Below are positions 1 to 64,000 of a stretch of DNA of 64,000 nt, piece after piece. A program made the position numbers and the translations under genes. This DNA comes from a virus. Numbering within the stretch: position 1 is the first letter of the stretch; every line of letters begins with the position of its first letter. The notes beneath the pieces were generated by a model. The model saw nothing but the letters and a program-made list of their open reading frames with translations. It had not been told where the DNA came from and did not search any database. Where the stretch lies: the IMG/VR virus record IMGVR_UViG_3300021602_000006, positions 1 through 64,000 of that record. The stretch is one strand, 5' to 3'.

Positions 1-70
1 GGGTGCGGCAAGGGGTGCGGCAAGTGGTGCGGCAAGTGGTGCGGCATATGGTGCGGCATATGGTGCGGCA
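1..70 (+). repeat. 12-bp tandem repeat (GGTGCGGCAAGT-like)
   Basis: About six copies of a 12-bp unit built on GGTGCGGCA with a variable last codon (AGG, AGT or TAT). They lie in frame in the partial gene and encode Gly-Ala-Ala-x. The array continues to or beyond the left edge. Confidence 0.85.
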
Positions 71-217
71 GTGGCACTCATTGCATGGGACCATTCCTCA
101 AAATATCTTGATATGACACCAGATGAACTGCGTATATGGGGTAAGTTATCAGATGACCCGGCATGTATCTTGTTGCTGCCAATGATTATTGTTTTACAAG
201 AAATGGAGATAGCATGA
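2..217 (+). CDS. Ala/Gly-repeat phage protein (3' end of gene)
   Basis: An open frame enters from the left edge and gives 71 residues. The visible part begins with GAA-x repeats (GAARGAASGAASGAAYGAAY) encoded by 12-bp tandem DNA repeats, followed by a unique tail with LIAWDHSSKYLDM and LLLPMIIVLQEMEIA. From memory this resembles a widespread phage family with long Ala-rich tetrapeptide repeats and a conserved LIAWDD...LLLP tail; no function is known. The stop overlaps the next gene's ATG (ATGA), suggesting translational coupling. The N-terminus is outside the window. Confidence 0.7.
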   Translation, partial: GAARGAASGAASGAAYGAAYGAAVALIAWDHSSKYLDMTPDELRIWGKLSDDPACILLLPMIIVLQEMEIA

Positions 218-462
218 ACGAACGAATTCGAGAACTTGCTGAACAGGCTGGTATGCCTGACGATAAGTTTGGCATGTTCTTTGCCAAAGACAATGGTGTT
301 GATTTAGAAAAGTTCGCCGAACTTATTGTTCGGGAATGTGTAAATATTGTGGATAAAGTATATGATGAACAAACCGGTATGGGTGCGAAAATGTGTCGCA
401 GAGCTACTCCGTACCAAGAGATTGTAAACGAACTTGAAGAACATTTCGGAGTTGGAGAATGA
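214..462 (+). CDS. conserved small phage protein, NERIxEL family (copy 1)
   Basis: 82 aa. Starts MNERIRELAEQAG and contains LEKFAELIVRECVNIVD. The ATG at 214 overlaps the previous stop, and the family's usual first residues start here. It is paralogous to the gene at 1407-1649 (NKRINEL...DKFAELIV). The function is unknown; the sequence is helical and acidic, with no catalytic motif. It ends in an ATGA overlap with the next gene, so the first genes form one translationally coupled string. Confidence 0.8.
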   Translation: MNERIRELAEQAGMPDDKFGMFFAKDNGVDLEKFAELIVRECVNIVDKVYDEQTGMGAKMCRRATPYQEIVNELEEHFGVGE

Positions 463-716
463 AATCACATGAATTGGCAAAGATGCTGCTTGAAAATCCA
501 GATGTGGAATTGATCATGCAGAAAGATAGCGAGGGGAATGGATATTCTCCAATGTCAGGCATTGAATTTGATGTCGTATATGTTCCCGACTCTACTTGGA
601 GTGGGGAAGTGTATTCCAAGAACTACTCCGCCGAATACAACGGCATGGAAGAGGATGAATGGGCAGCATTGAAGAATACCAATTCAGGCTATGCAGTTCT
701 GTTTCCAATAAACTAA
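459..716 (+). CDS. conserved small phage protein (KSHELAKMLLENPD)
   Basis: 85 aa, beginning MKSHELAKMLLENPDVEL. From memory this N-terminus recurs in many tailed phages as an unnamed family that often sits beside NERIxEL-type genes, as here. No motif points to a reaction. It is coupled to the previous gene by ATGA. Confidence 0.8.
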   Translation: MKSHELAKMLLENPDVELIMQKDSEGNGYSPMSGIEFDVVYVPDSTWSGEVYSKNYSAEYNGMEEDEWAALKNTNSGYAVLFPIN

Positions 717-728
717 AGGTTGACGCTT

Positions 729-995
729 ATGAAGAAACAACGATACATGGAACTTATCCTAATGCAGAAGGTGCTGCAAGGCTTGTGTGAGCACGAAGTT
801 ACAGTTCGCACTATCAACGGCCAGTTTCATTGCCGGGTATTCCTTAACGGAGAATTGAATCAAGAAGCTGTATGTCGGGATCGTAAAGATATTGGATACA
901 CTTGCCGCAATCTCTTGCGCTGGGAAGATAAATGCGGTAACATTTCGGCCTTTGCTGGTGCTGCGCGGGAACGACTGAATGTGGTAACTGCATAA
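729..995 (+). CDS. hypothetical protein
   Basis: 88 aa, not recognised. The ATG at 729 is preferred over an in-frame TTG at 720; AAAGG at 716-720 serves as ribosome site. The protein mixes basic and cysteine residues without metal-site spacing. Its TAA shares a base with the next ATG (TAATG). Confidence 0.7.
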   Translation: MKKQRYMELILMQKVLQGLCEHEVTVRTINGQFHCRVFLNGELNQEAVCRDRKDIGYTCRNLLRWEDKCGNISAFAGAARERLNVVTA

Positions 996-1186
996 TGGCA
1001 ACCGGCAATGCAGGAATGAAAACCCCTTATGAGCAAGGGTATGCAGATGGTCAGCAGGGATTGATGTGGCAGCAGATATATGACCAGCTAGGAGAAGAAG
1101 TAGAAGCGGATGATTACAAGCGTGGATTCGAAACTGCCTACAATAAATTCTTTGTGACAATTAAAACATATCAACCAAAGGATTGA
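995..1186 (+). CDS. hypothetical protein (YADGQQG)
   Basis: 63 aa. Contains YEQGYADGQQG and DDYKRGFETAYNKF, a G-Y-x-D-G pattern common in small phage proteins of unknown role. It starts on the overlapping TAATG. Confidence 0.7.
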   Translation: MATGNAGMKTPYEQGYADGQQGLMWQQIYDQLGEEVEADDYKRGFETAYNKFFVTIKTYQPKD

Positions 1187-1200
1187 TTCCGAGATTAAAT

Positions 1201-1410
1201 ATGCGTAAATGGAAACAACAAATATCTACCAAGAAGTATGGTGTCTGTAATGTTGTGGAACATACAGATAGAGAATGCTCCTCGAGTAGAAATAAGGGTG
1301 TACACTTAGCACCATCCAGCCATGGTTTTGTTAACTTGTATAAGGATGGCAAATTTGTTGCATGGTGTGGTATTTTTTATGCAGAAAAACATTTGGTAGA
1401 AATAAAATGA
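1201..1410 (+). CDS. hypothetical protein
   Basis: 69 aa, beginning MRKWKQQIS and ending VAWCGIFYAEKHLVEIK. The ATG at 1201 is preferred to an upstream TTG at 1183. Not recognised. The stop overlaps the next ATG. Confidence 0.6.
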   Translation: MRKWKQQISTKKYGVCNVVEHTDRECSSSRNKGVHLAPSSHGFVNLYKDGKFVAWCGIFYAEKHLVEIK

Positions 1411-1649
1411 ACAAACGAATTAATGAACTATTTGGACAGGCGCTTGACGAGGTGGTGCCCGAGACATGGACTACGTTGAACATGATGCAGGTGAAATTAC
1501 TGAAGGACAAGTTCGCCGAACTAATTGTCAATGACGCTGTGGAACTGGTGCGCGACATAATGCGTGACGAGGAGAGCGAATTGAGTTTGGTGGCTGGAGC
1601 AGAAGTTCAAGCCAGGATGCGCGAATATTTTGGAGTTAGCAATGGATGA
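1407..1649 (+). CDS. conserved small phage protein, NERIxEL family (copy 2)
   Basis: 80 aa. MNKRINELFGQALDE and LKDKFAELIVNDAVELV align by eye with the protein at 214-462, marking a duplication within 1.2 kb. The ATG at 1407 overlaps the previous stop. Function unknown. Confidence 0.75.
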   Translation: MNKRINELFGQALDEVVPETWTTLNMMQVKLLKDKFAELIVNDAVELVRDIMRDEESELSLVAGAEVQARMREYFGVSNG

Positions 1650-1818
1650 TACAGGTCGCATACACGAATATTTTAATGGCATCGTCGAAGGTGTACGATT
1701 GTATGCATGGTGGAAAGATGGTGAACAATATGTTGGTACTTGCGGCAAGACGCTGAAGGAAGCAATCAGTGATATCGAAGAAGACCGCAAGGAAGCATTA
1801 ACTGATAAATATGCATAA
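1642..1818 (+). CDS. hypothetical protein
   Basis: 58 aa, MDDTGRIHEYFNGIVEGVRL... with ISDIEEDRKEAL near the end. GGAG at 1632-1635, six bases before the ATG, fixes the start and lies inside the upstream gene (8-bp overlap). Not recognised. Confidence 0.65.
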   Translation: MDDTGRIHEYFNGIVEGVRLYAWWKDGEQYVGTCGKTLKEAISDIEEDRKEALTDKYA

Positions 1819-1824
1819 CACCAT

Positions 1825-1853
1825 TTGAATTAATTCAATAAGTGTGTTATATT
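1825..1853 (+). promoter_or_regulatory. promoter for 1880-2740
   Basis: TTGAAT, 17-bp spacer, TATATT. It begins after the 1642-1818 gene ends and would drive the toxin-antitoxin-like pair and the gene after it. Confidence 0.55.
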
Positions 1854-1879
1854 ATATACTTATTAAATGGAATCTTATT

Positions 1880-2047
1880 ATGCGCCTAGATGAATTCGTA
1901 GCACCGGAACTCCCGCAATCTCCTATCAGCCAAGAGGATGAAGCTCGTATCATTGCTGTTGCACAGCAAGGCGAATCGGCCTGGTCCAAGCCCTTGTCAT
2001 TAGAAGAAGCTATTGCAATGACAAATAAAGCGGCCGGGATAGCATAA
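1880..2047 (+). CDS. small acidic protein, candidate antitoxin
   Basis: 55 aa, MRLDEFVAPELPQSPISQEDEARIIA..., acidic and lacking a fold signature. It starts the transcript from the promoter at 1825-1853 and ends two bases before the toxin-like gene. The antitoxin role is inferred only from size, charge and position upstream of a YafQ/RelE-like protein. No DNA-binding motif is visible. Confidence 0.5.
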   Translation: MRLDEFVAPELPQSPISQEDEARIIAVAQQGESAWSKPLSLEEAIAMTNKAAGIA

Positions 2048-2048
2048 G

Positions 2049-2429
2049 ATGGCAACAAATAAATCCAATATTGCGCCTATCGGAGCTTCAATTAGAATGT
2101 GTAAATTGCATCTCGAAACAATAGCTGCTCATCCAGAAGCTGTGAAAAAGTTAAATGATTTTATGACAGCCAAGATAGCTAATCCTGCCGCAAGACTAAT
2201 TAAAGATTCTCTATTTGTTTCTGCTGGCCCTATCGGAAAATTAGGACTAAATATGTCCCATGCACATCTTACGCAAGATCTTGCCATCTGTTACAGAATA
2301 CATAGTAGACCTACCTTAATAGATTTATATGGAATTTTCTCACATGCAGAATTAGGAACAGGTAATGCTTCTAAAATCAGAACACAACAGCAAGTAGCAT
2401 CTAGGTTTAATAAACAGAAATTTGATTGA
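2049..2429 (+). CDS. YafQ/RelE-like toxin-family protein (putative)
   Basis: 126 aa. The segment HAHLTQDLAICYRIHSRPTLIDLYGIFSHAELG has the strand pattern and the late 'L-I-x-Y-R-I ... L-x-G-x-x-S-H' spacing of YafQ/ParE-type ribonucleases. From memory similar phage proteins with '(Y/F)GIFSHDELGTG' are annotated YafQ-like. The C-terminus, RTQQQVASRF, is basic. If active it would cleave mRNA on the ribosome. It could instead be a relative that has lost catalysis. Its TGA overlaps the next ATG. Confidence 0.5.
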   Translation: MATNKSNIAPIGASIRMCKLHLETIAAHPEAVKKLNDFMTAKIANPAARLIKDSLFVSAGPIGKLGLNMSHAHLTQDLAICYRIHSRPTLIDLYGIFSHAELGTGNASKIRTQQQVASRFNKQKFD

Positions 2430-2740
2430 TGACAATCTTTGATACATTGCGTTTCTCTAATCCCGACATAGCTAATAACAACGATCTGAAAAATATTCCA
2501 CGAGAAATATTAGAAACATGGATCGCCGAATGTATAGAAGATGTTAATTATCCATTCGAATTAAATCTTAAAGATAAAAGAAATGATTTTTCAGTTATAA
2601 TTTATAACATAATGCTTACAAAGATAAAAGAAACATCCTATACAGCAAGATGGGATACAATAGATATCTTAATAGGACTCCATAAAAAGAGATTCACTAA
2701 TAGCTTGAAGAAGATAATCGCTGCGTACGATCCGCAATGA
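2429..2740 (+). CDS. MTIFDT-family small protein (copy 1)
   Basis: 103 aa. The N-terminus MTIFDTLRFSNPD...LKNIPREILETWI matches the three adjacent paralogues at 16699-17426 (M-T-I-F-D-x-I-R-x ... L-x-x-I-P-x-x-I-x-x-W). The ATG overlaps the upstream stop (TGATG). Function unknown. The stop codon sits in the 5' arm of an 8-bp hairpin (2738-2772). Confidence 0.7.
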   Translation: MTIFDTLRFSNPDIANNNDLKNIPREILETWIAECIEDVNYPFELNLKDKRNDFSVIIYNIMLTKIKETSYTARWDTIDILIGLHKKRFTNSLKKIIAAYDPQ

Positions 2741-2772
2741 ATCTTCAAGGTCAGATTTCTATCTAAGATTCA
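2738..2772 (+). terminator. hairpin at gene end
   Basis: TGAATCTT pairs perfectly with AAGATTCA over a 19-base loop that contains the dispersed CAAGGTCAGATTT sequence. No clear T run follows, so factor-independent termination is uncertain. Confidence 0.35.
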
Positions 2773-2848
2773 TATTCCAAATTCCAAATCTTAAATAGGA
2801 ATCTTGCACAATAATCCTATGTAGGAATACATATACATATCCATTCGC

Positions 2849-2856
2849 GATAAATA
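2849..2856 (+). promoter_or_regulatory. GATAAATA late-promoter-like motif
   Basis: GATAAATA ends 19 bases before the ATG of the peptidase gene at 2876. It matches the NATAAATA late element known from T4-like phages. Confidence 0.55.
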
Positions 2857-2876
2857 ATGGTAGGAGACTACCATTA
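2855..2876 (+). promoter_or_regulatory. GAGA-tetraloop hairpin abutting the start codon
   Basis: TAATGGTAG-GAGA-CTACCATTA is a perfect 9-bp stem with a GNRA loop that includes part of the ribosome site (GGAG). The last stem base is the A of the ATG. It could hide the start region in longer transcripts. A transcript from the adjacent GATAAATA motif would probably lack much of the 5' arm. Confidence 0.55.
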
Positions 2877-3499
2877 TGAAATATACATCTATAGCTTATA
2901 AAATTTATCACTGGCTTGCCTTAATTCCACCAAAGATTCGATGGAGTAAAAAATGTGCAGTTGATGCACATGATAAGGATCATATAGCCGCTGTATTAGC
3001 AAAAGGATATTATGTTATACTCACTGGTAATAAGTCACACCTAAGTGGTGTGCTTGTTAGTCTGTTATCCTGGTTGAAGACGGGCAAGTGGGCACGTTAT
3101 AGTCACGCACTAATGAATTGTGATAATATAGAAGATCCTACCAAGCGTGATGGATTCAAGTTTGTCGAAGCAACATCGGCTGGCGTAGCGTATGCAACAT
3201 TCGACTCTGTGTTCGAATGTGATACGGTTTGCTTATTGACTCCTGCTCAAGTATCTAATTCCGAATGGACTGCTGTGATAGATGCATTAGTTAAGCAGAT
3301 TGGAAAACCTTATGACGATCTATTCGACCTATCTGATTCTACTCGCGTAAGTTGTGTAGAAGTTGTGCTCGATGCGTTAGAGAAAGCTAACTATGTAGAC
3401 GAGTTTAAGAACCTAAACGCAATGATAGAGAAAGAAGGCAATCTTATACCTCAAATGTATAGAGACTGTCCAGATTTTACTGTCACTTTTGAAAGATAA
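2876..3499 (+). CDS. NlpC/P60- or YiiX-like papain-fold hydrolase
   Basis: 207 aa. A permuted papain-fold triad is visible: His77 in RYSHALM, Glu98 in FVEAT and Cys160 in RVSCVEVV, with GKPYDDLFD just before the Cys. This order (His first, Cys late) is typical of YiiX/YebB-type, Peptidase_C92-like members of the NlpC/P60 clan, which cleave or transfer amide or thioester bonds. The N-terminus is basic and hydrophobic without a clear signal peptide. It has its own late-type motif and hairpin, separate from the preceding operon. Confidence 0.7.
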   Translation: MKYTSIAYKIYHWLALIPPKIRWSKKCAVDAHDKDHIAAVLAKGYYVILTGNKSHLSGVLVSLLSWLKTGKWARYSHALMNCDNIEDPTKRDGFKFVEATSAGVAYATFDSVFECDTVCLLTPAQVSNSEWTAVIDALVKQIGKPYDDLFDLSDSTRVSCVEVVLDALEKANYVDEFKNLNAMIEKEGNLIPQMYRDCPDFTVTFER

Positions 3500-3775
3500 G
3501 AACTTCGATATATAAATTCATTTAACGATATACGTTGTTAAATGATTTTCGACATAAGTTTCAATCAAAGAGTTTCAATCAAAGAGTTTCAATCAAAGAG
3601 TTTCGTCTGTCGGGTTTCGTCTGCGGGTTTCAATTGATGGTGTGGTTTTTGGGCAACGGTCGGCAGGTCCGGTCAGATATCTCGTAGTCATCCTTGGTCA
3701 ACCAGCGAGGTTACTATAGATCTACCGACCTCACTATATACAAGCGGTCAGTTCTTCATTTGCTGCATATAACCT
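3500..3775 (+). other. non-coding tract with 14-bp tandem repeats
   Basis: No gene is supported. The tract holds three exact 14-bp tandem copies (AGTTTCAATCAAAG, 3557-3598), then GTTTCGTCTG-type degenerate copies, and an AGCGAG motif near 3711 of the kind spread through the other non-coding regions. Confidence 0.7.
3557..3598 (+). repeat. 14-bp tandem repeat x3
   Basis: AGTTTCAATCAAAG is repeated three times without mismatch, followed by partial copies starting AGTTTCGTC. Related GTTTCGA/GTTTCAG strings occur near 18,480-18,580 at the candidate origin. Confidence 0.9.
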
Positions 3776-3804
3776 TTGACAGGTAGATCCCATGCTGCTA
3801 CAAT
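3776..3804 (+). promoter_or_regulatory. early promoter
   Basis: TTGACA, 17 bp, TACAAT; leader ACACATCACAAAAAAGGAACGAT before the ATG at 3830. Confidence 0.85.
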
Positions 3805-3829
3805 AGACACATCACAAAAAAGGAACGAT

Positions 3830-4165
3830 ATGACTTCTCGTGCAAGAATTGCCAAGGCGATGCGTAAGGCTGTTGAACGGCTGTCAACAGGACGTGTCAA
3901 AGATTACAACAGCCGTTGGTTTATGAATGAGTTCATCTGCCACGCTATCGAGGATGCCAACCTAAGTACGAATCCTTACACATACACAGATGCAGCAAAA
4001 CGGGCCAAGTCTGCAATCCAAGCGCGCCTGGAAGGCTGTCAAACAATGGATAGTTGGCTTATCAATAAGAAAGGTGTACCTCCGGAAGATATTACATTTG
4101 CCCGGATGCAAGCGCATCGCCACAAGTGGCTGAAAATGCTTATTAAGGAATATGAAACAAAGTAG
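3830..4165 (+). CDS. WLKxLIKEYE-family small protein (copy 1)
   Basis: 111 aa. Has TSRARIAKAMRKAVE, FICHAIEDAN and a C-terminus FARMQAHRHKWLKMLIKEYE shared with the paralogues at 19751 and 20076. The basic, helical N-terminus hints at nucleic-acid or protein binding, but no function is recognised. The start is set by AAGGAA eight bases upstream. Confidence 0.8.
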   Translation: MTSRARIAKAMRKAVERLSTGRVKDYNSRWFMNEFICHAIEDANLSTNPYTYTDAAKRAKSAIQARLEGCQTMDSWLINKKGVPPEDITFARMQAHRHKWLKMLIKEYETK

Positions 4166-4194
4166 TTGACAGACTCGCTCCTTGTTGCTATAAT
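4166..4194 (+). promoter_or_regulatory. early promoter
   Basis: TTGACA-17-TATAAT, then AGTCACATCGCAACAAGGAGTAG. It starts at the stop codon of the upstream gene. Confidence 0.9.
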
Positions 4195-4219
4195 AGTCAC
4201 ATCGCAACAAGGAGTAGAT

Positions 4220-4462
4220 ATGCAGTTAGACAAAGCAGTAGTAGATCAGTTAAGGCACCCGATGTGGCTTGTGTGGAACTATATTGGTTCAGATTGCATG
4301 GTCGACGACAACGAATGTGCCATTGAAATGTGCATCGATGCAGACCGGTTGACCACGTGCGCCGAAGCTCCTGAAGCTGACAAGTTGATCGGGGAACTGA
4401 TTAAAGAGCACGGCTACAACAAAGTGCTCAAGTTTCTATCTAAAAACTTTCTTTTCGTTTAA
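4220..4462 (+). CDS. hypothetical early protein
   Basis: 80 aa, acidic, with MWLVWNYIGSDCMVDDNECAIEM and a helical C-terminus ending LSKNFLFV. AAGGAG at 4509-equivalent spacing (five bases before the ATG) fixes the start. Not recognised. Its leader was duplicated to form the leader of the 4610 gene. Confidence 0.75.
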   Translation: MQLDKAVVDQLRHPMWLVWNYIGSDCMVDDNECAIEMCIDADRLTTCAEAPEADKLIGELIKEHGYNKVLKFLSKNFLFV

Positions 4463-4465
4463 TTG

Positions 4466-4494
4466 TTTACAAGGCCTAAGAACCTTGTTATAAT
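4466..4494 (+). promoter_or_regulatory. early promoter with spacer dyad
   Basis: TTTACA-17-TATAAT. ACAAGG and CCTTGT form a 6-bp dyad across -35 and spacer. The -10 and leader copy those at 4189-4219. Confidence 0.8.
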
Positions 4495-4500
4495 AGTCAC

Positions 4501-4609
4501 ATCGCAACAAGGAGTAGATAAGATAAGGCTAAAAGGTTCGAGTCCTAAGCACACTGACATACCGGTGTGCTCCATGGCAGGTAGTCTTATCTTATCTACT
4601 TAATATATC
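4501..4609 (+). promoter_or_regulatory. structured leader bringing the Shine-Dalgarno to a distant ATG
   Basis: AAGGAG lies at 4509-4514 but the gene's ATG is at 4610. Between them 4513-4527 pairs perfectly with 4586-4600 (15 bp, AGTAGATAAGATAAG with its complement), leaving nine bases to the ATG. Inside are a 7-bp stem (48-54 with 65-71 of 45xx, AGCACAC/GTGTGCT), a 7-base TTCGAGT loop like a tRNA T-loop but with only three clean pairs, and a possible TACC/GGTA tertiary pairing. A free-standing small RNA is the alternative reading. Confidence 0.65.
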
Positions 4610-5047
4610 ATGAAATATAATTGGCCTGCTGTAATGACGGAGTTTCGCAAGATTATGCTTGCCAATGTGAATCTATATTCAACACTTGATACCAAAAAGG
4701 TAAGTGAAGGATATACAGAGTATTTCAAAATCCAATTGTTCGAAACAGATACATTCCACCCGTTTGATACAGACGGCGAATTGTCCCGAGCACTGGATAG
4801 GATGCCTGTTCGCTGCAACTATCGCTCGTGTGATTCCTATCATGCGTGGAAGGATGGTCGTAGCTATATTGCCGACGCACTGTATTCGATGATGTCTGAA
4901 GTATCAGACCTGGTGGAGGATCACTTCTCCAATGTTTGGAACTTCCCGCCCGGTGTTAAACTGCCTGAGCGTATTGTTATGCCTAAGGATTGGTCCGACA
5001 TTGCTGACAATTCAGTTGCTCGTATTCTTAAAGCCGCAAGGAGTTGA
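4610..5047 (+). CDS. hypothetical early protein
   Basis: 145 aa, MKYNWPAVMTEFRKIML..., with CNYRSCDSYHAWKDGRSYIADALYSM in the middle. It has no ribosome site directly before the ATG and appears to use the one at 4509 through the leader fold. Not recognised. Confidence 0.75.
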   Translation: MKYNWPAVMTEFRKIMLANVNLYSTLDTKKVSEGYTEYFKIQLFETDTFHPFDTDGELSRALDRMPVRCNYRSCDSYHAWKDGRSYIADALYSMMSEVSDLVEDHFSNVWNFPPGVKLPERIVMPKDWSDIADNSVARILKAARS

Positions 5048-5048
5048 A

Positions 5049-5363
5049 ATGGAAACAAAACTGGTGATACCCGAAGGTAAATGCGTATGTCCCGTTTGTA
5101 AGGGTACGGGGCGGCGTCCATTACCCGAAGATATGCGGCGATATGCTAATGTTATGGCTGGTTATCGTGCATCTGACGATACTCTTAGCTGTAACAACTG
5201 TGGTGGCCAATATATGTTTGGTCAGGCCCGCGGGTATGTTGGTATTAATCGCAACGGCGTAGGCTGTACCCACTCCTATAGCGGCAAGACTGTTGGCAAC
5301 TGTTTGCACGAATATGTCTGTGCCCACTGCGGCGATACATACCAGATTGATTCTGGAGATTAA
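5049..5363 (+). CDS. zinc-ribbon protein with DnaJ-type CPVCKGTG motif
   Basis: 104 aa. Cysteine pairs at CPVC-KGTG (residues 13-20), CNNCGGQ (about 48) and CAHCG (about 95) make two or three zinc knuckles. CxxCxGxG is the hallmark of the DnaJ cysteine-rich domain, but there is no J domain. It probably binds nucleic acid or protein. The ATG at 5049 follows AAGGAGTTGA and the preceding stop. A separate promoter starts just after its stop. Confidence 0.75.
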   Translation: METKLVIPEGKCVCPVCKGTGRRPLPEDMRRYANVMAGYRASDDTLSCNNCGGQYMFGQARGYVGINRNGVGCTHSYSGKTVGNCLHEYVCAHCGDTYQIDSGD

Positions 5364-5365
5364 TG

Positions 5366-5394
5366 TTGACAAGGCTCCTGTTTGGCCGTATAAT
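5366..5394 (+). promoter_or_regulatory. early promoter
   Basis: TTGACA-17-TATAAT; leader AAACACTTCGCAACACATTAAAGGAAACGAT. Confidence 0.9.
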
Positions 5395-5425
5395 AAACAC
5401 TTCGCAACACATTAAAGGAAACGAT

Positions 5426-5755
5426 ATGAAGTTTACTCCTGCATCTGAATGGCAATCAAGCTGGCTTCAGGGAGAAATCAAGACTACTTACGACGAGTTG
5501 GTCAAAGTGTTTGGTCCTGAGCATTCCGACGGCGACGGGTACAAAGTCCAAGCTGAATGGAATCTGACATTCGAAGACGGCACCTATGCAACCATTTACG
5601 ACTGGAAGGAAGGCGATTCCTACAATGGCGAAGGTGAAGGCACTCCGAAGGAGCAGGTCACTTGCTGGCACATCGGTGGCACTCGTGGTGAAGCAGTGGA
5701 TTGTGTATTCGATACGCTTGCAAAAGCAGGCGTCAACGTAAAGGTGATGGCATGA
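5426..5755 (+). CDS. conserved phage protein (LQGEIKTTYDELV)
   Basis: 109 aa. WLQGEIKTTYDELVKVFG, AEWNLTFEDGTYATIYDWK and WHIGG form a pattern I recall from many phages and some bacteria, always unnamed. It is probably an alpha/beta fold. The stop overlaps the next ATG (ATGA). Confidence 0.8.
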   Translation: MKFTPASEWQSSWLQGEIKTTYDELVKVFGPEHSDGDGYKVQAEWNLTFEDGTYATIYDWKEGDSYNGEGEGTPKEQVTCWHIGGTRGEAVDCVFDTLAKAGVNVKVMA

Positions 5756-6021
5756 GCAAAATTGCACACGATGACCAAATCGCCGATATGGCGGAACGTG
5801 CCTGCTTCTATGTGGATCCGTCCGGCAAGTGGTTGCGTATGGACTTCTGCGATATGTAGAGTGGATATTTTCAGTGCCACGACGAAGACGAAGAATCGTA
5901 TGAAGAATATGCTATCGACTTCGAAGATGTCACGCTCGAAGGGCAAGAATGCTTCCACGAACTGGTGAAGATGGAGATCCTTGCGGATCCTAAAGCAGAT
6001 GGTCTCGTATCAGAAGTCTGA
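5752..6021 (+). pseudogene. small gene split by an in-frame amber codon
   Basis: ATG at 5752 gives 35 codons (MSKIAHDDQIADMAERACFY...) to TAG at 5857-5859. The same frame continues for 53 more codons (SGYFQCHDEDEESYEEYAI...) to TGA at 6019. The two halves read like one acidic protein of about 89 aa. Either a nonsense mutation, programmed read-through, or two real ORFs. TAG is a normal stop elsewhere here, so general recoding is unlikely. Confidence 0.6.
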
Positions 6022-6217
6022 GAACGGGTTATTTGTTTTCCGGAACGGAATAATCTGCGGAGAAATTCGCAGAGAGTTCCGTAGAAAGATCTGGGCAGGT
6101 AAACGAGAAATGATCCCCGACAAATGGTATTCGTGGACACGAGTTGGTGAAGATTTCAAATTTGCTGAGTTCAGCCATCTTCGATATGCCAAAGAGTATG
6201 TTGAACAAAACGGTTGA
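5999..6217 (+). CDS. hypothetical protein
   Basis: 72 aa, MVSYQKSENGLFVFRNGIICG..., basic in the middle, ending HLRYAKEYVEQNG. It overlaps the end of the interrupted frame by 23 bases. The ATG at 5999 is chosen over a TTG at 5981. Not recognised. Confidence 0.65.
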   Translation: MVSYQKSENGLFVFRNGIICGEIRREFRRKIWAGKREMIPDKWYSWTRVGEDFKFAEFSHLRYAKEYVEQNG

Positions 6218-6242
6218 CCGAATCGACCAAATGCTGTATAAT
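6214..6242 (+). promoter_or_regulatory. promoter for the AAA+ gene
   Basis: TTGACC-17-TATAAT; the leader ends AAGAAGGGTATTTA before the ATG. The TTGACC overlaps the upstream stop codon. Confidence 0.85.
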
Positions 6243-6268
6243 ATATACTTAAACAAGAAGGGTATTTA

Positions 6269-7405
6269 ATGACTATTAAAGTAAGTATCGTTAAAGGTTT
6301 CCATCGCAATGAAGTTGTTTCCGGCATCTTCCCACTCATTAAACCCTACCAAGAAGGTGCTTTTGGTGGTTTTGTTACCATCTATAATCCCGCACCTAAG
6401 AAAGGTGCAGTATCGCATCAGCGTGTCAAAGTTATGCCTGGCGACTTTACACTCCTGGATGAAGCAGGTGAAGTGTTGTCTGAACACGTCACTATCGCAA
6501 CAGGCAGCGGAAAGATTGAAACAGGTACGAATTACGAGCAAGCATTTGTTTCTGCTGAAACAGATGATGATGCTATGGAGCGTATCAGCGAAACATTCGC
6601 AATGCTCGATAAGATCACAGATGCTTGCGCCCAGGGTGTAGTGCGTGGCCTTGTTGTGTCAGGTCCTCCGGGTATTGGCAAGTCTTACGGTGTCGAAGAG
6701 CAGCTGAAGAAGGCAAATATGTTTCGTAAAATTGCAGGGCAAGATCCGAAATATGAAGTTGTCAGCGGCGGCGTTTCGAGCATCGGCTTGTACCAGAAGC
6801 TTTATTACAATCGCAGCCCGGAACAAGTGCTCGTGTTTGATGATTGTGACGGAATTATGCAAGAGGAAGAGTGTTTGAACTTGCTAAAGGCATCACTGAA
6901 TAGTGGAGATAAACGGCGTATCTGCTGGAATAAAGAAAGTCGTGTACTCGGCGATGGCGAAATTCCTAATGCGTTTGACTTTGAGGGTAGTATTGTTTTT
7001 ATTACAAATATCGACTTTGAAAAGACAATTGCACGTGGCTCGCGTATCGGATCACACCTGGGTGCTATTATGTCACGATGTCACTACTTGGACTTGGAGA
7101 TTGGGTCGATGCGCGATAAATTGCTTCGCATAAAACAGGTATGCAAGGGTGGTATGCTTTCATCATATCACTTTTCTCAAACAGAAGAAGAAGATATTCT
7201 GAAATTTGTTGTAGATAACTCCGAATATATGCGAGAAGTGAGTCTTCGTGCAGTCAAGAAGATTGCCGATTTTGTAAAGATGGATTCTGCAGGATGGTTA
7301 GAACCGACAGAGGCGACATTACTTATTCGCGAAGCAAAATTCAAGCGACTGTTGCTGAAGAAACAAGAAGCCGCTAAACAAGGCTTGGTATTGGCAGATG
7401 TTTAA
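6269..7405 (+). CDS. AAA+ family ATPase
   Basis: 378 aa. Walker A GPPGIGKS at residues 132-139, Walker B VLVFDDCD at 187-194, sensor-1-like IVFITN at 242-247, and Arg-finger candidates at SR 258-259 and 269-270. About 115 N-terminal residues before the ATPase core are unlike known domains. Many tailed phages carry a single-domain ATPase of this size with MoxR/clamp-loader-like motifs; what it remodels is unknown. It has its own promoter and a terminator hairpin placed inside the convergent HNH gene. Confidence 0.85.
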   Translation: MTIKVSIVKGFHRNEVVSGIFPLIKPYQEGAFGGFVTIYNPAPKKGAVSHQRVKVMPGDFTLLDEAGEVLSEHVTIATGSGKIETGTNYEQAFVSAETDDDAMERISETFAMLDKITDACAQGVVRGLVVSGPPGIGKSYGVEEQLKKANMFRKIAGQDPKYEVVSGGVSSIGLYQKLYYNRSPEQVLVFDDCDGIMQEEECLNLLKASLNSGDKRRICWNKESRVLGDGEIPNAFDFEGSIVFITNIDFEKTIARGSRIGSHLGAIMSRCHYLDLEIGSMRDKLLRIKQVCKGGMLSSYHFSQTEEEDILKFVVDNSEYMREVSLRAVKKIADFVKMDSAGWLEPTEATLLIREAKFKRLLLKKQEAAKQGLVLADV

Positions 7406-8082
7406 TTACTGTCAAATGCATTAGGGCCTTTCGGGGCCTTTTTACATTTGTCTCCATGGTAACGAGTATGATTGCTAGTTGTGATATAGGCAGAACAATG
7501 AGTGCAGGTTAAACGTGGCTTCTGTTTTGCAGCTATAGACATATTTAATTTTGCTTGCTCGGTTTTCGGTCCTCTTTGTTTCTTCCGAGTCTCTTCAGAT
7601 ACTTTTACCCCCAATCTTGTTCCGGGATGAGTTTTGAAGTGTTCTATATTTGCTTTACTTAGTTTTTCGCGTGTTTCTGGTGTGTGAGTTATTCCTTTGT
7701 TCCACGCAGGCTTGCCATATGAATTTGAATTCGCTCCGGATTGCGCCTCGGCTAATTGCTTTCGAATTATCTCATACTCACGTGAAGATATTTGGTGCCT
7801 GTCTTGATTTTGATTATTGGCTTTGGCAAGCATATTCAATGCGAATATCATACTTTTTTTGTGTTTCGTATCCAACACCATCCGAACCAACAGCTTATGA
7901 CAGATGAAATGGACCCTACCCGGTATTCTTACAATGTTTATTTTAGCATTGGTACCGCCTAATGATTTTGGTAGTATATGATGATTCTCCGAATATGTTT
8001 CGTTGCTGTATTCTTTTGATACAAGTGAGAGATACCATTTTAGGTATTTGGTATTCTTCGATATTGATTCTATGTTGTTCAT
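7402..8082 (-). CDS. HNH homing endonuclease (copy 1)
   Basis: 226 aa. N-terminal HNH core ENHHILPKSLGG (His-His at 34-35) with VHFICHKLL, a NUMOD3-like segment SNSYGKPAWNKGITHTPETREKLSK, and a C-terminal zinc finger CTHC...HGDKC. The order (nuclease, NUMOD, finger) is that of free-standing phage homing enzymes. It is paralogous to 41002-41622. The ATG at 8082 is preferred to a TTG at 8097. It lies tail-to-tail with the ATPase gene, sharing a TTAA that supplies both stops. Confidence 0.88.
   Translation of the reverse strand: MNNIESISKNTKYLKWYLSLVSKEYSNETYSENHHILPKSLGGTNAKINIVRIPGRVHFICHKLLVRMVLDTKHKKSMIFALNMLAKANNQNQDRHQISSREYEIIRKQLAEAQSGANSNSYGKPAWNKGITHTPETREKLSKANIEHFKTHPGTRLGVKVSEETRKKQRGPKTEQAKLNMSIAAKQKPRLTCTHCSAYITTSNHTRYHGDKCKKAPKGPNAFDSN
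7422..7444 (+). terminator. terminator of the ATPase gene
   Basis: AGGGCC/GGCCT stem with one bulged G and a TTCG loop, followed by TTTTTA. It lies within the 3' end of the opposite HNH gene. Confidence 0.65.
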
Positions 8083-8087
8083 ATAGT

Positions 8088-8095
8088 TATTTATC
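8088..8095 (-). promoter_or_regulatory. GATAAATA motif at HNH start
   Basis: On the minus strand GATAAATA ends five bases before the ATG at 8082, inside a 7-bp inverted repeat (GTTATTT/AAATAAC). A transcript starting here would be nearly leaderless. Confidence 0.45.
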
Positions 8096-8125
8096 AAATA
8101 ACATAGGGTCTCGGGTAAAATATTG

Positions 8126-8154
8126 TTGACATAGCCACTATCTTCCTATATAAT
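8126..8154 (+). promoter_or_regulatory. promoter for a non-coding RNA
   Basis: TTGACA-17-TATAAT, then GCACACATAGCAACAAGGATCAG. No supported reading frame follows before the terminator at 8301-8332. Confidence 0.85.
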
Positions 8155-8160
8155 GCACAC

Positions 8161-8332
8161 ATAGCAACAAGGATCAGAATAAGAATACTAAACATAGGGA
8201 ATCATAGAAACTCCCTTTTTATTATAAAGTGCGAAGCGGTAGGAATCCTGACAAGCACGGATTTATACAACCAACGGAGGATGTGTATTACAATCCAACT
8301 AAGCGGCAATTAGAAATGGTTGCCGCTTTTTC
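8161..8332 (+). ncRNA. small structured RNA with pseudoknot and terminator
   Basis: About 170 bases between a strong promoter and an intrinsic terminator, lacking a plausible gene (the best ATG gives 10 codons with no spacing to its GGAGG). Visible structure: AGGGA/TCCCT hairpin followed by TTTTTATT (8196-8220, a possible early stop); an H-type pseudoknot with GTGC 8229-8232/GCAC 8255-8258 and AATCC 8244-8248/GGATT 8259-8263; and the terminal hairpin. It may be a regulatory RNA or decoy. Confidence 0.65.
8301..8332 (+). terminator. intrinsic terminator
   Basis: AAGCGGCAA/TTGCCGCTT, 9 bp with a 10-base loop, then TTTTTC. It ends where the next -35 begins. Confidence 0.9.
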
Positions 8333-8361
8333 TTGACATTCGTTAGCGAGGCTGCTATAAT
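8333..8361 (+). promoter_or_regulatory. early promoter
   Basis: TTGACA-17-TATAAT with extended -10 (TGC before TATAAT). The spacer contains AGCGAGG. Confidence 0.9.
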
Positions 8362-8388
8362 TAGAACACTTAATAAGGAGTCCATAAC

Positions 8389-8634
8389 ATGGCATTTACA
8401 AAATTAGTCTCGACACAGAAAACATTCTTGGAACAACACTTGCGAGGCACAGGCCGCGCTATGTCGTCTGCCCAAGCTCGTGAAACATATGGTATCTTGA
8501 ATCTCCGCGCTCGCATCTGCGAAATGCGTGCTGCAGGTTTGAAGGTCACCAACACTCGTAACACTGTTGGCAATACTGCTTACACAGTTAGCCGTAGAGA
8601 CCAAGCCGGTGTTCAAGGTAAGATTTACGCTTAA
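8389..8634 (+). CDS. winged-helix-like small DNA-binding protein (HTH_39-like)
   Basis: 81 aa. STQKTFLEQHLRGTGRAMSSAQARETYGI, then LRARICEMRAAGLKVTN and TAYTVSRRD. From memory this fits a phage/bacterial family with a winged helix in which 'AxxxYGIxNLRARIxEMRxxGLxV' is the recognition region. It probably binds DNA as a small regulator. It is monocistronic: own promoter, AAGGAG and terminator. Confidence 0.75.
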   Translation: MAFTKLVSTQKTFLEQHLRGTGRAMSSAQARETYGILNLRARICEMRAAGLKVTNTRNTVGNTAYTVSRRDQAGVQGKIYA

Positions 8635-8655
8635 CCTACCAACCGTGTAAAGAAC

Positions 8656-8682
8656 AGCCTACCAAAGGTAGGCTTTCTTTTT
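8656..8682 (+). terminator. intrinsic terminator
   Basis: AGCCTACC-AAA-GGTAGGCT followed by TTCTTTTT. Confidence 0.9.
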
Positions 8683-8705
8683 GGCTAAATTCTTATCAAA
8701 TCCTA

Positions 8706-8734
8706 TTGACCATAGACTCATCCTATCATATAAT
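8706..8734 (+). promoter_or_regulatory. early promoter
   Basis: TTGACC-17-TATAAT. The 60-base leader holds a GGAC/GTCC hairpin and an in-frame upstream ATG at 8741. Confidence 0.8.
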
Positions 8735-8797
8735 AACGACATGGACAGCAAAAACAGTCCAGAAAAGAATTGTTTACTTATCAGCAGAAAGGTTTAT

Positions 8798-9220
8798 ATG
8801 ACACAAGGAATTCGTGATTTTACAAATGCCAACTTCAGCAAGTATTTGGCAGAACGTGCTGAGTTGGGCGACACTGGTTTCCGTCGTCGCGTGATGGAAG
8901 AAACTGTGATGAACTTCGGCATTAGCATTGCTTCTGCTGCAACGCATTACAACCACAGCCTGAAGGCAGCTCGCTTGGCTAATCCCAAGTCGGTTGAAGG
9001 CTTGGGTCGTCCGGAAGGCAAGAAAGGTGGCCGCAAACCTTTGGTTACAGTGGACGTCATCAAAGTGAAGACGGGTGAAGTGGTTATCAGCGGCATTTCC
9101 AAAGGCGCGGCCAACTTGCTGATTACCACTGCCGTTGCCAAGCACAAAGCAAAGCTGGCAATCAAGACCCCCGAAGCTGCTACGGCAGTCGAGGTGGCCA
9201 CCGAAGCTGCGACAGCTTAA
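8798..9220 (+). CDS. GLGRPEGKKGGRKP-family protein (copy 1)
   Basis: 140 aa. An N-terminal domain (FSKYLAERAELGDTGFRRRVMEETV..ISIASAATHYNHSLKAA) is joined to GLGRPEGKKGGRKP and a variable Ala/Lys/Thr-rich tail. The domain recurs at 11299 and, on the minus strand, at 26683. A helix-turn-helix-like pattern before THYNHA and the basic linker suggest DNA binding, but this is inference. AAAGG before 8798 supports that start; an in-frame ATG at 8741 would add 19 residues. Confidence 0.75.
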   Translation: MTQGIRDFTNANFSKYLAERAELGDTGFRRRVMEETVMNFGISIASAATHYNHSLKAARLANPKSVEGLGRPEGKKGGRKPLVTVDVIKVKTGEVVISGISKGAANLLITTAVAKHKAKLAIKTPEAATAVEVATEAATA

Positions 9221-9231
9221 TCCAAACGGTG

Positions 9232-9257
9232 AAACAAGGCTCGTGGGAGCCTTGTTT
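9232..9257 (+). terminator. hairpin after 8798-9220
   Basis: AAACAAGGCTC-GTGG-GAGCCTTGTTT, an 11-bp perfect stem whose 3' arm supplies the only T run. Confidence 0.7.
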
Positions 9258-9258
9258 G

Positions 9259-9350
9259 GTTAGTGCCTCTAGACTGAAGTCGGGCGAGTTCCGTATACGG
9301 GTCGATGCTATCCATCCGGAGGGTGCAGGCAGGCAGATAAGAGCACTAAC
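9259..9350 (+). ncRNA. closed structured RNA element
   Basis: GTTAGTGC(C)TCT at 9259-9270 pairs with AGAGCACTAAC at 9340-9350 (11 bp, one bulge). Inside are GACT/AGTC, the palindrome CCGTATACGG, and CATCC-GGA-GGGTG. The size and closing stem resemble a tRNA but there is no T-arm, CCA or anticodon arm. No promoter directly precedes it; it could be the 3' part of the upstream transcript. Confidence 0.5.
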
Positions 9351-9362
9351 TAAACAAATAGG

Positions 9363-9392
9363 TTGACTTCATCCATTAGCTCAGTATATAAT
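9363..9392 (+). promoter_or_regulatory. promoter giving a leaderless mRNA
   Basis: TTGACT-18-TATAAT, then ACACAC and immediately ATG. The expected start point falls on or next to the start codon. Confidence 0.75.
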
Positions 9393-9398
9393 ACACAC

Positions 9399-9770
9399 AT
9401 GGACAAACACTTTACAATTACCTTCCCGAAAGAGTATCTGTCTATCGGGCATTATGATAGCGATATCGGTAAGGTCCCGGTTATCAGGACGATCCGGCAA
9501 TTGTCTGGGTGTGGTCTCAAGGAAGCTAAAGATATTTCCGAAATCACAAGCCCGCAGACAATTGGGTTGATCGGTATATTGAACGATGATGCTGTCTTTA
9601 CTGCCTTCAAGATGTTGGAGCGTAATGGCTGCAAAATTACATCTCCCGTTTATAGCATACTTGCCGAGCTCCGTGTTCTTGCCACTCAAGCTATGAAGCA
9701 GGGCGAGGATGAGTTGGCAAGCGAAATCTTGCAGTTGATTACTGCAGAGAAGCTGCGTCGGAAACAATAA
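9399..9770 (+). CDS. protein with ribosomal L7/L12 C-terminal-like domain
   Basis: 123 aa. PVIRTIRQLSGCGLKEAKDISE at about residues 27-48 mirrors the L7/L12 C-terminal helix pair (x-V-I-K-x-V-R-x-x-T-G-L-G-L-K-E-A-K-x-L-V). In L7/L12 this domain contacts translation factors, so the protein could touch the host ribosome factor site; that is inference. The start sits six bases after the -10, so the mRNA is probably leaderless. Confidence 0.65.
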   Translation: MDKHFTITFPKEYLSIGHYDSDIGKVPVIRTIRQLSGCGLKEAKDISEITSPQTIGLIGILNDDAVFTAFKMLERNGCKITSPVYSILAELRVLATQAMKQGEDELASEILQLITAEKLRRKQ

Positions 9771-9787
9771 CCTAAAAGGTGAATAAC

Positions 9788-9955
9788 TTGCCAGAATCTA
9801 ATATTCGTGAAGTTACCGATCGTGTTTCGTATTGGAAAGATACGGGTCACTATTTCTTTTACTGGTGTGGTGACGAATTCCTCCTCAAGGCAACCAACGA
9901 TGAAGATGCTATCAAAGAATCTTATCGCCTCCAATTTGATTTAGAATCTTGTTAA
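9788..9955 (+). CDS. small protein with TTG start, DEDA motif
   Basis: 55 aa from TTG at 9788, with AAAGGTGA upstream. The sequence YWKDTGHYFFYW..EFLLKATNDEDAIKESYRLQFDL resembles the C-terminal motif (F-x-D-E-D-A-x-x-F-K-L-x-F) of the array at 35864-40005, so it may be a distant member. No ATG lies in frame. Confidence 0.6.
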   Translation: MPESNIREVTDRVSYWKDTGHYFFYWCGDEFLLKATNDEDAIKESYRLQFDLESC

Positions 9956-9967
9956 AGAAAGCACACT

Positions 9968-10363
9968 ATGAAAATTGATTGCAACCACCATGTCGCTTCG
10001 TTCTCCCGTGAAGATATTGGTGAGGAAGAACGCTATTTGGTAGATGATACGCCGCTTGGATTGGTGGGTACTTATTCGTTTATGTATCGTTACCCACTTT
10101 CAGTCGAAGTCGGTATCCCCCACCCTCTTATCAGGCTGACAAGCGCAATCGATATCTTGCTCCTGGCAAAGAAGGATTACGAGGATATCTATGCTGCTGA
10201 AGATGCAGCCGTTGGCGAAACACCCAACATTCCGGGTATGCTCAATCGTGACTCGTCCGAAGGTCCCTACGGTATTTGGGGTCACTGCTTGAGCGATCTT
10301 TACTTCGAGCAAATCGAAATCGATACCGTAAAGAAGATCATCAAGTTCTGTATTGGCAGCTAA
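9968..10363 (+). CDS. hypothetical protein
   Basis: 131 aa, MKIDCNHHVASFSREDIGEEERYLVDDTPLG..., acidic. It follows the TTG-start gene by 12 bases with AAAGAAAG upstream. Not recognised. Confidence 0.7.
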   Translation: MKIDCNHHVASFSREDIGEEERYLVDDTPLGLVGTYSFMYRYPLSVEVGIPHPLIRLTSAIDILLLAKKDYEDIYAAEDAAVGETPNIPGMLNRDSSEGPYGIWGHCLSDLYFEQIEIDTVKKIIKFCIGS

Positions 10364-10377
10364 TTATCAAATAGTCA

Positions 10378-10406
10378 TTGACAGGTAGGGAATTTTCCCT
10401 TATAAT
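10378..10406 (+). promoter_or_regulatory. early promoter with spacer dyad
   Basis: TTGACA-17-TATAAT; AGGGA-ATTT-TCCCT in the spacer. Leader ACACACATCGCAACAAAGGAG. Confidence 0.9.
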
Positions 10407-10433
10407 ACACACATCGCAACAAAGGAGTCAATC

Positions 10434-10904
10434 ATGGGTTTGGATATGTATCTGAGTGGTAAGCGTTATCTGTGGAGTTCGGGTGACCATCCGGACAAGA
10501 AGATTGCTACTGATGTGTCAGCAATGTTCCCGGAACTGACGCCACACATCGAATTTGGCACACCGGGTCCTCGTGTGAATGAAATTAGCGCACGGGCAAT
10601 CTATTGGCGCAAGGCTAATGCCATTCATGCATGGTTTGTGAAAAACGTTCAAGACGGAACAGATGATTGCCGTAATTATTATGCCGACCGCGATTTGCTA
10701 ATTGAACTTCGCGATCTGTGCAAAGAAGTGCTGGCTGATCACAGCAAGGCAGAAGAACTACTTCCATCGCAATCGGGCTTCTTCTTCGGAGGTACGGAGT
10801 TTGACGAATACTACTTCGGTGATCTGGAACGTACTGCCAAGGAAATCGACGAGTGTCTTGCATGGCCCGATGACTGGAACTTCGAATATCACTCGAGCTG
10901 GTAA
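10434..10904 (+). CDS. conserved phage protein (MGLDMYLS)
   Basis: 156 aa. MGLDMYLSGKRYLW, YWRKANAIHAWFVKNVQDGTDDC, LLIELRDLC..VL and SGFFFGGTEFDEYYFGDLERT are the landmarks of a very common phage/bacterial family. It is sometimes labelled phosphoglycerate kinase in error; it has none of that enzyme's motifs. Function unknown. Confidence 0.85.
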   Translation: MGLDMYLSGKRYLWSSGDHPDKKIATDVSAMFPELTPHIEFGTPGPRVNEISARAIYWRKANAIHAWFVKNVQDGTDDCRNYYADRDLLIELRDLCKEVLADHSKAEELLPSQSGFFFGGTEFDEYYFGDLERTAKEIDECLAWPDDWNFEYHSSW

Positions 10905-10909
10905 AACAA

Positions 10910-10938
10910 TTGACAGGGAGGCAACTCCTTGCTATACT
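10910..10938 (+). promoter_or_regulatory. early promoter with GCAA hairpin in spacer
   Basis: TTGACA-17-TATACT. Bases 10914-10931 form a 7-bp stem (one GU) with a GCAA tetraloop. Confidence 0.88.
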
Positions 10939-10968
10939 ACACTCATCACAACACACAAAGGATAGAGA

Positions 10969-11238
10969 ATGAAGAAACTGCTTACCACACTCCAGGTCCG
11001 CAAAATCATGCGTAAGCATGGCGGCTACCCTGCTTACACGAACAAGACGACGGGCTATGAAGGCCCTAACCGCCGCGTGAAGGCTTATTACAACGGCAAC
11101 AAGAAGATGCTGAAGGCATTGCAGAAGAAGTGTGGCAAGAAGAATGTCACGCTGACGGACGGTGGCTCGAGTTACCCGTCGGGATTCGGCTATAGTGCCG
11201 GCCTGCCGGGTGTCACTGTTCGCTGCGTACTGGCATAG
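10969..11238 (+). CDS. small basic protein
   Basis: 89 aa, strongly basic: TLQVRKIMRKHGGYPAYTN, VKAYYNGNKKMLKALQKKCGKKN. Ends GVTVRCVLA. I recall short phage proteins with this Lys/Arg-rich layout but no function. It may bind nucleic acid. Confidence 0.75.
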   Translation: MKKLLTTLQVRKIMRKHGGYPAYTNKTTGYEGPNRRVKAYYNGNKKMLKALQKKCGKKNVTLTDGGSSYPSGFGYSAGLPGVTVRCVLA

Positions 11239-11243
11239 AGTGG

Positions 11244-11272
11244 TAGACAGGATGGTAACATCCTGTTATAAT
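11244..11272 (+). promoter_or_regulatory. early promoter with GTAA hairpin in spacer
   Basis: TAGACA-17-TATAAT. Bases 11247-11266 form a perfect 8-bp stem (ACAGGATG/CATCCTGT) with a GTAA loop. Confidence 0.9.
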
Positions 11273-11298
11273 ACACTCATCGCAACAAAGGAACTGAC

Positions 11299-11781
11299 AT
11301 GACTCCAAAAGAAAAAGCAACACGAATTTATGAGCAGCATATTGCTCTTGCTGGCACTGACGGCCGTCTGTTCCGTCGCACTGTGCGCGAGCAAATCATG
11401 GCTGAGATCGGGTGTACAGGGGCCGCTGCCAGCACCTACTATAACAACTGCAAAAAGGCACACGATCCGATTGATGGGCTTGGGCGAGCACCAGTACCAA
11501 AAGGTGTGCGTAAACCTGGCAAACCCGGTGCCAAAGAACAGCTTCAAGACGACAATGAATGCTTCACAGTGATTGAACTTGTGGACGATAAGGTTGCACG
11601 GTGCTACCCGTTCCTCATGCAAGGTGATGCAAGCGAAGATTTCGATTCCAAGATAGAAACTTGGGCTAACAAAGAATGGGTGATGATCCAAGGACTTGGT
11701 CCGAATTCAGGTGACGAGTTCAAACTCGAAACAGGCGAAAAGATTATCAAGCGTTACAAGAAAGAAGAAGTAACTGCTTGA
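11299..11781 (+). CDS. GLGRPEGK-family protein (copy 2)
   Basis: 160 aa. The first 80 residues (GTDGRLFRRTVREQIMAEIGCTGAAASTYYNNCKKAHDPIDGLGRAP) match the N-domain of 8798-9220 and 26683-27216. The C-terminal half is different, with CFTVIELVDDKVARCYPF and WVMIQGLGPNSGDEF. Domain swapping of the tail within the family is visible. Probable DNA/RNA-binding accessory protein, function unknown. Confidence 0.75.
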   Translation: MTPKEKATRIYEQHIALAGTDGRLFRRTVREQIMAEIGCTGAAASTYYNNCKKAHDPIDGLGRAPVPKGVRKPGKPGAKEQLQDDNECFTVIELVDDKVARCYPFLMQGDASEDFDSKIETWANKEWVMIQGLGPNSGDEFKLETGEKIIKRYKKEEVTA

Positions 11782-11806
11782 CAGGCTGGCATCTTGCTGC
11801 TATAAT
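11778..11806 (+). promoter_or_regulatory. early promoter
   Basis: TTGACA-17-TATAAT. The leader differs from the usual and contains GGGAGATT-loop-AATCTCCC (11819-11842). Confidence 0.88.
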
Positions 11807-11863
11807 TAGTCATTGGTTAGGGAGATTCCAATTCTAATCTCCCAGTGTTAGAAGGTTAGTAAA

Positions 11864-12112
11864 ATGGAAAGTCGGGCATTTATACGTTATGCGGCTGGGT
11901 TGGTCGAAGTGATTGAGGAAACTCATGATACTATCGGTACTGCGGTGGAATTGCGTGAGCAACGCGATGAAGTGCAGAAGGACATCAATCAGCTCTTCGC
12001 TGGTTTGAATAACCCTACGCTGCCATCAGCGTTCAAGCTGCGTGATGCAGCTCTGCGTAACGGGTTCCAAGTGAATCCGAAAGTACTCAACGACCTGTCT
12101 CGTTTCGAGTAA
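11864..12112 (+). CDS. hypothetical helical protein
   Basis: 82 aa. VEVIEETHDTIGTAVELREQRDEVQKDINQLF looks like a coiled coil, followed by NNPTLPSAFKLRDAALRNGF. AAGG eight bases before the ATG. Not recognised. Confidence 0.75.
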   Translation: MESRAFIRYAAGLVEVIEETHDTIGTAVELREQRDEVQKDINQLFAGLNNPTLPSAFKLRDAALRNGFQVNPKVLNDLSRFE

Positions 12113-12121
12113 TTGATTTCC

Positions 12122-12154
12122 TGCACCTGGCAACGGGTGTGGGATTTCTTTTTT
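12122..12154 (+). terminator. weak terminator
   Basis: CACC/GGGTG-type hairpin around TGGCAAC, followed by TTTCTTTTTT. Confidence 0.5.
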
Positions 12155-12167
12155 GGAGCAAACAATC

Positions 12168-12662
12168 ATGTCTATCATAGAGAAGCTCAATAAGCTAGGT
12201 GAAGTTGTTTCTGACCTGTACCCTAATATCAATAACGGCGGGTGTTGTGTATTCGCTGCAATGGTCGTGAATGAATTGCAGAAGCAAGGAATTAAGGCTT
12301 CGGGCATTGTAATAGATTCTGGTGCCAGGTCTTCCATACATATCGATGAAGTTCGTCCTTTGATAAAGACTAATACCGTAAACGAATGGCAGAGCAACGG
12401 TGTCTTTTTCTGGCACGTGGCTGTCGAATTTACGATAGGCAATAAGAAACATCACTATGATACAGGTGGTGTCAAAAAGGCTACGAATGCCTTCGGCGAT
12501 ATTCCTGTCTACAAAGGACGTATGAAGTTGGAAGAATTGAAAGATATATCGGCGCGTCAGCCAGGATGGAATCCGGCATTTCGCCGGAAAGATATTCCTG
12601 CAATTCGTAAACTTGTCAAATTTTATTTAAAGGTTGACAAGACTCCTGTTCTTGCCGTATAA
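12168..12662 (+). CDS. transglutaminase/papain-like fold protein
   Basis: 164 aa. A possible Cys-His-Asp triad: Cys26/27 in NNGGCCVFAAMVV, His83 in FFWHVAVEF, Asp98 in HHYDTGG. The order and the helix after the Cys match the transglutaminase-like fold. It parallels the protein at 18795-19205. Substrate unknown. GGAG nine bases upstream sets the ATG at 12168. Confidence 0.6.
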   Translation: MSIIEKLNKLGEVVSDLYPNINNGGCCVFAAMVVNELQKQGIKASGIVIDSGARSSIHIDEVRPLIKTNTVNEWQSNGVFFWHVAVEFTIGNKKHHYDTGGVKKATNAFGDIPVYKGRMKLEELKDISARQPGWNPAFRRKDIPAIRKLVKFYLKVDKTPVLAV

Positions 12663-12663
12663 T
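12634..12663 (+). promoter_or_regulatory. early promoter inside gene end
   Basis: TTGACA-18-TATAAT, overlapping the 3' end of 12168-12662. CAAGA/TCTTG dyad in the spacer. Confidence 0.85.
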
Positions 12664-12687
12664 ATACACATATAACAGGAACACAAA

Positions 12688-12858
12688 ATGACTGACGAAC
12701 AATATGAAACACTTGGTAAATCTATCGTACATTTTCTCGGCCTGAAACCAAACAAGATAACCGGCCGGTACGATACTGAGTGGGGTGATAAAACACTTGT
12801 TGGAATTGGTCGGTGTGTGGAGCGATGCGTCAACGATGTCGCTTCTGTGGTAATTTAA
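12688..12858 (+). CDS. small conserved phage protein
   Basis: 56 aa. LKPNKITGRYDTEWGDKTLVGIGRCVERCV resembles a short phage family with 'RYDTxWGxKTxxGL' from memory. AACAGGAACACAAAATG supplies the ribosome site. Role unknown. Confidence 0.75.
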   Translation: MTDEQYETLGKSIVHFLGLKPNKITGRYDTEWGDKTLVGIGRCVERCVNDVASVVI

Positions 12859-12867
12859 GGAAATCAA

Positions 12868-13074
12868 ATGACCAAAGGCTCGCCGCTAAGGATTGATATG
12901 CGTAGAACTAATAGTGAATGGGGATTCTGGTCCAACGTGATATTTGGCTGGGCCATTTTGCTTGATGCTGTTATTAGTATAGGCACACTCGGTTTCTATT
13001 CCGGCGGTAATCAACTGGATTATGCTCGTTGGCGTACCAAGCGAATGTTTCAAAAGAGAAAGAAGGCATTGTGA
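12868..13074 (+). CDS. small membrane protein
   Basis: 68 aa with one clear membrane segment (WSNVIFGWAILLDAVISIGTLGF, about residues 18-41) and a very basic C-terminus (RWRTKRMFQKRKKAL). Similar in shape to small phage inner-membrane proteins. The stop overlaps the next start. Confidence 0.75.
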   Translation: MTKGSPLRIDMRRTNSEWGFWSNVIFGWAILLDAVISIGTLGFYSGGNQLDYARWRTKRMFQKRKKAL

Positions 13075-13334
13075 TGTTTAATACCCGCGTAGTCGAAACA
13101 GTTCACGAATGCACTGAGGGTGACTGGACATACCGTTTCTTTCAAATCGAAAAAGGTGTGTATGTCAAGAGGACACCGTCTAAAGACCCGCTGTGGTCTC
13201 ACGGTGTTATAACACAAACCTTTGATTCGGAACAGAAAAAGTTTCTTTCACAGTGCATGGGAGGTTGGGCAGAATATTTCGAATCAGTGTCCGAAGCTAA
13301 ACGCGCAATTCAAAAAGTATTGACGGGTATCTAA
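13074..13334 (+). CDS. hypothetical protein
   Basis: 86 aa, MFNTRVVETVHECTEGDWTYRFF..., ending WAEYFESVSEAKRAIQKVLTGI. The promoter of the next gene lies within its last codons. Not recognised. Confidence 0.7.
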   Translation: MFNTRVVETVHECTEGDWTYRFFQIEKGVYVKRTPSKDPLWSHGVITQTFDSEQKKFLSQCMGGWAEYFESVSEAKRAIQKVLTGI

Positions 13335-13348
13335 TTTCCTGTTATAAT
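13320..13348 (+). promoter_or_regulatory. early promoter
   Basis: TTGACG-17-TATAAT; leader AAACACATCGCAACAAGGAG. Confidence 0.88.
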
Positions 13349-13371
13349 AAACACATCGCAACAAGGAGTAG

Positions 13372-13680
13372 ATGATGGCAATAGATCGCAACCGCAAGAT
13401 GATTAGTACTGAAAAAGAGAGTGCTGATCTCGATACATCTTTGGCCTCCGCACTAAACCGAATTCAGTATCTGATCGAAAAGTATGGGCCCGATGCTACG
13501 TTGCAGAACGAATGCGATATGTACGACGAGAGCGAATATCGTTCTTTACGGGTTTATGTTAAAGAACCCGAAAGCGATGCACAAATGAAAAGTCGTATCA
13601 TATACGAAGAGAAATATGCAATTGCTTGTGAAGCGAATGATCGCCTTCAATATGAACGCTTGCAAAAGAAATTTGGTTGA
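13372..13680 (+). CDS. hypothetical protein
   Basis: 102 aa, acidic, with LASALNRIQYLIEKYGPDATLQNECD and a helical C-terminus (IACEANDRLQYERLQKKFG). Two ATGs in tandem at 13372 and 13375; the first is five bases from GGAG. Function unknown. Confidence 0.75.
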   Translation: MMAIDRNRKMISTEKESADLDTSLASALNRIQYLIEKYGPDATLQNECDMYDESEYRSLRVYVKEPESDAQMKSRIIYEEKYAIACEANDRLQYERLQKKFG

Positions 13681-13705
13681 CTGGTAGCCCTTTTTGCGCT
13701 ATAAT
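13677..13705 (+). promoter_or_regulatory. early promoter
   Basis: TTGACT-17-TATAAT, beginning at the upstream stop codon. Leader ACACTCATCGCAACACAGCAGGAG. Confidence 0.9.
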
Positions 13706-13735
13706 ACACTCATCGCAACACAGCAGGAGCAGAAA

Positions 13736-14200
13736 TTGGTTACTAAAGAGTCTATCATCAACCTTCTCCAGACGAATGACCAAGCGGTTGCTCGTGCCCT
13801 TGTAGTGCTTACAGCACGTCAAACAGCCGATGAGCAGGTAAGCGAGCAGACCAAATACTTAAACGGGCAAGGCTATCGTCCGTGTCATGCGCGTATGGGT
13901 GCATCAATGTCCAAGTTCTTTGAACGGAACAAATTTCTTACACCGAAACAAGTGGCCTACTGGCGCATGAAAGACAAGTCCGGAGCAATGCGTATCGGTA
14001 TCTATGCAGGTCAGCTGTTGGAAGTTGCACAAGAAAAGACTGCACAGAAGAATAAGGTAGAGACAGACGAACGGGCTCGCTTGGAATATAATCTGGGTAT
14101 GGTTATCGATAGCGATGATCCTGCTATTGTAGCACCTGCCAAAGATGCGCTGGATGACTTTATTGCAAAGCTTCAGGCAAAAAAATCAAATAAATCTTGA
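13736..14200 (+). CDS. conserved phage protein, TTG start
   Basis: 154 aa from TTG at 13736, six bases after GGAG. ALVVLTARQTADEQ, GYRPCHARMGASMSKFFERNKFLTPKQVAYWR and RIGIYAGQLLEVA are recurring blocks in phage proteins of unknown role, from memory. No in-frame ATG exists near the ribosome site, so the TTG start is well supported. Confidence 0.75.
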   Translation: MVTKESIINLLQTNDQAVARALVVLTARQTADEQVSEQTKYLNGQGYRPCHARMGASMSKFFERNKFLTPKQVAYWRMKDKSGAMRIGIYAGQLLEVAQEKTAQKNKVETDERARLEYNLGMVIDSDDPAIVAPAKDALDDFIAKLQAKKSNKS

Positions 14201-14225
14201 CCAGACCCAACCTCTACGCTATAAT
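14197..14225 (+). promoter_or_regulatory. early promoter
   Basis: TTGACC-17-TATAAT; leader AAACACATAGCAACAAAGGAACACAAG. Confidence 0.9.
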
Positions 14226-14252
14226 AAACACATAGCAACAAAGGAACACAAG

Positions 14253-14585
14253 ATGTCGTTCATCAAAGTAGATACACGCAAATCACGTGCCTATACCTGC
14301 GCCGTATTGGAACTGGTAGATCAGGGTGCGTTGGATCAGAAGGATTTGATAAATGATCTGCTCAGCTGGATGGATGAAGCCGATGTTAAACAATTCTGCA
14401 ACCGACATCTGAGCGAACTGTTCGAAGAGGACGAGGAAGAGTCCGACAAGAATGACGACGACGAAGAATGGGACGCAATGGAACCATGTCTTGAAGATTA
14501 CGAAACAGAGCCTCTGCTTGTAGACGAACCTGAAGAATGGGGCACAATTCATATCCGTGAATGCTCGACGGGAGGAAAGAAATGA
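14253..14585 (+). CDS. very acidic protein
   Basis: 110 aa. A short N-domain (ALDQKDLINDLLSWMDEADVKQFCNRHLSELF) runs into an Asp/Glu tract (EEDEEESDKNDDDEEWDAM). Acidic early proteins of phages often act as DNA mimics or host-factor binders; here that is only a possibility. The stop overlaps the next ATG. Confidence 0.75.
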   Translation: MSFIKVDTRKSRAYTCAVLELVDQGALDQKDLINDLLSWMDEADVKQFCNRHLSELFEEDEEESDKNDDDEEWDAMEPCLEDYETEPLLVDEPEEWGTIHIRECSTGGKK

Positions 14586-14800
14586 AGTACTTACTGATTG
14601 AACTCTACACCGGCAAGAGCCGCTACATCAACACATCCTCACTCAAGGAGTGGGTAGGCAGGAAGAAGGGCAAGGTTGGCCCCGATGGTGTGCGTGTTTG
14701 GTTGGTGGACGATCACATCATCGTGCAGTGCCCCAAGTCGTACGATGAAGACGAGACATTCACTGAAGACGAAATCGACGACGCACACGGCTGGCGATAA
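14582..14800 (+). CDS. hypothetical protein
   Basis: 72 aa. Basic first half (SLKEWVGRKKGKVGPDGVRVWLVDD) and acidic tail (DEDETFTEDEIDD). Translationally coupled to the acidic protein. Not recognised. Confidence 0.7.
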   Translation: MKYLLIELYTGKSRYINTSSLKEWVGRKKGKVGPDGVRVWLVDDHIIVQCPKSYDEDETFTEDEIDDAHGWR

Positions 14801-14832
14801 ATTAGTATTATACCACAAACAAAGGAATCAAT

Positions 14833-15006
14833 ATGGCAGGCAAAGCGACATCCGTTCATTTAACAGTTACCCCAAAAGGTAAACTTGGTAGCGTATTCTA
14901 TAAGGTGTTCTTTACTGCAAAAGAATACAACGAATACGTGAAGTCTGAAGCGTTTATTGAGAAGTATCCATCTACGCTGTTCGACACCTTCAAAGAGGTG
15001 TATTGA
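14833..15006 (+). CDS. small basic protein
   Basis: 57 aa, MAGKATSVHLTVTPKGKLGSVFYKVFFTAKEYNEYV... with AAAGGAA seven bases upstream. A TATTATAC box at about 14806 could be a weak promoter. The stop and next ATG share a base. Confidence 0.7.
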   Translation: MAGKATSVHLTVTPKGKLGSVFYKVFFTAKEYNEYVKSEAFIEKYPSTLFDTFKEVY

Positions 15007-15287
15007 TGCAAGATATGAAGAAGCTCGACAAGTTCTTAACGGTAGACGAAGCTCGCAGCCTGGCAGCGGTTGCGCGTGGGCTTCTTGGTGCATACAAGCG
15101 AGAACAGACTAAGGTTATATTGCTTTCAGTCAAAGAGGCTGCTGAGAAGGGACAGACTTCTGTCACCATTTATTCCAAAGACTGCACCGATCAGGTTATC
15201 ATCGATCGTCTCACAGGGTTAGGATATGCCTTATCAGTCTTTTCAGATCAGCGTGATGGTGATAGCTTAACTATTAATTGGGATTGA
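15006..15287 (+). CDS. conserved small phage protein (GLGYxL...GDSLTINW)
   Basis: 93 aa. LTVDEARSLAAVARGL then SVTIYSKDCTDQVIIDRLTGLGYALSVFSDQRDGDSLTINWD. The C-terminal alpha/beta pattern ending GDxLxIxW recurs in several unnamed phage proteins. ATG at 15006 preferred to TTG at 15003. Confidence 0.7.
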   Translation: MQDMKKLDKFLTVDEARSLAAVARGLLGAYKREQTKVILLSVKEAAEKGQTSVTIYSKDCTDQVIIDRLTGLGYALSVFSDQRDGDSLTINWD

Positions 15288-15311
15288 CAACTCTCAAAAA
15301 GGTGCTATAAT
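15284..15311 (+). promoter_or_regulatory. early promoter
   Basis: TTGACA-16-TATAAT with extended -10 TGC; leader AAACACATAGCAACAAGGAG. Confidence 0.88.
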
Positions 15312-15337
15312 AAACACATAGCAACAAGGAGTAGATC

Positions 15338-15484
15338 ATGCTTGGTTGGGACGTTTATTTGTATTTCAAGTGGATTGACAAAGTGTTCTTCAATGATGCT
15401 GTCACAGCAGAACAAGTGCGGACTTCACTGATCAATCACGACGGGTATGATCCGCGTATCATCGTCAAGGCTGAAAACGAATAA
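15338..15484 (+). CDS. small conserved phage protein (HDGYDPRI)
   Basis: 48 aa: MLGWDVYLYFKWIDKVFF..AEQVRTSLINHDGYDPRIIV. A beta-strand start and 'SL-x-x-HDGYDPxI' end are shared, from memory, with many phage microproteins. Own promoter and AAGGAG. Role unknown. Confidence 0.8.
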   Translation: MLGWDVYLYFKWIDKVFFNDAVTAEQVRTSLINHDGYDPRIIVKAENE

Positions 15485-15521
15485 GGCATATATTGAACCC
15501 GGTATTCAGGAGGAGAAGTAA

Positions 15522-15764
15522 ATGGACGAAGTATGGACAGCACAAGTTGAAGCCAATGCGAAAGCCCTGCAAGTAAAGATGGCGAAAAAGATAGCTGACC
15601 GTCCTTCCGCTAACTGGCAAAACATAGGCGACGTTGATTGGGAAGACATGGACTTCTACGTTGAACAATGTAAGACACGCCCAAGCAAAGATAACTTTGA
15701 AACGGCAATGAAGGTATTGGAATCATTGAAAATTCAAGTGATTGATCGTAAATCTAAGGCTTGA
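15522..15764 (+). CDS. hypothetical protein
   Basis: 80 aa, helical N-terminus (WTAQVEANAKALQVKMAKKIAD) and DWEDMDFYVEQCKTRPS. A strong AGGAGGAG lies upstream. It shares a transcript with 15338-15484. Confidence 0.75.
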   Translation: MDEVWTAQVEANAKALQVKMAKKIADRPSANWQNIGDVDWEDMDFYVEQCKTRPSKDNFETAMKVLESLKIQVIDRKSKA

Positions 15765-15789
15765 CTATGTTCTGATCTGAGTATATAAT
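15761..15789 (+). promoter_or_regulatory. early promoter
   Basis: TTGACT-17-TATAAT; atypical leader ATACACATACAAACAAACAATAGGTCA. Confidence 0.85.
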
Positions 15790-15816
15790 ATACACATACA
15801 AACAAACAATAGGTCA

Positions 15817-15981
15817 ATGATGCGTACATACAAAGCATTCTACAAAGGTAAAACGGTTACGGTTATCGCCGAAACCAGTTATGCAGCACAACAAGAAGCA
15901 GCGAAGTTTTTCAAGGCCAAGAAGTCCTACGAAGTAACTGTTCTCCTTGCCGATGTTCCAGTTGATTGTGCTTCACTTTAG
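15817..15981 (+). CDS. small conserved phage protein (KAKKSYEVTV)
   Basis: 54 aa. RTYKAFYKGKTVTVIAETSYAAQQEAAKFFKAKKSYEVTVLLAD matches a widespread phage microprotein by memory. Tandem ATGs at 15817 and 15820; AGG four bases upstream. Confidence 0.8.
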   Translation: MMRTYKAFYKGKTVTVIAETSYAAQQEAAKFFKAKKSYEVTVLLADVPVDCASL

Positions 15982-15989
15982 GAGTTATT

Positions 15990-16184
15990 ATGATCGATAT
16001 GGGACAAGCAGATTCTTCACTAAGACGTAATCCTGCCACATATACAATTCGTCCTTGCTGGACGGCCTGTCTTAAGAGAGCAGCAAAAGAAATGGGATTC
16101 GATCATTACATGAATGTTCCTATGGACTTAGATGAGGAACTACGCAACAAAGCATATGAAATTGCCGGCATTGTTATCTGTTAG
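15990..16184 (+). CDS. hypothetical protein
   Basis: 64 aa, with CWTACLKRAAKEMGFDHYMNVPMDLDEELRNKAYEIAG. GGAG six bases upstream of 15990. Not recognised. Confidence 0.7.
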   Translation: MIDMGQADSSLRRNPATYTIRPCWTACLKRAAKEMGFDHYMNVPMDLDEELRNKAYEIAGIVIC

Positions 16185-16187
16185 TAG

Positions 16188-16216
16188 TTGACATCATCCA
16201 ACATCTACTATATAAT
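16188..16216 (+). promoter_or_regulatory. early promoter
   Basis: TTGACA-17-TATAAT; leader ACACTCATCGCAGCAAACAAAGACAG. Confidence 0.88.
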
Positions 16217-16246
16217 ACACTCATCGCAGCAAACAAAGACAGTTAA

Positions 16247-16504
16247 ATGAAAACTAATACTCTTACTCCATTACTTGGTTGGGTGTACGAAGAAGTACCT
16301 ATCTACCAACTGTATGTAGGTGACAAGGTACAATTTACCTGCAACGGTCGCGGTCGTGGCGGTCATTATCAAGTAACGGCAGTCGTCACAAAGATAAATC
16401 GCAAGACCTTCCAAGCAACCGAAGCTGATAAAAGCTACAGCCCAGGAACACTGTGGCGTCTTAAACTTGACAGCGAAATTTACATTCTGAAGGGTGTAGA
16501 ATGA
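16247..16504 (+). CDS. hypothetical beta-rich protein
   Basis: 85 aa. VYQL-like start PIYQLYVGDKVQFTCNGRGRGGHYQVTAVVTKINRKTF reads as a small beta barrel (SH3/KOW-like). No name. ATGA overlap with the next gene. Confidence 0.7.
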   Translation: MKTNTLTPLLGWVYEEVPIYQLYVGDKVQFTCNGRGRGGHYQVTAVVTKINRKTFQATEADKSYSPGTLWRLKLDSEIYILKGVE

Positions 16505-16698
16505 AACTTTCTTCGTTTATTGATTATCTTCGAGAGTTGCCAAATCAGAACGCACAGGTAGAAATTCTCTCTTATGACCCTGCCTCTCCTACGCCAGTAA
16601 CTTTGCAGCATGTCAACCCAATCAATATCGAACTCTATATCGATTATGATTCATCCGATAAAGATGTACTCCGTATCGGATATTTTGAATGTATCTGA
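16501..16698 (+). CDS. hypothetical protein
   Basis: 65 aa, MKLSSFIDYLRELPNQNAQVEI..., ending DVLRIGYFECI. Coupled upstream by ATGA and followed directly by a GTG start. Confidence 0.7.
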   Translation: MKLSSFIDYLRELPNQNAQVEILSYDPASPTPVTLQHVNPINIELYIDYDSSDKDVLRIGYFECI

Positions 16699-16890
16699 GT
16701 GAGCCTATTTGATGTTATAAGATATCCAATAAGCAATCCAGCTACTCTGGAAGAACTTCACGCGATCTCCAATCCATTAAAGGTAGAGATACTCAGGGCA
16801 ATACAAGCATCTGGTGTTCAAATCTTTAGCGAAGAAGGAACTGAGCTAATTAGATGGATGATACTTAGGCACGAAGATGACGATATTTGA
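16699..16890 (+). CDS. MTIFDT-family small protein (copy 2, GTG start)
   Basis: 63 aa from GTG at 16699, directly after the previous stop. SLFDVIRYPISNPATLEELHAISNPLKVEIL matches the N-terminus of the neighbours at 16877 and 17133 and of 2429. Shorter than the others, lacking the Trp after the IP-like motif. Confidence 0.65.
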   Translation: MSLFDVIRYPISNPATLEELHAISNPLKVEILRAIQASGVQIFSEEGTELIRWMILRHEDDDI

Positions 16891-17149
16891 CACAATACGT
16901 TATCCAGTAAGCGATAAGCCTACTGTAGAGGAACTCCAACGAATACCTAAACCCATAATACAGATGTGGCGTGATAATACTATGTGGAGAGAGCATGGAA
17001 CAGTTTCGCCCGCCGGCATGTCAGCATGGTACTGGAGACCTCGTACACAAGAGCATGTCAGGACAGAAGATGCTATAGCAGCGGATAAAGCCGAAGTAGC
17101 CTTTCTAAGAAGACTTATTGCTAAGTGGGACGATGATGACCATCTTTGA
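16877..17149 (+). CDS. MTIFDT-family small protein (copy 3)
   Basis: 90 aa. MTIFDTIRYPVSDKPTVEELQRIPKPIIQMW is the best-preserved family N-terminus. The C-terminal part ends FLRRLIAKWDDDDHL. Overlaps the previous gene by 14 bases. Confidence 0.75.
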   Translation: MTIFDTIRYPVSDKPTVEELQRIPKPIIQMWRDNTMWREHGTVSPAGMSAWYWRPRTQEHVRTEDAIAADKAEVAFLRRLIAKWDDDDHL

Positions 17150-17426
17150 TGTTATCAAGTGTCGCATAGACGAAGACTTTCTAATAGAAGACCTAAGGCG
17201 AATACCTCAGCAAATACTATGTGATTGGTGTAGAGAAGAATTAGGTACAGATTCAATGCTGTCTGCTCCAACATGGATACACGAGCATATGAAGTTGACT
17301 GCTCACTATTATAATGGTGGAATGTTTCAAGCACACTATAGAAGAAGATACTTAGACTCATTAAGAAAGAGAATAAGAGAGTATGAAGAACCGTTGAAAC
17401 AAATGGACGAAGAAGGAATAGATTGA
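17133..17426 (+). CDS. MTIFDT-family small protein (copy 4)
   Basis: 97 aa from the first of two ATGs. TIFDVIKCRIDEDFLIEDLRRIPQQILCDWCREEL, later RRRYLDSLRKRIREYEEPL. Third of three tandem copies; the fourth is at 2429. Function unknown. Confidence 0.72.
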   Translation: MMTIFDVIKCRIDEDFLIEDLRRIPQQILCDWCREELGTDSMLSAPTWIHEHMKLTAHYYNGGMFQAHYRRRYLDSLRKRIREYEEPLKQMDEEGID

Positions 17427-18759
17427 CACTCAAGTAAGCATAAAAGCTGGGATAAGTCAGGGGTAGCAATAGAGAAAGATAGGGGAAGGTAGGGGACGTT
17501 AGAGCACTGTAAGGGCAGGTAAAAGTGGGCATAGAAGTGTATGCAAGGGCAGGTAGATGTGATGAAGTGCAATAAAGTGCAAAGATGTGCAATTTTATCA
17601 ACGTATATGGTTTGATTGAATTCGAGCTCGCCTCTCTCGGTAGATTTCAAGGTCAGATTTGGTCTTTAAGGTAGGAATTCTAGGTAGGAATCCTAGGCGA
17701 CATTTCTAGATAGGGTTTTGGGCGCAGATTCGCACGCGGATTTCGCATTCGCGCTCGATAGATGTGTGCGTGTATGCATTTCTACCTATCTCATTGGCTA
17801 TCATTGCTTAAGGTAGATACTCTATCTATCGCTATGCACACAAGGTTGCCATAATGCGATGTTGCCAGGTAGATACCCTATACACATACCTCTACCTATA
17901 CACATACGTCTATTTGAACACCTTCTGATACTCTATCGATACTCTATCTTACCATACAGCTACCGTAAACACTGTATCACCTGCACCATCATGAAGGCAT
18001 AGCAACTGGCATCAGGTAGATACTCTATCGATACTCTACTACACTGTGATGCTCTATATGATAAATAACATTGTAGTAAATTAGATAGATACTCTATTCT
18101 TAAAGTCGCTTACGAGCATTGGCCAGCAGTTAGAAGTTCTATCACATATCTATTACATTTCGCAAACGGGTATAACAGCGAATAATAAATGATAAACCAG
18201 TAGGTATTGAGTCCTATAGTTAGTTGCGGATATCGAATAATGCAGAATAGTCGATATTGATTTACACATTATGCCTGCACGCGCCTACTGCTTCGGCATG
18301 CGATGGACATAGTTAATTTAAAGGGCATCAAGGCCCTATCGCCATTTGTGAAATCCTATCTATACTATGCCTACAGTTTATACTATGTCCGCAGAGAATT
18401 TCTATCTATCTGATACTCTATAGATACTCTTTGATAGGGTATCATTATGAAATCCTTTTCAATATAGAAACTCGAATGCCGAAACTCTATCGAAAGGTGA
18501 AATGGGTATCGAGGGTTTCGAATTTCGATAGAAAGGGTTTCGATAGGGTTAGTTGGTGCTTACTTACCGAAGAGTTTCAGTCTCGGTAGCAGGTTGACCC
18601 AGTAAGCTTAAAGTTACCGAGGCTGCGGCCCAGTGTTAATACCTCGCTAACTGTTTTTCCCAGTGCTCGTAGATGTTACCGAGGCCTGCAAATGTCTCGG
18701 TAGACCAGAGCTCATTGCCTGCAGATTGTATAGCGAGGTATGCCTGCATCTCTACCTTG
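17427..18759 (+). other. 1.3-kb non-coding tract, candidate replication origin
   Basis: No gene is supported. It holds a G-rich start (AGGGGTAGC..GATAGGGGAAGG), the dispersed CAAGGTCAGATTTGG sequence (17,649), about ten GATACTCTATC-type 11-mers (17,816-18,443), several GTTTCGA strings (18,500-18,560), and CTCGGTA/ACCGAGG/AGCGAGG motifs (18,570-18,735). Iteron-like repeats in long AT-rich non-coding DNA suggest an origin or partition-like site. Transcription enters again at 18,760. Confidence 0.6.
17816..18443 (+). repeat. iteron-like 11-mers GATACTCTATC
   Basis: Direct copies or near copies start at 17816, 17872 (CCC variant), 17927, 17938, 18019, 18030, 18048 (variant), 18088, 18412 and 18423; an inverted GATAGGGTATC ends at 18443. 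Two pairs (17927/17938 and 18019/18030, also 18412/18423) are spaced exactly 11 bp, one helical turn. Confidence 0.85.
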
Positions 18760-18788
18760 TTGACATTTGCCTAATACTACCTTACAAT
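18760..18788 (+). promoter_or_regulatory. promoter giving a leaderless mRNA
   Basis: TTGACA-17-TACAAT; the ATG begins six bases after the -10. Confidence 0.78.
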
Positions 18789-18794
18789 AGGAGC

Positions 18795-19205
18795 ATGAAG
18801 AACACACTTGTCACGGCCACGACGATAGCATATACAGTGCGTGACTGGGTTGAAAAGGAAGCATTCCGTAAGAACTATCACCCGGATAACCTATTAGGGT
18901 GGTGTGCAATTGCTTCTGCTGAACTACATAAGCGGCTGAAGAAGGAAGGCATTAAGGCCGATATATGTGTAAGTACGGAGCATTATATGGGGTCACACTG
19001 CTATATCGTAATAGAAGACCATGTTTTAGATGTAACTGCAACACAATTCGATACCTTTAGGAATACGAAAGTAGTTATTATGCACTCTAAGGAAGCAGAA
19101 GTGCATGAAATGTATAGGGCGGAGAAGGTGTTTGGTACAAGCAAGGAGCTTCGGGTGTACCAAAATAAACAGCGTTGGCCATCAAAACAAATTGCATACG
19201 CTTAG
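18795..19205 (+). CDS. transglutaminase-like fold protein
   Basis: 136 aa. Cys37 in LLGWCAIASAELHKRL, His68 in GSHCYIVI and Asp79 in DHVLDVTATQF give the Cys-His-Asp order of the transglutaminase-like superfamily. 'HVLDVTATQF' is typical for that family's Asp region. Substrate unknown; possibly a host-directed peptidase or deamidase. It starts six bases past the -10, so the AGGAG before the ATG would be mostly untranscribed. Confidence 0.7.
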   Translation: MKNTLVTATTIAYTVRDWVEKEAFRKNYHPDNLLGWCAIASAELHKRLKKEGIKADICVSTEHYMGSHCYIVIEDHVLDVTATQFDTFRNTKVVIMHSKEAEVHEMYRAEKVFGTSKELRVYQNKQRWPSKQIAYA

Positions 19206-19213
19206 ATCTATGC

Positions 19214-19339
19214 TATAATAAGGCATAGAGGATATAAGACCGCACTGACGTCTTACAAGCGGCTCAGCGGTAACTGGGCGAAGGAAGTATTACCGTACAT
19301 CTAGATTAGTGCTGTCCTATATACTCTACGAGGATTTAC
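19214..19339 (+). promoter_or_regulatory. promoter and pseudoknotted leader
   Basis: Extended -10 TGCTATAAT (19211-19219). The leader closes with TAGAG-G-ATATA (19226-19236) against TATAT-A-CTCTA (19318-19328). Inside is an H-type pseudoknot: GCTCAG 19262-19267 with CTGGGC 19274-19279, whose loop CGGTAA (19268-19273) pairs with TTACCG (19290-19295) across a purine-rich linker GAAGGAAGTA. A TAAGAC/GTCTTA stem is also possible. It resembles a regulatory leader or riboswitch. Confidence 0.65.
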
Positions 19340-19492
19340 ATGCAAGTACACTGTCCCGAATGTGGTGAAGATCATGATCCAAAGGATGTCACGTTCGTTA
19401 ACATCGAAGAGGATATTAATGGGCGGGACTTGCTGACATTTGTTTGCCCAGTTACCGGAAAAGAAACGAAAGCTTTGGTAACAGGCCGTTGA
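19340..19492 (+). CDS. small zinc-ribbon protein
   Basis: 50 aa. HCPECGEDHDPKDVTFVNIEEDINGRDLLTFVCPVTGKET: CPxC...CPxT, three cysteines and possible His ligand. GAGG 7 bases before the ATG. The only gene behind the pseudoknotted leader before the next promoter. Confidence 0.75.
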   Translation: MQVHCPECGEDHDPKDVTFVNIEEDINGRDLLTFVCPVTGKETKALVTGR

Positions 19493-19517
19493 CAGGGTGG
19501 CTTCTATCTAGTATAAT
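19489..19517 (+). promoter_or_regulatory. early promoter
   Basis: TTGACA-17-TATAAT; the -35 overlaps the stop codon of the zinc-ribbon gene. Confidence 0.9.
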
Positions 19518-19545
19518 ACATACTCAACAACACACAGGAGTCTAT

Positions 19546-19749
19546 ATGACACTCGCAGCAGCAGGTTACAAGACAAAGAAGGACCTTAAGGCATCCGTCG
19601 GCAAGCCGCTTGGCTTCAACGAAACCAGCATGTTCGGCCCGGAGTACAAGGCAGACGGCAAGTTCGCAGTGGTAGGGCCTAGTGCGTACGAACGCAAGTG
19701 GTTCGCCGAAGTGACAATGAAAGAAGGCAAGATTGCCAAGGTGAGCTAA
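19546..19749 (+). CDS. small conserved phage protein (GPxxYxRKWFAxVTM)
   Basis: 67 aa. KASVGKPLGFNETSMFGPEYKADGKFAVVGPSAYERKWFAEVTM is a pattern I recall from many phage microproteins. Beta-rich; function unknown. Confidence 0.8.
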   Translation: MTLAAAGYKTKKDLKASVGKPLGFNETSMFGPEYKADGKFAVVGPSAYERKWFAEVTMKEGKIAKVS

Positions 19750-19750
19750 C

Positions 19751-20074
19751 ATGACAGTCACTAACAAGCAAATTGCACATGTTTTCGGGGCGTCGCTGAA
19801 TCATATCAAGTTGGTACGTGACCCATGGGCCGATGGTGTGAAGTTCATCTGCTGGGCAATCGAAGACTCGTTTGCAGGCACACAGGCTGCACGTGACGCG
19901 GCAAAGCGGGTTATCGGCCAGCGAATCTATCCGTACATTTCGATGGACGATTGGCTGCAACAGCAATTCGGTGTACGAAAGTTCAACCGCGTGTACACTT
20001 TCGAGCGTATGCAGCAGCATCGCGTCGCCTGGTTGAAACAACTCATTGAAGAGTTTGAAACAAAGAAAGACTGA
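19751..20074 (+). CDS. WLKxLIKEYE-family protein (copy 2)
   Basis: 107 aa. FICWAIEDSF, ISMDDWLQQQFGV and RMQQHRVAWLKQLIEEFETKKD align with 3830-4165 and 20076-20420. Starts one base after the previous stop. Function unknown. Confidence 0.78.
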   Translation: MTVTNKQIAHVFGASLNHIKLVRDPWADGVKFICWAIEDSFAGTQAARDAAKRVIGQRIYPYISMDDWLQQQFGVRKFNRVYTFERMQQHRVAWLKQLIEEFETKKD

Positions 20075-20075
20075 C

Positions 20076-20420
20076 ATGCACAAAACCACACGCGCCCGCA
20101 TCCACAAGGCACTTGTCAATGCAGTGCCATATCTCGCGGGCCCCGGGGTAAGGCCCACGTGGCATAGCCCGATTGAATCATACATCTGCTTTGCCATCGA
20201 GTCCGGCAACCACAAACTCGACAATTTCGGCGACCGTAGGCCGACACAATCGGCTAGGATGGCAAGACGAATGATCGAAGAGCGTATTTTTCCTTACTAT
20301 TCGTTGGGCGGGTGGCTCGAACATCAAGCCGGCATCCGTGAGAGAGATCTGACAAACAACCGGATGCAAGCGTACCGGCATGCCTGGCTGAAACAACTCA
20401 TCAAAGAGTTTAGTAAGTAA
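20076..20420 (+). CDS. WLKxLIKEYE-family protein (copy 3)
   Basis: 114 aa. HKTTRARIHKALVNAVPYL (compare TSRARIAKAMRKAVERL in copy 1), YICFAIES and NRMQAYRHAWLKQLIKEFSK. Starts one base after the stop of copy 2; a tandem duplication. Confidence 0.78.
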   Translation: MHKTTRARIHKALVNAVPYLAGPGVRPTWHSPIESYICFAIESGNHKLDNFGDRRPTQSARMARRMIEERIFPYYSLGGWLEHQAGIRERDLTNNRMQAYRHAWLKQLIKEFSK

Positions 20421-20423
20421 TCG

Positions 20424-20452
20424 TTGACAGCGACTCCTTGGTGCGCTATAAT
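20424..20452 (+). promoter_or_regulatory. early promoter
   Basis: TTGACA-17-TATAAT; AGCG/CGCT dyad; leader ACATACATCGCAACAAGGAAC. Confidence 0.9.
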
Positions 20453-20478
20453 ACATACATCGCAACAAGGAACCTACC

Positions 20479-20787
20479 ATGCTTAATCCACTCGTTACAA
20501 TCATCAGCGGCGGCCAAGCTGTTCGTCACCCATACAGCGGCGGAGTGAAGAAGGCCACTGTTACAAAGAAGCATCGCCGGTTGATTTGGGAGTGTATGCT
20601 GGGAACAGTGTACGCATTGGATCCTTTGGATAAGGATATCAATCGCACAGAGAAGTATTTCGATTACGACTATACTGCTGCACACCTGCACGCAAAAGTC
20701 GCGCAATGCACTGACTTGCGGGTATGCAAGCCACGCGGCTACCGTAAGTTCTCCCTGTGGGGCATTCCACCTGCAATAGCAAAGTAA
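20479..20787 (+). CDS. hypothetical basic protein
   Basis: 102 aa, with GGVKKATVTKKHRRLIWECML and VCKPRGYRKFSLWGIPP. Not recognised. Monocistronic. Confidence 0.72.
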   Translation: MLNPLVTIISGGQAVRHPYSGGVKKATVTKKHRRLIWECMLGTVYALDPLDKDINRTEKYFDYDYTAAHLHAKVAQCTDLRVCKPRGYRKFSLWGIPPAIAK

Positions 20788-20790
20788 TCG

Positions 20791-20819
20791 TTGACATATG
20801 GTTCCATAGGCCATATAAT
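20791..20819 (+). promoter_or_regulatory. early promoter with spacer dyad
   Basis: TTGACA-17-TATAAT; ATATGG/CCATAT 6-bp dyad running into the -10. Confidence 0.9.
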
Positions 20820-20844
20820 ACATACATCGCAACAAGGAGTCTAT

Positions 20845-20910
20845 ATGCTGTATCCAATATGTGATTGTGCAGAAGAATTTCACGAGGAACCTGACTATGA
20901 GTATGCTTAA
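20845..20910 (+). CDS. 21-codon leader peptide
   Basis: MLYPICDCAEEFHEEPDYEYA, with AAGGAG correctly spaced. It overlaps the start of the next gene by 14 bases. Probably a translated leader that couples or tunes the downstream gene; it could simply be a very small protein. Confidence 0.55.
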   Translation: MLYPICDCAEEFHEEPDYEYA

Positions 20911-21145
20911 AGCCAACATTGTTATCCGCGGGATTAACCTGGGCTCACGCGAGGTTAGAAGGGCCTTGCAGGCCGGAGGTTACCCTACCGATAAGGTAGA
21001 CGAACGGAAGTTCATTGGGATCAACGGAACTCAGTTCGTGTATTCCATCAACTACCCGGACGACGATGCCCACAAGGGCGTTGGCAATGCTCTTGTGTAT
21101 GTTGAGTGGGATGAGAAACTCAACTGCTTTACTGCAGATTATTAG
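20897..21145 (+). CDS. hypothetical protein
   Basis: 82 aa, MSMLKANIVIRGINLGSREVRRALQAGGYPTDKV..., with ALVYVEWDEKLNCFTADY at the end. ATG within the leader peptide, GAGG nine bases upstream. Not recognised. Confidence 0.7.
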   Translation: MSMLKANIVIRGINLGSREVRRALQAGGYPTDKVDERKFIGINGTQFVYSINYPDDDAHKGVGNALVYVEWDEKLNCFTADY

Positions 21146-21174
21146 TTGACATTTAATCCAAGTTGCGCTATAAT
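21146..21174 (+). promoter_or_regulatory. early promoter
   Basis: TTGACA-17-TATAAT with AGTTGCGC before the -10; starts at the upstream stop. Confidence 0.9.
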
Positions 21175-21199
21175 AGCTACTTCGCAACAAAGGAACATT

Positions 21200-21580
21200 A
21201 TGGTACTCCACTTTAATCCAAACGCTTGTGCAAGCAAGGCGATTGAGAATCACTTCAATGCGTGCATCTCGAGCGGCATTGAAGTTAGTGTTGTCAGCGT
21301 AGACAAGGAGGGTGTTACGCTTGCTCCACACCGCTTTGGTGGCGAGCTTCCAAAGGCATTTACCCTTGTGCAACGCATGGCAGGCAGCGGCGTATGCATT
21401 GGTGGTTACCTCAAGCACGAGTACACGGAAGGCTTCGACTTGAAGGGGAAGAAGTGCTTTGTTACGCTGGGCGGGACAATGCGGTCACCCACTGTGAAGA
21501 TTATGCTGGACTCAGCGGCAAATCGCATGCCTAATAAGGATGTGCGGTTGGTTAGCTTTGACCCCCATTACAGCGAATAA
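21200..21580 (+). CDS. hypothetical protein
   Basis: 126 aa, MVLHFNPNACASKAIENHFNACISSGIEVSVVSVDKEG... and GKKCFVTLGGTMRSPTVKIML. Mixed alpha/beta. Not recognised. Confidence 0.72.
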   Translation: MVLHFNPNACASKAIENHFNACISSGIEVSVVSVDKEGVTLAPHRFGGELPKAFTLVQRMAGSGVCIGGYLKHEYTEGFDLKGKKCFVTLGGTMRSPTVKIMLDSAANRMPNKDVRLVSFDPHYSE

Positions 21581-21584
21581 AAGG

Positions 21585-21613
21585 TTGACTGCGGATACTT
21601 TCCGCAGTATAAT
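21585..21613 (+). promoter_or_regulatory. early promoter with 8-bp spacer hairpin
   Basis: TTGACT-17-TATAAT; ACTGCGGA/TCCGCAGT (21588-21608) with a five-base loop. Confidence 0.9.
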
Positions 21614-21640
21614 ACACTCATCGCAACAAAGGAGACAGTA

Positions 21641-21919
21641 ATGTCTGATACAAAGAAGCTTCGCCAAGCATTCAAGGATGCTGGCTTCCGCCAAGCTAAT
21701 CCCTGGGCGCCCGCTGTGTTCAATGACAAGGCTAAGGACGGTACACGCCGCCTGAAGCTGTGGAATGGCGAGCACATCTTCCATGCTCCGCTGTTTGCAC
21801 AACAGGAGTTGGAGCGTCAACTGAAACGTCAGTTCCAGGGCCGCTACCTCTATGGCATGTTTATCCGCGCAACGGATCGCATGGGCGGCAAGAGTTTTAT
21901 TGTCCGTCTGGTGGACTAA
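21641..21919 (+). CDS. hypothetical protein
   Basis: 92 aa. KLRQAFKDAGFRQANPW then FNDKAKDGTRRLKLWNG and SFIVRLVD. The layout (helix, DKAKDGxRRLK, strand) resembles the protein at 24661-24939 (DKAKDGSKLVAF), so the two may be distant paralogues. Confidence 0.72.
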   Translation: MSDTKKLRQAFKDAGFRQANPWAPAVFNDKAKDGTRRLKLWNGEHIFHAPLFAQQELERQLKRQFQGRYLYGMFIRATDRMGGKSFIVRLVD

Positions 21920-21923
21920 ACGG

Positions 21924-21952
21924 TAGACAGGGAGGGAACTCCCTGCTATAAT
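21924..21952 (+). promoter_or_regulatory. early promoter with GGAA hairpin in spacer
   Basis: TAGACA-17-TATAAT; CAGGGAG-GGAA-CTCCCTG, 7 bp with a GNRA loop (21928-21945). Confidence 0.9.
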
Positions 21953-21981
21953 ACACTTTTACAACAACGTGGAGAGTAAAT

Positions 21982-22131
21982 ATGAAGCGTCTTTTCAAAG
22001 TCAACGGTGAGTTCTATGCATCCAAGGCCGCGGCCAAGGCTGCTCGTGGCGAGCGTGTGAATGGGCCCGATGGTGCACCGGTGTACAAGTACACTGTCCA
22101 AACGGGTCCGGATCACTGGAAGAATCTGTAG
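21982..22131 (+). CDS. small conserved phage protein
   Basis: 49 aa, MKRLFKVNGEFYASKAAAKAARGERVN..YTVQTGPDHWKNL. From memory a common phage microprotein with 'KxAAKAARG' and a GPDHW end. GGAGAG eight bases upstream. Confidence 0.78.
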   Translation: MKRLFKVNGEFYASKAAAKAARGERVNGPDGAPVYKYTVQTGPDHWKNL

Positions 22132-22176
22132 AAGAGGAGGCGACTGCCGCCGGCTTTCGCATGAGTGGAATAAGTG

Positions 22177-22205
22177 TTGACTGTCGGTTCCGATTGCGCT
22201 ATAAT
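22177..22205 (+). promoter_or_regulatory. early promoter
   Basis: TTGACT-17-TATAAT; CGGTTCCG palindrome in the spacer; leader ACCTACATAGCAGCAAGGAG. Confidence 0.9.
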
Positions 22206-22231
22206 ACCTACATAGCAGCAAGGAGCACAAA

Positions 22232-22594
22232 ATGGATTTAGCAGGATGTGACGTTAGTGTATGGTCCTATCTTAAGGACTTTGGCTACACTGAGGACGGC
22301 GAGTCCTTCATCGGCGAAGTCTATTGTGTCTATGTTACTGATGCAAAAGGTAATCGTTGGGTTCACGGCAAAGAGTTTCCTGGTGTGGAGAAGTGGGAAA
22401 ACGAATGGGCAGTAGGATTCAAAGACATTCGCGAAGAGGCCCAAGCACAGTGTAATGCTCTTGCAGCTAAAGTTCTTGAGGCAGGCACTGTTAATTTGGA
22501 TTACTGGTGCACTACCCGCCCTGCATACGGGTCGTATGCTTATGAAGCGTATGGGCGCCATGATGATATGGTGTGGGAAAAGGAAGTAGGTTAA
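22232..22594 (+). CDS. conserved phage protein
   Basis: 120 aa. GESFIGEVYCVYVTDAKGNRWVHGKEFPGV and PAYGSYAYEAYGRHDDMVWEKE. I recall similar unnamed phage proteins. No catalytic pattern. Confidence 0.75.
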   Translation: MDLAGCDVSVWSYLKDFGYTEDGESFIGEVYCVYVTDAKGNRWVHGKEFPGVEKWENEWAVGFKDIREEAQAQCNALAAKVLEAGTVNLDYWCTTRPAYGSYAYEAYGRHDDMVWEKEVG

Positions 22595-22595
22595 T

Positions 22596-22799
22596 ATGAC
22601 AACCGTGGCAAAAATGGGCAACAAGATTGTAGAGATCATGAGGTATGCATGGGAAGTACAGTTCTCGCCGGACAAAGGCTGGGTTCTGGTAGATCCAGAG
22701 CTCGGCGCGCCTGACATGACGGGTTCTACCAGAGCCAATATCAAATGGTATCCAGCCACTACTCGCTTCGAGTGGATAAGAAGTTTCAATTTCAGGTAG
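22596..22799 (+). CDS. hypothetical protein
   Basis: 67 aa, aromatic-rich: YAWEVQFSPDKGWVLVDPELG and WYPATTRFEWIRSFNFR. Starts one base after the previous stop. Not recognised. Confidence 0.7.
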   Translation: MTTVAKMGNKIVEIMRYAWEVQFSPDKGWVLVDPELGAPDMTGSTRANIKWYPATTRFEWIRSFNFR

Positions 22800-22825
22800 A
22801 CACTCGGTTTCTTTGGCCTTATAAT
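22797..22825 (+). promoter_or_regulatory. early promoter
   Basis: TAGACA-17-TATAAT; the -35 overlaps the upstream stop TAG. Leader AAACACATCGCAACACACAAAGG. Confidence 0.9.
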
Positions 22826-22857
22826 AAACACATCGCAACACACAAAGGTCACACAAA

Positions 22858-23688
22858 ATGACAACCCCACAAGCGCAAGTGCTTACAAAATGTAAAGCAG
22901 TGTTTGAAAAGGCCAAGGAACTGTACGGAGTGGACTTGAGCAAGGTTGCTATCCGCTTCGACTTGAAGGGGCGTGTTGGCGGTACAGCCGGGGCGCGTGG
23001 ATTTCCTCGTGCTTACTATATGCGCTTCAATTACGATATGCTGTTGCGTGAAACAGACGAAATGGTTAATGTTGTTGTCCCTCACGAAATTGCACACATC
23101 GTTTGTTTCATGAAGCCTGCATTGGGACGCAATCATGACAGCGGCTGGGCTCGCGTAGATCGCAGCTTGGGCGGCACAGGCAATCGCACACACAGCATGG
23201 ATGTCGTGTACGGCAAGGGCACCACATACGAATACACGACGGATCGTGGGCACAAGGTTCGCTTGAATGATCGCCGTCATGCACACATCCAATCGGGTCG
23301 CACACTGTCCTATCGCAAGGGTTTGGGCACCGTTACCCAACAATGTGCATACAGTGTTGTAGGAGCGCAAGGGCGTTCGTTTGCTGCTCCTGTGGTTAAG
23401 CAAGTAGCACCCACAAAGGAGGTGGCTCCGGCTACCATTATCCCTGTGCAAGTACAGCGCCCTGTAGTTATTACACCAGTGCCCCGCATTGCCCCTGTAA
23501 CGCCCGCAGTGACAGGCGGTAGCAAAGCAGACATTGCTCGTGCATTGATGGTGCAAGGACATCGCGCAGGACAGACATACGAACAGATTATCCAAGCAAT
23601 TATGATTGCCAATGGGCACCCGCGCAACCTTGCTGCTTCGTACTACAAGAACAATGCTGCACGCTGCGGCGTTCCACAACACGCATAA
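22858..23688 (+). CDS. SprT-like zinc metalloprotease
   Basis: 276 aa. HEIAH at residues 76-80 (zinc ligands and Glu) and NHDSGW at 92-97 (third His ligand and the SprT-type H-x-x-G-W) after an SprT-like N-terminus with AIRFDLKGRVGGTAG. A Pro/Val-rich linker (about 175-215) leads to a C-terminal domain (SKADIARALMVQ..YEQIIQAIMIANGHPRNLAASYYKNNAA) resembling the N-domain of the GLGRPEGK family. SprT/Spartan proteins cut DNA-bound proteins, so a role in clearing host proteins from DNA is plausible. Confidence 0.82.
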   Translation: MTTPQAQVLTKCKAVFEKAKELYGVDLSKVAIRFDLKGRVGGTAGARGFPRAYYMRFNYDMLLRETDEMVNVVVPHEIAHIVCFMKPALGRNHDSGWARVDRSLGGTGNRTHSMDVVYGKGTTYEYTTDRGHKVRLNDRRHAHIQSGRTLSYRKGLGTVTQQCAYSVVGAQGRSFAAPVVKQVAPTKEVAPATIIPVQVQRPVVITPVPRIAPVTPAVTGGSKADIARALMVQGHRAGQTYEQIIQAIMIANGHPRNLAASYYKNNAARCGVPQHA

Positions 23689-23694
23689 AATAGA

Positions 23695-23723
23695 TAGACA
23701 GGCAGGATCCATCCTGCTATAAT
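23695..23723 (+). promoter_or_regulatory. early promoter with spacer hairpin
   Basis: TAGACA-17-TATAAT; GCAGGA-TCCA-TCCTGC, 6 bp. Confidence 0.9.
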
Positions 23724-23753
23724 ACACTCATTGCAACACACTAAAGGACTTAT

Positions 23754-23951
23754 ATGGACTTGATTAAGATGCTGAAGGATGCCGGTAATGACATGAAGGC
23801 AGACATGGGCGGCGAAGCTATTGATGACTCAATGGCCTACGAAATGGCAGGCGGGTTGCTCGACGACCCCAAAGTGCTGGCCGCTGCACAGAAAATGTGG
23901 CCGGGCAAGAGCAAGCAGATCTTGCAAGAGATCATGGCAGATCGCATCTAG
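23754..23951 (+). CDS. hypothetical helical protein
   Basis: 65 aa, MDLIKMLKDAGNDMKADMGGEAIDDSMAYEMAGG..., amphipathic helices. AAAGGA upstream. Not recognised. Confidence 0.72.
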   Translation: MDLIKMLKDAGNDMKADMGGEAIDDSMAYEMAGGLLDDPKVLAAAQKMWPGKSKQILQEIMADRI

Positions 23952-23960
23952 GAGTACACT

Positions 23961-24146
23961 GTGGCTAAAGATGTTCTAGGTAAAGAGTTCAGGGCAGGGC
24001 AGAACATTGCTCGCGCTATGTGCCCCAATCGCCTTAGTGCTTACATTGAGGTACAGATTGTTACCCGTGTGGACGGCGACAAAGTGTACCTCAACAACAG
24101 CAAGCAGCCCATGAAGTTTCCCGAGAGACTGGCAATTATTGGTTGA
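23961..24146 (+). CDS. conserved small phage protein, GTG start
   Basis: 61 aa from GTG with GGAG seven bases upstream. DVLGKEFRAGQNIARAM..VTRVDGDKVYLNNSKQPMKFPERLAI. From memory this beta-barrel-like family is very common in phages ('GKVYLDxSKxPMxFPERxxI'). Confidence 0.8.
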   Translation: MAKDVLGKEFRAGQNIARAMCPNRLSAYIEVQIVTRVDGDKVYLNNSKQPMKFPERLAIIG

Positions 24147-24171
24147 CGGTAGGATCCATTCCTGCTATAAT
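24143..24171 (+). promoter_or_regulatory. early promoter with spacer hairpin
   Basis: TTGACG-17-TATAAT; AGGA/TCCT extended by GC and GU pairs around TCCAT; the -35 overlaps the upstream stop. Confidence 0.9.
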
Positions 24172-24195
24172 ACACTCATAGTAACAAAGGACTGT

Positions 24196-24603
24196 ATGGC
24201 AAACAAAGTTAAACTGACGCTAGTTGGCATTGATGGCAATGCGTTTTCCCTTATGGGTGCATTCAAGTCTGCTGCGCGTAAGCAGGGCTGGACAGCAGAT
24301 GAGATCTCGGATGTGATCTTCAAGTGCATGGCGGGTGATTACAACAACCTGCTCTGCACGTTGATGGACAACACAGAACCCGAGGGTGAAGAAGGCAACG
24401 ATGCGGGCGACACTCCAAAGGTAGGCGACCGCTGCTGTGCAGATACAGAAGGGGAAGGCGAATACGGATACGGGGTAATTACTAAGATTGAAGACGGCCT
24501 AGTCTACGCCAATCTGAAAGTGTTTGGTGCAAGCAACTGGGAATTTTGCGGCGATATTCCTACACGCAAAGAAGATGGTGTGTGGATTTGTGACAGCTTT
24601 TAA
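24196..24603 (+). CDS. conserved phage protein (LVGIDGNAFSLMGAF)
   Basis: 135 aa. The N-domain KLTLVGIDGNAFSLMGAFKSAARKQGWTADEI..GDYNNLLCTLM is widespread in phages and plasmids by memory. The C-terminal part (VGDRCCADTEGEGEYGYGVITKIEDGLVYANL) looks like a separate small beta domain, a fusion not usual for the family. Function unknown. Confidence 0.78.
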   Translation: MANKVKLTLVGIDGNAFSLMGAFKSAARKQGWTADEISDVIFKCMAGDYNNLLCTLMDNTEPEGEEGNDAGDTPKVGDRCCADTEGEGEYGYGVITKIEDGLVYANLKVFGASNWEFCGDIPTRKEDGVWICDSF

Positions 24604-24632
24604 TTGACAGGATGGAAACATCCTGCTATAAT
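24604..24632 (+). promoter_or_regulatory. early promoter with GAAA hairpin in spacer
   Basis: TTGACA-17-TATAAT; CAGGATG-GAAA-CATCCTG, 7 bp with a GNRA loop (24608-24625). Confidence 0.92.
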
Positions 24633-24660
24633 ACACTCATAGCAACACAAAGGAAACAAA

Positions 24661-24939
24661 ATGTTCGCAAACACTTTACAAGTTCGTGCAGTTGTCCACA
24701 GTTTAGGCCTTTCACGCCGCAAGACGTGGACAGACAAAGCTAAAGACGGCAGCAAGCTCGTTGCTTTCGAAATCGTGGAAGACGGCGATGTTGCTGTTGC
24801 ACAAGTCCAGAAGGAATTCAAGAAGCTGGGCTACACCAACCGCGTCACTACTACCATAAGCCCTGAAGGCTTACGCTACGGCGGTATTACCTACCTGCGT
24901 ATCAAAGCGGCTCCCCGCCCTTTCAATCGTTTTCGTTGA
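24661..24939 (+). CDS. hypothetical basic protein
   Basis: 92 aa. TLQVRAVVHSLGLSRRKTW, DKAKDGSKLVAFEIV, KKLGYTNRVTTT and RIKAAPRPFNRFR. Possibly a distant paralogue of 21641-21919. Strongly basic C-terminus. Confidence 0.72.
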   Translation: MFANTLQVRAVVHSLGLSRRKTWTDKAKDGSKLVAFEIVEDGDVAVAQVQKEFKKLGYTNRVTTTISPEGLRYGGITYLRIKAAPRPFNRFR

Positions 24940-24964
24940 CATTACCTTAACAAGGTAGTATAAT
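24936..24964 (+). promoter_or_regulatory. early promoter with spacer hairpin
   Basis: TTGACA-17-TATAAT; TACCTT-AAC-AAGGTA, 6 bp; the -35 overlaps the end of 24661-24939. Confidence 0.9.
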
Positions 24965-24981
24965 ACTATTTTAGGAAAAAT

Positions 24982-25191
24982 ATGCAAAACTTTATTCTTG
25001 TCATCGGCGGTGTACTACTCTTCGGAGCTGTCATCTGTGCAGCTGGCTTACTGTTCTCCATCCCTGTGTGGGCGCTGTGGAATGGTTGCTTGGTTGGTGC
25101 TGTAGCAGGTGTGTCTGAGATTACTTGGCTGCAGGCCTGGGGTATCTTGATCTTGTCTGGCTTCCTGTTCAAGTCGTCTACAAGTAAATAA
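24982..25191 (+). CDS. small two-span membrane protein
   Basis: 69 aa. First span FILVIGGVLLFGAVICAAGLLF, second about WLQAWGILILSGFLF, between them PVWALWNGCLVGAVAGVSEITWLQAWG. Matches, by memory, a common phage inner-membrane microprotein family with 'P-x-W-x-L-W-N ... I-T-x-L-Q-A'. Role unknown. Confidence 0.8.
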   Translation: MQNFILVIGGVLLFGAVICAAGLLFSIPVWALWNGCLVGAVAGVSEITWLQAWGILILSGFLFKSSTSK

Positions 25192-25193
25192 GG

Positions 25194-25222
25194 TAGACAG
25201 GGCATTAATGTCCTGTTATACT
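25194..25222 (+). promoter_or_regulatory. promoter giving a leaderless mRNA, with spacer hairpin
   Basis: TAGACA-17-TATACT; 8-bp stem ACAGGGCA/TGTCCTGT (one GU) around TTAA. The ATG begins five bases after the -10. Confidence 0.85.
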
Positions 25223-25227
25223 AATGC

Positions 25228-25416
25228 ATGAGCACACAACCTAACCCCAAAATAGAGACACTTGTAAACAGCATGATGCTGGAAGGTGTCCCGCGTTACG
25301 AAGCAGAAGCAATTGCCGCTGCGATAGAGTTTGCACTAGACAGTGCCAACTACGCAAAAATTTATGGGGCGAAGTCTGTTGACTCGCTCAATCATTTCCT
25401 TGATCGGCTAACATGA
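25228..25416 (+). CDS. hypothetical protein, leaderless
   Basis: 62 aa, TQPNPKIETLVNSMMLEGVPRYEAEAIAAAIEFALDSANYA.... No ribosome site is possible before the ATG. ATGA overlap with the next gene. Confidence 0.7.
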   Translation: MSTQPNPKIETLVNSMMLEGVPRYEAEAIAAAIEFALDSANYAKIYGAKSVDSLNHFLDRLT

Positions 25417-25661
25417 TCAAGTTTCTGTTTGCACTCTTCTTTATGATGTTTGTCTACGGACTTGTGTCGGGGCAAGTAGTTATAGGTTTGTTCTGCTTGT
25501 TCTGTGGCCTTTGCCTGTGTTACTTTAGTAACAAGATGACTATGCGTGAGGCTGCATGGCGCGCAAGCCCTGCAGCAGCTAAAGCACCCCCGAGCACGGA
25601 CAACATGTTAGATAGACATGCATGTGAGTGCTCGTGCCGCATTTGCCACCCTAAGTTTTAA
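25413..25661 (+). CDS. small membrane protein with Cys-rich tail
   Basis: 82 aa. One or two membrane spans (IKFLFALFFMMFVYGLVSG, VVIGLFCLFCGLCLCYF) and a cytoplasmic tail with CECSCRICHPKF, a possible metal site. Not recognised. Confidence 0.72.
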   Translation: MIKFLFALFFMMFVYGLVSGQVVIGLFCLFCGLCLCYFSNKMTMREAAWRASPAAAKAPPSTDNMLDRHACECSCRICHPKF

Positions 25662-25698
25662 AGACAAATCACGAGGTCAGATTTGGTCTTTTAATTTG
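25661..25698 (+). terminator. intrinsic terminator
   Basis: AAGAC-AAATC pairs with GATTT-G-GTCTT (one bulge) around ACGAGGTCA, followed by TTAATTT. The 3' half is the dispersed GGTCAGATTTGGTCTTT sequence also seen near 17,650. Confidence 0.65.
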
Positions 25699-25752
25699 GG
25701 AATTTGCGACAGATTCCTGCACAGATTTCCTGCCTATGTGCCTAAACAGGCA

Positions 25753-25781
25753 TAGACCTTTGCTCCTATAGGCACTATAAT
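25753..25781 (+). promoter_or_regulatory. early promoter
   Basis: TAGACC-17-TATAAT; CCTATAGG palindrome in the spacer; leader ACACTCATAGCACACTACACACAGGAG. Confidence 0.85.
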
Positions 25782-25814
25782 ACACTCATAGCACACTACA
25801 CACAGGAGTAACAG

Positions 25815-26009
25815 ATGGCTAAGTTCTTTGTTAAGGTAGCGGAAGTCCACACTCAAGTGATTGAAGTAGAAGCCATCGACGAAGAGGATGCACGTAAGAA
25901 GGCATCATGGGCCTTGGCAACTGGCATACAGGAAGACGGCTCCGTACTCCCCGATGACACGGGATACGACTACACAATCGAGAGCAGTGAGTGGCTTGTG
26001 TTCCAGTAA
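25815..26009 (+). CDS. hypothetical protein
   Basis: 64 aa. FFVKVAEVHTQVIEVEAIDEEDARKKASWALATG is a strand-helix pattern with a DEEDA motif like small 'tail-of-array' phage domains; ends YDYTIESSEWLVFQ. GGAG upstream. Confidence 0.75.
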   Translation: MAKFFVKVAEVHTQVIEVEAIDEEDARKKASWALATGIQEDGSVLPDDTGYDYTIESSEWLVFQ

Positions 26010-26444
26010 AGTAGCTGTTTAGATTACCCATTTTTTGGTGAATCTACATACAGCGTGAGCTAAGTATATACCTACAGCAGTATGCCTTTGATCAGTGGGT
26101 TGCTCCCAGGCGCTGATGGGCATCTACGTAAGCCTGTGGTTTGAATATAGAGTCGCGCACGTCCCTGGCATATATGCGGTCATTTAGAATACTGCATATC
26201 ACTGCTTCACGGGAGAGTGGGAAAGGTAGGTACGGATCTAAAACGTCCTATCTATCTTTCATTTTAAGAATCGCGTTAGTGCATAAAGAGCGATCTCAGA
26301 TCACTAAGCGAGATTAACAATCCTAGGATATATCGTAGACTACGAGTTATTAGTCACTATCCTAGTTATTGTTTGGTAAGTGCCTTTAATGCTACAACTA
26401 GGTAGCCTCTTTCTTGGCCGGCGCGTAGAGTCGCTGACAGGCAC
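26010..26444 (+). other. non-coding tract
   Basis: No gene is supported. A TAGATT..AATCTA hairpin (26018-26044) follows the upstream stop. AGCGAG occurs at 26,307, and direct CTATCCTAG/TCCTAGGATA-like strings surround it. No promoter was recognised on either strand. Confidence 0.55.
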
Positions 26445-26588
26445 CTATCCTTTGTTCTGTTCCACCAGGATCTCCCGGATATGGTAGAGTGCACGTGACG
26501 CGGCTTTCTTCCATCCCTCCATGTACCCTAGCACATATGTCGCGGTCACGCTAATGGCCCATATGATGATTATCCACGAGGCATCCAT
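26445..26588 (-). CDS. small membrane protein (minus strand)
   Basis: 47 aa: MDASWIIIIWAISVTATYVLGYMEGWKKAASRAL.... One N-terminal membrane span then a basic amphipathic helix (HIREILVEQNKG). AAAGGGGAAAG before the ATG. It lies downstream of and codirectional with no close gene; convergent with the early genes. Not recognised. Confidence 0.55.
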   Translation of the reverse strand: MDASWIIIIWAISVTATYVLGYMEGWKKAASRALYHIREILVEQNKG

Positions 26589-26655
26589 AAGCTTTCCCCT
26601 TTGTCAATCTCGGTGTGTAGGTAGATGGCCCTGACACTGCAGGACTGCGGTCAAA

Positions 26656-26677
26656 AGGAAAGGGGCCGTAGCCCCTA
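26656..26677 (-). terminator. terminator of 26683-27216
   Basis: On the minus strand GGGGC-TACG-GCCCC followed by TTTCCTTTT. Confidence 0.85.
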
Positions 26678-26682
26678 ACCCC

Positions 26683-27216
26683 TTACACGAAGTACAGTGC
26701 CGCCTTCTTAGCAGCTTTGGCCTTTGCCACAAGTGCAGTGGCATCTGCGAAGCTAAACGTGCCAACAACAGTGTCGTCACCCTTCTTCTTCACTGTGAAC
26801 ACTGTCTGCTCCGGTGCAGTTTCGCCTGCATCGTTGCTGTCGTCTGCCGCCGGGTTAACAGTGACCGTCTGCGTTGACGTGTTCTCCTTGATGCCTTCCG
26901 AAAGCAGCACAGCAGCTTCGGGCGTGTAACCCAACAGCAGCGCCACAGCTTCTGCAACAACAACTGCCTTCTTCTTGCGACCGCCGTTGTTCTTGCCTTC
27001 CGGACGGCCCAGGCCAATGACCAGCTCGGGGTTCACCTTCTTGCACTCCTGGAATGCATGGTTGTAATGCGTTGCAGCAGCAGGGTTGGTGCAGCCGAAC
27101 TCCTCCATCACGTAGAACATCACGTTCTTGCGAAACGCAGTGTTCCCGATGTCAGCGCGGGTGGGGAGCAACTCCAAAAACTTGGCGTTGCACGCGGGGC
27201 GGATTCCTTTGTCCAT
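26683..27216 (-). CDS. GLGRPEGK-family protein (copy 3, minus strand)
   Basis: 177 aa. N-domain FLELLPTRADIGNTAFRKNVMFYVMEEFGCTNPAAATHYNHAFQECKK.., then GLGRPEGKNNGGRKKK, as in 8798-9220 and 11299-11781, and a longer Ala/Thr-rich tail ending VFTVKKKGDDTVVGTFSFADATALVAK. It is the only early-type gene on this strand and has the same promoter-leader module as the plus-strand genes. Confidence 0.8.
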   Translation of the reverse strand: MDKGIRPACNAKFLELLPTRADIGNTAFRKNVMFYVMEEFGCTNPAAATHYNHAFQECKKVNPELVIGLGRPEGKNNGGRKKKAVVVAEAVALLLGYTPEAAVLLSEGIKENTSTQTVTVNPAADDSNDAGETAPEQTVFTVKKKGDDTVVGTFSFADATALVAKAKAAKKAALYFV

Positions 27217-27243
27217 TTCTGGCTCCTTTGTTGCGAAGTGTTA

Positions 27244-27272
27244 ATTATACTGCAGAAATTACTTTCTGTCAA
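27244..27272 (-). promoter_or_regulatory. early promoter, minus strand, with GTAA hairpin
   Basis: On the minus strand TTGACA-17-TATAAT; CAGAAA-GTAA-TTTCTG in the spacer; leader ACACTTCGCAACAAAGGAG. Confidence 0.9.
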
Positions 27273-27447
27273 CTACTTTTTGCATTTTGTTGCAAACTGT
27301 TTTTGAAGTAGTGTGTTTCTGCATGTCTGTATTATGTCCCCATAGGAAGCTTCCGTCAAGTCTTTTCCTACTCTGTTACATCTTAAATATCTCGCCCATG
27401 CCTAAGCTTATGACCGGTAGATGTATAGCGAGGCCGGCAAATAGATG

Positions 27448-27476
27448 TTGACTCACAATTCCATTTGCGCTATAAT
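27448..27476 (+). promoter_or_regulatory. early promoter
   Basis: TTGACT-17-TATAAT with TTTGCGC before the -10; leader ACATACATAGCAACAAAGGAG. Confidence 0.9.
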
Positions 27477-27503
27477 ACATACATAGCAACAAAGGAGTAT
27501 CGT

Positions 27504-27734
27504 ATGAAATCACTTGCAAACGTAGCACGTAATATACACAGTATGCGTGACTTCGCAGAAGCTTGCAAAGGCCTCAGCTTTGATCAGATCTATGCACTGT
27601 TTGAAGACGAGATCTCACAAGACTTACGCGATGAGATTTACAGCACGTTTTGGAGCATCTCGCCCGAACCTTGTCGTGCTGCATTGCATCAGCTCGGCGC
27701 ACGTTATTGCATACACGAATTAGAAGCGTATTAA
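27504..27734 (+). CDS. hypothetical protein
   Basis: 76 aa, helical: NVARNIHSMRDFAEACKGLSFDQIYALFEDEISQDLRDEIYSTF. Not recognised. Monocistronic. Confidence 0.72.
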   Translation: MKSLANVARNIHSMRDFAEACKGLSFDQIYALFEDEISQDLRDEIYSTFWSISPEPCRAALHQLGARYCIHELEAY

Positions 27735-27746
27735 GTGTAACAGTGC

Positions 27747-27775
27747 TTGACTGCACTGTTCCTTTGCGTTATAAT
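27747..27775 (+). promoter_or_regulatory. early promoter
   Basis: TTGACT-17-TATAAT preceded by TGTAACAGTGC, an upstream sequence shared with promoters at 30822 and 33136. Confidence 0.9.
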
Positions 27776-27800
27776 AGCACATCGCAACAAGGAGTACAGC

Positions 27801-28025
27801 ATGATCAAAACAACCCTCCCTAAATACACTCCGAGTAAAGTAACTGTGGGTGCTCGCGTCGAACTGGGTGAGATGACGGGTGAAGATTTACCTCGTGGAC
27901 TCTGCGGTACTGTCACACATATAGCCGAGATCTTTGACAACGAGCAGGACATTAGCGTTAAGTGGGATAACGGTCGAACCCTTAGCCTGATTTACCCGTT
28001 AGATGACTTTAAAGTACTCGACTAA
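27801..28025 (+). CDS. hypothetical beta-rich protein
   Basis: 74 aa. SKVTVGARVELGEMTGEDLPRGLCGTVTHIAE..SVKWDNGRTLSLIYPLDDFKVL has the layout of a small SH3-like barrel (G-x-x-V-x-L ... G-x-x-G-x-V ... V-x-W-D-x-G-R). Possible nucleic-acid or protein binder; from memory similar phage proteins are unnamed. Confidence 0.75.
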   Translation: MIKTTLPKYTPSKVTVGARVELGEMTGEDLPRGLCGTVTHIAEIFDNEQDISVKWDNGRTLSLIYPLDDFKVLD

Positions 28026-28036
28026 CAAAATAGTTG

Positions 28037-28065
28037 TTGACGCACAGTTCTATTTGCGTTATAAT
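28037..28065 (+). promoter_or_regulatory. early promoter
   Basis: TTGACG-17-TATAAT; ACGCA/TGCGT dyad. Confidence 0.9.
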
Positions 28066-28091
28066 AAACACATCGCAACAAGGAGTCTAAC

Positions 28092-28280
28092 ATGAAGTAT
28101 GCACTCGTCAGCAAACGCGCAAAGCTTATCGCAGGCACAGACGGCCACCTGTACACACTGGAGCCTACCGTGCTCGTACACAGTGATCCTGCGATGATCC
28201 TGTTCCGCGACAAAGCAGAAGCCGAGCGTATGCAGGCTCACTATGTCAGCCCCAAATTCAAAATCGTAGAAATTGCTTGA
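28092..28280 (+). CDS. hypothetical protein
   Basis: 62 aa, KYALVSKRAKLIAGTDGHLYTLEPTVLVHSDPAMILFRDKAEAERM.... Strand-strand-helix. The next promoter starts at its stop. Confidence 0.72.
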   Translation: MKYALVSKRAKLIAGTDGHLYTLEPTVLVHSDPAMILFRDKAEAERMQAHYVSPKFKIVEIA

Positions 28281-28305
28281 CTGCACTGTTCCAATGCGCT
28301 ATAAT
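28277..28305 (+). promoter_or_regulatory. early promoter with long leader
   Basis: TTGACT-17-TATAAT; TGCA/TGCG near-dyad. The ATG is 163 bases further on. Confidence 0.88.
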
Positions 28306-28311
28306 AAACAC

Positions 28312-28467
28312 ATAGCAAAGCAAACAAGACATTGTTTGTTATTCTCCGGTTAGTTGTATCGCATTTCGGGGCCGGTGGTTGAACAATGGAAAAGCGATGT
28401 GAAGGGTACTTCCATAAGCGTTGCAGCAATGCAGATGCTTATGATAATATCTTTACAGGAGTCTACC
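28312..28467 (+). promoter_or_regulatory. long structured leader
   Basis: Stems seen: CAAACAA-GACA-TTGTTTG (28321-28338); ATCGC 28358-28362 with GCGAT 28394-28398, interleaved with CCGG 28347/28371 (possible pseudoknot); CATAAGC 28413-28419 with GCTTATG 28437-28443 enclosing TGCA-GCAA-TGCA with a GNRA loop. The ribosome site CAGGAG follows the last stem. An ATG at 28386 opens an overlapping frame but lacks a ribosome site. Confidence 0.6.
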
Positions 28468-28806
28468 ATGGAAAAGGTCCACGCATACAAACGCTTAACG
28501 CACGGTTATGCCGATGGCTGGCGGCACCTGGACAAGGATGTGTACCTGGGTTCTGTCAACATGACACCGGCGGTAGTTACCGAGGAGCCAGGCGGTTACG
28601 ATGAGGGCGGGGCCTATGTGCAATATGCACGCGCACCCTCGAAGGTAGACATCAGGCAGCTCATACAAGCATTGCGCGACACACTAGGCGGTAGCAACTG
28701 CCGTCATGAGCATGACTGCTGCGGCTGTGCAATCCGCTATGTTAGCATCAAACATCTGGGCTCGCGTCGTCTGCAAATCCGCACACGGGTTAGCTACAAC
28801 TATTAA
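28468..28806 (+). CDS. hypothetical protein
   Basis: 112 aa, MEKVHAYKRLTHGYADGWRHLDKDVYLG..., with GGSNCRHEHDCCGCAIRYVSIKHLGSRRLQIRTRVSYNY; Cys/His spacing (C-x2-H-x2-H-x-C-C-x-C) suggests a zinc site. Translation start fixed by AGGAG. Not recognised. Confidence 0.72.
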   Translation: MEKVHAYKRLTHGYADGWRHLDKDVYLGSVNMTPAVVTEEPGGYDEGGAYVQYARAPSKVDIRQLIQALRDTLGGSNCRHEHDCCGCAIRYVSIKHLGSRRLQIRTRVSYNY

Positions 28807-28821
28807 GGATGTGAGTAACCA

Positions 28822-28962
28822 ATGATCAACATAATCTGCGCTCTCATCTCCGGTGTCATTGCTGTCTACTGCTTCAAGCTCGGCAATAACTTCGGTGGAT
28901 GGGCCAATCTTGCAGCAAGTTCTTTAAACGTGGCGTTTGCCCTAGTACGGTTGACATCCTAA
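28822..28962 (+). CDS. small hydrophobic protein
   Basis: 46 aa, MINIICALISGVIAVYCFKLGNNFGGWANLAASSLNVAFALVRLTS. Two hydrophobic stretches suggest membrane insertion. Its stop overlaps the -35 of the next promoter. AAGGATGTGAG upstream. Confidence 0.6.
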   Translation: MINIICALISGVIAVYCFKLGNNFGGWANLAASSLNVAFALVRLTS

Positions 28963-28979
28963 TTCAGTTGCGCTATAAT
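28951..28979 (+). promoter_or_regulatory. early promoter
   Basis: TTGACA-17-TATAAT with CAGTTGCGC before the -10. Confidence 0.9.
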
Positions 28980-29007
28980 ACATACATCGCACACTAAGGA
29001 ACCCACT

Positions 29008-29346
29008 ATGTCAATGAACATTCATATCAGCGCAGAGCGCACAGTCACTGTCAACAAGACGGGAAAACAAAGCACTCAGCGAGTGAGCTTCGATTGTTAC
29101 CAAACTCCGACTAAGGTGACTTACGAGATCTTAGCTACGCCAGCACCAATCGAAGCCTATAAGGCATGGGCCCTGTCGATCAGCAAGGATGAAGAAGAAG
29201 AAGTGTTTGCCGCAGACGACTATATGTGCGACACCCCAATTGGGAAGAAGACTGTCAACTACGGCAAGCAGCATATCACAGAGCTAGAAGCGTTCGTGGC
29301 TGAATGTGAAGCCGAAGGATACGAGATTGAAGTCTACGACCTTTGA
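29008..29346 (+). CDS. hypothetical acidic protein
   Basis: 112 aa. NIHISAERTVTVNKTGKQSTQRVSFDCYQTPTKVTYEI then DEEEEVFAADDYM and HITELEAFVAECEAEGYEIEVY. The N-terminal strand pattern is known in phage microproteins ('xxxxGKxxxQxxxFxxxQTPT') by memory. Function unknown. Confidence 0.75.
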   Translation: MSMNIHISAERTVTVNKTGKQSTQRVSFDCYQTPTKVTYEILATPAPIEAYKAWALSISKDEEEEVFAADDYMCDTPIGKKTVNYGKQHITELEAFVAECEAEGYEIEVYDL

Positions 29347-29348
29347 GG

Positions 29349-29377
29349 TTGACAGGTCCTTGTTGCGACAGTATAAT
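29349..29377 (+). promoter_or_regulatory. early promoter
   Basis: TTGACA-17-TATAAT; leader ACATACATCGCAACAAGGAG. Confidence 0.9.
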
Positions 29378-29403
29378 ACATACATCGCAACAAGGAGTCT
29401 AGT

Positions 29404-29652
29404 ATGAACTTCCGGTCACAACAGTTTGAGTACAACCCAGCAACTAAAACCTATGTTGCGGATGCGAGCGACCTGCAGATTGGCACGCCCGGCGAGTACA
29501 TAAGCATAGACGGCTATGCCTTTGTCTTTTCTAGTAAAGACATGGACTCAAGCGGCGAGGATACATATGGCTGGCGTTACAAGCCCACAGGCAATAGCAT
29601 TAGCCTTAACAGTGCGCTCGCATACTGCACTGCTCTTATTATAAACGACTAA
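29404..29652 (+). CDS. hypothetical protein
   Basis: 82 aa, beta-rich: FEYNPATKTYVADASDLQIGTPGEYISIDGYAFVF, then DTYGWRYKPTGNSI. AAGGAG upstream. Not recognised. A terminator follows. Confidence 0.72.
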   Translation: MNFRSQQFEYNPATKTYVADASDLQIGTPGEYISIDGYAFVFSSKDMDSSGEDTYGWRYKPTGNSISLNSALAYCTALIIND

Positions 29653-29671
29653 GCAAGCGGGGCAAGTCACG

Positions 29672-29695
29672 GGGGCCTAAGCCCCTATTATTTTG
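29672..29695 (+). terminator. intrinsic terminator
   Basis: GGGGC-CTAA-GCCCC then TATTATTTT. Confidence 0.85.
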
Positions 29696-30821
29696 ACTGC
29701 ACACTCTCGTAAATCAGGCTTATAGTCCAGGCTAACAACCGAGATTGACCTTTGTGTCTAATCTCCGTGCCTAAAACCTGCAGACAAATCCCCGAACCAG
29801 ATTCGCCTTTGTGCGTGCTTTATACACGCGAGTTATGTGCGCGAGTATATACATACACATACGCGCATAAGCATAGTAATCCCTGATGCCTAAGATGTTT
29901 GTTCTCGGTAAAGGATCTGAACCGGCCTCAAGACGGAGAACGAGACATCGTCTGACTAAGTCTAAAGTCTGTCGTCGTTTCCCTTAACCTTTGACATTTT
30001 AGCCTAACATCGCGTTCTTTGTCTTGAACCGGTTCAGAAGTCAGCATCGAGACATCGACTTTGCTAGTCGATCTCTAAAGGATCATAGTAACATCTCGCT
30101 TTATAGCTAAGATGAACCATAGATTCTATCTTACGTTTAGCGAGACTTTAGTTGATTCTTTAAAGATCAATGGCCTTAAATTGTGTATGTCTCGGCAACG
30201 TTGCACGCAATAACCTGTGTTGTACAGACACTACCGAGGCACGTTCCAAGCGTTAGTCAAGGGACTGGCTGCTCACGCATTTATAACGAAATTATAAGGT
30301 AAGACGCAGGTCTTGTCAACGATTTTTGTCATTAACATCTATGTAGTCTCGCTATCTTAGGTATAGGCCTTGTAGGTTAAACTCTAAACAGCGAGACTTA
30401 CTGTTAAAGACTCTAAGGTCCTGTGATTCGCCGGCGATCCTTAGATGATTCAGACTAATATCTCGCTCAGACTTCTTATGGTATCTTATGGTGGAGAACG
30501 CGAACTTACACAACTCTGATCAACTAACAGACTAACTTGATTCAAAGATTATAGACTAATAGTCATTATACTGGGCCGATAGGGAAGTAAGCACTAACAC
30601 ACTTAAGAGTTAGTTGGTGCCTACTTACCTGTCTCGCTCTCCAAAAAAGGTTCTTCCTGAGAAGTCGTAACTAGCAAGCGAGGTTGGTAGATAGGGCTAT
30701 CTCGCTCTCCAAAAAAGGTTCTTCCTGAGAAGTCTAACCTGCAAGCGAGGTTGCCCTAACGTCTCGCCCTCTAAGCACGCCCCTAACACTGCCACACACG
30801 GTTATAAAGATGTAACAGTGC
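29696..30821 (+). other. 1.1-kb non-coding tract with repeats
   Basis: No gene is supported. It contains eight or more CTCGCT/AGCGAG motifs, two 35-bp direct repeats (30632 and 30700, period 68), a 21-bp sequence shared with 18548-18568 (one mismatch), and alternating CGCGCA/ACACAT strings at 29,825-29,865. It may hold an origin, packaging or structural-protein site. A promoter begins at 30,822. Confidence 0.6.
30632..30734 (+). repeat. 35-bp direct repeat x2 (period 68)
   Basis: TCTCGCTCTCCAAAAAAGG and the following 16 bases are identical at 30632-30666 and 30700-30734. Each copy is followed by GCAAGCGAGGTT, so CTCGCT and AGCGAG bracket a 44-46 base potential hairpin in both. Confidence 0.9.
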
Positions 30822-30850
30822 TTGCGTTTGCTTTCATTTTGCGTTATAAT
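30822..30850 (+). promoter_or_regulatory. TTGCGT-class promoter
   Basis: TTGCGT-17-TATAAT preceded by TGTAACAGTGC; leader AACTGCATAGCAACAAAGG. Confidence 0.8.
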
Positions 30851-30875
30851 AACTGCATAGCAACAAAGGACTTAT

Positions 30876-31043
30876 ATGCTTAACGTCATTGCAAACTACG
30901 CTCAAAAACACAATACTGTTACATTGCTGCGTACAATAGAGCACATGGGCAACAGCTTTGAGGATCTCACTGCACAAGAGCAACTTGCATATGAGAACTT
31001 GTACGACGAGATGATGCAGTTTGTGCAGCAGCAAAATAGCTAA
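30876..31043 (+). CDS. small helical protein
   Basis: 55 aa, MLNVIANYAQKHNTVTLLRTIEHMGNSFEDLTAQEQLAYENLYDEMMQFV. Probably one or two helices. AAAGGA upstream. Not recognised. First gene of the compositionally unusual block. Confidence 0.7.
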   Translation: MLNVIANYAQKHNTVTLLRTIEHMGNSFEDLTAQEQLAYENLYDEMMQFVQQQNS

Positions 31044-31051
31044 AATAAAGC

Positions 31052-31080
31052 TTGCGCTTTGTTTCACTTTGCAGTATAAT
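31052..31080 (+). promoter_or_regulatory. TTGCGC-class promoter
   Basis: TTGCGC-17-TATAAT; leader AATTGCATAGCAACAAACAAAGCG. Confidence 0.8.
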
Positions 31081-31110
31081 AATTGCATAGCAACAAACAA
31101 AGCGCACAAA

Positions 31111-31401
31111 ATGCAAAACGCAAACACACTGTACTACAGCGTTAGTATGCAAAGCAACAAGCAAGCACTTTTTATAGTGTTTAGCTTTGCACAGCCCAAA
31201 CTTACCGTGTCGCAGCGCACAGCGCACGCAGTTATTACTTGCGACAAAAAGCTTACAACTGCAAAGCTTGCACAAATTGTTGCCGAGCAAGCAAAGTTTG
31301 ACAAAGCTTATTGCACACGAGAGTGCAACAGCACAAGCATTGCAAAACTGTTGCGTAAAAACGACAACCCTGTCGCGCAGCAAGTTAACTACTATTGCTA
31401 A
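31111..31401 (+). CDS. hypothetical protein of biased composition
   Basis: 96 aa, MQNANTLYYSVSMQSNKQALFIVFSFAQP.... It has no Gly and no Trp, and its DNA contains no GG. AAGCG lies upstream, so the ribosome site is weak. Not recognised; codon use differs sharply from genes before 30 kb. Confidence 0.65.
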   Translation: MQNANTLYYSVSMQSNKQALFIVFSFAQPKLTVSQRTAHAVITCDKKLTTAKLAQIVAEQAKFDKAYCTRECNSTSIAKLLRKNDNPVAQQVNYYC

Positions 31402-31440
31402 AAGCCGCCCGATATAAATGCAAGCATTAGCAAATAGTGC

Positions 31441-31469
31441 TTGCATTTAGTTTCATTTTGCGTTATAAT
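31441..31469 (+). promoter_or_regulatory. TTGCAT-class promoter
   Basis: TTGCAT-17-TATAAT; leader AACTGCATAGCAGCAAAAAGG. Confidence 0.8.
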
Positions 31470-31496
31470 AACTGCATAGCAGCAAAAAGGAATTGT

Positions 31497-31652
31497 ATGG
31501 ATCGTCAAGTTTATGTAATTTATTACAAGTATAAGGGCCGTACGCATACAAGCATTACGCGCCCATGTACGCTTGCAGAAGCAACAGCAGCATTCCACGA
31601 GGAACTAAACAGCTTAAATACATTTAAGTTGTTACGCATTGTTGCAAAATAA
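31497..31652 (+). CDS. small basic protein
   Basis: 51 aa, MDRQVYVIYYKYKGRTHTSITRPCTLAEATAAFHEELNSLNTFKLLRIVAK. Strand-strand-helix-strand. AAAAGGAA upstream. From memory similar phage microproteins exist; function unknown. Confidence 0.68.
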   Translation: MDRQVYVIYYKYKGRTHTSITRPCTLAEATAAFHEELNSLNTFKLLRIVAK

Positions 31653-31656
31653 CAGC

Positions 31657-31685
31657 TTGACAACTGCACTCCTTTGTGCTATTAT
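31657..31685 (+). promoter_or_regulatory. early promoter
   Basis: TTGACA-17-TATTAT; leader AAATACATGTACAAAGGAG. Confidence 0.82.
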
Positions 31686-31710
31686 AAATACATGTACAAA
31701 GGAGTTTGAC

Positions 31711-32055
31711 ATGAAGAAGACACTAATCGCATTTGCAGCAGCACTGGCCCTGGTAGGCGCTGCTCAGGCACAACACAACAACGAACACCGCCCTGGACAC
31801 TGGCCAGCATCCAACTACAGGGGTGGACCCGGCGGGATTGGTTGGTTCGTGCCAGCTTTGATCACAGGTGCAATTGTCTACGGCGCGACCCGCCCTAGCG
31901 AGCCTGCACAGGTGGTAGTTGTCCCAGCCCAACCCCCACAGCAGCAGCCTATCTGCCCCTACGGCACAGACGCAACTTACTCGCGTATGTATGTCCAGGA
32001 TGCTTCCGGACGCTTTATCGAGACCTACAAGTTCACAGGATGTTTGGCTCGCTAG
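31711..32055 (+). CDS. secreted/periplasmic protein
   Basis: 114 aa. Signal peptide MKKTLIAFAAALALVGAAQA with likely cleavage after residue 20 (AQA-Q). The mature part has HRPGHWPASNYRGGPGGIGWFVPALITGAIVYGA (possible membrane-touching segment) and a Pro/Gln stretch (VVPAQPPQQQPICPYG), with two cysteines for a disulfide. Base composition is back to normal. Perhaps acts on the cell envelope; similar to bacterial envelope proteins of unknown role. Confidence 0.75.
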   Translation: MKKTLIAFAAALALVGAAQAQHNNEHRPGHWPASNYRGGPGGIGWFVPALITGAIVYGATRPSEPAQVVVVPAQPPQQQPICPYGTDATYSRMYVQDASGRFIETYKFTGCLAR

Positions 32056-32056
32056 T

Positions 32057-32158
32057 ATGTCACTAGTTGGCCTCATATTCCTACTCGCTGGCATCGTACT
32101 CCTGGTAGACGGCCACCCTATACTAGGAATACTTTGCCTGTTAATTTTACTATTGTAG
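32057..32158 (+). CDS. 33-residue membrane microprotein
   Basis: MSLVGLIFLLAGIVLLVDGHPILGILCLLILLL: almost entirely hydrophobic, two short spans split by DGHP. Begins one base after the preceding stop (TAGTATG). No strong ribosome site, so translational coupling is likely. Confidence 0.55.
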   Translation: MSLVGLIFLLAGIVLLVDGHPILGILCLLILLL

Positions 32159-32187
32159 TTGACAGTCACTTCCAGTTGCGCTATAAT
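32159..32187 (+). promoter_or_regulatory. early promoter
   Basis: TTGACA-17-TATAAT with CAGTTGCGC before the -10; leader AAACACATCGCAACAAACAAAGG. Confidence 0.9.
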
Positions 32188-32217
32188 AAACACATCGCAA
32201 CAAACAAAGGAAAGCAA

Positions 32218-32493
32218 ATGTCACTTAAAAAGTTTATCGACCAGGAGAACCGTGTCGCCAAGTTTTGGGAACCCACAGCACCCGCACTTGATATCAAGAA
32301 TCTGTCCGCCGAGGACAAGAAGAACTTGGCCAACCGCCTGCTCACTTGCCTTAGCCCGGAGTGCCTGACATGTGATGGCGAACTGCGCGGTGCAAAACTC
32401 ATTGCCAAGTCCCGTATGCTCAACCAAGCGAAGGCCGATCTCGAAGCAATGGGTCAGAAGGTGGAAGAGGACTACTCGGCATACTACGCCTAA
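32218..32493 (+). CDS. hypothetical protein
   Basis: 91 aa, MSLKKFIDQENRVAKFWEPTAPALDIKNLSAEDKKNLANRLLTCLSPECLTCDGELRGAKLI.... Helical with a CxxxxxCxxC group. Possibly related to phage proteins that start 'LSxEDxxxLxxRLLTCLSPECLxCDGELR', which I recall as common but unnamed. Confidence 0.78.
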   Translation: MSLKKFIDQENRVAKFWEPTAPALDIKNLSAEDKKNLANRLLTCLSPECLTCDGELRGAKLIAKSRMLNQAKADLEAMGQKVEEDYSAYYA

Positions 32494-32510
32494 CACAATT
32501 GTAACAGGGG

Positions 32511-32539
32511 TTGACTTAACACTCAATCCCTGTTATACT
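32511..32539 (+). promoter_or_regulatory. early promoter with wide dyad
   Basis: TTGACT-17-TATACT. TAACAGGG just before the -35 pairs with CCCTGTTA running into the -10. Confidence 0.82.
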
Positions 32540-32562
32540 GACTGCATCAGCAAAGGAACACT

Positions 32563-32850
32563 ATGGACAAGCAACCGGACAATTGGGACAAAGCAGAGGA
32601 CTGGGGCATGAAGAACATCCGCCCTACAGTTGACAAGTGGTACTCCTTGCACATTGTTTTCAAGATATTGCTTATCTATGGTGCAATCTGCCTGTTCCCT
32701 CCCCTTGCAGCAGTCCTTGTCCTGTGGGGTGTATACCGCTGGCTCAAGTGGGCAGCTCACGCAGATCCAGAGAGCACTGCCAGCAAGGTTGTAGTAGGGC
32801 TAGGAGCAGCCGCTGCGCTACACGAGCTAAAGAAGTCCCTGAAGAAGTAG
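32563..32850 (+). CDS. small membrane protein
   Basis: 95 aa. One long or two short spans (HIVFKILLIYGAICLFPPLAAVLVLWGVYRWL, about 28-60), then STASKVVVGLGAAAALHELKKSLKK. AAAGGAAC upstream. Not recognised. Confidence 0.72.
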   Translation: MDKQPDNWDKAEDWGMKNIRPTVDKWYSLHIVFKILLIYGAICLFPPLAAVLVLWGVYRWLKWAAHADPESTASKVVVGLGAAAALHELKKSLKK

Positions 32851-33135
32851 CCGCCCTATCTAGTCTAAGGTTCCTAGGTTGGTCACCGAGACCAATCTCC
32901 GCACAGAAAACAGGTAGATAAAAGTTAAAGATGGATTTGGAATTATAGGCGGAAATCCTAGGCGGAAATCCTAAATAGGCGACAGAATTGAGAACCTATC
33001 GCGTTCTCCTCCTTGAGATGCTAAGATTGGTAGGTGCCAGACATTACTAAGGAAGGTAAGCACCACGTTCTCCTCCTTGAGATGCTAAGATTGGTAGGTG
33101 GTAGGCATTGCATATGTAAATAGATGTAACAGTGC
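32851..33135 (+). other. non-coding tract with 35-bp direct repeats
   Basis: No gene is supported. GGCGGAAATCCTA occurs twice at 32948-32971, and a 35-bp sequence (CGTTCTCCTCCTTGAG plus 19 bases) is exact at 33002-33036 and 33066-33100 (period 64). Confidence 0.7.
33002..33100 (+). repeat. 35-bp direct repeat x2 (period 64)
   Basis: Exact copies at 33002-33036 and 33066-33100. They contain CTCCTCCTT, the reverse of a strong ribosome site. Comparable in size and spacing to the repeat pair at 30632/30700. Confidence 0.9.
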
Positions 33136-33164
33136 TTGCTTGAAATGTTTTGTTGCAGTATAAT
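33136..33164 (+). promoter_or_regulatory. TTGCTT-class promoter
   Basis: TTGCTT-17-TATAAT preceded by TGTAACAGTGC; leader AAACACTTAGCAGCAAACAGGAG. Confidence 0.8.
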
Positions 33165-33193
33165 AAACACTTAGCAGCAAACAGGAGCAGCAA

Positions 33194-33382
33194 ATGGAAA
33201 ACGATGATTACATTGTACTGGATACAGCTGATGCTGGTGCGTACGAAGGCAATAGCTTGACAACGTACACAATACAGTGTAAAGCAACTGGCGAAGTACG
33301 CTTGCTGGAAGCTTGCATGACACTGGACATGGAAGTGTTTGATGCGGAGGATTTTGAACAGTGTGACACTGTTACAAAATAA
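33194..33382 (+). CDS. small acidic protein
   Basis: 62 aa, MENDDYIVLDTADAGAYEGNSLTTYTIQCKATGEVRLLEACMTLDMEVFDAEDFEQCDTV. Beta-rich and acidic. AGGAG upstream. Not recognised. Confidence 0.7.
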   Translation: MENDDYIVLDTADAGAYEGNSLTTYTIQCKATGEVRLLEACMTLDMEVFDAEDFEQCDTVTK

Positions 33383-33385
33383 AGC

Positions 33386-33414
33386 TTGCAATGAAATGCT
33401 TTGTGCAGTATAAT
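33386..33414 (+). promoter_or_regulatory. TTGCAA-class promoter
   Basis: TTGCAA-17-TATAAT; AAAGC/GCTTT dyad; leader AAACACTTAGCAACACAAAGG. Confidence 0.8.
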
Positions 33415-33442
33415 AAACACTTAGCAACACAAAGGAAGCATT

Positions 33443-33718
33443 ATGTTTAACGCAGCTTACAAAACAAACAGCGGGCTTACAGTGCAAGACGTTGACATGG
33501 GCGTGCAGTACAGTTACAACAAACACACGATGTTGTTTATTGGCGAGCAAGAGCAAGGCGACGTTGACGTTGACGACAAGCATTACGCTGATTATGTGTT
33601 TGACAGCGCACAAGACGCAATTGTGTTGTACGATAGCAACAATGTTGCATTTGCAACTATTGCTAACACAGATACAGCTTACGAAGCGTATGTGTTACAA
33701 CTGTTACAAAGTTTGTAG
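33443..33718 (+). CDS. hypothetical protein, YpC-depleted gene
   Basis: 91 aa, acidic and Tyr-rich: MGVQYSYNKHTMLFIGEQEQGDVDVDDKHYADYVFDSAQDAIVLYDSNN.... By eye the coding strand has no TC and no CC; every Ser codon is AGC or AGT. Contains a DSAQDAIVLYD segment reminiscent of DxxDAxxF motifs. Function unknown. Confidence 0.7.
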   Translation: MFNAAYKTNSGLTVQDVDMGVQYSYNKHTMLFIGEQEQGDVDVDDKHYADYVFDSAQDAIVLYDSNNVAFATIANTDTAYEAYVLQLLQSL

Positions 33719-34293
33719 CATTTAAACAACAGTGTGTACTTTGTTACACACTGTTGCAATTGTAACATTTTGTTACAATTGCTTTGTCGCGTTTGCAATT
33801 AAACCCACTGCGCCGGAAAAGCGAGATACATGCATTGCTTTGTCGCGTTTGCAATTTTGGCACGCACATATTTTACCCCCGAGGCTTGCCACGTTGCTAT
33901 GCAAAGTTGTGTTTAGCGTCTTCATGTATGCATTGTATTGCAGAACAACCCTACCTGTCAACTCAGTCGCGCTCGCTAAAATAATCCTACATATAGGTTT
34001 TTCTGCGTTAGCGAGATTATGTTTTTTGCTACTTTGTTTTTTTATAAAAAGCAATGTTTAGCGAGATTATGTTTTAGTTAGTAAAGTCTCGCTACTGCAT
34101 TTTTAATCTAAAATTAGCACTAACGCGATACAGCAAAAACTTAACCTCGCTACTGCATCTTTAATCTAAAATTAGCACTAACGCGATACAGCAAAAACTT
34201 AACCTCGCTAACACATACGCAACTAAACTTAGCACACACGATATATATTTGCATTGTTGCACAAATACAACACACGAAACATAAAAAATGCGC
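33719..34293 (+). other. non-coding tract with several repeat families
   Basis: No gene is supported. It carries a 22-bp direct repeat (33779-33800 and 33835-33856), GCGAGATTATGTTTT twice (34,012 and 34,061), a 58-bp tandem duplication (34088-34210) and a segment copied upstream of the 35219 gene. Inverted TGTGTACTTTGTTACACA strings occur at 33,731. Composition matches the Gly/Glu-free gene that follows. Confidence 0.65.
34088..34212 (+). repeat. 58-bp tandem repeat, two copies plus stub
   Basis: Copies start at 34088 and 34146 (one mismatch visible, CATTTTT/CATCTTT) and a third begins at 34204 with CTCGCTA. Each opens with CTCGCTACTGCAT and ends CAGCAAAAACTTAAC. Confidence 0.92.
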
Positions 34294-34299
34294 TATAAT
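34231..34299 (+). promoter_or_regulatory. promoter without -35, preceded by a duplicated element
   Basis: TATAAT at 34294-34299 with CACACG instead of a -35. GCACACACGATATAT...TTGTTGCACAAATACAACACAC (34231-34277) recurs before the 35219 gene, suggesting a shared activator site. Confidence 0.6.
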
Positions 34300-34318
34300 A
34301 CAAGCACTGCACAACATT

Positions 34319-34963
34319 ATGCAGCAACTAGTAAAGCAAAAGTACACTATGCAAAAACAACTTACATTAGCGCAAGCGCAAGCTGCAACACTGTTGCACG
34401 CAAACAACAACACCCTAACTGTTGCACAAGTGCAGCAGCTACTTGCTAACGCGAGCGTTACGTTTGCACAAATACTGTATGTAACAGCAGTCCAAACAGC
34501 AGCCGCGCACAAAGCACAAAACATACAAAAAGTAACTAGCGCGAACGTAATACTTTGCAGCAACATTAACGCCCATACAAGCGTATATGCTAACAAAGTA
34601 AAGCGCAGCGCGGCGAAGTACAGCAACAATAATGCAGCAGCAATAGCAGCGTTTACAGCGCAGCAAAACTACTTTGTACATACCGCAGTGTACAGCATTG
34701 TGCAACACGCACAGCACAGCGACAAGTTTTATTTGTATGCAATATACAACAACGCAAACAGCGTGTATATGCACAATAATGCTATTGTAAGCAAACAACA
34801 CATTGCACAATACCTTACTGCAAGCGCAGCTAAAGCACTGTTGCAGCCTAGCGACACTGTACACAATGTTACACATAACATAACGCACAACGTCGCAGTA
34901 CGCACTATTGCATTAAGCAACATAGTAAGCGTGACAGCACGTAAGCAGCTACTAACTAAGTAG
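34319..34963 (+). CDS. Ala/Asn/Gln-rich protein with no Gly, Glu or Trp
   Basis: 214 aa with zero Gly, Glu and Trp, two Asp, one Pro and three Arg; rich in Ala, Asn, Gln, Thr, Val, His and Tyr. GG, GA and TC dinucleotides are nearly absent from the gene. Helical N-half (QKQLTLAQAQAATLLHANNNTLTVAQVQQLLANASVTFAQILYV) could be two helix-hairpins; the rest has no known motif. The ATG is only about 13 bases past the expected start point and has no ribosome site; ATG at 34349 is an alternative. Might be structural or a low-complexity nucleoid-like protein; unknown. Confidence 0.65.
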   Translation: MQQLVKQKYTMQKQLTLAQAQAATLLHANNNTLTVAQVQQLLANASVTFAQILYVTAVQTAAAHKAQNIQKVTSANVILCSNINAHTSVYANKVKRSAAKYSNNNAAAIAAFTAQQNYFVHTAVYSIVQHAQHSDKFYLYAIYNNANSVYMHNNAIVSKQHIAQYLTASAAKALLQPSDTVHNVTHNITHNVAVRTIALSNIVSVTARKQLLTK

Positions 34964-35118
34964 TGTAGCGTACACGCAACACTGTGCTAGTGTACAGTGT
35001 TGCGCTATAGCAACAAGCAGCGCAGCACACAGTAGCCGCGCTATGCAGTATTGGGTTTGCTATGCAGCGGGCGAGGCTGCATAACACGCATTGTCTCGCC
35101 CGCCCATGGCAGCGCACA

Positions 35119-35191
35119 TTTTTGCACACACGATATATTTTTGCTTTGTTGCACAAATACAACACACAGCGCAAAGTATTTGCAGTATAAT
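35119..35191 (+). promoter_or_regulatory. promoter without -35, with the duplicated element
   Basis: TATAAT at 35186-35191; CACACA at the -35 position. Bases 35119-35167 repeat the element at 34231-34277. Leader AAACACTTAGCAACAAAAAGG. Confidence 0.62.
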
Positions 35192-35218
35192 AAACACTTA
35201 GCAACAAAAAGGGGTTTT

Positions 35219-35413
35219 ATGCTTAACGCAATGCAACAACAACGCGCATGTATGCGTAATGCAATACAGCAGCTCGCGCATTACAACTGTGCAAGTGTTA
35301 TGTGGGATAACGTGGAACGCATAGCGCGTGAGTGTGGGCTTGCACACACTAGCGGCCGCGTTAGCGACGACTTGCAAGAGGAACTAGTCAACGAGGCATT
35401 AAAGCAAAAGTAA
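35219..35413 (+). CDS. hypothetical protein
   Basis: 64 aa, MLNAMQQQRACMRNAIQQLAHYNCASVMWDNVERIARECGLAHTSGRVSDDLQEELVNEALKQK. All helical. AAGGGG upstream. Last gene of the early-type region. Confidence 0.7.
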   Translation: MLNAMQQQRACMRNAIQQLAHYNCASVMWDNVERIARECGLAHTSGRVSDDLQEELVNEALKQK

Positions 35414-35863
35414 CAACGTGTAACTGTTGTAGCAGCTAATGTAAACTGTTACAACATTAACAAAGTAAAGTCTCGTTATATTTGCGCGGTCAGCACTATA
35501 AATGCGCGAGACTGTTGTTTTTTTACAACAGCGGCATGCCGCGGGACCATTTTTCTATCTAATCTCTATAGGTCCCGATTTTTCTATCTAATCTCTATAG
35601 GTCCGATTTTTCTATCTAATCTCTATAGGTCCCGATTTTACTATCTATCTGACTATAGTGATGGGTTCTACTATCTAATCTCTATAGGACCCGGGTTCTG
35701 CTACCTATCTAACCATGACCCCAGATTCTAAACTTTGGTCGGTCTATTTTTCCATACCTTAGAAAATTTTTACAGAAATTTTTCTATGATGCAAAGGTAG
35801 GCCCTACCTACACTACTATATGAACTCTTGAACTACTCAGCTGAAGAGTGTATACTGTACTGC
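35414..35863 (+). other. non-coding tract with 29-bp tandem repeats
   Basis: No gene is supported up to about 35,828. TGTAACTGTTG/TAACAACAC-like palindromes lie just after 35,413, then the tandem array (35550-35690) and AT-rich DNA (35,750-35,820). No promoter for the following array was recognised. Confidence 0.65.
35550..35692 (+). repeat. 28/29-bp tandem repeat
   Basis: CTATCTAATCTCTATAGG starts at 35555, 35584, 35612 and 35671, separated by TCCCGATTTTT-type spacers; a degenerate copy lies at 35641. The core carries CTATAG palindromes. Confidence 0.9.
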
Positions 35864-36094
35864 ATGATGTCCCCGATCCTATATGGTTCAGCCAATGTAC
35901 CTATAACAAAGACTTTATATAAGTTCTATGTTAGACAACGTACTGATATTACTTACTATAAGATAATGCGTGCCTGGTTGGATTCAAATTGTACAAAGAA
36001 CTGGCAATGGTACAGTTTAATCGATAGTATAGTGTTCTGGGACGAGCAGGATGCAATAGCTTTTAAACTCAAGTTTCATGAATTCATAGAATGA
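35864..36094 (+). CDS. DAxAFKLKF-array protein 1
   Basis: 76 aa. KIMRAWLDSNCTKNWQWYSLIDSIVFWDEQDAIAFKLKFHEF shows the array motif: W-L-x-x-N ... N-W-x-W ... F-x-D-E-x-D-A-I-A-F-K-L-K-F. The start is uncertain: tandem ATGs at 35864/35867 or TTG at 35828 in frame. From memory, short phage proteins ending 'DAxxFKLxW' are common in T4-like phages and unnamed. Confidence 0.7.
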   Translation: MMSPILYGSANVPITKTLYKFYVRQRTDITYYKIMRAWLDSNCTKNWQWYSLIDSIVFWDEQDAIAFKLKFHEFIE

Positions 36095-36315
36095 CTTACG
36101 TAGGACTCTTCAAGAATAAAACGCGGCAGCGTTCTATCACTATGGACTGGAAGTATAGTAAAAAACTGTATGGAGAGTATGTTGAGTGGTTAAACAGTAA
36201 TGCTGGGCCAGAAGGGTATGAATGGTGGTGGAAGAGAGGAGACTTGGTAGGGGAAGGTATTCACTTCAAGGATGATGCAGTGGCTATTATGTTTAGGTTA
36301 AAGTTTGAATTATGA
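36091..36315 (+). CDS. DAxAFKLKF-array protein 2
   Basis: 74 aa. YVEWLNSNAGPEGYEWWWKRGDLVGEGIHFKDDAVAIMFRLKFEL. A basic N-terminal extension (FKNKTRQRSITMDW) precedes the conserved domain. ATGA overlap on both sides. Confidence 0.75.
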   Translation: MTYVGLFKNKTRQRSITMDWKYSKKLYGEYVEWLNSNAGPEGYEWWWKRGDLVGEGIHFKDDAVAIMFRLKFEL

Positions 36316-36503
36316 GTATAGGGTGGGTTTATATAGAGGAACCCGAATATGTTCAGCCACCTTTATACTTTATATGGTATATGTGGTTAAACGATAATGT
36401 AGGTAAAGGCAACTGGCGATGGAATAATTGTCAAGGTAGAAATTTTATTACCTTCTCTAATAAGGTAGATGCAGTAGCATTTAAATTAAAGTTTGAATTA
36501 TGA
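36312..36503 (+). CDS. DAxAFKLKF-array protein 3
   Basis: 63 aa. YMWLNDNVGKGNWRWNNCQGRNFITFSNKVDAVAFKLKFEL is the clearest single-domain version. ATGA overlaps on both sides. Confidence 0.78.
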   Translation: MSIGWVYIEEPEYVQPPLYFIWYMWLNDNVGKGNWRWNNCQGRNFITFSNKVDAVAFKLKFEL

Positions 36504-36700
36504 GTTATGTTAGCTTTTCAAGTAGGCATCGGGATCAGGACGACCGACTCGATAAAGAGTTGGAAGACTGGGTAGTAGATAATGTTACCGAAATACAAAT
36601 AAACTATGCTTCGTGGCGAGTAAGCGGTAAAAGAGTAATGGTAGGTGTAATGTTAGATAAAGAGCAGCAGGTATTCTTTAGGTTAAAGTTTGGAAAATAA
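36500..36700 (+). CDS. DAxAFKLKF-array protein 4
   Basis: 66 aa. ELEDWVVDNVTEIQINYASWRVSGKRVMVGVMLDKEQQVFFRLKFGK. The DA pair is replaced by QQ while FRLKFG is kept, a diverged copy. Confidence 0.72.
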   Translation: MSYVSFSSRHRDQDDRLDKELEDWVVDNVTEIQINYASWRVSGKRVMVGVMLDKEQQVFFRLKFGK

Positions 36701-36954
36701 TGCGTAAATGGAAGTATGTAGTGCCTTACACCGATGCTATGAGAAGGTGTTGCTCGGCATCGTCTATGTCCCATGAATATCTTCGAATGCTTAAATGGTT
36801 TGCAGATCACGATTTAGAGCGTGGAGAAGATTATGAATGGTCGATGCCGATTACTATATACATAGGAAATATCGAATTTGAAGATATGCCTTTGTTTGTT
36901 TATTTTGATTATGAGGAAGATAGATTAGTTTTTAAATTAATGTTTGGTGTATGA
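36700..36954 (+). CDS. DAxAFKLKF-array protein 5
   Basis: 84 aa. LKWFADHDLERGEDYEWSMPITIYIGNIEFEDMPLFVYFDYEEDRLVFKLMFGV. The motif is degraded to EEDRLVFKLMF. Starts on TAATG. Confidence 0.72.
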   Translation: MRKWKYVVPYTDAMRRCCSASSMSHEYLRMLKWFADHDLERGEDYEWSMPITIYIGNIEFEDMPLFVYFDYEEDRLVFKLMFGV

Positions 36955-37037
36955 AATTTGAATTGCATGATGACCAGGTTCTATATTTTGCAAGGGAAGA
37001 TGACGCTATAGCATTTAGATTAAAGTTTGGATTATAG
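36951..37037 (+). CDS. 28-residue mini-gene: array motif only
   Basis: MKFELHDDQVLYFAREDDAIAFRLKFGL, starting in an ATGA overlap and ending directly before the next ATG. Only the last conserved strand-helix of the family remains. It may be a degenerating copy or a functional microprotein. Confidence 0.6.
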   Translation: MKFELHDDQVLYFAREDDAIAFRLKFGL

Positions 37038-37511
37038 ATGTATAACGTATATTACGAATTGCATAGTGACCATAAATGGGGTTGTAGGTACTGGGTCGAA
37101 AATAATGTCAGGAATAGTGGTGGTAACGGAATTATCTACCATAACTATACTATGAATATTGCCGATAGGGCTTGGTTAGAAAGTGATTATACTGTTAATT
37201 TGGTAAAAAATAGGCATGGCGAATCAGGAATATTGCCATCTACTATCTTGGAAGATTTTAAATATGTTAAATTGAAAGCAAGGAATCTAACTATGATGTC
37301 TATGAGAAAATTTAGTGAGGGTATGGTATATGTTGCCTTCCCGCCTGTAGACAGAAACAATTACAGTGTGGTAGATTGTAAAATACCCGACGGAGTCGAG
37401 GAATGGTTAACGAAGAATACTAAATGTGATTGGAGTACTATTGGTGATAGACGTACTGGAGTATTTCTGAAAGATGAGGATGCGGTTGCATTTAAGTTAA
37501 AATGGATGTAG
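37038..37511 (+). CDS. DAxAFKLKF-array protein 6 (long)
   Basis: 157 aa. CRYWVENNVRNSGGNGIIYHNYT near the start and VEEWLTKNTKCDWSTIGDRRTGVFLKDEDAVAFKLKWM at the end: the W-x-x-x-N start of the domain seems to occur twice, so this may be two fused or nested copies. Confidence 0.75.
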   Translation: MYNVYYELHSDHKWGCRYWVENNVRNSGGNGIIYHNYTMNIADRAWLESDYTVNLVKNRHGESGILPSTILEDFKYVKLKARNLTMMSMRKFSEGMVYVAFPPVDRNNYSVVDCKIPDGVEEWLTKNTKCDWSTIGDRRTGVFLKDEDAVAFKLKWM

Positions 37512-37590
37512 TTATAAACGCATAGAACCAAGGCGAAAAATTTGCGCTTAACTGCGCTTCGCGCCAGGTACACCGGGCCTAACTCGATAT

Positions 37591-39264
37591 TTAATTTTCA
37601 GGTAGATATTCGACCATAATATTTTTAATCAAGTAAGGCGACGGGATAGCATGTTGAAATAGCATTGTGCCTCTGCTCTTTGCATTAGTTTCATTATCAC
37701 TTTCGACTTCAGTAGTATAAGATTTATCTTCGCCATTTCTCACATATTCGAATATTACCTTATACTTGTTCTGCTTTATATCGGCGCGTCTTTTATCCTG
37801 TTTGTCATACTGTGAAGCTTTATGGGTATATTCGTGCCATAATAAATCACTCTGTTTTAATGTATTAAGTATTTCTTCTGGCTGAGATCTATCTAAGGCA
37901 TATATCATTACAGCATATCTGCCTAACTGAGATATTTCTTCATGCTTATCCGGTCGTAAATCTCTTGACATAGCATGTTCACCAGCTTCGAATCGTTTCT
38001 TATATGTGTTTCCGTAATAGACGGCAGCTTCTCCTTGGTCTGCAATTTCGTTCAAAACATCCTTCGGTATCTGTAATCTGGCACCGTAGAATCCCTCTAT
38101 TAGATAACATAGTTCACCTATACCCATGTCGTCTGAATAATAGTATTTAAGGAGAGATTCTTTTCCAAGTTTAACCATTTCTTCAGTTAATGTATATGAG
38201 TGCCTGCGTAATTCTCTCAATGTATTGTAGTCATGAGATATAGCTATAAGAATTGCTTTTTCACTTATTTCAATGGTCCAGTTGTTATCAAGGAATTTCG
38301 AAATTACTTCCGATGCATTATTGTCACTTCTATTACACCAGGCTATCTGTACTTGTTCATTCAACAAGTCTTTATCGTCAGCTGCGCCGACGGCAAATGC
38401 AATGTCAGCTATTTTATGAATACTAAAGTTGGCGCATCTTAATAGTACTTCAGTAGTTACATAACCTTCATGTATCATACTGGTTATTTTATTAATGTTG
38501 CTTAATTGTATTTCTTCTGCTATTTCTTGAGGATCTATGTCTCCGACCATTTTAACAATTTCATCATCGTCATTATATAAGTTAGACGGAACAACAAATA
38601 TACCTGCTAATTTCTTAGATGAATTTATTTTGTCAGCCCAATTATTTACTGTCTGTGCAAACCAGGGAGGAGGATTACCGTATACTGTATTACTTACACC
38701 TAATGCTACGTCACCACTATTTTTATTAATGAAGGGTTTTATTAATACTCGCGCTACGGGTTTACTGATATTATTGTCGCCGGGACCGACAAGGTATGCT
38801 ATAATTGTGCCTTCTTTAACATCTGCTGCTATATACTTTTTATTGGAACCAGTTTCGAGATTCATGCACGACGACCAGCCTCGATCGGTACTCATACCTG
38901 CAACATCATACGGGTGGCGACTTATAATAATTTTAGATTTATTGCTAAGATTAGAGCCGGCCCTAGCAGGATCATTGGTAAAACGCTTTATTATATTTGG
39001 ATCAGTCAGAATTTTACCTATTCGTATTTGTCTATTATCTTTCTTTGCCAATCCTGCTTTGTAATCTGATATTTCGTAGCCAGCAGCTTTTATAGCTCTT
39101 TCGACATACGGATCTGGTTGGGCAGATGTATTATCTTCCGGAGTAGGTAATTCTATACGATACTTTCCATCAAAGATATCGTTATACTTAGACTTATCCC
39201 ATCCTTTCACATATTTTCTATATTGACTAGGTTTGAGTGCTTCGACTAATTCTTGTATTCTCAT
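37591..39264 (-). CDS. large phage protein of unknown function
   Basis: 557 aa. Landmarks: MRIQELVEALKPSQYRKY, YVERAIKAAGYEI, SRHPYDVAGMSTDRGWSSCMNLETG (about 115-140), KEGTIIAYLVGPGDNN, and a helical C-half of repeated 'xxIADxAFAVGA / HEISQLGRYAVMIYALDRS' blocks. The AGMSTDRGW-x-SCMNL motif is, from memory, shared by proteins of several large phages with no assigned function. It lies opposite and between two halves of the array, suggesting later insertion. Confidence 0.72.
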   Translation of the reverse strand: MRIQELVEALKPSQYRKYVKGWDKSKYNDIFDGKYRIELPTPEDNTSAQPDPYVERAIKAAGYEISDYKAGLAKKDNRQIRIGKILTDPNIIKRFTNDPARAGSNLSNKSKIIISRHPYDVAGMSTDRGWSSCMNLETGSNKKYIAADVKEGTIIAYLVGPGDNNISKPVARVLIKPFINKNSGDVALGVSNTVYGNPPPWFAQTVNNWADKINSSKKLAGIFVVPSNLYNDDDEIVKMVGDIDPQEIAEEIQLSNINKITSMIHEGYVTTEVLLRCANFSIHKIADIAFAVGAADDKDLLNEQVQIAWCNRSDNNASEVISKFLDNNWTIEISEKAILIAISHDYNTLRELRRHSYTLTEEMVKLGKESLLKYYYSDDMGIGELCYLIEGFYGARLQIPKDVLNEIADQGEAAVYYGNTYKKRFEAGEHAMSRDLRPDKHEEISQLGRYAVMIYALDRSQPEEILNTLKQSDLLWHEYTHKASQYDKQDKRRADIKQNKYKVIFEYVRNGEDKSYTTEVESDNETNAKSRGTMLFQHAIPSPYLIKNIMVEYLPEN

Positions 39265-39268
39265 CGAC

Positions 39269-39276
39269 TATTTATC
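39269..39276 (-). promoter_or_regulatory. GATAAATA motif at start of 37591-39264
   Basis: On the minus strand GATAAATA ends four bases before the ATG (GATAAATAGTCGATG). Confidence 0.5.
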
Positions 39277-39288
39277 GTACAATACCTA

Positions 39289-39317
39289 TTGACATTCTTT
39301 ATTAAATACTGTACAAT
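39289..39317 (+). promoter_or_regulatory. plus-strand promoter for the second array part
   Basis: TTGACA-17-TACAAT. The leader holds a 13-codon frame before the ATG at 39352. Confidence 0.7.
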
Positions 39318-39351
39318 ATTTAAATGATTTATGTAGATCAAATCTCGAAAT

Positions 39352-39573
39352 ATGGTAATTGTTAAATTCAGTCTATTTAAAGAGTGGAAGCCGTATGATT
39401 TATTCATGTCATTGGAATTTTTTGATAAGGTTACAGTTTTTTGTAAAGATAAATTTGATATGGTTGTATTAGATAACTTGATGGATAATTATAGGGATGG
39501 AATATGTCCTGATCATATTGAGTTTGAAGATGAGGCAGACGCAATTATATTCATATTAGGATTTTGGGGATGA
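39352..39573 (+). CDS. DAxAFKLKF-array protein 7
   Basis: 73 aa. Motif at the end: HIEFEDEADAIIFILGFWG; the N-terminal part (KEWKPYDLFMSLEFFDKVTVFCKDKF) is diverged. Weak ribosome site. Confidence 0.7.
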   Translation: MVIVKFSLFKEWKPYDLFMSLEFFDKVTVFCKDKFDMVVLDNLMDNYRDGICPDHIEFEDEADAIIFILGFWG

Positions 39574-39794
39574 TTAGATTTGATATCGAGTGGGACATTC
39601 ATGGTGCAGAAAAATGGTGTTCGAAAAATATAGGTGAACGAACTTATTGGATACATAATAAGATAGGCGGGCATGGCTGGGAGATAAGGGAGAATAAAGA
39701 AGGATTAGGAAAACCTGATCGTGGGCCAAGATTCTTTATTATATTTCAAGATGAAGCCGATGCTATTGTATATAGACTAGCGTATGGTAAATAA
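39570..39794 (+). CDS. DAxAFKLKF-array protein 8
   Basis: 74 aa. GAEKWCSKNIGERTYWIHNKIGGHGWEIRENK..FFIIFQDEADAIVYRLAYGK. The W-C-x-x-N start, a long middle and the DEADA end are clear. ATGA overlap, TTGGGG upstream. Confidence 0.75.
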   Translation: MIRFDIEWDIHGAEKWCSKNIGERTYWIHNKIGGHGWEIRENKEGLGKPDRGPRFFIIFQDEADAIVYRLAYGK

Positions 39795-40005
39795 TTGGAT
39801 GTCAGATGAATACTTTATTTCATGTAATGAAGGTGGTGTATTTTTCGAACATCACGACAATAAATACCGAATATGGTTAAACAAGAATATAGGCAGACAA
39901 AATTGGCAGTTCTATGGAGCGGGTAGTACACATCCTCTTACACTACGCTTCGAGACAAGAGAAGATGCATTAGCATTTAAACTATACTTCAATTTAAATA
40001 ACTAA
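39784..40005 (+). CDS. DAxAFKLKF-array protein 9
   Basis: 73 aa. YRIWLNKNIGRQNWQFYGAGSTHPLTLRFETREDALAFKLYFNLNN. Well-preserved domain. Overlaps the previous gene by 11 bases; ATG at 39799 is an alternative start. Confidence 0.75.
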   Translation: MVNNWMSDEYFISCNEGGVFFEHHDNKYRIWLNKNIGRQNWQFYGAGSTHPLTLRFETREDALAFKLYFNLNN

Positions 40006-40011
40006 AGGAAA

Positions 40012-40176
40012 ATGATGTTAATAAAAAGCGATGTAGAACGCATCATAGAAAATGTTCTAAGGAATCTCAGTATAGAAGTAGTTTCGGCAGAAGTGCGCGA
40101 TCCTAATATTCAGACTATCATATTGAAGTTAGAAGATAAGGAAATTTCTCGTACATATATTGATGTGAGTTCTTAA
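40012..40176 (+). CDS. small hypothetical protein
   Basis: 54 aa: MMLIKSDVERIIENVLRNLSIEVVSAEVRDPNIQTIILKLEDKEISRTYIDVSS. Helix followed by a strand pair. AAAGGA directly upstream of tandem ATGs. Not recognised. Confidence 0.7.
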   Translation: MMLIKSDVERIIENVLRNLSIEVVSAEVRDPNIQTIILKLEDKEISRTYIDVSS

Positions 40177-40177
40177 G

Positions 40178-40369
40178 ATGTTTGAATTATTAGCATTTAT
40201 TTTCGTAGTCTTTGTTATGTTCATTCCTGCAATTGTCGCAAGGCAGAGACACTTGGTACGCAGGAAAGCGTGCTTCTGGCTTAACTTATTATTGGGTTGG
40301 ACGGTCATTATATGGCTTCCTTTATTGGTGTGGGCATTGCTAACCAATAGCGTGGAAAAAGAAGTATGA
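40178..40369 (+). CDS. superinfection immunity-like membrane protein
   Basis: 63 aa, two membrane spans (LLAFIFVVFVMFIPAIVA and LGWTVIIWLPLLVWALL) joined by RQRHLVRRKACFWLNLL. The pattern 'R-x-x-x-x-x-x-x-x-x-x-N-L-L-L-G-W-T-x-I-x-W-x-x-x-L-V-W-A' is that of the superinfection immunity family (T4 Imm-related Pfam). Such proteins sit in the inner membrane and block entry of later phage DNA. Confidence 0.75.
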   Translation: MFELLAFIFVVFVMFIPAIVARQRHLVRRKACFWLNLLLGWTVIIWLPLLVWALLTNSVEKEV

Positions 40370-40632
40370 GCGACGCAGAAAAAAGAAACATAGAACAACT
40401 AAAGACGTTGCCTATCTCTGAACTTATCAAGTATAGGAGTGCAGCAACAAATACGAAAATAGGAATTAACGTTGTCGGTATTTTCTTTTTTCTTATTATA
40501 TTCATATTTTCAGGAAACCTTTTTCTTTCAATACCACTAATATTAGTAATATCTCTGTTAGCTAATATAGGCGTAGGTATAGATAATTTTCTGGTCGAAA
40601 TTAAAAAGAATCTCCTAACTAAAATTGGCTGA
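40366..40632 (+). CDS. small membrane protein
   Basis: 88 aa. A soluble helical N-terminus (EKRNIEQLKTLPISELIKYRSA) and two spans (INVVGIFFFLIIFIFSG, IPLILVISLLANIGVG). ATGA-coupled to the immunity-like gene, so a joint membrane role is possible. Confidence 0.7.
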   Translation: MSDAEKRNIEQLKTLPISELIKYRSAATNTKIGINVVGIFFFLIIFIFSGNLFLSIPLILVISLLANIGVGIDNFLVEIKKNLLTKIG

Positions 40633-40638
40633 TAAATA
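40631..40638 (+). promoter_or_regulatory. GATAAATA motif before 40643
   Basis: GATAAATA ends four bases before the ATG, the same spacing as at 39269 on the minus strand. Confidence 0.5.
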
Positions 40639-40642
40639 ATAG

Positions 40643-41005
40643 ATGCAATACCCTTATCCAAATTTAGCAGTATCAACAAATCAAAATACCATAGCGTTAA
40701 ATGCTAATGTGGCAGCAGTTGTTAATGCTATCAACTACAAAACAATTATTCCGTATGGCGATTATGGCGGCCCTACTGTATATTATTTCCAAGTAATAAA
40801 CAACGGGTTAGGTAATATAATCTATACGATGTTTGATAAAGATACAACACTCGGGCTTGCAAGTTTTATGGTAAGGTATGGTGCAGCTACTACAATTAGA
40901 GATGTCATTCTAATGCCTTTCCCAAGATCGCAAATAGATTTACAACACTTAATACTACCTTATATTCCTATCCAAACTTTGGAAAATGGAACTGTAACAC
41001 CTTAA
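40643..41005 (+). CDS. possible virion-associated protein
   Basis: 120 aa, MQYPYPNLAVSTNQNTIALNANVAAVVNAINYKTIIPYGDYGGPTVYYFQVI.... Asn/Tyr/Ile-rich beta-type sequence like tail or neck components and a late-type motif in front; not recognised. Shares TTAA with the convergent HNH gene. Confidence 0.6.
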   Translation: MQYPYPNLAVSTNQNTIALNANVAAVVNAINYKTIIPYGDYGGPTVYYFQVINNGLGNIIYTMFDKDTTLGLASFMVRYGAATTIRDVILMPFPRSQIDLQHLILPYIPIQTLENGTVTP

Positions 41006-41622
41006 ACTTTCTCTTTACAATTATCAAAGTGCCATCTATTCATATTTCCGATATTTTTACTTGTTAATCCGCAGTGCGGGCAAGTAATTTCGGGTCTATT
41101 TTTCCATGCCGCTTTCATATCATCTTTTGTTTCCGTTGTATGTTTCTTCCCATAAAAGAAATTATTGGATCCAGTATTAGACTCCTTAATTCTAGAAATT
41201 TGCCATTCAGAAATTTCTTTACCAGTATGTAATTTACTTAAGAGTAATTTAACTTTGTCGGAATGTGTTTTTCCAAACATAGGATTATAGGCACCTGTGT
41301 TATATTCTGATAAACCCTTTCGTAAATACTCAAACTGTCTCGATGTTAGTTTATGTCTATGTTGTCTATATTTGCTTTGAGTCATCTTATTTAACGCATT
41401 GAACATTTTCTTTTTAGCCATACCGTCTACCATTTTAGTTAATAAATAATGGCATATAAAATGTTCCCTTGCAGTCAATCGAACCATATTGTTGGGTGTA
41501 TTATCGCCGCCTAACGATTTAGGAATAATATGATGATTTTCTGCATAACACGCTAATTGTCTATTCTTAGCGCGTAGAATTAATTTATTATACCATAATG
41601 TATATTTGCTATTATTAAACAT
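41002..41622 (-). CDS. HNH homing endonuclease (copy 2)
   Basis: 206 aa. HNH core ENHHIIPKSLGGDN (His30-His31) with REHFICHYLLTKMV, NUMOD3-like NPMFGKTHSDKVKLLLSK, and C-terminal finger CPHC..HFDNC. Domain order and many residues match the gene at 7402-8082, so the two are recent relatives. Inserted against the operon direction, ending in the same TTAA arrangement. Confidence 0.88.
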   Translation of the reverse strand: MFNNSKYTLWYNKLILRAKNRQLACYAENHHIIPKSLGGDNTPNNMVRLTAREHFICHYLLTKMVDGMAKKKMFNALNKMTQSKYRQHRHKLTSRQFEYLRKGLSEYNTGAYNPMFGKTHSDKVKLLLSKLHTGKEISEWQISRIKESNTGSNNFFYGKKHTTETKDDMKAAWKNRPEITCPHCGLTSKNIGNMNRWHFDNCKEKV

Positions 41623-41672
41623 CGGTTGACCTTATTGTTAAAATATTATACAATAATACAAAGGATAAAACA

Positions 41673-42191
41673 ATGAAAAATTCAAGAAATATATCTATCG
41701 ACTGTGAATCAGACGGCCCCTGTCCGGGAATGCATTCACTCATTTGTTTTGGCGCCGTGATTGTTGAAGCTGGGCTTCAACGGACTTTCTATGCTCAGTT
41801 AAGACCTATCTCAGAAATCTATATACCCGAAGCACTTGCTATTAGCGGGTTTTCTCGTGAGGAAACTTTGAAATTCCCCGAACCACGCGATGCAATGCAA
41901 AATTTTGAAATTTGGCTCAATAAAAATATAGAGGGTCGCCCAATAATGTGGTCTGATAATCCAGGATATGATTCTCAATTTTTAAATTATTATTTCTGGC
42001 AGCAATTAGGTCGTAACCCATTCGGATGGTCATCTGCACACATAGGTTCTTTCTATAAAGGCATAACCGGTGACGTGCATAAGACATTCAAACACCTACG
42101 TCAAACAAAGCATACACATCATCCAGTAGATGATGCAAAGGGTAATGCCGAAGCATTGCTGAAAATGTTTGAAATGATAAAGAAGAAATAA
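41673..42191 (+). CDS. DEDDh 3'-5' exonuclease
   Basis: 172 aa. Asp10 and Glu12 in SIDCESDG, Asp100 in NPGYDSQFL, and the terminal H-x-(4)-D in HHPVDDAKGNA (His about 151, Asp about 155) give the DEDDh set of RNase T/DnaQ-type exonucleases. It probably trims RNA or DNA ends in the phage cycle. AAAGGA before the ATG and TATACAAT-like box at 41,650. Confidence 0.82.
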   Translation: MKNSRNISIDCESDGPCPGMHSLICFGAVIVEAGLQRTFYAQLRPISEIYIPEALAISGFSREETLKFPEPRDAMQNFEIWLNKNIEGRPIMWSDNPGYDSQFLNYYFWQQLGRNPFGWSSAHIGSFYKGITGDVHKTFKHLRQTKHTHHPVDDAKGNAEALLKMFEMIKKK

Positions 42192-42192
42192 T

Positions 42193-42399
42193 GTGACTAA
42201 ATTAACTCATGTAAAATGGATTAGTAGTAATCTACCTGTTATCATACTTAATAGAAATGATAACAGACTTTATGTGACTAAACTCGAACTTAAGGAATTA
42301 AGAGACGAGATAGATAAATTCATCACATATTATAAAGAAGATTTCGAAGAGACCAATATTAATTACGACGACTTCGACGAATGGAAAGATTATGAATGA
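42193..42399 (+). CDS. small hypothetical protein, GTG start
   Basis: 68 aa from GTG at 42193 (the overlapping ATG reads ATG TGA). TKLTHVKWISSNLPVIILNRNDNRLYVTKLELKELRDEIDKFITYYKED. Acidic C-terminus. Overlaps the next gene by 8 bases. Confidence 0.65.
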   Translation: MTKLTHVKWISSNLPVIILNRNDNRLYVTKLELKELRDEIDKFITYYKEDFEETNINYDDFDEWKDYE

Positions 42400-42610
42400 T
42401 TATGATAGAAGCAATCTGGATTTTCTGTTAACCATTAGTGCAGCTACGTTGAAAGATTGGTATAATAAAATGAGTAATGACGACATCGAATATGCTAATG
42501 ATATAATGGCGCAATATAGTGCAGAACTAGATGTGAAGTCGGCGCTGCTAGACGACGATGTGGACGATATTAGCATTGCTTCAGATCTATTAAAGAAGTA
42601 TAGGTTATGA
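42392..42610 (+). CDS. small acidic helical protein
   Basis: 72 aa, DRSNLDFLLTISAATLKDWYNKMSNDDIEYANDIMAQYSAELD.... Resembles short phage proteins with 'WYxxMxxDDxxYAxxIxxxYxxEL', name unknown. ATGA overlap. Confidence 0.72.
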   Translation: MNDYDRSNLDFLLTISAATLKDWYNKMSNDDIEYANDIMAQYSAELDVKSALLDDDVDDISIASDLLKKYRL

Positions 42611-43095
42611 GTCTTGTAGGTCCATGGCTATCTACCACTTCAACAAAGAAACGTAGTGAGAAAATAACTAAGTCGAAGCAGGAAGAATTCGAGCGTGGGT
42701 GGCGTGAAAGAAATATACGGTTAAGAGAAATGCATCTTCCTAAGGAAACATTCGAACAATATATGGAATGGGTTTATGGGCGCGGCAAAAAAACGAAGAA
42801 GGAAACTCGAATGGATGAAGTCTATAAGACGGCCGTTACCAAAACGACTTCGGGGTCGACTAAGACGAAGACGGTTATGGGCACAGAGTCGTGTTCTACT
42901 ACTCCCTACATACGTCCCACCGAAAATAAAAAACACTTATCGCGTACGACCCCCGGAACCGGTTCCGGGACGCTTAAACCGACGCCAACGTATACGGGAT
43001 CGAATATCTTAGGTATTTCGCAAATGGCTAAATCAAATGCTGTGCCGGTTTTTAGTAAAGACGAAATGATAGAAATAGCAAGGATGAGAAGATGA
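42607..43095 (+). CDS. conserved phage protein (SLVGPWLSTT)
   Basis: 162 aa. MSLVGPWLSTTSTKKRSEKITKSKQEEFERGW is an N-terminus I recall from many large phages. The middle is a Thr/Lys-rich linker (TTSGSTKTKTVMG, TPGTGSGTLKPTPTYTG) and the end is SKDEMIEIARMRR. Function unknown; low complexity suggests a flexible connector. Confidence 0.78.
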   Translation: MSLVGPWLSTTSTKKRSEKITKSKQEEFERGWRERNIRLREMHLPKETFEQYMEWVYGRGKKTKKETRMDEVYKTAVTKTTSGSTKTKTVMGTESCSTTPYIRPTENKKHLSRTTPGTGSGTLKPTPTYTGSNILGISQMAKSNAVPVFSKDEMIEIARMRR

Positions 43096-43370
43096 AACAA
43101 ATATATTTGTCTGAAGATTTCATAGCGCGTGATTATGTAGCAGACATGTTTCTACTAAATCCGGATGCTTCTAAAGAGCGAGAATATTTAAAAACTATTC
43201 CTCGCGAAGATATGATAAAGTTTCATCATACGGAAGGTAGGTATATTAGAAATAAGTATAACCTATGGGATCCGGACCGTCCTCTGACTAAGGATGCACA
43301 CCCGGACGACGTTAGCATGAATATATTATATAAAATTTGGGATATACTTAATGGACCTATTACGCAGTGA
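43092..43370 (+). CDS. hypothetical protein
   Basis: 92 aa, MKQIYLSEDFIARDYVADMFLLNPDASKEREYLKTIPREDMIKFHHTEGRYIRN.... Has a D-x-x-K-E-R-E-Y-L-x-x-I-P pattern common in this phage's small proteins. ATGA overlap. Confidence 0.7.
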   Translation: MKQIYLSEDFIARDYVADMFLLNPDASKEREYLKTIPREDMIKFHHTEGRYIRNKYNLWDPDRPLTKDAHPDDVSMNILYKIWDILNGPITQ

Positions 43371-43581
43371 AAATTTCGATAAAGATGTTGTGCCGGACAA
43401 ATGGTTCTATTTTGAAATAATGGATCGAGCACATATGCTATGTAATCATATAGATAGCGCATTTACTGATCATCCAGGATTAGATGAAGAACACTCGGCC
43501 ATGGCAATGAAGGCAAGCGAGCTCATCGGTGAAATATATCAGTGGGCCGGCCGCAAGATGGACGAGGTTTGTGATGATTAA
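43351..43581 (+). CDS. hypothetical protein
   Basis: 76 aa, MDLLRSENFDKDVVPDKWFYFEIMDRAHMLCNHIDSAFTDHPGLDEEHSAMAMKASELIGEIYQWAG. Helical and acidic. Overlaps its neighbours by 20 and 8 bases. Confidence 0.7.
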   Translation: MDLLRSENFDKDVVPDKWFYFEIMDRAHMLCNHIDSAFTDHPGLDEEHSAMAMKASELIGEIYQWAGRKMDEVCDD

Positions 43582-44020
43582 GATAGCACATCGCGGCAAT
43601 TATAGAGGCAGAGACGAACTACGAGAAAATACATCTGCATATATAGAGGAAGCAATTGCGGCAGGATACAATGTCGAAATAGATGTATGGTTACTCGGCA
43701 ATGTTTGGTATCTGGGTCACGATTTTCCAAAAGAAGAGATTACTTTATCGTTTATGGAACGTCCCCAGATATGGTCTCACGCTAAAGATTTAAGAGGCTA
43801 TATCAGTCTGTATAATAACCCAAGAGTACATGTATTTTGGCACGACAGGGACGATTTTGTATTCACATCAAAAGGTATCAAGTGGGCAAGGGCTGGCATA
43901 AGAACACATGACGGGATAATGGTAATGCCCAACAACAGCGAGGTTATCGGTAAAATTCGTGACAAAGAACTAACACCTTTGGGAATTTGTTGTGACGATT
44001 TCAAAATTTATGATGTCTGA
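43574..44020 (+). CDS. glycerophosphodiester phosphodiesterase-like protein
   Basis: 148 aa. GDPD hallmarks: HRGN at 6-9, E18-N19-T20, Glu35 and Asp37 in NVEIDVW, His49-Asp50 in LGHDFP. GDPD enzymes hydrolyse glycerophosphodiesters. It is shorter than bacterial enzymes (about 250 aa) and similar short versions occur near polysaccharide genes. It overlaps the convergent nucleotidyltransferase by 20 bases. Confidence 0.78.
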   Translation: MIKIAHRGNYRGRDELRENTSAYIEEAIAAGYNVEIDVWLLGNVWYLGHDFPKEEITLSFMERPQIWSHAKDLRGYISLYNNPRVHVFWHDRDDFVFTSKGIKWARAGIRTHDGIMVMPNNSEVIGKIRDKELTPLGICCDDFKIYDV

Positions 44021-44738
44021 TATATTCCTCTAAATCTTCGGGAGTTCCCACGCCATCCATGCTATCTACTGTAGAAATAGATATTTTCTGACCTGCCGAT
44101 ATATTTTCATTATATGTCGGGCATAGATAGAATTCGTTATTTACTCTGATATTCTTTAATATCATAGATTTAGCAGCAGATACAAAGTCTTCCCCTCGTT
44201 TCCAAATATACATTCCGGCAGTTGCGTTGTCTGATATCGGATCTTTTTCGGCAACATCTGTAACATAGCCGTTATTTCCTATACGTGCAAAACTCCACTT
44301 GGGGTCAGTATCTTTGAAACATAATATAAGACCATCTGCATCGCTATTCATAAATTTATCAAATACAATATTTGATTTCCATCCTATTATATTATCTGAA
44401 TTAATGACAATAAGAGGGTTGCTATTGTCGATATGAGATTCAGCAAGAAGGACTGAACATGCCGCACCTTCTGTGACTCCGCCCCCAGTATCAATAATTG
44501 TACACCCAGGACATATTGCGTTTAATATCTCGTCCAGATTATAGTCTTCCCTGTGTGTTTTTTGCACAATAAAGACCCATTTTCCGTCGATGCCCACGCT
44601 CTTTATTACGTGCTCTATCATGGGTTTCCCGAAGATAGGAATCAGTGGTTTTATGTTGATATAACCTGCATTACTAAATCTTGTCCCCATCCCCGCCATC
44701 GGTACTACTATTATTGGTGTTAATTTTGATGATGACAT
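44001..44738 (-). CDS. sugar-1-phosphate nucleotidyltransferase
   Basis: 245 aa. GT-A-type nucleotidyltransferase signature PMAGMGTRFSNAGY..KPLIPIFGKPMIEHVI, metal/ sugar region VINSDNI, and VGTPEDLEEY near the end (the usual G-T-P-E-D end). It would make an NDP-activated sugar or alcohol. Overlap of 65 bases with the HAD gene; the pair probably supplies an activated sugar to the nearby glycosyltransferases. Confidence 0.85.
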   Translation of the reverse strand: MSSSKLTPIIVVPMAGMGTRFSNAGYINIKPLIPIFGKPMIEHVIKSVGIDGKWVFIVQKTHREDYNLDEILNAICPGCTIIDTGGGVTEGAACSVLLAESHIDNSNPLIVINSDNIIGWKSNIVFDKFMNSDADGLILCFKDTDPKWSFARIGNNGYVTDVAEKDPISDNATAGMYIWKRGEDFVSAAKSMILKNIRVNNEFYLCPTYNENISAGQKISISTVDSMDGVGTPEDLEEYIRHHKF

Positions 44739-45333
44739 CTTGAATATTCCTTAGTGTAACATCGGACATATCGTTAACAGGAAATAGATATGCACCCGAT
44801 GCTATAGCTGCATATTTACCTGAACAAGAGTCTTCTAATATTAGTGTTTCGGAGGGAGTTACATTTTCCCTACTCATAACAGTAAGAAATATTTCAGGAT
44901 CCGGCTTGTGATTTATTACATCGCTGTTTGAAAGAATATTTGAAAAATAGGAAGTTATACCGAGTATACTTAACAAAAGTGTTACATTTTCTTGTCTGGA
45001 GTTGCTTGCTATAGCAAGTTTGTAGTCATTTTTTAGCGTACGAAATATATTATCCTGATCGGGAAGTGTTTTAAGTGGTTGATAGAAATGCTCGATCACA
45101 TTTTTTTGCTTACTGTCGTCGATCAGAGATAATTGTAGATCAGTTAATCCGAAGTTCTGTTTTAATATACTTAGTTTATGTTTAGTTGTTTTTCCGCCCC
45201 GGTCTATAAGATGAACAAACATATCTTCGTCCATACCTGTTATAGATGATACTGCACGAATAAGACACTCTCGGTGAATACATTCGGTATCGACGAGTAC
45301 GCCGTCGAGGTCAAATATTATTAGTTTTATCAT
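44674..45333 (-). CDS. HAD-family phosphatase / phosphoglucomutase-like
   Basis: 219 aa. Motif I FDLDGVLVDT (Asp8, Asp10), motif II ASNS, motif III Lys in HKPDPEIF, motif IV LEDSCSG. The cap after residue 16 and DLDGVLVDTE start match the beta-phosphoglucomutase-like subgroup. Probably a sugar-phosphate phosphatase or mutase in the pathway of the adjacent nucleotidyltransferase. Confidence 0.85.
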   Translation of the reverse strand: MIKLIIFDLDGVLVDTECIHRECLIRAVSSITGMDEDMFVHLIDRGGKTTKHKLSILKQNFGLTDLQLSLIDDSKQKNVIEHFYQPLKTLPDQDNIFRTLKNDYKLAIASNSRQENVTLLLSILGITSYFSNILSNSDVINHKPDPEIFLTVMSRENVTPSETLILEDSCSGKYAAIASGAYLFPVNDMSDVTLRNIQDVIIKINTNNSSTDGGDGDKI

Positions 45334-46142
45334 ATGTATTTGTTAAAATATCCGCAATCCCATTTAGTATTAGCATTACTAATAACTTCTGCAGGCCATA
45401 TGCTGCCGTCATCGAGCCATTTGGTACCTATTAGATCGATCTCATATAGTAATCTTAAATCGCGCCAGTCGTGGTAAATATTGTGCACCTCACTAAACGT
45501 GTGGTCAGATGTCGCCCAATATCTGCAGAATGTTAAATTATCAAACTCAGAGGAGTTAATTATATTTGGAAAGAGATTATATACAAATTTGTACCACCAT
45601 ATATGCCAATCATATTCCTTATCGGTTAACCATATATCTATATTTAGCGAATCAAATAATTTAGACATATTATTATATGATGAAATAAAAAGTATATCCC
45701 CTAATTTATTAATATGTAGCGACGTTGCCCATGCAAAACCTATACCATTATCATATTTTTCTAAAGATTTTAAGTCAGGTGGTGATATAAATTGAAAAAA
45801 TAAATCAGTCCTCAAAACCAATACATAATTGTACTCGATACCGCTATTTTTAATCATTTCAAATCCAGTCAGCCACCGATCGATCATTTTGCAGTTATAC
45901 TTCGTTTCTTTTATATAATTGTGATTATCGATCCTTATATTTGCATATTTTCCTAAGTCTTTTAAGATAATTTCTTTATTAACATCGTGTTCTTGTAAAA
46001 AATTAATTTTATTATTAGAGTATACAGTCTTGTCCCATGTACAAATATAAATGTCGGCATCCGAATTGTCTAGAAACGTCATTGTTTTTCTTGTTATATC
46101 AAATTTTCTATATTCTCCCGATATTAAGATTGCGATTTTCAT
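45330..46142 (-). CDS. glycosyltransferase-like protein
   Basis: 270 aa from the ATG at 46142 (a TTG 24 bases earlier is less likely). MKIAILISGEYRKF start, YVLVLRTDLFF (D-x-D-like region about residue 112) and FCRYWATSDHTF. Similar to unnamed phage/bacterial GT-like proteins. Acceptor unknown. ATGA overlap with the methyltransferase upstream. Confidence 0.6.
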   Translation of the reverse strand: MKIAILISGEYRKFDITRKTMTFLDNSDADIYICTWDKTVYSNNKINFLQEHDVNKEIILKDLGKYANIRIDNHNYIKETKYNCKMIDRWLTGFEMIKNSGIEYNYVLVLRTDLFFQFISPPDLKSLEKYDNGIGFAWATSLHINKLGDILFISSYNNMSKLFDSLNIDIWLTDKEYDWHIWWYKFVYNLFPNIINSSEFDNLTFCRYWATSDHTFSEVHNIYHDWRDLRLLYEIDLIGTKWLDDGSIWPAEVISNANTKWDCGYFNKYI

Positions 46143-46723
46143 CAGAGTGTAAAACTCCAGACACAACTATTTTTGTGCAGTGTCACCGATTTCCCAATCA
46201 TAATACTTAGCCGATCTATATTTATATTTACATCGGGGTAATGTATGGTATTACTATTCTCGGCAGTATAATAATCGTGCCCGCATATTATTCCGCCGTG
46301 CTTAATCTTAGGTAACCAATACATTATTGTTTGCCAATCGGTTGGATTTGTATGTGCAGCATCGATGAAGAATAGATCTATGTCGTGGCCCTCCCAGCGA
46401 TAATCTAAGTTATTGTCGACTATATTTGGCACAATATTTTGGTATACCTTAGTAAATAATTTGAAAGTATCGAGTGTGTTTGATCTGATAATATTATCTG
46501 ACGCTTTTATATCGTTTCCCGGCCAGTAATCGTAACAATATATTGTTGCATCGGGTGCCGCTGACGCCATACAACATGCCGATTTACCGTGCATAGAACC
46601 CACCTCAACGATAATACCGCCTGCATGAACTAAACTGGCTATGGTCGAAATTGCATCCTGGTCCCCTGTGCCGAGCCATCCAGGAACCAAATTATTATAT
46701 ATCTTATTCTCTTGTGTCTGCAT
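46142..46723 (-). CDS. class I SAM-dependent methyltransferase
   Basis: 193 aa. Motif I IIVEVGSMHGKSA (38-49), acidic loop YCYDYWPG, motif IV DLFFIDAAH (116-124), and GGIICGHDYY. Matches the Methyltransf_24-type family seen in sugar or capsule methylation clusters. Adjacent radical SAM and GT genes support a role in glycan decoration. Confidence 0.82.
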   Translation of the reverse strand: MQTQENKIYNNLVPGWLGTGDQDAISTIASLVHAGGIIVEVGSMHGKSACCMASAAPDATIYCYDYWPGNDIKASDNIIRSNTLDTFKLFTKVYQNIVPNIVDNNLDYRWEGHDIDLFFIDAAHTNPTDWQTIMYWLPKIKHGGIICGHDYYTAENSNTIHYPDVNINIDRLSIMIGKSVTLHKNSCVWSFTL

Positions 46724-48121
46724 TTAAATTGTCCCTTTTATCGACTTATAGAACTCTTCTAGGCCAGCGAATGTTTTCAAAAAATTTGTGTTACGACGAC
46801 TGTCGTGTTCATCGACAAATTTAATAAAGTCTTGGCGGTATTTATTTACTTCTGCGTTCTCTGTATTACTATATATTAAATCTCTGATGCGTTTCATCTT
46901 TTCTGCTTCGAACTTCCCAAATCCGTAATTTATACCGTTTTCGTATTCTTGATTTTTATTTATAAACTCGAGTTGATCGTCGAGATGATGGAAAAATTCG
47001 GTCGGCATAATAAATATGCTCTGATGAGGGGGATATCGTAGATAAGGGATATCGAGCAATAAACGTGTTTGTGCGGTAAGCCATGCACTCTTAGACGGGA
47101 AGGCCTTCTTTATTTCGTATATGTCTTTAAGAAAATCTTTATACCCCACCACACTAAGAGCATTGTACGTACTCATTACTGTGATATTAAGTCCCGGGAT
47201 CTCCTCTAACAACCTATATATATTTCTTAACCAAAGCGCATAATCCATTCCAAAACGAATATATTCTGCCTGCTTGCCTGCGGCTTCTGCACTAGTAAAT
47301 ATTTTTAATTGCTTTACTTTTCCTTCGTTTATGATGATTTTAATTTTTTCTATAAATGCGTCAAGCAATGCAGCAGGTGGACAAAGATTAGAATTGATAC
47401 TAAGATCCAATACTGGGTTCGGATTTTCAATAATATAGTCTAGTACTCTGAATGTATTCTTGCTTAACAAAGGTTCCCCACCGGTTATTCTGAAATGCTC
47501 TAACGAGTTGTACATCCTGGGCCACCATTCCCAGAATGCATCCACGTAAGGATTTTCATCTCTGCTCGGGATAGGAATCATGTTTTGTGAACGCGGCCAA
47601 TCCAGGTTATTAAATCGGCCGCTAGTCGGGTACGCCCCGTATTTTTCTAATTCATCTAACCATTGACTACTAGCATGTGGACCACAATAACTACATTTGA
47701 AATTACATACATTACTGAAGCTTACTTCGACATAGCTAGGATCTACGTTATCATCCCATGATTTAGATGTTATGTCCTTAATATGAGGTAATGCCCAACT
47801 ATCCGAACTTTTTACAGTCCTGTCACTGATATTTCCCTGATCTTCTACTCTCCAGCAATAATCACATTCTGGAGGTCGAATACCGCTCAACATTAACTTT
47901 CGCTGTTGTTTTTTATACTCTGTATTATGTAAGGCAGTGGGGTTACGTTTAATTTCAGATAAGGGAATAAAATGTGTAGATGGGTGGTGGCAGCTATGTG
48001 TGTGGCCATTCTGAAGGTGCATTGTTACTTGCTTCCATTTTGCTACACAGAAACTAGGACTAACTTCGTTTATCTCTTCCCTTACATTTTCTAAATACTC
48101 TGTATATTTCTGGTTACTCAT
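46724..48121 (-). CDS. radical SAM enzyme
   Basis: 465 aa. C139-x3-C143-x2-C146 (NVCNFKCSYCGPH) binds the 4Fe-4S cluster; ITGGEPLL is the GGE motif. Additional Cys in the N-terminal part (C44, C86, C89 with PPECDYC) could hold a second cluster. Related 'twitch' radical SAM proteins are known from T4-like phages, substrate unknown. Located between two methyltransferase-like genes. Confidence 0.88.
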   Translation of the reverse strand: MSNQKYTEYLENVREEINEVSPSFCVAKWKQVTMHLQNGHTHSCHHPSTHFIPLSEIKRNPTALHNTEYKKQQRKLMLSGIRPPECDYCWRVEDQGNISDRTVKSSDSWALPHIKDITSKSWDDNVDPSYVEVSFSNVCNFKCSYCGPHASSQWLDELEKYGAYPTSGRFNNLDWPRSQNMIPIPSRDENPYVDAFWEWWPRMYNSLEHFRITGGEPLLSKNTFRVLDYIIENPNPVLDLSINSNLCPPAALLDAFIEKIKIIINEGKVKQLKIFTSAEAAGKQAEYIRFGMDYALWLRNIYRLLEEIPGLNITVMSTYNALSVVGYKDFLKDIYEIKKAFPSKSAWLTAQTRLLLDIPYLRYPPHQSIFIMPTEFFHHLDDQLEFINKNQEYENGINYGFGKFEAEKMKRIRDLIYSNTENAEVNKYRQDFIKFVDEHDSRRNTNFLKTFAGLEEFYKSIKGTI

Positions 48122-48714
48122 ATCTTTCCTATCACCATATATCTTGTATACATGGGCATTATTAATTTGCCTGAATATAATATATTCGTAAGGCCTGTTT
48201 GTTCTATAAACTCTTCCTCGCTATGAACACAATTAATGTGCCCATTTCCACTATCATAATTATTTGATTGTAAAATTAATAATTTATTTTCAGGGATTAA
48301 TGATATCCATCCACAAATGTCTGCAATATGCTCGCAGCTTGTATTAACTATAATATCTTCATTATAATCATATTTATACATGTCCGCTGTTATGCATCTT
48401 ATGTCCTGCATGTTATAAATCATGTTATTAATAAATCTTTCACAACGTGGATCTATATCTAACATATTCACTTTAACGCCAGGAAATTGAGCGTGTATTA
48501 ACATTCCTAAGGTGCCATACCAAGCACCTGCTATAAGAAATGTTTTATCTTCGCATAGAGGGTATAAATCAATAAGCTTTTCTATCACCCACTCTTTACT
48601 GCGAATTTGCCCAAGACTAAACATATCACGAAATTCGTCATACCTGGGTGCAAATTCGGCAGGTGTTGAATATAAAGCATTAGTATACCTTATAATAAAA
48701 TTGGAATCTATCAC
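48118..48714 (-). CDS. SAM-methyltransferase-like protein, GTG start
   Basis: 198 aa from GTG. Motif-I-like FLIAGAWYGTLGMLIHAQFPGVKVNMLDIDPRCERFI (about 55-92) and NTSCEHIADICGWISLI. The strand order fits a Rossmann methyltransferase with an unusual G-A-W-Y-G loop. GTGA overlap with the upstream gene. Confidence 0.7.
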   Translation of the reverse strand: MIDSNFIIRYTNALYSTPAEFAPRYDEFRDMFSLGQIRSKEWVIEKLIDLYPLCEDKTFLIAGAWYGTLGMLIHAQFPGVKVNMLDIDPRCERFINNMIYNMQDIRCITADMYKYDYNEDIIVNTSCEHIADICGWISLIPENKLLILQSNNYDSGNGHINCVHSEEEFIEQTGLTNILYSGKLIMPMYTRYMVIGKI

Positions 48715-49712
48715 TTATTTGTTTTCCTAAGTTCCGAAAGCTCTGACTCAGTAAACATTTTATTCATGCGCGGTGTATTGTATTGTGCTGCTTTATAGAA
48801 CTTACTCTGTATTTCGTCAAGCTCAGCTAATTCCATACCTAACCCTTTTCTGAGTTCGTCGCCCAAACTTTCTATCGCTGCCCATAGGCGTGTCTTATCC
48901 CACCTGTAGTCGGTTTTATAGCATCTTTCAAAATCGTTAGATAATGTATCTGCTTCAAACTTCGGCATAATTTCGCCGGAAAAGAAATTATTTAACCAAT
49001 CGAAGTCTCTTACATTCAAATAGTCCCAGTCAGTCAAGTTAGTCATTTGGCAACCCAATCTTGTACCATACATCGACCATAAACCGTTTTCAACATCTGC
49101 ACCAACGCTGCACCAAGTGATCAATCGTTTATAATTTCCAATCCATATTATTTTCTTAAAATTGTCGGCCTCTATCTTTCCGCCCTGATTCAATCCCATC
49201 TTAACGCCTTCTCTGAATCCTGCACGGAATGCTTGGCGTGGACTACCGTTAGGGTAAGTAATGCTGTATTGGTTAATCATTTGTACATAGCTATCTTCCC
49301 AGCAGAAATCTACCTGATTTCTTTCGTCATCGCTATATGCATTTTCGTGTGTATGCATATCTAATACATATTGTTTTGGCCAGCATTTTAGCCCGCCATT
49401 ACCGTATTCCAGCCCGTTTATAACATTCTTAGCTGTCCAGCTAACTGCTTTATCTTTTAGTTTCGGATGTTCGAAATCTAATTCCATATCAAAGAAGTCC
49501 GGGTCTACGATGTTATCACCGTCAACAGAGATAAATCTGTCAGTATCTGATAAATTTGCTGCTGCTTTATGGGCAGCGTCGGAACCTTTTACTCCATGAA
49601 CTCTTTTAGCCCACGGCACTTTGTTTTGTAAATCCGCCCAATTCTCTTCACAATTCTCTTCGTCGTAGCTAATAAAAATAGTATCTAACGAATTCATTAA
49701 TGTAAATGCCAT
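48711..49712 (-). CDS. glycosyltransferase-like protein
   Basis: 333 aa. TIFISYDEENCEENWADLQNKVPWAKRVHGVKGSDAAHKAAANLSDTDRFISVDGDNIVDPDFF: a GT-A fold with the VDGDN (D-x-D) metal site at about residue 63. Similar to T4-like phage glycosyltransferases by memory. Possibly modifies host surface, DNA or virion protein. Confidence 0.72.
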   Translation of the reverse strand: MAFTLMNSLDTIFISYDEENCEENWADLQNKVPWAKRVHGVKGSDAAHKAAANLSDTDRFISVDGDNIVDPDFFDMELDFEHPKLKDKAVSWTAKNVINGLEYGNGGLKCWPKQYVLDMHTHENAYSDDERNQVDFCWEDSYVQMINQYSITYPNGSPRQAFRAGFREGVKMGLNQGGKIEADNFKKIIWIGNYKRLITWCSVGADVENGLWSMYGTRLGCQMTNLTDWDYLNVRDFDWLNNFFSGEIMPKFEADTLSNDFERCYKTDYRWDKTRLWAAIESLGDELRKGLGMELAELDEIQSKFYKAAQYNTPRMNKMFTESELSELRKTNK

Positions 49713-50329
49713 TACTCTGCCTTTTCTTTATATTCATAACCGCCTACTAATTTTTTAGTATATGCGCTCACATTAGTGTAGCTGCCAGTATAGTTAAAAT
49801 ACAACCTTTCAGTATCGAATAATGCCCTGGGTGCCAAAACAAACGAAAATAATAAATGATAAGGGTTATTTCGTTTAGTTATATAAACTGTAGACGGTCC
49901 TTTATTTAAAAAATCAGAAACACGTTCCTGTTCTTCTTCTGTTCCGTTTTTATACATATCTTTAATATCTGTGGATAACCGTACACTAAAAACTTTATTT
50001 TCTGTGTTATTTGTGATAATAATTCCACTAAAATATTGTTCTTTTGTATCGGTGGTTTCTACTTTGGTAAGATATGAATCTAAAGATCTGGTATAATTGA
50101 TGGTAACTAGTTTCTTTAGCAGAACATATGTTATACCGGACGATTTTTCTACTTTCTTTACTTTGTAGTCAAATGTATTGCTTACACCCGTCAAAAATTT
50201 CTCCACCAAAGGGAGAGGGAATGTAGCTACCGAAAAGTGCGCCGAAAAATTTTCATCCAGCGCAGGTGTTATAGCTTTTATGTCGCCGTTTACATCATAG
50301 AAAACATACATTAAAATTAAGGATGCCAT
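49712..50329 (-). CDS. hypothetical protein, perhaps virion-linked
   Basis: 205 aa, beta-rich: LILMYVFYDVNGDIKAITPALDENF, SYLTKVETTDTKEQYFSGIIITNN, FSVRLSTDIKDMY. Not recognised. Between two glycosyltransferase-like genes; overlaps each end (13 and 1 bases). Confidence 0.6.
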   Translation of the reverse strand: MASLILMYVFYDVNGDIKAITPALDENFSAHFSVATFPLPLVEKFLTGVSNTFDYKVKKVEKSSGITYVLLKKLVTINYTRSLDSYLTKVETTDTKEQYFSGIIITNNTENKVFSVRLSTDIKDMYKNGTEEEQERVSDFLNKGPSTVYITKRNNPYHLLFSFVLAPRALFDTERLYFNYTGSYTNVSAYTKKLVGGYEYKEKAE

Positions 50330-51174
50330 ATATTAACCCTCTTTTCTAAAATAGCAATCATATCGTCAGTTAACCAATCTTTTGTATTATAATGGAACGG
50401 AAGCGTCTGCTCGTAGTTACCTATCTTAAATGTTCCTTCATCCGTAAAATAGGTAGGGATACATTTTGTCCAATCATCGGTTAAATATTTCTCGTTTATA
50501 TTCTGCAAATGTGATTTCATATGAACAAAGGACGGCATTGACGATGCATTTCCGAAACATTCCTTTTCTATTCCCAATAACTTAATAGCCAATGCATAAG
50601 CTACATCGCCCGATAATACTTTTGGGCGAGTTTCGTCTAAATAGTTGTAGTAGAATCTTTCCCAATTTTCAAATATTAGTTCTACCATTTTAAATAATTC
50701 TGCTGTTAAGGTAGTTTTCTTAAAATACATAAATGCAGTGTATACATTAGGTAATTCGTTGGCAACAAAAGTTTCTCTATATTTTGTAGATGTAATCACT
50801 TCTCCGCGGAATGTTCTCGGTTTATCTGTGATCCAGATATCTTTATGCGACATTATATCCCACCAATCAGTTATATCAGCCGGAAAAAGCATATCTGCAT
50901 CTAACACGACAGTTTCGTCGAACGGAGTCATGTGGTAATATTTCCACTTATTGTTTATCTTCCATTTAGAATACAATGCTTGGTCGGTCCACGGTATATC
51001 CACTATGTGATCAAATACATCAGCATACTTATCAGGAACACTGTCTGTAGTTGCTAAAGCAACCTGGTGCACACCGGCTTGTGTATTTTTAATACTTAGT
51101 GCTAAGGCATAAGCAAGCCTGACATAGTCGTCCTTCTTAGTATTCTGTGCTAAAATTAAATATCCACGAGTCAT
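50317..51174 (-). CDS. glycosyltransferase-like protein (GT8-like, copy A)
   Basis: 285 aa. TRGYLILAQNTKKDDYVRLAYALALSIKNTQ, FDETVVLDADMLFPAD (D-x-D, about residue 92) and VYTAFMYFKKT. The N-terminus and metal site match the paralogue at 51794-52675 (SRGVLMVAHNNTEIDYFKIACANALMV, FIDCDYL). Transfers an unknown sugar. Confidence 0.75.
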   Translation of the reverse strand: MTRGYLILAQNTKKDDYVRLAYALALSIKNTQAGVHQVALATTDSVPDKYADVFDHIVDIPWTDQALYSKWKINNKWKYYHMTPFDETVVLDADMLFPADITDWWDIMSHKDIWITDKPRTFRGEVITSTKYRETFVANELPNVYTAFMYFKKTTLTAELFKMVELIFENWERFYYNYLDETRPKVLSGDVAYALAIKLLGIEKECFGNASSMPSFVHMKSHLQNINEKYLTDDWTKCIPTYFTDEGTFKIGNYEQTLPFHYNTKDWLTDDMIAILEKRVNIWHP

Positions 51175-51797
51175 ACTTGTTCCTTTTTTAATCTATTATA
51201 GAATGTTTGATAAAGAATATTATGGGCTTTTGCAGCAGATTTAATCGATACGTATTCTTTTCCGTCGTATGTGATAGGTATGGTATTTTTTGGCAGTTTG
51301 CCAAACATAACATTCTTATCCCCTAGTTGTCTTGCTGTCATATATTCTTTACTTTTCTTCGAGTATATTCTTTTGCTGGGCTGCGATTTTCCAATTTTCA
51401 ATTTAGTATCTTCTGATTGTTTTGTGCCGAATAGCGGACTTTTATCACCTGTCCGATTAGCGGAAAATATTAACCGTTGCTCATCCGTCCATACCCGTCC
51501 TGTGCCGCCTTCACCGCCGTTGGTTAAATTTAACAAAGGCCCTAGTTTTAAATCTTTTCTGCCAAGTTTTGCTATTAGTTCCTCTTCTAAGAATAATGCA
51601 AATTCTCTGTCCAACTCCGTATAAATTCCTATATTAGGTTTAATATTATTCTTTTTCATAAATTGCAATCGCTGAATGAACGGGCTCTTTCGTTTAGCTC
51701 TCAAATGATCCCAGGCCCTGTTCTTTTGACCCATACCAACATATATGGGTTCGTTGTTTCTCGATGGATCATAATAAATATAAGTGTAGAAATTCAT
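51171..51797 (-). CDS. GIY-YIG homing endonuclease
   Basis: 208 aa. N-terminal GIY-YIG variant YTYIYYDPSRNNEPIYVGMG with catalytic Arg in NRAWDHLR, Glu in LEEELIAKLG and LTNGGEGG; then NUMOD3 SPLFGTKQSEDTKLKIGKS and a C-terminal helix-turn-helix (YVSIKSAAKAHNILYQTFYNRLKK). Placed seamlessly between two glycosyltransferase genes by ATGA overlaps at both ends. Confidence 0.88.
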   Translation of the reverse strand: MNFYTYIYYDPSRNNEPIYVGMGQKNRAWDHLRAKRKSPFIQRLQFMKKNNIKPNIGIYTELDREFALFLEEELIAKLGRKDLKLGPLLNLTNGGEGGTGRVWTDEQRLIFSANRTGDKSPLFGTKQSEDTKLKIGKSQPSKRIYSKKSKEYMTARQLGDKNVMFGKLPKNTIPITYDGKEYVSIKSAAKAHNILYQTFYNRLKKEQV

Positions 51798-52675
51798 TTA
51801 TACAAATCTATTAAACGGTCTGCCACTCTTACCACGGCCCATTTATTAATGATATGGACATCTGTATTCTTTAATCGTGTTAATAAGAATACGCCCGGGT
51901 GCCCTTCTTTTTCTACATACAACGTAATGTCATTAATATCGTTTATTTCTTGTATGTCATTGGTATCCCAACTCATTAATAAACCTGTGATAGGCAATTC
52001 TTGTACTGATGAATCTTCATTAATATAACCATTCATCATATGAATAGCTATGCTAAATGCGTTATCATTCCTGAACATTCCACTTGTGAAATAATACAGA
52101 TCTCGATAATATCCATAATTTTCCTGAATATTTTTAACCAAAGAAAATAAATGCTCTGCAACTGGAGATTTTTTAAAATACACCACTGTCGCCCAATATA
52201 GTGTTATACTCATATCATCGATAGTTCTTGTATAAGGTTCACAAGTATCAAACGGTGAAAAGATTTTGTGATTAATCATTACATCATTATTGCTTCCCCA
52301 ACAATTACTTAATGCTGTGCTCATTATCAAATAATCACAGTCTATAAATAATGTCTCATCGTAGGGTGATAGATCATAAATTTGCCAATGATTACAATTA
52401 TAAAATTGAAGAGGTTTTGTACTAAATCTTGTATCAGAAAAATTTCGAGTATTATCGAACATATAGTCTCTATCTACAACAATGGTATTTTCAAAACAAC
52501 TATTAACAAAGTCTTCTGTTAATGCAGTCTTCCCCCATTCGAGTGTACCGTTATCTGTAACTAAAGTAACAGGTACGTTCAGATTCTTTTTTACCATTAA
52601 TGCATTAGCACAAGCAATCTTAAAATAATCTATTTCAGTATTGTTGTGTGCAACCATTAATACGCCGCGGCTCAT
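51794..52675 (-). CDS. glycosyltransferase-like protein (GT8-like, copy B)
   Basis: 293 aa. SRGVLMVAHNNTEIDYFKIACANALMVKKNLNVPVTLVTDNG, LSPYDETLFIDCDYLIM (D-x-D) and WATVVYFKKSPVAEHLFSLVKNI. Paralogue of copy A, separated from it only by the homing endonuclease. Confidence 0.75.
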   Translation of the reverse strand: MSRGVLMVAHNNTEIDYFKIACANALMVKKNLNVPVTLVTDNGTLEWGKTALTEDFVNSCFENTIVVDRDYMFDNTRNFSDTRFSTKPLQFYNCNHWQIYDLSPYDETLFIDCDYLIMSTALSNCWGSNNDVMINHKIFSPFDTCEPYTRTIDDMSITLYWATVVYFKKSPVAEHLFSLVKNIQENYGYYRDLYYFTSGMFRNDNAFSIAIHMMNGYINEDSSVQELPITGLLMSWDTNDIQEINDINDITLYVEKEGHPGVFLLTRLKNTDVHIINKWAVVRVADRLIDLYK

Positions 52676-53031
52676 TCATTATCCTTTATGTCTAGTACAG
52701 ACTTTACGTTTCTTAATTTTCTGATAGACTGATATTCTTTTAAGTAATCATTAGTTACTTCGAAATATCTTTTTGTTATTTCTTTTAAGAATCCTGCTAT
52801 ATCAGCGATATGTACCGGCGAATTATCTTTATCGAGAATATTTGTTTCTGTCAACCCAGTTCTAATTAAATAATCCAGGAAACAAATCAGTTCTTGATTT
52901 ATTACAAAATTGCCACCGTTTTTAGCAAACAGAAGAAGACCTTCTGCTCTGATTTTTACTTTATGTAATTGATTGTTAAGTGTTTGTCTGTAGTTAACAA
53001 ACTCGAGTGCTTTTTCTAATCTTTCTTCCAT
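52672..53031 (-). CDS. hypothetical helical protein
   Basis: 119 aa: EERLEKALEFVNYRQTLNNQLHKVKIRAEGLLLFAKNGGNFVINQELICFL. From memory small phage proteins of this kind occur near tail genes, sometimes as chaperone-like factors. AACGGAGG upstream and a GATAAATA motif make it a late gene. Confidence 0.65.
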   Translation of the reverse strand: MEERLEKALEFVNYRQTLNNQLHKVKIRAEGLLLFAKNGGNFVINQELICFLDYLIRTGLTETNILDKDNSPVHIADIAGFLKEITKRYFEVTNDYLKEYQSIRKLRNVKSVLDIKDNE

Positions 53032-53050
53032 GCAAAACCTCCGTTTACAC

Positions 53051-53058
53051 TATTTATC
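53051..53058 (-). promoter_or_regulatory. GATAAATA late motif before 52672-53031
   Basis: Minus-strand GATAAATA, 19 bases before the ATG, with GGAGG between them; good late-promoter geometry. Confidence 0.65.
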
Positions 53059-53096
53059 AATAGCTTTAACGGAGGTTATTTGTTTCGAATCAACTG

Positions 53097-54389
53097 TTAC
53101 GGATTCAGTACGTTACTGTTCATCGACCAAACAACTGGAACATTTGCTGTCTGTGGCGACCCTGCGCTATCTGTTACTGTACATAATGCGTTTCCAGAAG
53201 CAATTTCACCTGATGTCATACTTCTACTGAATGTTGTAGAAGTTGCACCAGCAGTAACCTGATGTTGATTGCTAAACGTAACAGTGCCAGATTCATTTGT
53301 CCAATCGTATGTATATGGTGATGTACCTCCTGCTGCTGTGACAGATACAGACGCCGTTGTTGCTGTTCCGGCGCCATTTATAATACCGGCAAGCGTAGTA
53401 GGAGAACTCACTAATGTCAGCGGCACAGGGGTTGTTCCGGAAGAAGCAATCGAGGATATTCCTAAATTAGTGATAGAAGCGGCAGTGCCTGCATAAGGTA
53501 CTGTACCCGCAGCCTGCAGCAATCCTATACTATACGTAATTGCCGACGCAGTTTTTGCATTAGGTGTAGGATCATTATCGATTAATTCTATTCTAAATCC
53601 AATCTTCCCGGATGTTCCTATAGCATCGGTTAATGTAGCATATACAGCAATATAGTTATTAGAGTAGTTAGGGAAAGGGCCATAAGCAGCAGTTAGCCTT
53701 TCGAAAATCTTTGCCCAACTACCATTCGTTAAACCATAAAAACCTTTTGTAGATGCTGCACCAGCCACCGGATTAGTATTATGCCAATTAGTCTGCATGG
53801 GTGTAGCAGCAAGTGGATCCATAGCCGCAGCCAGCATTGCGGTCCAAAAAATATCCTCACCAGTTGCTCCACTTCCGGTGCCGCCGAATGTAACGGAGCC
53901 GCCCGTATTAAAGAAATATCGTGCATTATTCCAGGAACCGAAATCTACCTGAAATTCGAATCTCAGACCTGTTGTCCATGCGGAATATGCACCCGAAGTT
54001 ATACCTGCTATCACAGATCTTTGGCCTGTCGCAACAATAAGTCTATTTGCAATTAATTTACTAATAACGTCGGTTAATGTCGAAGTTGTTAAATAATTAT
54101 TGTAAGCAGCAATCAAGTCACCTGTACTAACCGAAGCAGGTATAGGTGTAACACTGGTACCTTGATGGGTACCGATAGCAGTAATCTTAGAAAAGAGTGC
54201 TGTCCATTGTGCCGCAGTTATGTTATTTCCAATTGCTACATTAGCAACAGTTGCAGCCTGACCATATCCATAGTCCGCAGTAGCTTCTGTGGTAGATCCC
54301 GAATTTGTATCTGCATACAAGCTGTTTATAATGGCTGCATAGGCATTATATGTCCCTGCTTGTATTACTCCGTATTTGTTATAGGTCAT
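53097..54389 (-). CDS. tail-fibre-like virion protein with Ig-like domain
   Basis: 430 aa. N-part GVIQAGTYNAYAAIINSLY..ITAAQWTALFSKITAIGTHQG, middle FQVDFGSWNNARYFFNTGGSVTFGG (a block I recall in T4-like cyanophage structural proteins), and C-terminal PKD/Ig-like domain (SVTAAGGTSPYTYDWTNESGTVTFSNQ..CTVTDSAGSPQTA). Ser/Thr/Ala-rich throughout. Probably on the tail or neck. Confidence 0.75.
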   Translation of the reverse strand: MTYNKYGVIQAGTYNAYAAIINSLYADTNSGSTTEATADYGYGQAATVANVAIGNNITAAQWTALFSKITAIGTHQGTSVTPIPASVSTGDLIAAYNNYLTTSTLTDVISKLIANRLIVATGQRSVIAGITSGAYSAWTTGLRFEFQVDFGSWNNARYFFNTGGSVTFGGTGSGATGEDIFWTAMLAAAMDPLAATPMQTNWHNTNPVAGAASTKGFYGLTNGSWAKIFERLTAAYGPFPNYSNNYIAVYATLTDAIGTSGKIGFRIELIDNDPTPNAKTASAITYSIGLLQAAGTVPYAGTAASITNLGISSIASSGTTPVPLTLVSSPTTLAGIINGAGTATTASVSVTAAGGTSPYTYDWTNESGTVTFSNQHQVTAGATSTTFSRSMTSGEIASGNALCTVTDSAGSPQTANVPVVWSMNSNVLNP

Positions 54390-54405
54390 TTAATAATTCT
54401 GCCTT

Positions 54406-54888
54406 TTAAGAATATATTGCCGGGAATATTTGACGCCAGGATCCGCCAGCAGATATAGAAATAACAGACCCCACTATTTGCATATCACCATCTTTAGGTG
54501 TTCCTGACGGATTAATAATAGGTACTGTGCCTGTTTCAGAATTACTAACAGATAATAATCTTTCCCAATTTGCTATACCGCCTGAGACAGCGGCCGATAC
54601 TCTTACATATAAGTTTCCTGTGGTCGGAGTTAGTATATTAAACCAACACTGCCCTTGTAAAGCAGTATCGTCGCTTGGAAAAGTCAATGCAGAGCTTGCA
54701 AAGTTTTCAGTTATCTGTAAGAAATTTTGAGCAGTTGCGGCGCCATAGTTAATTGTATTTCTGCCAATTAATTGAAATCCTTGCCCAGCACCAGTAGTTC
54801 CTCCTATAGGGTTGTAATAACTATCGTCAATTGCATTATCGATAATCGTTACCGCGGTGCCATTTGATTTATGAATTGTATATGCCAT
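54406..54888 (-). CDS. probable virion protein
   Basis: 160 aa: MAYTIHKSNGTAVTIIDNAIDDSYYNPIGGTTGAGQGFQLIGRNTINYGAATAQNFLQITENFASS.... This N-terminal block is, from memory, typical of baseplate or fibre proteins of cyanophage-like T4 relatives. AAAGGA upstream, and a GATAAATA motif. Confidence 0.75.
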   Translation of the reverse strand: MAYTIHKSNGTAVTIIDNAIDDSYYNPIGGTTGAGQGFQLIGRNTINYGAATAQNFLQITENFASSALTFPSDDTALQGQCWFNILTPTTGNLYVRVSAAVSGGIANWERLLSVSNSETGTVPIINPSGTPKDGDMQIVGSVISISAGGSWRQIFPAIYS

Positions 54889-54912
54889 AAACTTAAAATT
54901 CCTTTGTTCTGT

Positions 54913-54920
54913 TATTTATC
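54913..54920 (-). promoter_or_regulatory. GATAAATA late motif before 54406-54888
   Basis: Minus-strand GATAAATA, 24 bases before the ATG; overlaps the end of the upstream gene. Confidence 0.65.
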
Positions 54921-55671
54921 ATATTGCGCCCATTTGTATTCTTAGAGTATATACAATTTCGAGTGATCTGTTAGCAGATTTCTGAATAGGGTGAAAAACA
55001 ACATGCGTTAACATTAATTTAGACTTGCTGCCACTTGTGAAATTGGGCCTTTGGAGTATAAAATTTTCTACATCACTCACTGTAGTTGTATTGCCGCCGA
55101 TGAATAAGTCGTTTGACCCGGAGAATAAACCAATTTCATTAAAGACTAGCGTATCGGGATTAAATGTTGGTGGCTGGCTTTCCGATACATTTCCCACAAA
55201 AGTAGAGTTATCTATTAGCGTCTGCTGAATTGTTGTAGATGATATGGCCCCGGTAGGCGGCTCGTTATATCCAAATACAACATCTACGATAATATCTTCA
55301 TAGTTTGTAGCATAGTTTTCAGATATTATATATGCTTGTCCATAACTAGCATTGTATGTTGCATCATTAGATAGTTTCTTTACATAGATTGTGTTATATA
55401 AATTAGCAGTAGGATTCTTAATTAAACTGCCGGGGCCACCTAATGAAGGCTTGTATGATATAGTTCCTGTAGGGCCGACATATGCGCCACCGTTACCAAA
55501 TGCCATATAATATAAAAAACTATTACTGTTGCCTATAAGTGAATGTGCTAAGGCAGCTGACATATTTCCATACAATACGTCATTATGTGTATCTACCAAG
55601 ATTTCCTTAGTTTCTTTGTCAGTAATTTTGACAAAGCCCTGGATAGAAGCACTAACTATATCTTGCATCAT
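54919..55671 (-). CDS. virion/baseplate-like protein
   Basis: 250 aa from ATG at 55671 (AAAAGGGG seven bases upstream; a TTG at 55677 is less likely). IQGFVKITDKETKEILVDTHNDVLYGNMSAALAHSLIGNSNSFLYYMAFGNGG..: a structural pattern familiar from T4-like phages. Ends with a strand HVVFHPIQKSANRSLEIVYTLRIQ. Near the giant protein gene. Confidence 0.75.
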   Translation of the reverse strand: MMQDIVSASIQGFVKITDKETKEILVDTHNDVLYGNMSAALAHSLIGNSNSFLYYMAFGNGGAYVGPTGTISYKPSLGGPGSLIKNPTANLYNTIYVKKLSNDATYNASYGQAYIISENYATNYEDIIVDVVFGYNEPPTGAISSTTIQQTLIDNSTFVGNVSESQPPTFNPDTLVFNEIGLFSGSNDLFIGGNTTTVSDVENFILQRPNFTSGSKSKLMLTHVVFHPIQKSANRSLEIVYTLRIQMGAI

Positions 55672-55673
55672 TA

Positions 55674-55826
55674 TCAACCCCTTTTATTTACAATTATTTC
55701 GCCTGTTTCTTTATCTTTAATAATTAGATGACACTGAACATCCATATGTGCTGTATCAATTAATCCTGAATCTTTCTTAAGATCAGGTATCTCTTTTTTA
55801 TTATCGTTTTCTTTATTTATCATCAT
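55674..55826 (-). CDS. 50-residue N-terminal fragment paralogue
   Basis: MMINKENDNKKEIPDLKKDSGLIDTAHMDVQCHLIIKDKETGEIIVNKRG. The last 18 residues (LIIKDKETGEIIVNKRG) match VKITDKETKEILVDTHN of the next gene. It ends one base inside the downstream gene's ribosome-site region. Either a truncated duplicate or a separate microprotein. Confidence 0.6.
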   Translation of the reverse strand: MMINKENDNKKEIPDLKKDSGLIDTAHMDVQCHLIIKDKETGEIIVNKRG

Positions 55827-55844
55827 TATTATCTACTCATTTAA

Positions 55845-58800
55845 TTAAGGTATACTTTTGCCCATTTCCTCTTTTAAGAATATGGCTTCGGGTGTTTGGG
55901 CATACCAAAGTCCGCCCAACGGAGTGCTCGTTATGCTAGTATATGCAGGATCTACAACTAATGTCCACATTAAGGAATTGGTAACAGGGTCATATTGATT
56001 TTGAAATTCATGTATCAACTCGTTAGCTGAGTAATTATTGCCTAAGTAATATACTCTTGTATTAGGTTGATATGCAATTTTGCTAAAGTCGTCAGGCCCG
56101 GGATCAGGCACAGGACTAGCTGCCCAATCGTTATATGATGCTTCCGTGGTCGGGTCTGCGGTCGGGTCTGCTGCATTCCATACAGTATCCTCGGCTGTAA
56201 TTGGCATAATATTATCTTTTTCTACCCATACTGTATCTGATATAATATGTACAGTAGGAGCAGTCCCATTTGTTCCTCTGCGAATTAAACCTAATTCCCA
56301 CGTATTAGCTAATATCGGGTCTGGAGTTTTCAGTCTATATTCTATTCTTTCACCATTTATCCATAAGACACCCGGTATAAGTGTCGGGTCAGGTAAGATA
56401 TGGGTTGTAATAGGGTGCGTTATAGGATCTACAAAGACTATAATTGTATCTAAGTTCTCAGTTAATGTAGTAGGTATAGGTATATTATTCATTAATGTTC
56501 CGGAGAATGCATCTGCATTTCTGTAGAAATCCTGACCTGTATTCACATTTGTATTTTCTTTGAAACTTATTGTATTAGGTAACAACATCAGATATTCGTC
56601 TTGCGAACTTTCTGGAGCATCCCACGGTACCGAATCAGTGCCGCCAGCATCTATTAATATCTGTGATACAACAGGGTCACCCACTGCATCCCATATTTCT
56701 CCCCATCCCACATACGGTGCAACAGTTAATGGTGCCAATATACTACTGATATCGTTAACTGGTAACTTTGTATCTGCATTAGCAACTAAATCATCTACTG
56801 CATTGCCGATAGCGGTCTCATTTCTATCTACATAATTATTAGCGATTAATAGTTGGCCACCATCAAACCACACAAATGCCACTAAAGAAGAGGCCCCGCT
56901 AGGATCATTATAGAAATATACAGTATATGTACTATCATCATTATACTCTACATAATAGTCCTGACCGTATAATAGTATTATCGAATCTTTATAGACTGCT
57001 ACTATATCACGCGGTGTTATAAATGTTTGTGGATTATTTTCAGTCAAAAGACTGAAAGTATAAGGATATAATTGTGAATATCCTTTCTTTGATGGATCGG
57101 GTGTTGTTAATTCGACAGTGAATACATTGTCCATGCCATTTGTAAGACTTCTGTCTACTATTTGGGCAAGTGTATTACCATCCAATATATAAGAAGACGG
57201 GGAAATAATATCTCCTGCCCAATCTGGCCCGAATTGTATCTTAGATCTTAATTTAGGGTATATACCTAATGCATTAGGGTCAGGATATGCAACCGGTTGT
57301 CCATCTACCATAATATGTAATACACCATCCGATGATCCGCCTGGTGCTAAATCCGATGTTACATAAGCACTGGTATAATCTCGTACCTGTGTGTGATAAG
57401 GTTTAGAATCTGTAATAAAATTAATAATGTTATTGATCTGATCAGGCACATATAATCTGTCTTGAGTCAACGGTATATTATTTTCTTTAATATATATGTA
57501 AGATGATTTAAATACCCAATCTGGATTCTTTTGCTCGCTGATTACATAGTTTATCATAGAAAAGAATAATTCGTTCTGATCTATTAAGTATTGTTCTATC
57601 ATAATCTGTGTTCTAAATGCATTAAGTAACTCTCTTAATTCGACAGATAAATTATATAAATTCTTTACTGTATATAGTGTGTCTAGTAACATAATTGCAC
57701 TATTTTCAATACCCACCGTTTCGAGACTAAGTACAGGACTTGCTGCATCTAGTTGTACCACAGCATATAATATAAACCGATTGTCTATTGTTCCGTTAGA
57801 TACCTCTACTATATCACCTACTTTAAGCTGTGATGTAGTTAGTGCTGTATTTGCTTCAGCCAATGTTTGAAACACTACCGTAGGTATTATGTCTTCATAC
57901 CCGATTGCATACCAATTAGTATATGCCCAGAAGTTATTAGATGACACACTCGAATTCCATCCGGGGTTATTATCTCTGATAGGTATATACTTTAATAAAG
58001 AATTTGCTGATTGAACAAATACTTTTCTCGAATTGTCTAATGATATAAACATGCTTTGACGAGGACGGTATTCTGCACCGTATTTTTCACTGTTACTTAA
58101 CATAGGATCTGGTATAGCAAATACTTCACCCTGCTCGACAATATCCCAGCCGTATATATCCCACGGCATATCACGGACGATGGTGATAGCAGACATATTA
58201 TCTGAGGTCGAGAAGGTTTGTGTATATCCACACAGACTATCGACCATTTTATTCCAGAATTGATCTGTTACTATGGATGTATTATCACCTTCCCTGAAAA
58301 ATGCCCACTGAGCATGTTCTTGGTCGTCTCTCTCAGATAACCTATATTTAATCTGTACATTATTACCTTTATATGCTAATATCGACTGTACATTATAGAA
58401 CATATAAGAATTATTTGTCGATGTCTGCTGTATAGGGCAGAAGAATGCAAATCCCTGACTCTTGGGTGACTGTAACATTGAAGATACATCTAACGCCGCC
58501 ATTGTCCTATTTTCTACATTAGGTTTATCTGTAGTATTTAGAACCCAGAAATAATAATTGACCTGTGATATATTAGTAAATCTATTGGATGAAGTATATT
58601 GGACGTATGTTGTCGTATCTCTCGGAATTCCTGTACCTGTATATAGAGCAGGAGGAACTGAACTCTTCACCCATTCATATATGGCTACTGTACTGCCCGG
58701 GAATAGTTGACCCCAGTGATCTCTCCTGTATATATCATTATCTGTCTCAGTCTCACTGCCATCTAATGCAATCGGCTGTTCATAATATACATATTTTAAG

Positions 58801-61800
58801 GAAGATAAATCCCACCATAATTGACCTACCTGACGTTCAGCAAATATTATATTCTCGCTGAATAAAGTAGGATCGCCCGTTACATTATAACTAGCAGGAT
58901 CTTGTGGCGAAATGTATGTTATATTTTGTTTTGCAGGCCCAGGTAATATATTCTTAAATGGGTCATAGATAGGTAACTGAATAATTTCTGTATTATCTAA
59001 TACTCCGAATATACTTGCACTCTCAAATAAAGATGTATTGATTAAGTCTGCTTGTTGTCTGAAGGGTATTAAAGCATACCACTCGCCACTGGGTTCCCAC
59101 ATCGATACATTCCATTTACCGGCTATATCGTCCACCCAAATTTTCTCATTAAGTTGTATATAATCTAGCGGCCAGCCCCAATCCGGACTGACAGCAAATC
59201 GCATAGTCTTAAATAATAACATATTTGTAAAATCTGCATAATTGCCTATATCACTATTTGTTATAGGTACACCGGCTAGTGTTGTTATGTAGTATGCATT
59301 ATATGTTATAAGAGTATCGGGGTCTGTGTATGTGCCCGGTGCATTATAATCGGTTGTTGTATAAGGTAATATACCTACGGCATAATTATTGGCAGGAATA
59401 GGTTTTCCGTTTACAACTTGCTGTAGTGATATCATATTACCAAAATCAGTTCTTTCGCCCGTTGCCGAATCCCATAACTGCGGGATTATAGTTACATTAG
59501 CAACAGGTGCATAACCGCTATTAGTCGTTGGATTAAGAACGGTTACTGTAAGAATTTCACCGACTACGCCTGTCGTAATCGAGAATGTTGCATCAATATC
59601 TGATAGTGAGCCGGGTGTTGCTCTTGCTGCAACAATAGTATCAGCAACAGTATAATCAATACCTGCTTCTATGATATTAACTGAGACGATACGACCAGAC
59701 CAATCAACGACTGGCTCTAATACTGCATTAGCACCTATACCACCGAATGCTAGATTAATCGATAATGTAGATACTACGCCGTAATCAGTTAATAATAATA
59801 AATCATTATTATTATCTTTAGTAATAGACCAGTTATTATTAAAGTTTGTCATCTTATAGACAGACCAGTCTTCGACAAAATTCTTTGCTACCCATACAGT
59901 ATCATTTTCTGTAGGATTTAAATCTGCTGTACCCCAGCCCACTGCTGTCTGCGTTACATCAAACGATGACCAAGTTACATCATTAAAATTTACATATCCA
60001 GCATTAGGTAGTGGATAATCTATATTAGTGGTGGTAGGGAATACTAAAGAATATGCAGGATCGGCCGGCCTTACTGTCCATAATGCTGTATCATTTATAT
60101 CTATATCTATAATATTATCTCTAGCTGCATCTTTAATGATGTCGCCCTGCCAAACAGCATATAGGTTATCTAGTGCATGAGATTCTGATCCCGAATTAAG
60201 ATCGATAATGGGTGCCTTCAAATATCCGGCGCCATTATCTGTCATATCTACTCTGGAAATTTTACCTAGATTGTTTAATATAATATAAGCCTTAGCAACC
60301 CGTGTTGTTAAGGTCAGTGTCCAATAAGTACTGGTTGACGATGGTGTATTCCATTGGTTGTCGGCTACATTGCTAGAATAATATAGCTTATTGCTATAAA
60401 TATCCGGATACATTACTACAGCTTTTTCTGCATAATTTACCGATCCATCCCAATCTGTCCATCCCGGTAAAGGTTCGGCATCAGGCTCACCAATAACTAC
60501 TTTAGGTACAGACGTATATATATTTTCTGCATTCAGTACATTAATCCGTTTAACTGTCCCTAATGTCGATGGAACATAGTTTAATCTAGCAACAATAATA
60601 TCACCTGTATTTTGCTCGGGTTCTAAAATAAATTCCGTAGATACCTGCTCGATTGTATTACCAAATTTACTAAGTCTTAAAGCCCATTCTTCGAATACCT
60701 GTATAATTTCGTTGCTCTGAATCTTCGTAGACCTAAACAATTTTTCAAATGCCTGCTTAGTACCTTTCTGCCTAATAGCACCTTGATAGAACAAATATTG
60801 AACGTCGTTGGCAACTTGCAGATTATCTAGATAGCTTTTACTTTCATATCCTATCAGATGTCGACCTAAATCTTCTAAAGAAGGGTTATCGATTGTCACA
60901 TTGGGATCATAGTAGTATCTCATATTATCTACTATTGTATCGAAGTTAGGCATAAGCTGATTATCTAATACAAGATAACCAGGAGCTTCCATTTTGCCGT
61001 ACCAGCCATTACTTCTAAATCCATTGAATCGAATACGTTGTTGTCTCGATCTTAGTAAAGGAATATAGACAGTGTCATTGAAACTAGTTACATTATCTAT
61101 TATAATTACGTGCTCGGTCTCCGATGTGTTGACTTGCAAATAGTAAATTCCTCCAGATGCAAGTGACGTAGGCTCTACAGATATAGTCCTACCTTCTCTA
61201 TCAGTAGTTGTATTATTTGGCGGCATAGCAACACCAAACTTATCTAAAATACTATATACACCGTTAGAGAGTGATTCAACATCGTTTGGATATCCTCGAG
61301 AAACAGTTAGTGTCGCTTTGTTACTTAAAGGGCTTAATTGAATAGATGCATCTGGTGCCCAACTTGAGTTCAGCCAAAATAAGAATTGTTTTGCAGAAGT
61401 TAACCAATCATTCAATATATTTGTGTCTTGATTCACATCTTGGAATTGCCAACCTCTGGATTCTAAATAGGCACCCCAACCTATTAGAAAATCAAATACT
61501 GCCTGAGATGTCTTTAATACTGTACCGTAAGGAATCTTAGTTATTGTTTGACTCGATACGGGTTTATATATTACAGATACACCACCTTTTATAGGTAACG
61601 ATTTAAGCTTTTCAAAACTGCCTGTTCTGAATTGCTGTACTGTCTGTGTAACTAAACTAAGATAATATATACCATTATATCTAACAATATCACCAGCATT
61701 ATATGTGGAACCTGCTACAAAATATAAGAATGGTTCAGGTGTGCCGCCTATAGTTACATCTATTAATATAGAATCTGATCTATCGAGTGTTATAAATTCT

Positions 61801-64000
61801 GCATTAAGTAGGTCATATCCATAGACCGCAAATGTACCGTCAACAAGTGCTCTAACTATAACACCGCTATAAGAATATGTATCGACTACCGGACTCTTGT
61901 GTAACAATACACTAAAGTCGGTAGATGGAATAATTAGACTATTTGTTGTTGCATTCGGACTAACTGATTCAATATAAATATTTGTCGTATCTTTGTTTGT
62001 AAAGCCTGCTAATTTATTTGCTAAATTAACATCTAGTGTTCGAATTTTTTGGCCAAAAGTAGATGTAATATCTTTTCCTAAGAAAAGAATTCTATCACTA
62101 ATCCATCGCTGATATCCGTATCTAACCTGAATAATATTATCTACTGATTCTGCATGAACGAGTTGTGTCGAATTTTTTGGTCTCATCCAAGCAAATAATG
62201 GATCGCTATTTGTATAGGTATCATTTTGTACATATTGCCAATTTGTATTTGACATCACTGGACCGTCTTCACCTGGTACCGATAACATACCTGCAGATAT
62301 TTGTGTTCCTGATGTATCCCACATTAATTCACCGTACGATGCTGGCTTCATCAGATATAAAAATTCTTGTATATTGAAGGCATAAGATGAAGTAGACATC
62401 CATGCTTGCTCAACCGGCGATCCATCACCGTATTTCCATTCTTTATCAAAATGCGTAAAGGGTGCTGTATCCGAAGCAATGGCTATATCAAATAATGCAG
62501 GTATTGGTATAATTTGACCAGTACTATCTACAGGTATAATTGCAGATAATCCGGGACGCGCCCATATCGCTTGTTCTTGCGGCAATAGTGTGACAGGATT
62601 ATAAATTGCAGAGGGGCCTTGCCGAATAATACCGTATTCCAAATCGTGCCACATTAAAGAATATGTCGGGGTATTCGGCCATACATTAGATAAAGCAGGT
62701 CCGTCAGGATTTACAATGCCCGGGCCGTATTGACTATTCCACCAAGACGGTTTTTCAGAAAAGCCTAACATCTCCCATGGGCGAGTATTAGGATAGCAAG
62801 TATCATAGTAATACTGATATATACCTTTCCAATTTCCAGGTAAGAAATATGCTGGTGCACCTAAGAGTGGCACTAACCCAATTACGGCATCGGTATAATT
62901 ATATAATTTCCATAACTCATTTGTTGGTGTAACTAAACTCGACGAATACCAATCATTGGCACGATAGTTAGCACGATTTTTTGCACACCATTTATTTAGA
63001 TATGATTCCGTTATATCTAAATATTCCTGTCTCGAATATCTTGTTTCTCTAAAATATCCAGATTTTACTTCTTCCACCCTTACTGGCAAATAATATTGAT
63101 GTCTGAACTTATACTGTATTAAATTATAGATTCGCTTTTCGAGTTCAAGTAATAACTGATCTCTGTAGTCTTTCTCTACAAGTACCTGACCGACATATTT
63201 ACTATATGCTATTGTCTTAGAACCGTCGTGACCTATGATTACGTGTGTAGGTATCGCATAAGACGTATCATATTCAATTCTTGGCAGATATGTCGGGTAT
63301 GCACCAATTTTAGAAGGTGTAGAAGGAATGTATGCAGGCAACGAGTTTTTATACAGAGCTATGAATAAGGTATTGCCGATTCTATCTGCATTAACTTGTA
63401 TGTCGATAGGTATAGTCGATGATACAATTTCATAATCTTTACCTATAACAAGTAATTCTTCTGCACCGGTGATAGGATCTATATCATAAATATACATCGC
63501 ATTCTTGGGATCCGATAAATCTACGTAACTTGTTACTGTTATACTACCGGATAAAGGTACAATTTGTGTTTCACTAAAACGAGGACTACCGTTGGCAATC
63601 ATATAAGAATATGCAAATGCAGACGAAAATTCGTTAGATATATTAGTAATCTTTAATATTTCTTCTACCCAGGCGCTAATTACTATAGTATTATTATGAT
63701 ACTGAACAGGATTGAATCCTTGATTAATAAGTTGTAATGCAGTTCTTAAATATTTATTCTTAAATTTTGTATATTCATCCTGGCTAAATCTTTCACTAAC
63801 AATAAAATCTAAATCGTCAGACGACGATACTAACATAGTCTTTGTTAGTGGTGCAAGATTCTGAAGAATAAACGAACCAACTGACCTATTTTTTCTTGTA
63901 TCTCGATAGTTATTGGCTCCTTCGGGGTTACCCTCCTCTGTCTCCGAGGCATATCCCCCTTCTTCATCTATTTGATTACCTATGATGGAGGAAAATTGTT
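55845..64000 (-). CDS. giant virion structural protein (N-terminus beyond window)
   Basis: 2,663 codons follow the ATG at 63836, but the frame stays open upstream to the window edge (residues ...IGNQIDEEGG and RSVGSFILQNLAPL), so the true protein is longer. Start of the visible part: RFSQDEYTKFKNKYLRTALQLINQGF. Repeated beta-sandwich-like units with aromatic and Gly residues, e.g. YNAGDIVRYNGIYYLSL, PSTDFSVLLHKSPV, GWTDWDGSVNYAEKAVV, IRIDPI-like strands. No enzyme motif was seen. Probably the long tail-associated or baseplate protein known in large T4-like phages. Confidence 0.8.
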   Translation of the reverse strand, partial: QFSSIIGNQIDEEGGYASETEEGNPEGANNYRDTRKNRSVGSFILQNLAPLTKTMLVSSSDDLDFIVSERFSQDEYTKFKNKYLRTALQLINQGFNPVQYHNNTIVISAWVEEILKITNISNEFSSAFAYSYMIANGSPRFSETQIVPLSGSITVTSYVDLSDPKNAMYIYDIDPITGAEELLVIGKDYEIVSSTIPIDIQVNADRIGNTLFIALYKNSLPAYIPSTPSKIGAYPTYLPRIEYDTSYAIPTHVIIGHDGSKTIAYSKYVGQVLVEKDYRDQLLLELEKRIYNLIQYKFRHQYYLPVRVEEVKSGYFRETRYSRQEYLDITESYLNKWCAKNRANYRANDWYSSSLVTPTNELWKLYNYTDAVIGLVPLLGAPAYFLPGNWKGIYQYYYDTCYPNTRPWEMLGFSEKPSWWNSQYGPGIVNPDGPALSNVWPNTPTYSLMWHDLEYGIIRQGPSAIYNPVTLLPQEQAIWARPGLSAIIPVDSTGQIIPIPALFDIAIASDTAPFTHFDKEWKYGDGSPVEQAWMSTSSYAFNIQEFLYLMKPASYGELMWDTSGTQISAGMLSVPGEDGPVMSNTNWQYVQNDTYTNSDPLFAWMRPKNSTQLVHAESVDNIIQVRYGYQRWISDRILFLGKDITSTFGQKIRTLDVNLANKLAGFTNKDTTNIYIESVSPNATTNSLIIPSTDFSVLLHKSPVVDTYSYSGVIVRALVDGTFAVYGYDLLNAEFITLDRSDSILIDVTIGGTPEPFLYFVAGSTYNAGDIVRYNGIYYLSLVTQTVQQFRTGSFEKLKSLPIKGGVSVIYKPVSSQTITKIPYGTVLKTSQAVFDFLIGWGAYLESRGWQFQDVNQDTNILNDWLTSAKQFLFWLNSSWAPDASIQLSPLSNKATLTVSRGYPNDVESLSNGVYSILDKFGVAMPPNNTTTDREGRTISVEPTSLASGGIYYLQVNTSETEHVIIIDNVTSFNDTVYIPLLRSRQQRIRFNGFRSNGWYGKMEAPGYLVLDNQLMPNFDTIVDNMRYYYDPNVTIDNPSLEDLGRHLIGYESKSYLDNLQVANDVQYLFYQGAIRQKGTKQAFEKLFRSTKIQSNEIIQVFEEWALRLSKFGNTIEQVSTEFILEPEQNTGDIIVARLNYVPSTLGTVKRINVLNAENIYTSVPKVVIGEPDAEPLPGWTDWDGSVNYAEKAVVMYPDIYSNKLYYSSNVADNQWNTPSSTSTYWTLTLTTRVAKAYIILNNLGKISRVDMTDNGAGYLKAPIIDLNSGSESHALDNLYAVWQGDIIKDAARDNIIDIDINDTALWTVRPADPAYSLVFPTTTNIDYPLPNAGYVNFNDVTWSSFDVTQTAVGWGTADLNPTENDTVWVAKNFVEDWSVYKMTNFNNNWSITKDNNNDLLLLTDYGVVSTLSINLAFGGIGANAVLEPVVDWSGRIVSVNIIEAGIDYTVADTIVAARATPGSLSDIDATFSITTGVVGEILTVTVLNPTTNSGYAPVANVTIIPQLWDSATGERTDFGNMISLQQVVNGKPIPANNYAVGILPYTTTDYNAPGTYTDPDTLITYNAYYITTLAGVPITNSDIGNYADFTNMLLFKTMRFAVSPDWGWPLDYIQLNEKIWVDDIAGKWNVSMWEPSGEWYALIPFRQQADLINTSLFESASIFGVLDNTEIIQLPIYDPFKNILPGPAKQNITYISPQDPASYNVTGDPTLFSENIIFAERQVGQLWWDLSSLKYVYYEQPIALDGSETETDNDIYRRDHWGQLFPGSTVAIYEWVKSSVPPALYTGTGIPRDTTTYVQYTSSNRFTNISQVNYYFWVLNTTDKPNVENRTMAALDVSSMLQSPKSQGFAFFCPIQQTSTNNSYMFYNVQSILAYKGNNVQIKYRLSERDDQEHAQWAFFREGDNTSIVTDQFWNKMVDSLCGYTQTFSTSDNMSAITIVRDMPWDIYGWDIVEQGEVFAIPDPMLSNSEKYGAEYRPRQSMFISLDNSRKVFVQSANSLLKYIPIRDNNPGWNSSVSSNNFWAYTNWYAIGYEDIIPTVVFQTLAEANTALTTSQLKVGDIVEVSNGTIDNRFILYAVVQLDAASPVLSLETVGIENSAIMLLDTLYTVKNLYNLSVELRELLNAFRTQIMIEQYLIDQNELFFSMINYVISEQKNPDWVFKSSYIYIKENNIPLTQDRLYVPDQINNIINFITDSKPYHTQVRDYTSAYVTSDLAPGGSSDGVLHIMVDGQPVAYPDPNALGIYPKLRSKIQFGPDWAGDIISPSSYILDGNTLAQIVDRSLTNGMDNVFTVELTTPDPSKKGYSQLYPYTFSLLTENNPQTFITPRDIVAVYKDSIILLYGQDYYVEYNDDSTYTVYFYNDPSGASSLVAFVWFDGGQLLIANNYVDRNETAIGNAVDDLVANADTKLPVNDISSILAPLTVAPYVGWGEIWDAVGDPVVSQILIDAGGTDSVPWDAPESSQDEYLMLLPNTISFKENTNVNTGQDFYRNADAFSGTLMNNIPIPTTLTENLDTIIVFVDPITHPITTHILPDPTLIPGVLWINGERIEYRLKTPDPILANTWELGLIRRGTNGTAPTVHIISDTVWVEKDNIMPITAEDTVWNAADPTADPTTEASYNDWAASPVPDPGPDDFSKIAYQPNTRVYYLGNNYSANELIHEFQNQYDPVTNSLMWTLVVDPAYTSITSTPLGGLWYAQTPEAIFLKEEMGKSIP

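Follow-up and report, generated by a model that had tools for sequence, protein, structure and literature searches.

Large tandem arrays of paralogous genes are a described feature of jumbo phages. Phages G and 121Q carry arrays of more than 30 genes and, in the available sections of the relevant paper, such arrays are interpreted as products of tandem duplication (PMC5646251). According to the accessible part of a second paper, a zinc ribbon has been expanded to about 35 copies in Bacillus phage G (PMC7824862). The locus analyzed here, at positions 35864–40005 of a viral sequence of 64,000 nucleotides (IMG/VR record IMGVR_UViG_3300021602_000006; hereafter, the window), resembles the former as a large tandem paralogue array of jumbo phages and the latter as a lineage-specific multiplication of one tiny domain. 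Compared with what these sections report, however, the family in the window is strongly diverged, its genes overlap by ATGA and it is also dispersed genome-wide; the domain differs from the zinc ribbon and lacks conserved cysteines. The close similarity of copies that characterizes arrays of the G/121Q kind in those sections is not seen here, the best pairs of window paralogues sharing 29–62% identity across 16–68 residues. In phage G (497,513 bases) there was no domain match at E ≤ 1 with a profile that matched four of eight phages of another set, and none at the same threshold in PBECO4, which we take to be related to 121Q and used in its place.

The domain family has no usable match in Pfam, PHROGs, NCBIfam, PADLOC (which covers defense proteins, without anti-defense proteins) or PDB sequences; isolated database matches with E-values of 0.003–1, mostly to one member each, were taken as chance. 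A tblastn search of named phages with two array members and the 157-aa gene of the array gave nothing convincing, and we found no account of the family in the available sections of openly licensed papers, including PMC11242549, PMC6102473, PMC7824862, PMC13282480 and PMC5646251. The family appears to be new.

Membership and layout of the array

A single C-terminal domain is common to nine genes and a 28-codon open reading frame (ORF). When a profile built from 60 sequences of other phages, and from none of the window, was run against the 1,398 ORFs of the window, these ten ORFs were the ten best (E-values 2.6e-14 to 1.1e-3), which bears out the initial annotation in treating the copies as homologous; the first ORF below them had an E-value of 0.059 and the best reversed decoy 4.3. 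A leave-one-out search within the window recovered all nine genes (3.6e-10 to 7.5e-3), and the ten matches, all in the array, are the only ones in the whole 70-kb record. In a decoy control with a second profile (A7), none of 22,002 reversed ORFs matched at E ≤ 1, compared with 54 ORFs of Sinorhizobium phage Phosso and 38 of contig G005. The two solo relatives suggested earlier, at 9788 and 25815, do not belong to the family (E = 32 and 87 with the outside-phage profile); candidates at 17109–17423 (E 0.059) and 2426–2737 (E 2.1) were likewise rejected as too weak with that profile.

All members lie on the plus strand, downstream of four exact copies of CTATCTAATCTCTATAGG (35555–35688, plus strand); in contigs G003 and G002, too, the array is preceded by similar repeats, CTATAGGNCC. 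The first block consists of gene 1 (35864–36094; orthologue in G003, L044:5904-6104), gene 2 (36091–36315; orthologues in G001, G002 and G003), gene 3 (36312–36503), gene 4 (36500–36700), the divergent gene 5 (36700–36954), the 28-codon ORF (36951–37037) and gene 7 (37038–37511; 157 aa), the domain of which is the C-terminal part (37293–37508) and has orthologues in G001, G002, G003 and G005. A minus-strand gene of 557 aa outside the domain family (37591–39264) lies within the row, so that the array is composed of two blocks, of seven and three members. A relative likewise interrupts the G002 array (L012:2766-4256); in the window gene, the N-terminal half is similar to proteins from other jumbo phages (phrog_17056). 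The second block comprises gene 8 (39352–39573), the weakest full-length member (E 0.0011, outside-phage profile), gene 9 (39570–39794; orthologue in G002, L048:9086-9298) and gene 10 (39784–40005; orthologues in G001 and G003). A non-member gene of 120 aa (40643–41005, plus strand), 60–80% identical in five related contigs, served as an anchor to locate arrays at the same place in these contigs, which contain 5 to 31 copies, the 31 being in G002.

Copy number, the comparison of which had been proposed as a check, varies widely among related phages, from 2 to about 50. Contigs of 363–385 kb and Phosso (469 kb), which exceed 200 kb and have many tandem homologues, encode about 28–51 copies genome-wide, clusters included, with copies dispersed around the genome as well as arrayed; the domain was absent from 11 of the 15 named phages searched. 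Because the window's record is a 70-kb fragment, the size of its genome is inferred from these relatives. In Phosso, an isolated phage, the 51 profile matches set against 735 annotated features mean that one undescribed domain family, with no function annotated, makes up about 7% of the annotated features; in uncultured giant phages, members of this family fill tandem arrays. A single cellular locus, with 30% identity, was seen in a Crocosphaera metagenome-assembled contig (L212); the family profile gave zero matches in the genome that contains it (G015).

Age and turnover of the copies

The array had been read as a local amplification suggestive of arms-race diversification, with copies ranging from intact to decayed. 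Orthologues in other phages are more alike than most paralogues in the window, and recent local amplification is rejected on this ground; judged by these similarities, the copies in the window are long-standing orthologues shared across phages. Gene 4 has a divergent C-terminal motif, but the deviant form is kept in its orthologues in two other contigs (G001 and G003; about 51% identity over 68 aa), so that the gene cannot be regarded as decayed. The 28-codon ORF, in contrast, is a 5'-truncated remnant, corresponding to the last 26–28 codons of a gene that is intact in G003 (L044:6643-6819), with 85% amino acid identity over 26 aa and 81% DNA identity over 80 bases. Among 22 gene pairs, dN/dS (NG86) was finite in 17, always between 0.09 and 0.61 and never above 1, the other five pairs being saturated; diversifying selection is therefore not supported, and positive selection acting on whole genes was rejected, single selected sites lying beyond pairwise tests. 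For several orthologues, amino acid identity between phages is as high as 65–78%, a slower pace of change than an arms race would lead one to expect.

These data bear on the possibility that the amplification is largely selfish or neutral, filling a headful-packaged genome with copies kept by drift. Tandem duplication accompanied by genome growth has been proposed for jumbo phages in the available sections of PMC5646251, copy number varies and one copy is a truncated remnant; however, the copies are old, orthologues are kept with the finite dN/dS ratios given above, and almost all copies retain an open frame and their coupling, and we consider this explanation unlikely.

The genes had been described as linked by ATGA overlaps. 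This holds for five of the eight neighboring pairs in the window; of the other three, one overlaps by 11 bases, one by a single base (TAATG), and in one the two genes abut directly (TAG-ATG). In the larger set of 68 neighboring pairs, 44 overlap by ATGA. Two neighbors in G001 (L045:7083 and 7289) are separated in G003 by three whole genes, every boundary being ATGA, and comparisons of this kind indicate that turnover of the array proceeds one or more entire genes at a time, through ATGA junctions that are nearly identical. The G002 array contains 81 blocks of similar DNA, 77 of which either cross or stop at the 3' end of a gene in both copies (1000 phase-shifted sets of gene ends gave a mean of 13.5 and a maximum of 47), a similarity that is due in part to the conserved C-terminal protein motif. 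The lysine at position 4 of the FKLKF motif is encoded by AAG in 24 of 27 G002 copies against a background of 31/75 (p=1.4e-5) and in 19 of 25 copies pooled from the window, G001, G003 and G005 against 65/133 (p=0.016), the bias being significant in no single genome outside G002. A pairwise same-codon comparison agrees for K, G, R and F within and between genomes, with no such trend for D, E and N. The codon results lean, weakly, toward a constraint at the DNA level at the junction.

Predicted fold and a possible binding library

Gene 3, modeled from the shared alignment, is confidently predicted to adopt a β-α-β-β-α fold (mean pLDDT 84.4). A second model, of a conserved single-copy member of the family typified by gp210 of phage PA5oct, has a pLDDT of 84.6 and an identical order of elements, although the alignments behind the two models have no sequence in common. 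Together with a profile-profile probability of 96% between the array family of the window and the gp210-type family of Wroclawvirus, the predicted element order places the two in one family, in agreement with the structural homology expected of the copies. The conserved columns are mostly hydrophobic (W25, L26, W35, F48, A54, F57, L59, F61), joined by K58/K60 and by D53, which opens helix 2, while strand 1, helix 1 and the loops are variable over much of their length; the notion of a family conserving chiefly a hydrophobic scaffold is thus upheld. In Foldseek searches, both models matched small proteins of uncultured Caudovirales phages in BFVD (probability 0.98–1.00), the uncharacterized A0A6J7WFP6 and A0A6J5LU99 being among the matches common to both.

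The array thus represents a single site of an extensive one-domain family (about 55–100 aa, β-α-β-β-α) of a jumbo-phage clade. On the basis of these observations, we tentatively favor, at somewhat below even chance, the view that this family serves as a binding library against host or defense factors. The conserved hydrophobic core would act as a scaffold and the variable remainder would confer specificity, which suggests a different partner for each copy, most likely a host or defense protein. The copies may form a swappable accessory set expressed from translationally coupled mRNAs. Since the junction DNA that closes one gene and opens the next is nearly identical everywhere, recombination could add or remove whole genes with coupling intact. 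If the copies do bind different targets, a single fold would help to explain dozens of unknown phage genes, as well as the way in which giant phages acquire and discard genes for host interaction unit by unit.

The more specific proposal, that every copy inhibits one bacterial immune protein, is compatible with the small size and variable surfaces of the proteins, with copy numbers that differ among related phages and with the gain and loss of whole genes. We nevertheless hold it to be rather unlikely, as no defense-related neighbor was identified, the family has no match, finite dN/dS ratios are below 1 and several copies are conserved in distant contigs. Regulators binding RNA or DNA through a KH-, RRM- or ACT-like fold are quite improbable: KH, RRM, ACT-type and EF-G chains do appear among the VIA-align rows (Z 4.3–5.5), but these values lie within the stated background of the tool, as does the highest-scoring chain, an integrin inhibitor (Z 6.0); most of the proteins have a slight negative net charge (means of -0.1 to -2.7 per genome), and GXXG, the motif looked for under this reading, is not shared in the conserved columns. 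A PDB fold search gave no match at E ≤ 0.001. The F-x-F-x-D-x3-A-x2-F spacing of the domain presumably resembles that of pterin-4a-carbinolamine dehydratase/DCoH, several chains of which are among the 50 rows listed for the conserved member, with Z of 3.0–4.1, within background; no match to the pterin dehydratase family was listed at E ≤ 10 in Pfam among 99 members scanned.

A conserved single-copy member downstream of ClpP

The conserved single-copy member is found in PA5oct and in 41 uncultured contigs. PA5oct gp210 and its Paride counterpart Paride_0072, hypothetical proteins of Wroclawvirus, belong to the same domain family, with 49% identity to the conserved member of G005, whereas their genomes have only about 4 copies each and no long array. 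That these proteins are virion components or injected proteins is most improbable: a long minus-strand gene of the window (55845–63836) resembles virion proteins, so that structural genes are fairly near, but a note of ESI-MS/MS detection is attached to none of the four PA5oct members and is present on some of their neighbors.

Of 40 viral contigs checked, 35 have a phage ClpP gene (PF00574) upstream of the conserved member, as do both of the named phages that were checked; the five contigs without it have at most 1,269 upstream bases. ClpP is encoded by all nine domain-bearing phages or contigs tested, compared with two of eight domain-free ones, and Phosso has a second ClpP-like gene amid domain copies at 113–118 kb. 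These associations would fit a role as substrate adaptors of the phage's ClpP, with the conserved member as the original adaptor and the arrays as a variable repertoire directing the degradation of host proteins. Such a role is nonetheless highly unlikely, because MazG and a gene of 344–383 aa are also close to the conserved member, making the link to ClpP non-exclusive, the presence/absence comparison tracks phylogeny, and the main arrays are distant from ClpP (in G005, near 355 kb and 136 kb, respectively). A slim chance, at best, attaches to its modular form, in which one adaptor is kept beside clpP and dozens are swapped, each steering a different host or defense protein to the phage protease. 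The role of this highly conserved member looks like a housekeeping one, which counts against the binding-library reading, and its presence in Paride, for which PAO1 is the recorded host, makes the functional question directly testable.

The domain array and its predicted fold

The window covers 64,000 bases of a viral contig 70,489 bases long. The contig is probably a piece of a jumbo phage genome, since its longest protein (2,663 amino acids) is similar over part of its length to proteins from PA5oct, Salicola phage SCTP-2 and Agrobacterium phage Atu_ph07, each with a genome above 280 kb. At positions 35864–40005 (plus strand), nine genes and one 28-codon ORF share a common C-terminal domain; the array is split by a 557-amino acid gene on the minus strand (37591–39264). 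A profile of 60 domain sequences, all from other contigs and none from the window, was searched against all 1,398 window stop-to-stop ORFs of at least 25 amino acids, with reversed decoys as the control. The ten best matches were the ten array members (E-values 2.6e-14 to 1.1e-3), followed by an ORF at 0.059, with the best decoy at 4.3. A window-only profile, used in leave-one-out mode, recovered each of the nine full members (3.6e-10 to 7.5e-3), confirming the membership proposed in the initial annotation, and a profile search of the entire 70-kb record listed no matches beyond the ten. Two solo relatives suggested at 9788 and 25815 fall away, with outside-profile E-values of 32 and 87, respectively. 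Two similar-looking MMTIF... proteins (2426–2740 and 17109–17426; very weak E-values of 2.1 and 0.059) are possible distant relatives.

An AlphaFold2 model of array gene 36312 (genes are named by start position), based on an alignment of 69 sequences, has a mean pLDDT of 84.4 and a pTM of 0.67. The predicted elements are a strand (4–7), a helix (16–29), two strands (35–40 and 43–48) and a final helix (51–61) formed by the DAxAFKLKF motif. Hydrophobic residues make up most of the conserved columns (W25, L26, W35, F48, A54, F57, L59, F61), which we interpret as a scaffold that is kept while the rest of the domain varies; D53, just ahead of A54, and K58/K60 are also conserved, and no catalytic-looking residue set was seen among the conserved columns. 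Searches of PDB structures with the model gave no match above background. In a viral structure library, small uncharacterized proteins of uncultured Caudovirales phages matched with Foldseek probabilities of up to 1.00, none with an E-value below 0.001.

Relatives, copy number and the ClpP neighborhood

The 120-amino acid anchor gene downstream of the array (40643–41005, plus strand) was found in five other contigs, all five with arrays at that place. Near it, 14 (G003), 13 (G005), 8 (G001) and 5 (G004) domain copies were detected at E < 0.01, and the G002 array region holds 31 distinct members; these and the following contig counts are lower bounds, since contigs may be incomplete. Whole-record counts with family profile A1 (E ≤ 1) were 10, 29, 14, 37 and 22 for G001 to G005. 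The comparison of related phages advocated in the initial annotation revealed a wide spread with profile A7 (E ≤ 0.01), from 40 in G006 (385 kb), 38 in G004 (363 kb), 28 in G005 (369 kb) and 21 in G007 (238 kb) through 8 (G012), 7 (G010), 6 (G011), 5 (G014) and 3 (G009) to 2 in G008 and G013, with no match in a bacterial MAG (G015). Among 15 named phages searched at E ≤ 1, matches were obtained in Sinorhizobium phage Phosso (44), Atu_ph07 (8), PA5oct (4) and Paride (4), and none in SCTP-2, Lu11, JA11, pEa_SNUABM_3, P-SSM2, T4, HTVC008M, phage G, PBECO4, XacN1 or phiKZ. An iterated profile (E ≤ 0.01) recovered 51 Phosso and 31 G005 ORFs and no reversed decoys; 37 and 18 of these, respectively, sit in clusters of at least three, which 0 of 1,000 random placements reach.

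The domain family appears to be new, and a search of openly licensed papers found no description of it. Tandem paralogue arrays as such are already known from jumbo phages (PMC5646251, repeated in PMC13282480), with more than 30 genes in phages G and 121Q. A 35-copy zinc-ribbon expansion has also been described in phage G (PMC7824862), a phage in which the present family has no match.

A relative of PA5oct gp210 and Paride_0072 occurs among the members of both G004 and G005 (the G005 protein is 49% identical); this gp210-type member was found in 41 viral contigs. Its model (pLDDT 84.6, with the weakest two of five models below 60; pTM 0.74) has the same element order as that of 36312, and the gp210-type and array-member profiles align at 96% probability. 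Of 40 viral loci checked, 35 have a ClpP gene (Pfam CLP_protease, E-values 7.9e-66 in G006 and 8.1e-60 in PA5oct) upstream of the gp210-type member, as do both named phages checked; in each of the other five loci no more than 1,269 bases are available upstream, and the 41st (L211) falls outside the count. ClpP is present in 9/9 domain-bearing phages or contigs tested versus 2/8 lacking the domain, a co-occurrence confounded by relatedness. MazG and a gene of 344–383 amino acids also occur nearby. Phosso has two ClpP-like genes (30200–30811 and 115008–115694), the second among several domain copies at 113–118 kb.

Age of the copies and whole-gene turnover

Local amplification in this genome, as initially proposed, is not supported by the sequence comparisons. 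Between-phage orthologues are closer than most window paralogues, so the window array was not amplified recently: 39784 and its G001 counterpart share 65% identity over 66 amino acids and 36500 and an orthologue in another phage 51% over 68, against 29–62% over 16–68 residues for the best paralogue pairs in the window. Younger-looking pairs exist in G002 (e.g. L048:45 and 232, 48% over 61). NG86 dN/dS ratios were finite in 17 of 22 pairs, all 0.09–0.61, with five pairs saturated, giving no support for positive selection.

Neighboring G001 genes (L045:7083–7289 and 7289–7516) match G003 genes (L044:6267–6473 and 7028–7255) between which three extra whole genes are located, every boundary being an ATGA overlap; the window's 28-codon ORF corresponds to the 3' end of the middle extra gene (81% DNA identity, 80 bases). 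The ATGA linkage first noted in the window holds exactly in 44 of 68 neighboring pairs from six genomes. Of 81 similar DNA blocks within the G002 array, 77 lie across a gene end or stop at one in both copies (shifted gene ends: mean 13.5, maximum 47), partly as a consequence of the conserved C-terminus. Codon choice within the motif suggests an additional DNA-level constraint, the signal being strong in G002 only. Separately, the pair L045:7083–7289/L044:6267–6473 has 85% DNA identity and a low dS of 0.24, compared with 0.9–1.7 for three other array genes of these contigs, which suggests exchange of a single array gene between the G001 and G003 lineages.

What computation shows is a single fold shared by many diverged copies, genes that overlap, and turnover of whole genes. 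Each copy may bind its own partner via a variable surface; the ATGA overlaps would couple translation, so that one mRNA could yield the products of a long array, and the near-identical junctions would allow recombination to add or remove whole genes with coupling intact. The likeliest partners would be host or defence proteins, because such accessory sets differ between related phages. The four PA5oct members speak weakly against a virion role, as their entries lack the ESI-MS/MS note by which that record flags proteins that were detected.

Possible promoters, repeats and other genes nearby

A TATAAT-plus-leader motif, TAYAATNNNCAYATHGCAACAAA, has 34 matches at 3799–35208 (33 on the plus strand, one on the minus; 0.18 expected by chance) and none from 35.2 to 64 kb of the window; many of the small genes on the left would seem to be transcribed from promoters of their own. 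Repeats of CTATAGGNCC, the end of which we take to resemble the T7 promoter end CTATAGG, precede three arrays (window 35555–35688; L044 5089–5201; L013, before the G002 array, 5124–5183), in L044 and L013 after a GC-rich inverted repeat and a T run. A single copy occurs in L046 at 7127, and none was found in L045, L047 or Phosso. The 557-amino acid gene has a relative within the G002 array that is placed differently relative to orthologues, as if either the gene or its surrounding array had changed place. By eye, two probable HNH-like genes (7402–8097 and 41002–41622) and a probable GIY-YIG-like gene (51171–51797) were recognized, possibly homing endonucleases. Upstream of the array, 34319–34963 contains a low-complexity, A/Q/N-rich reading frame of 214 amino acids in a region full of short frames.
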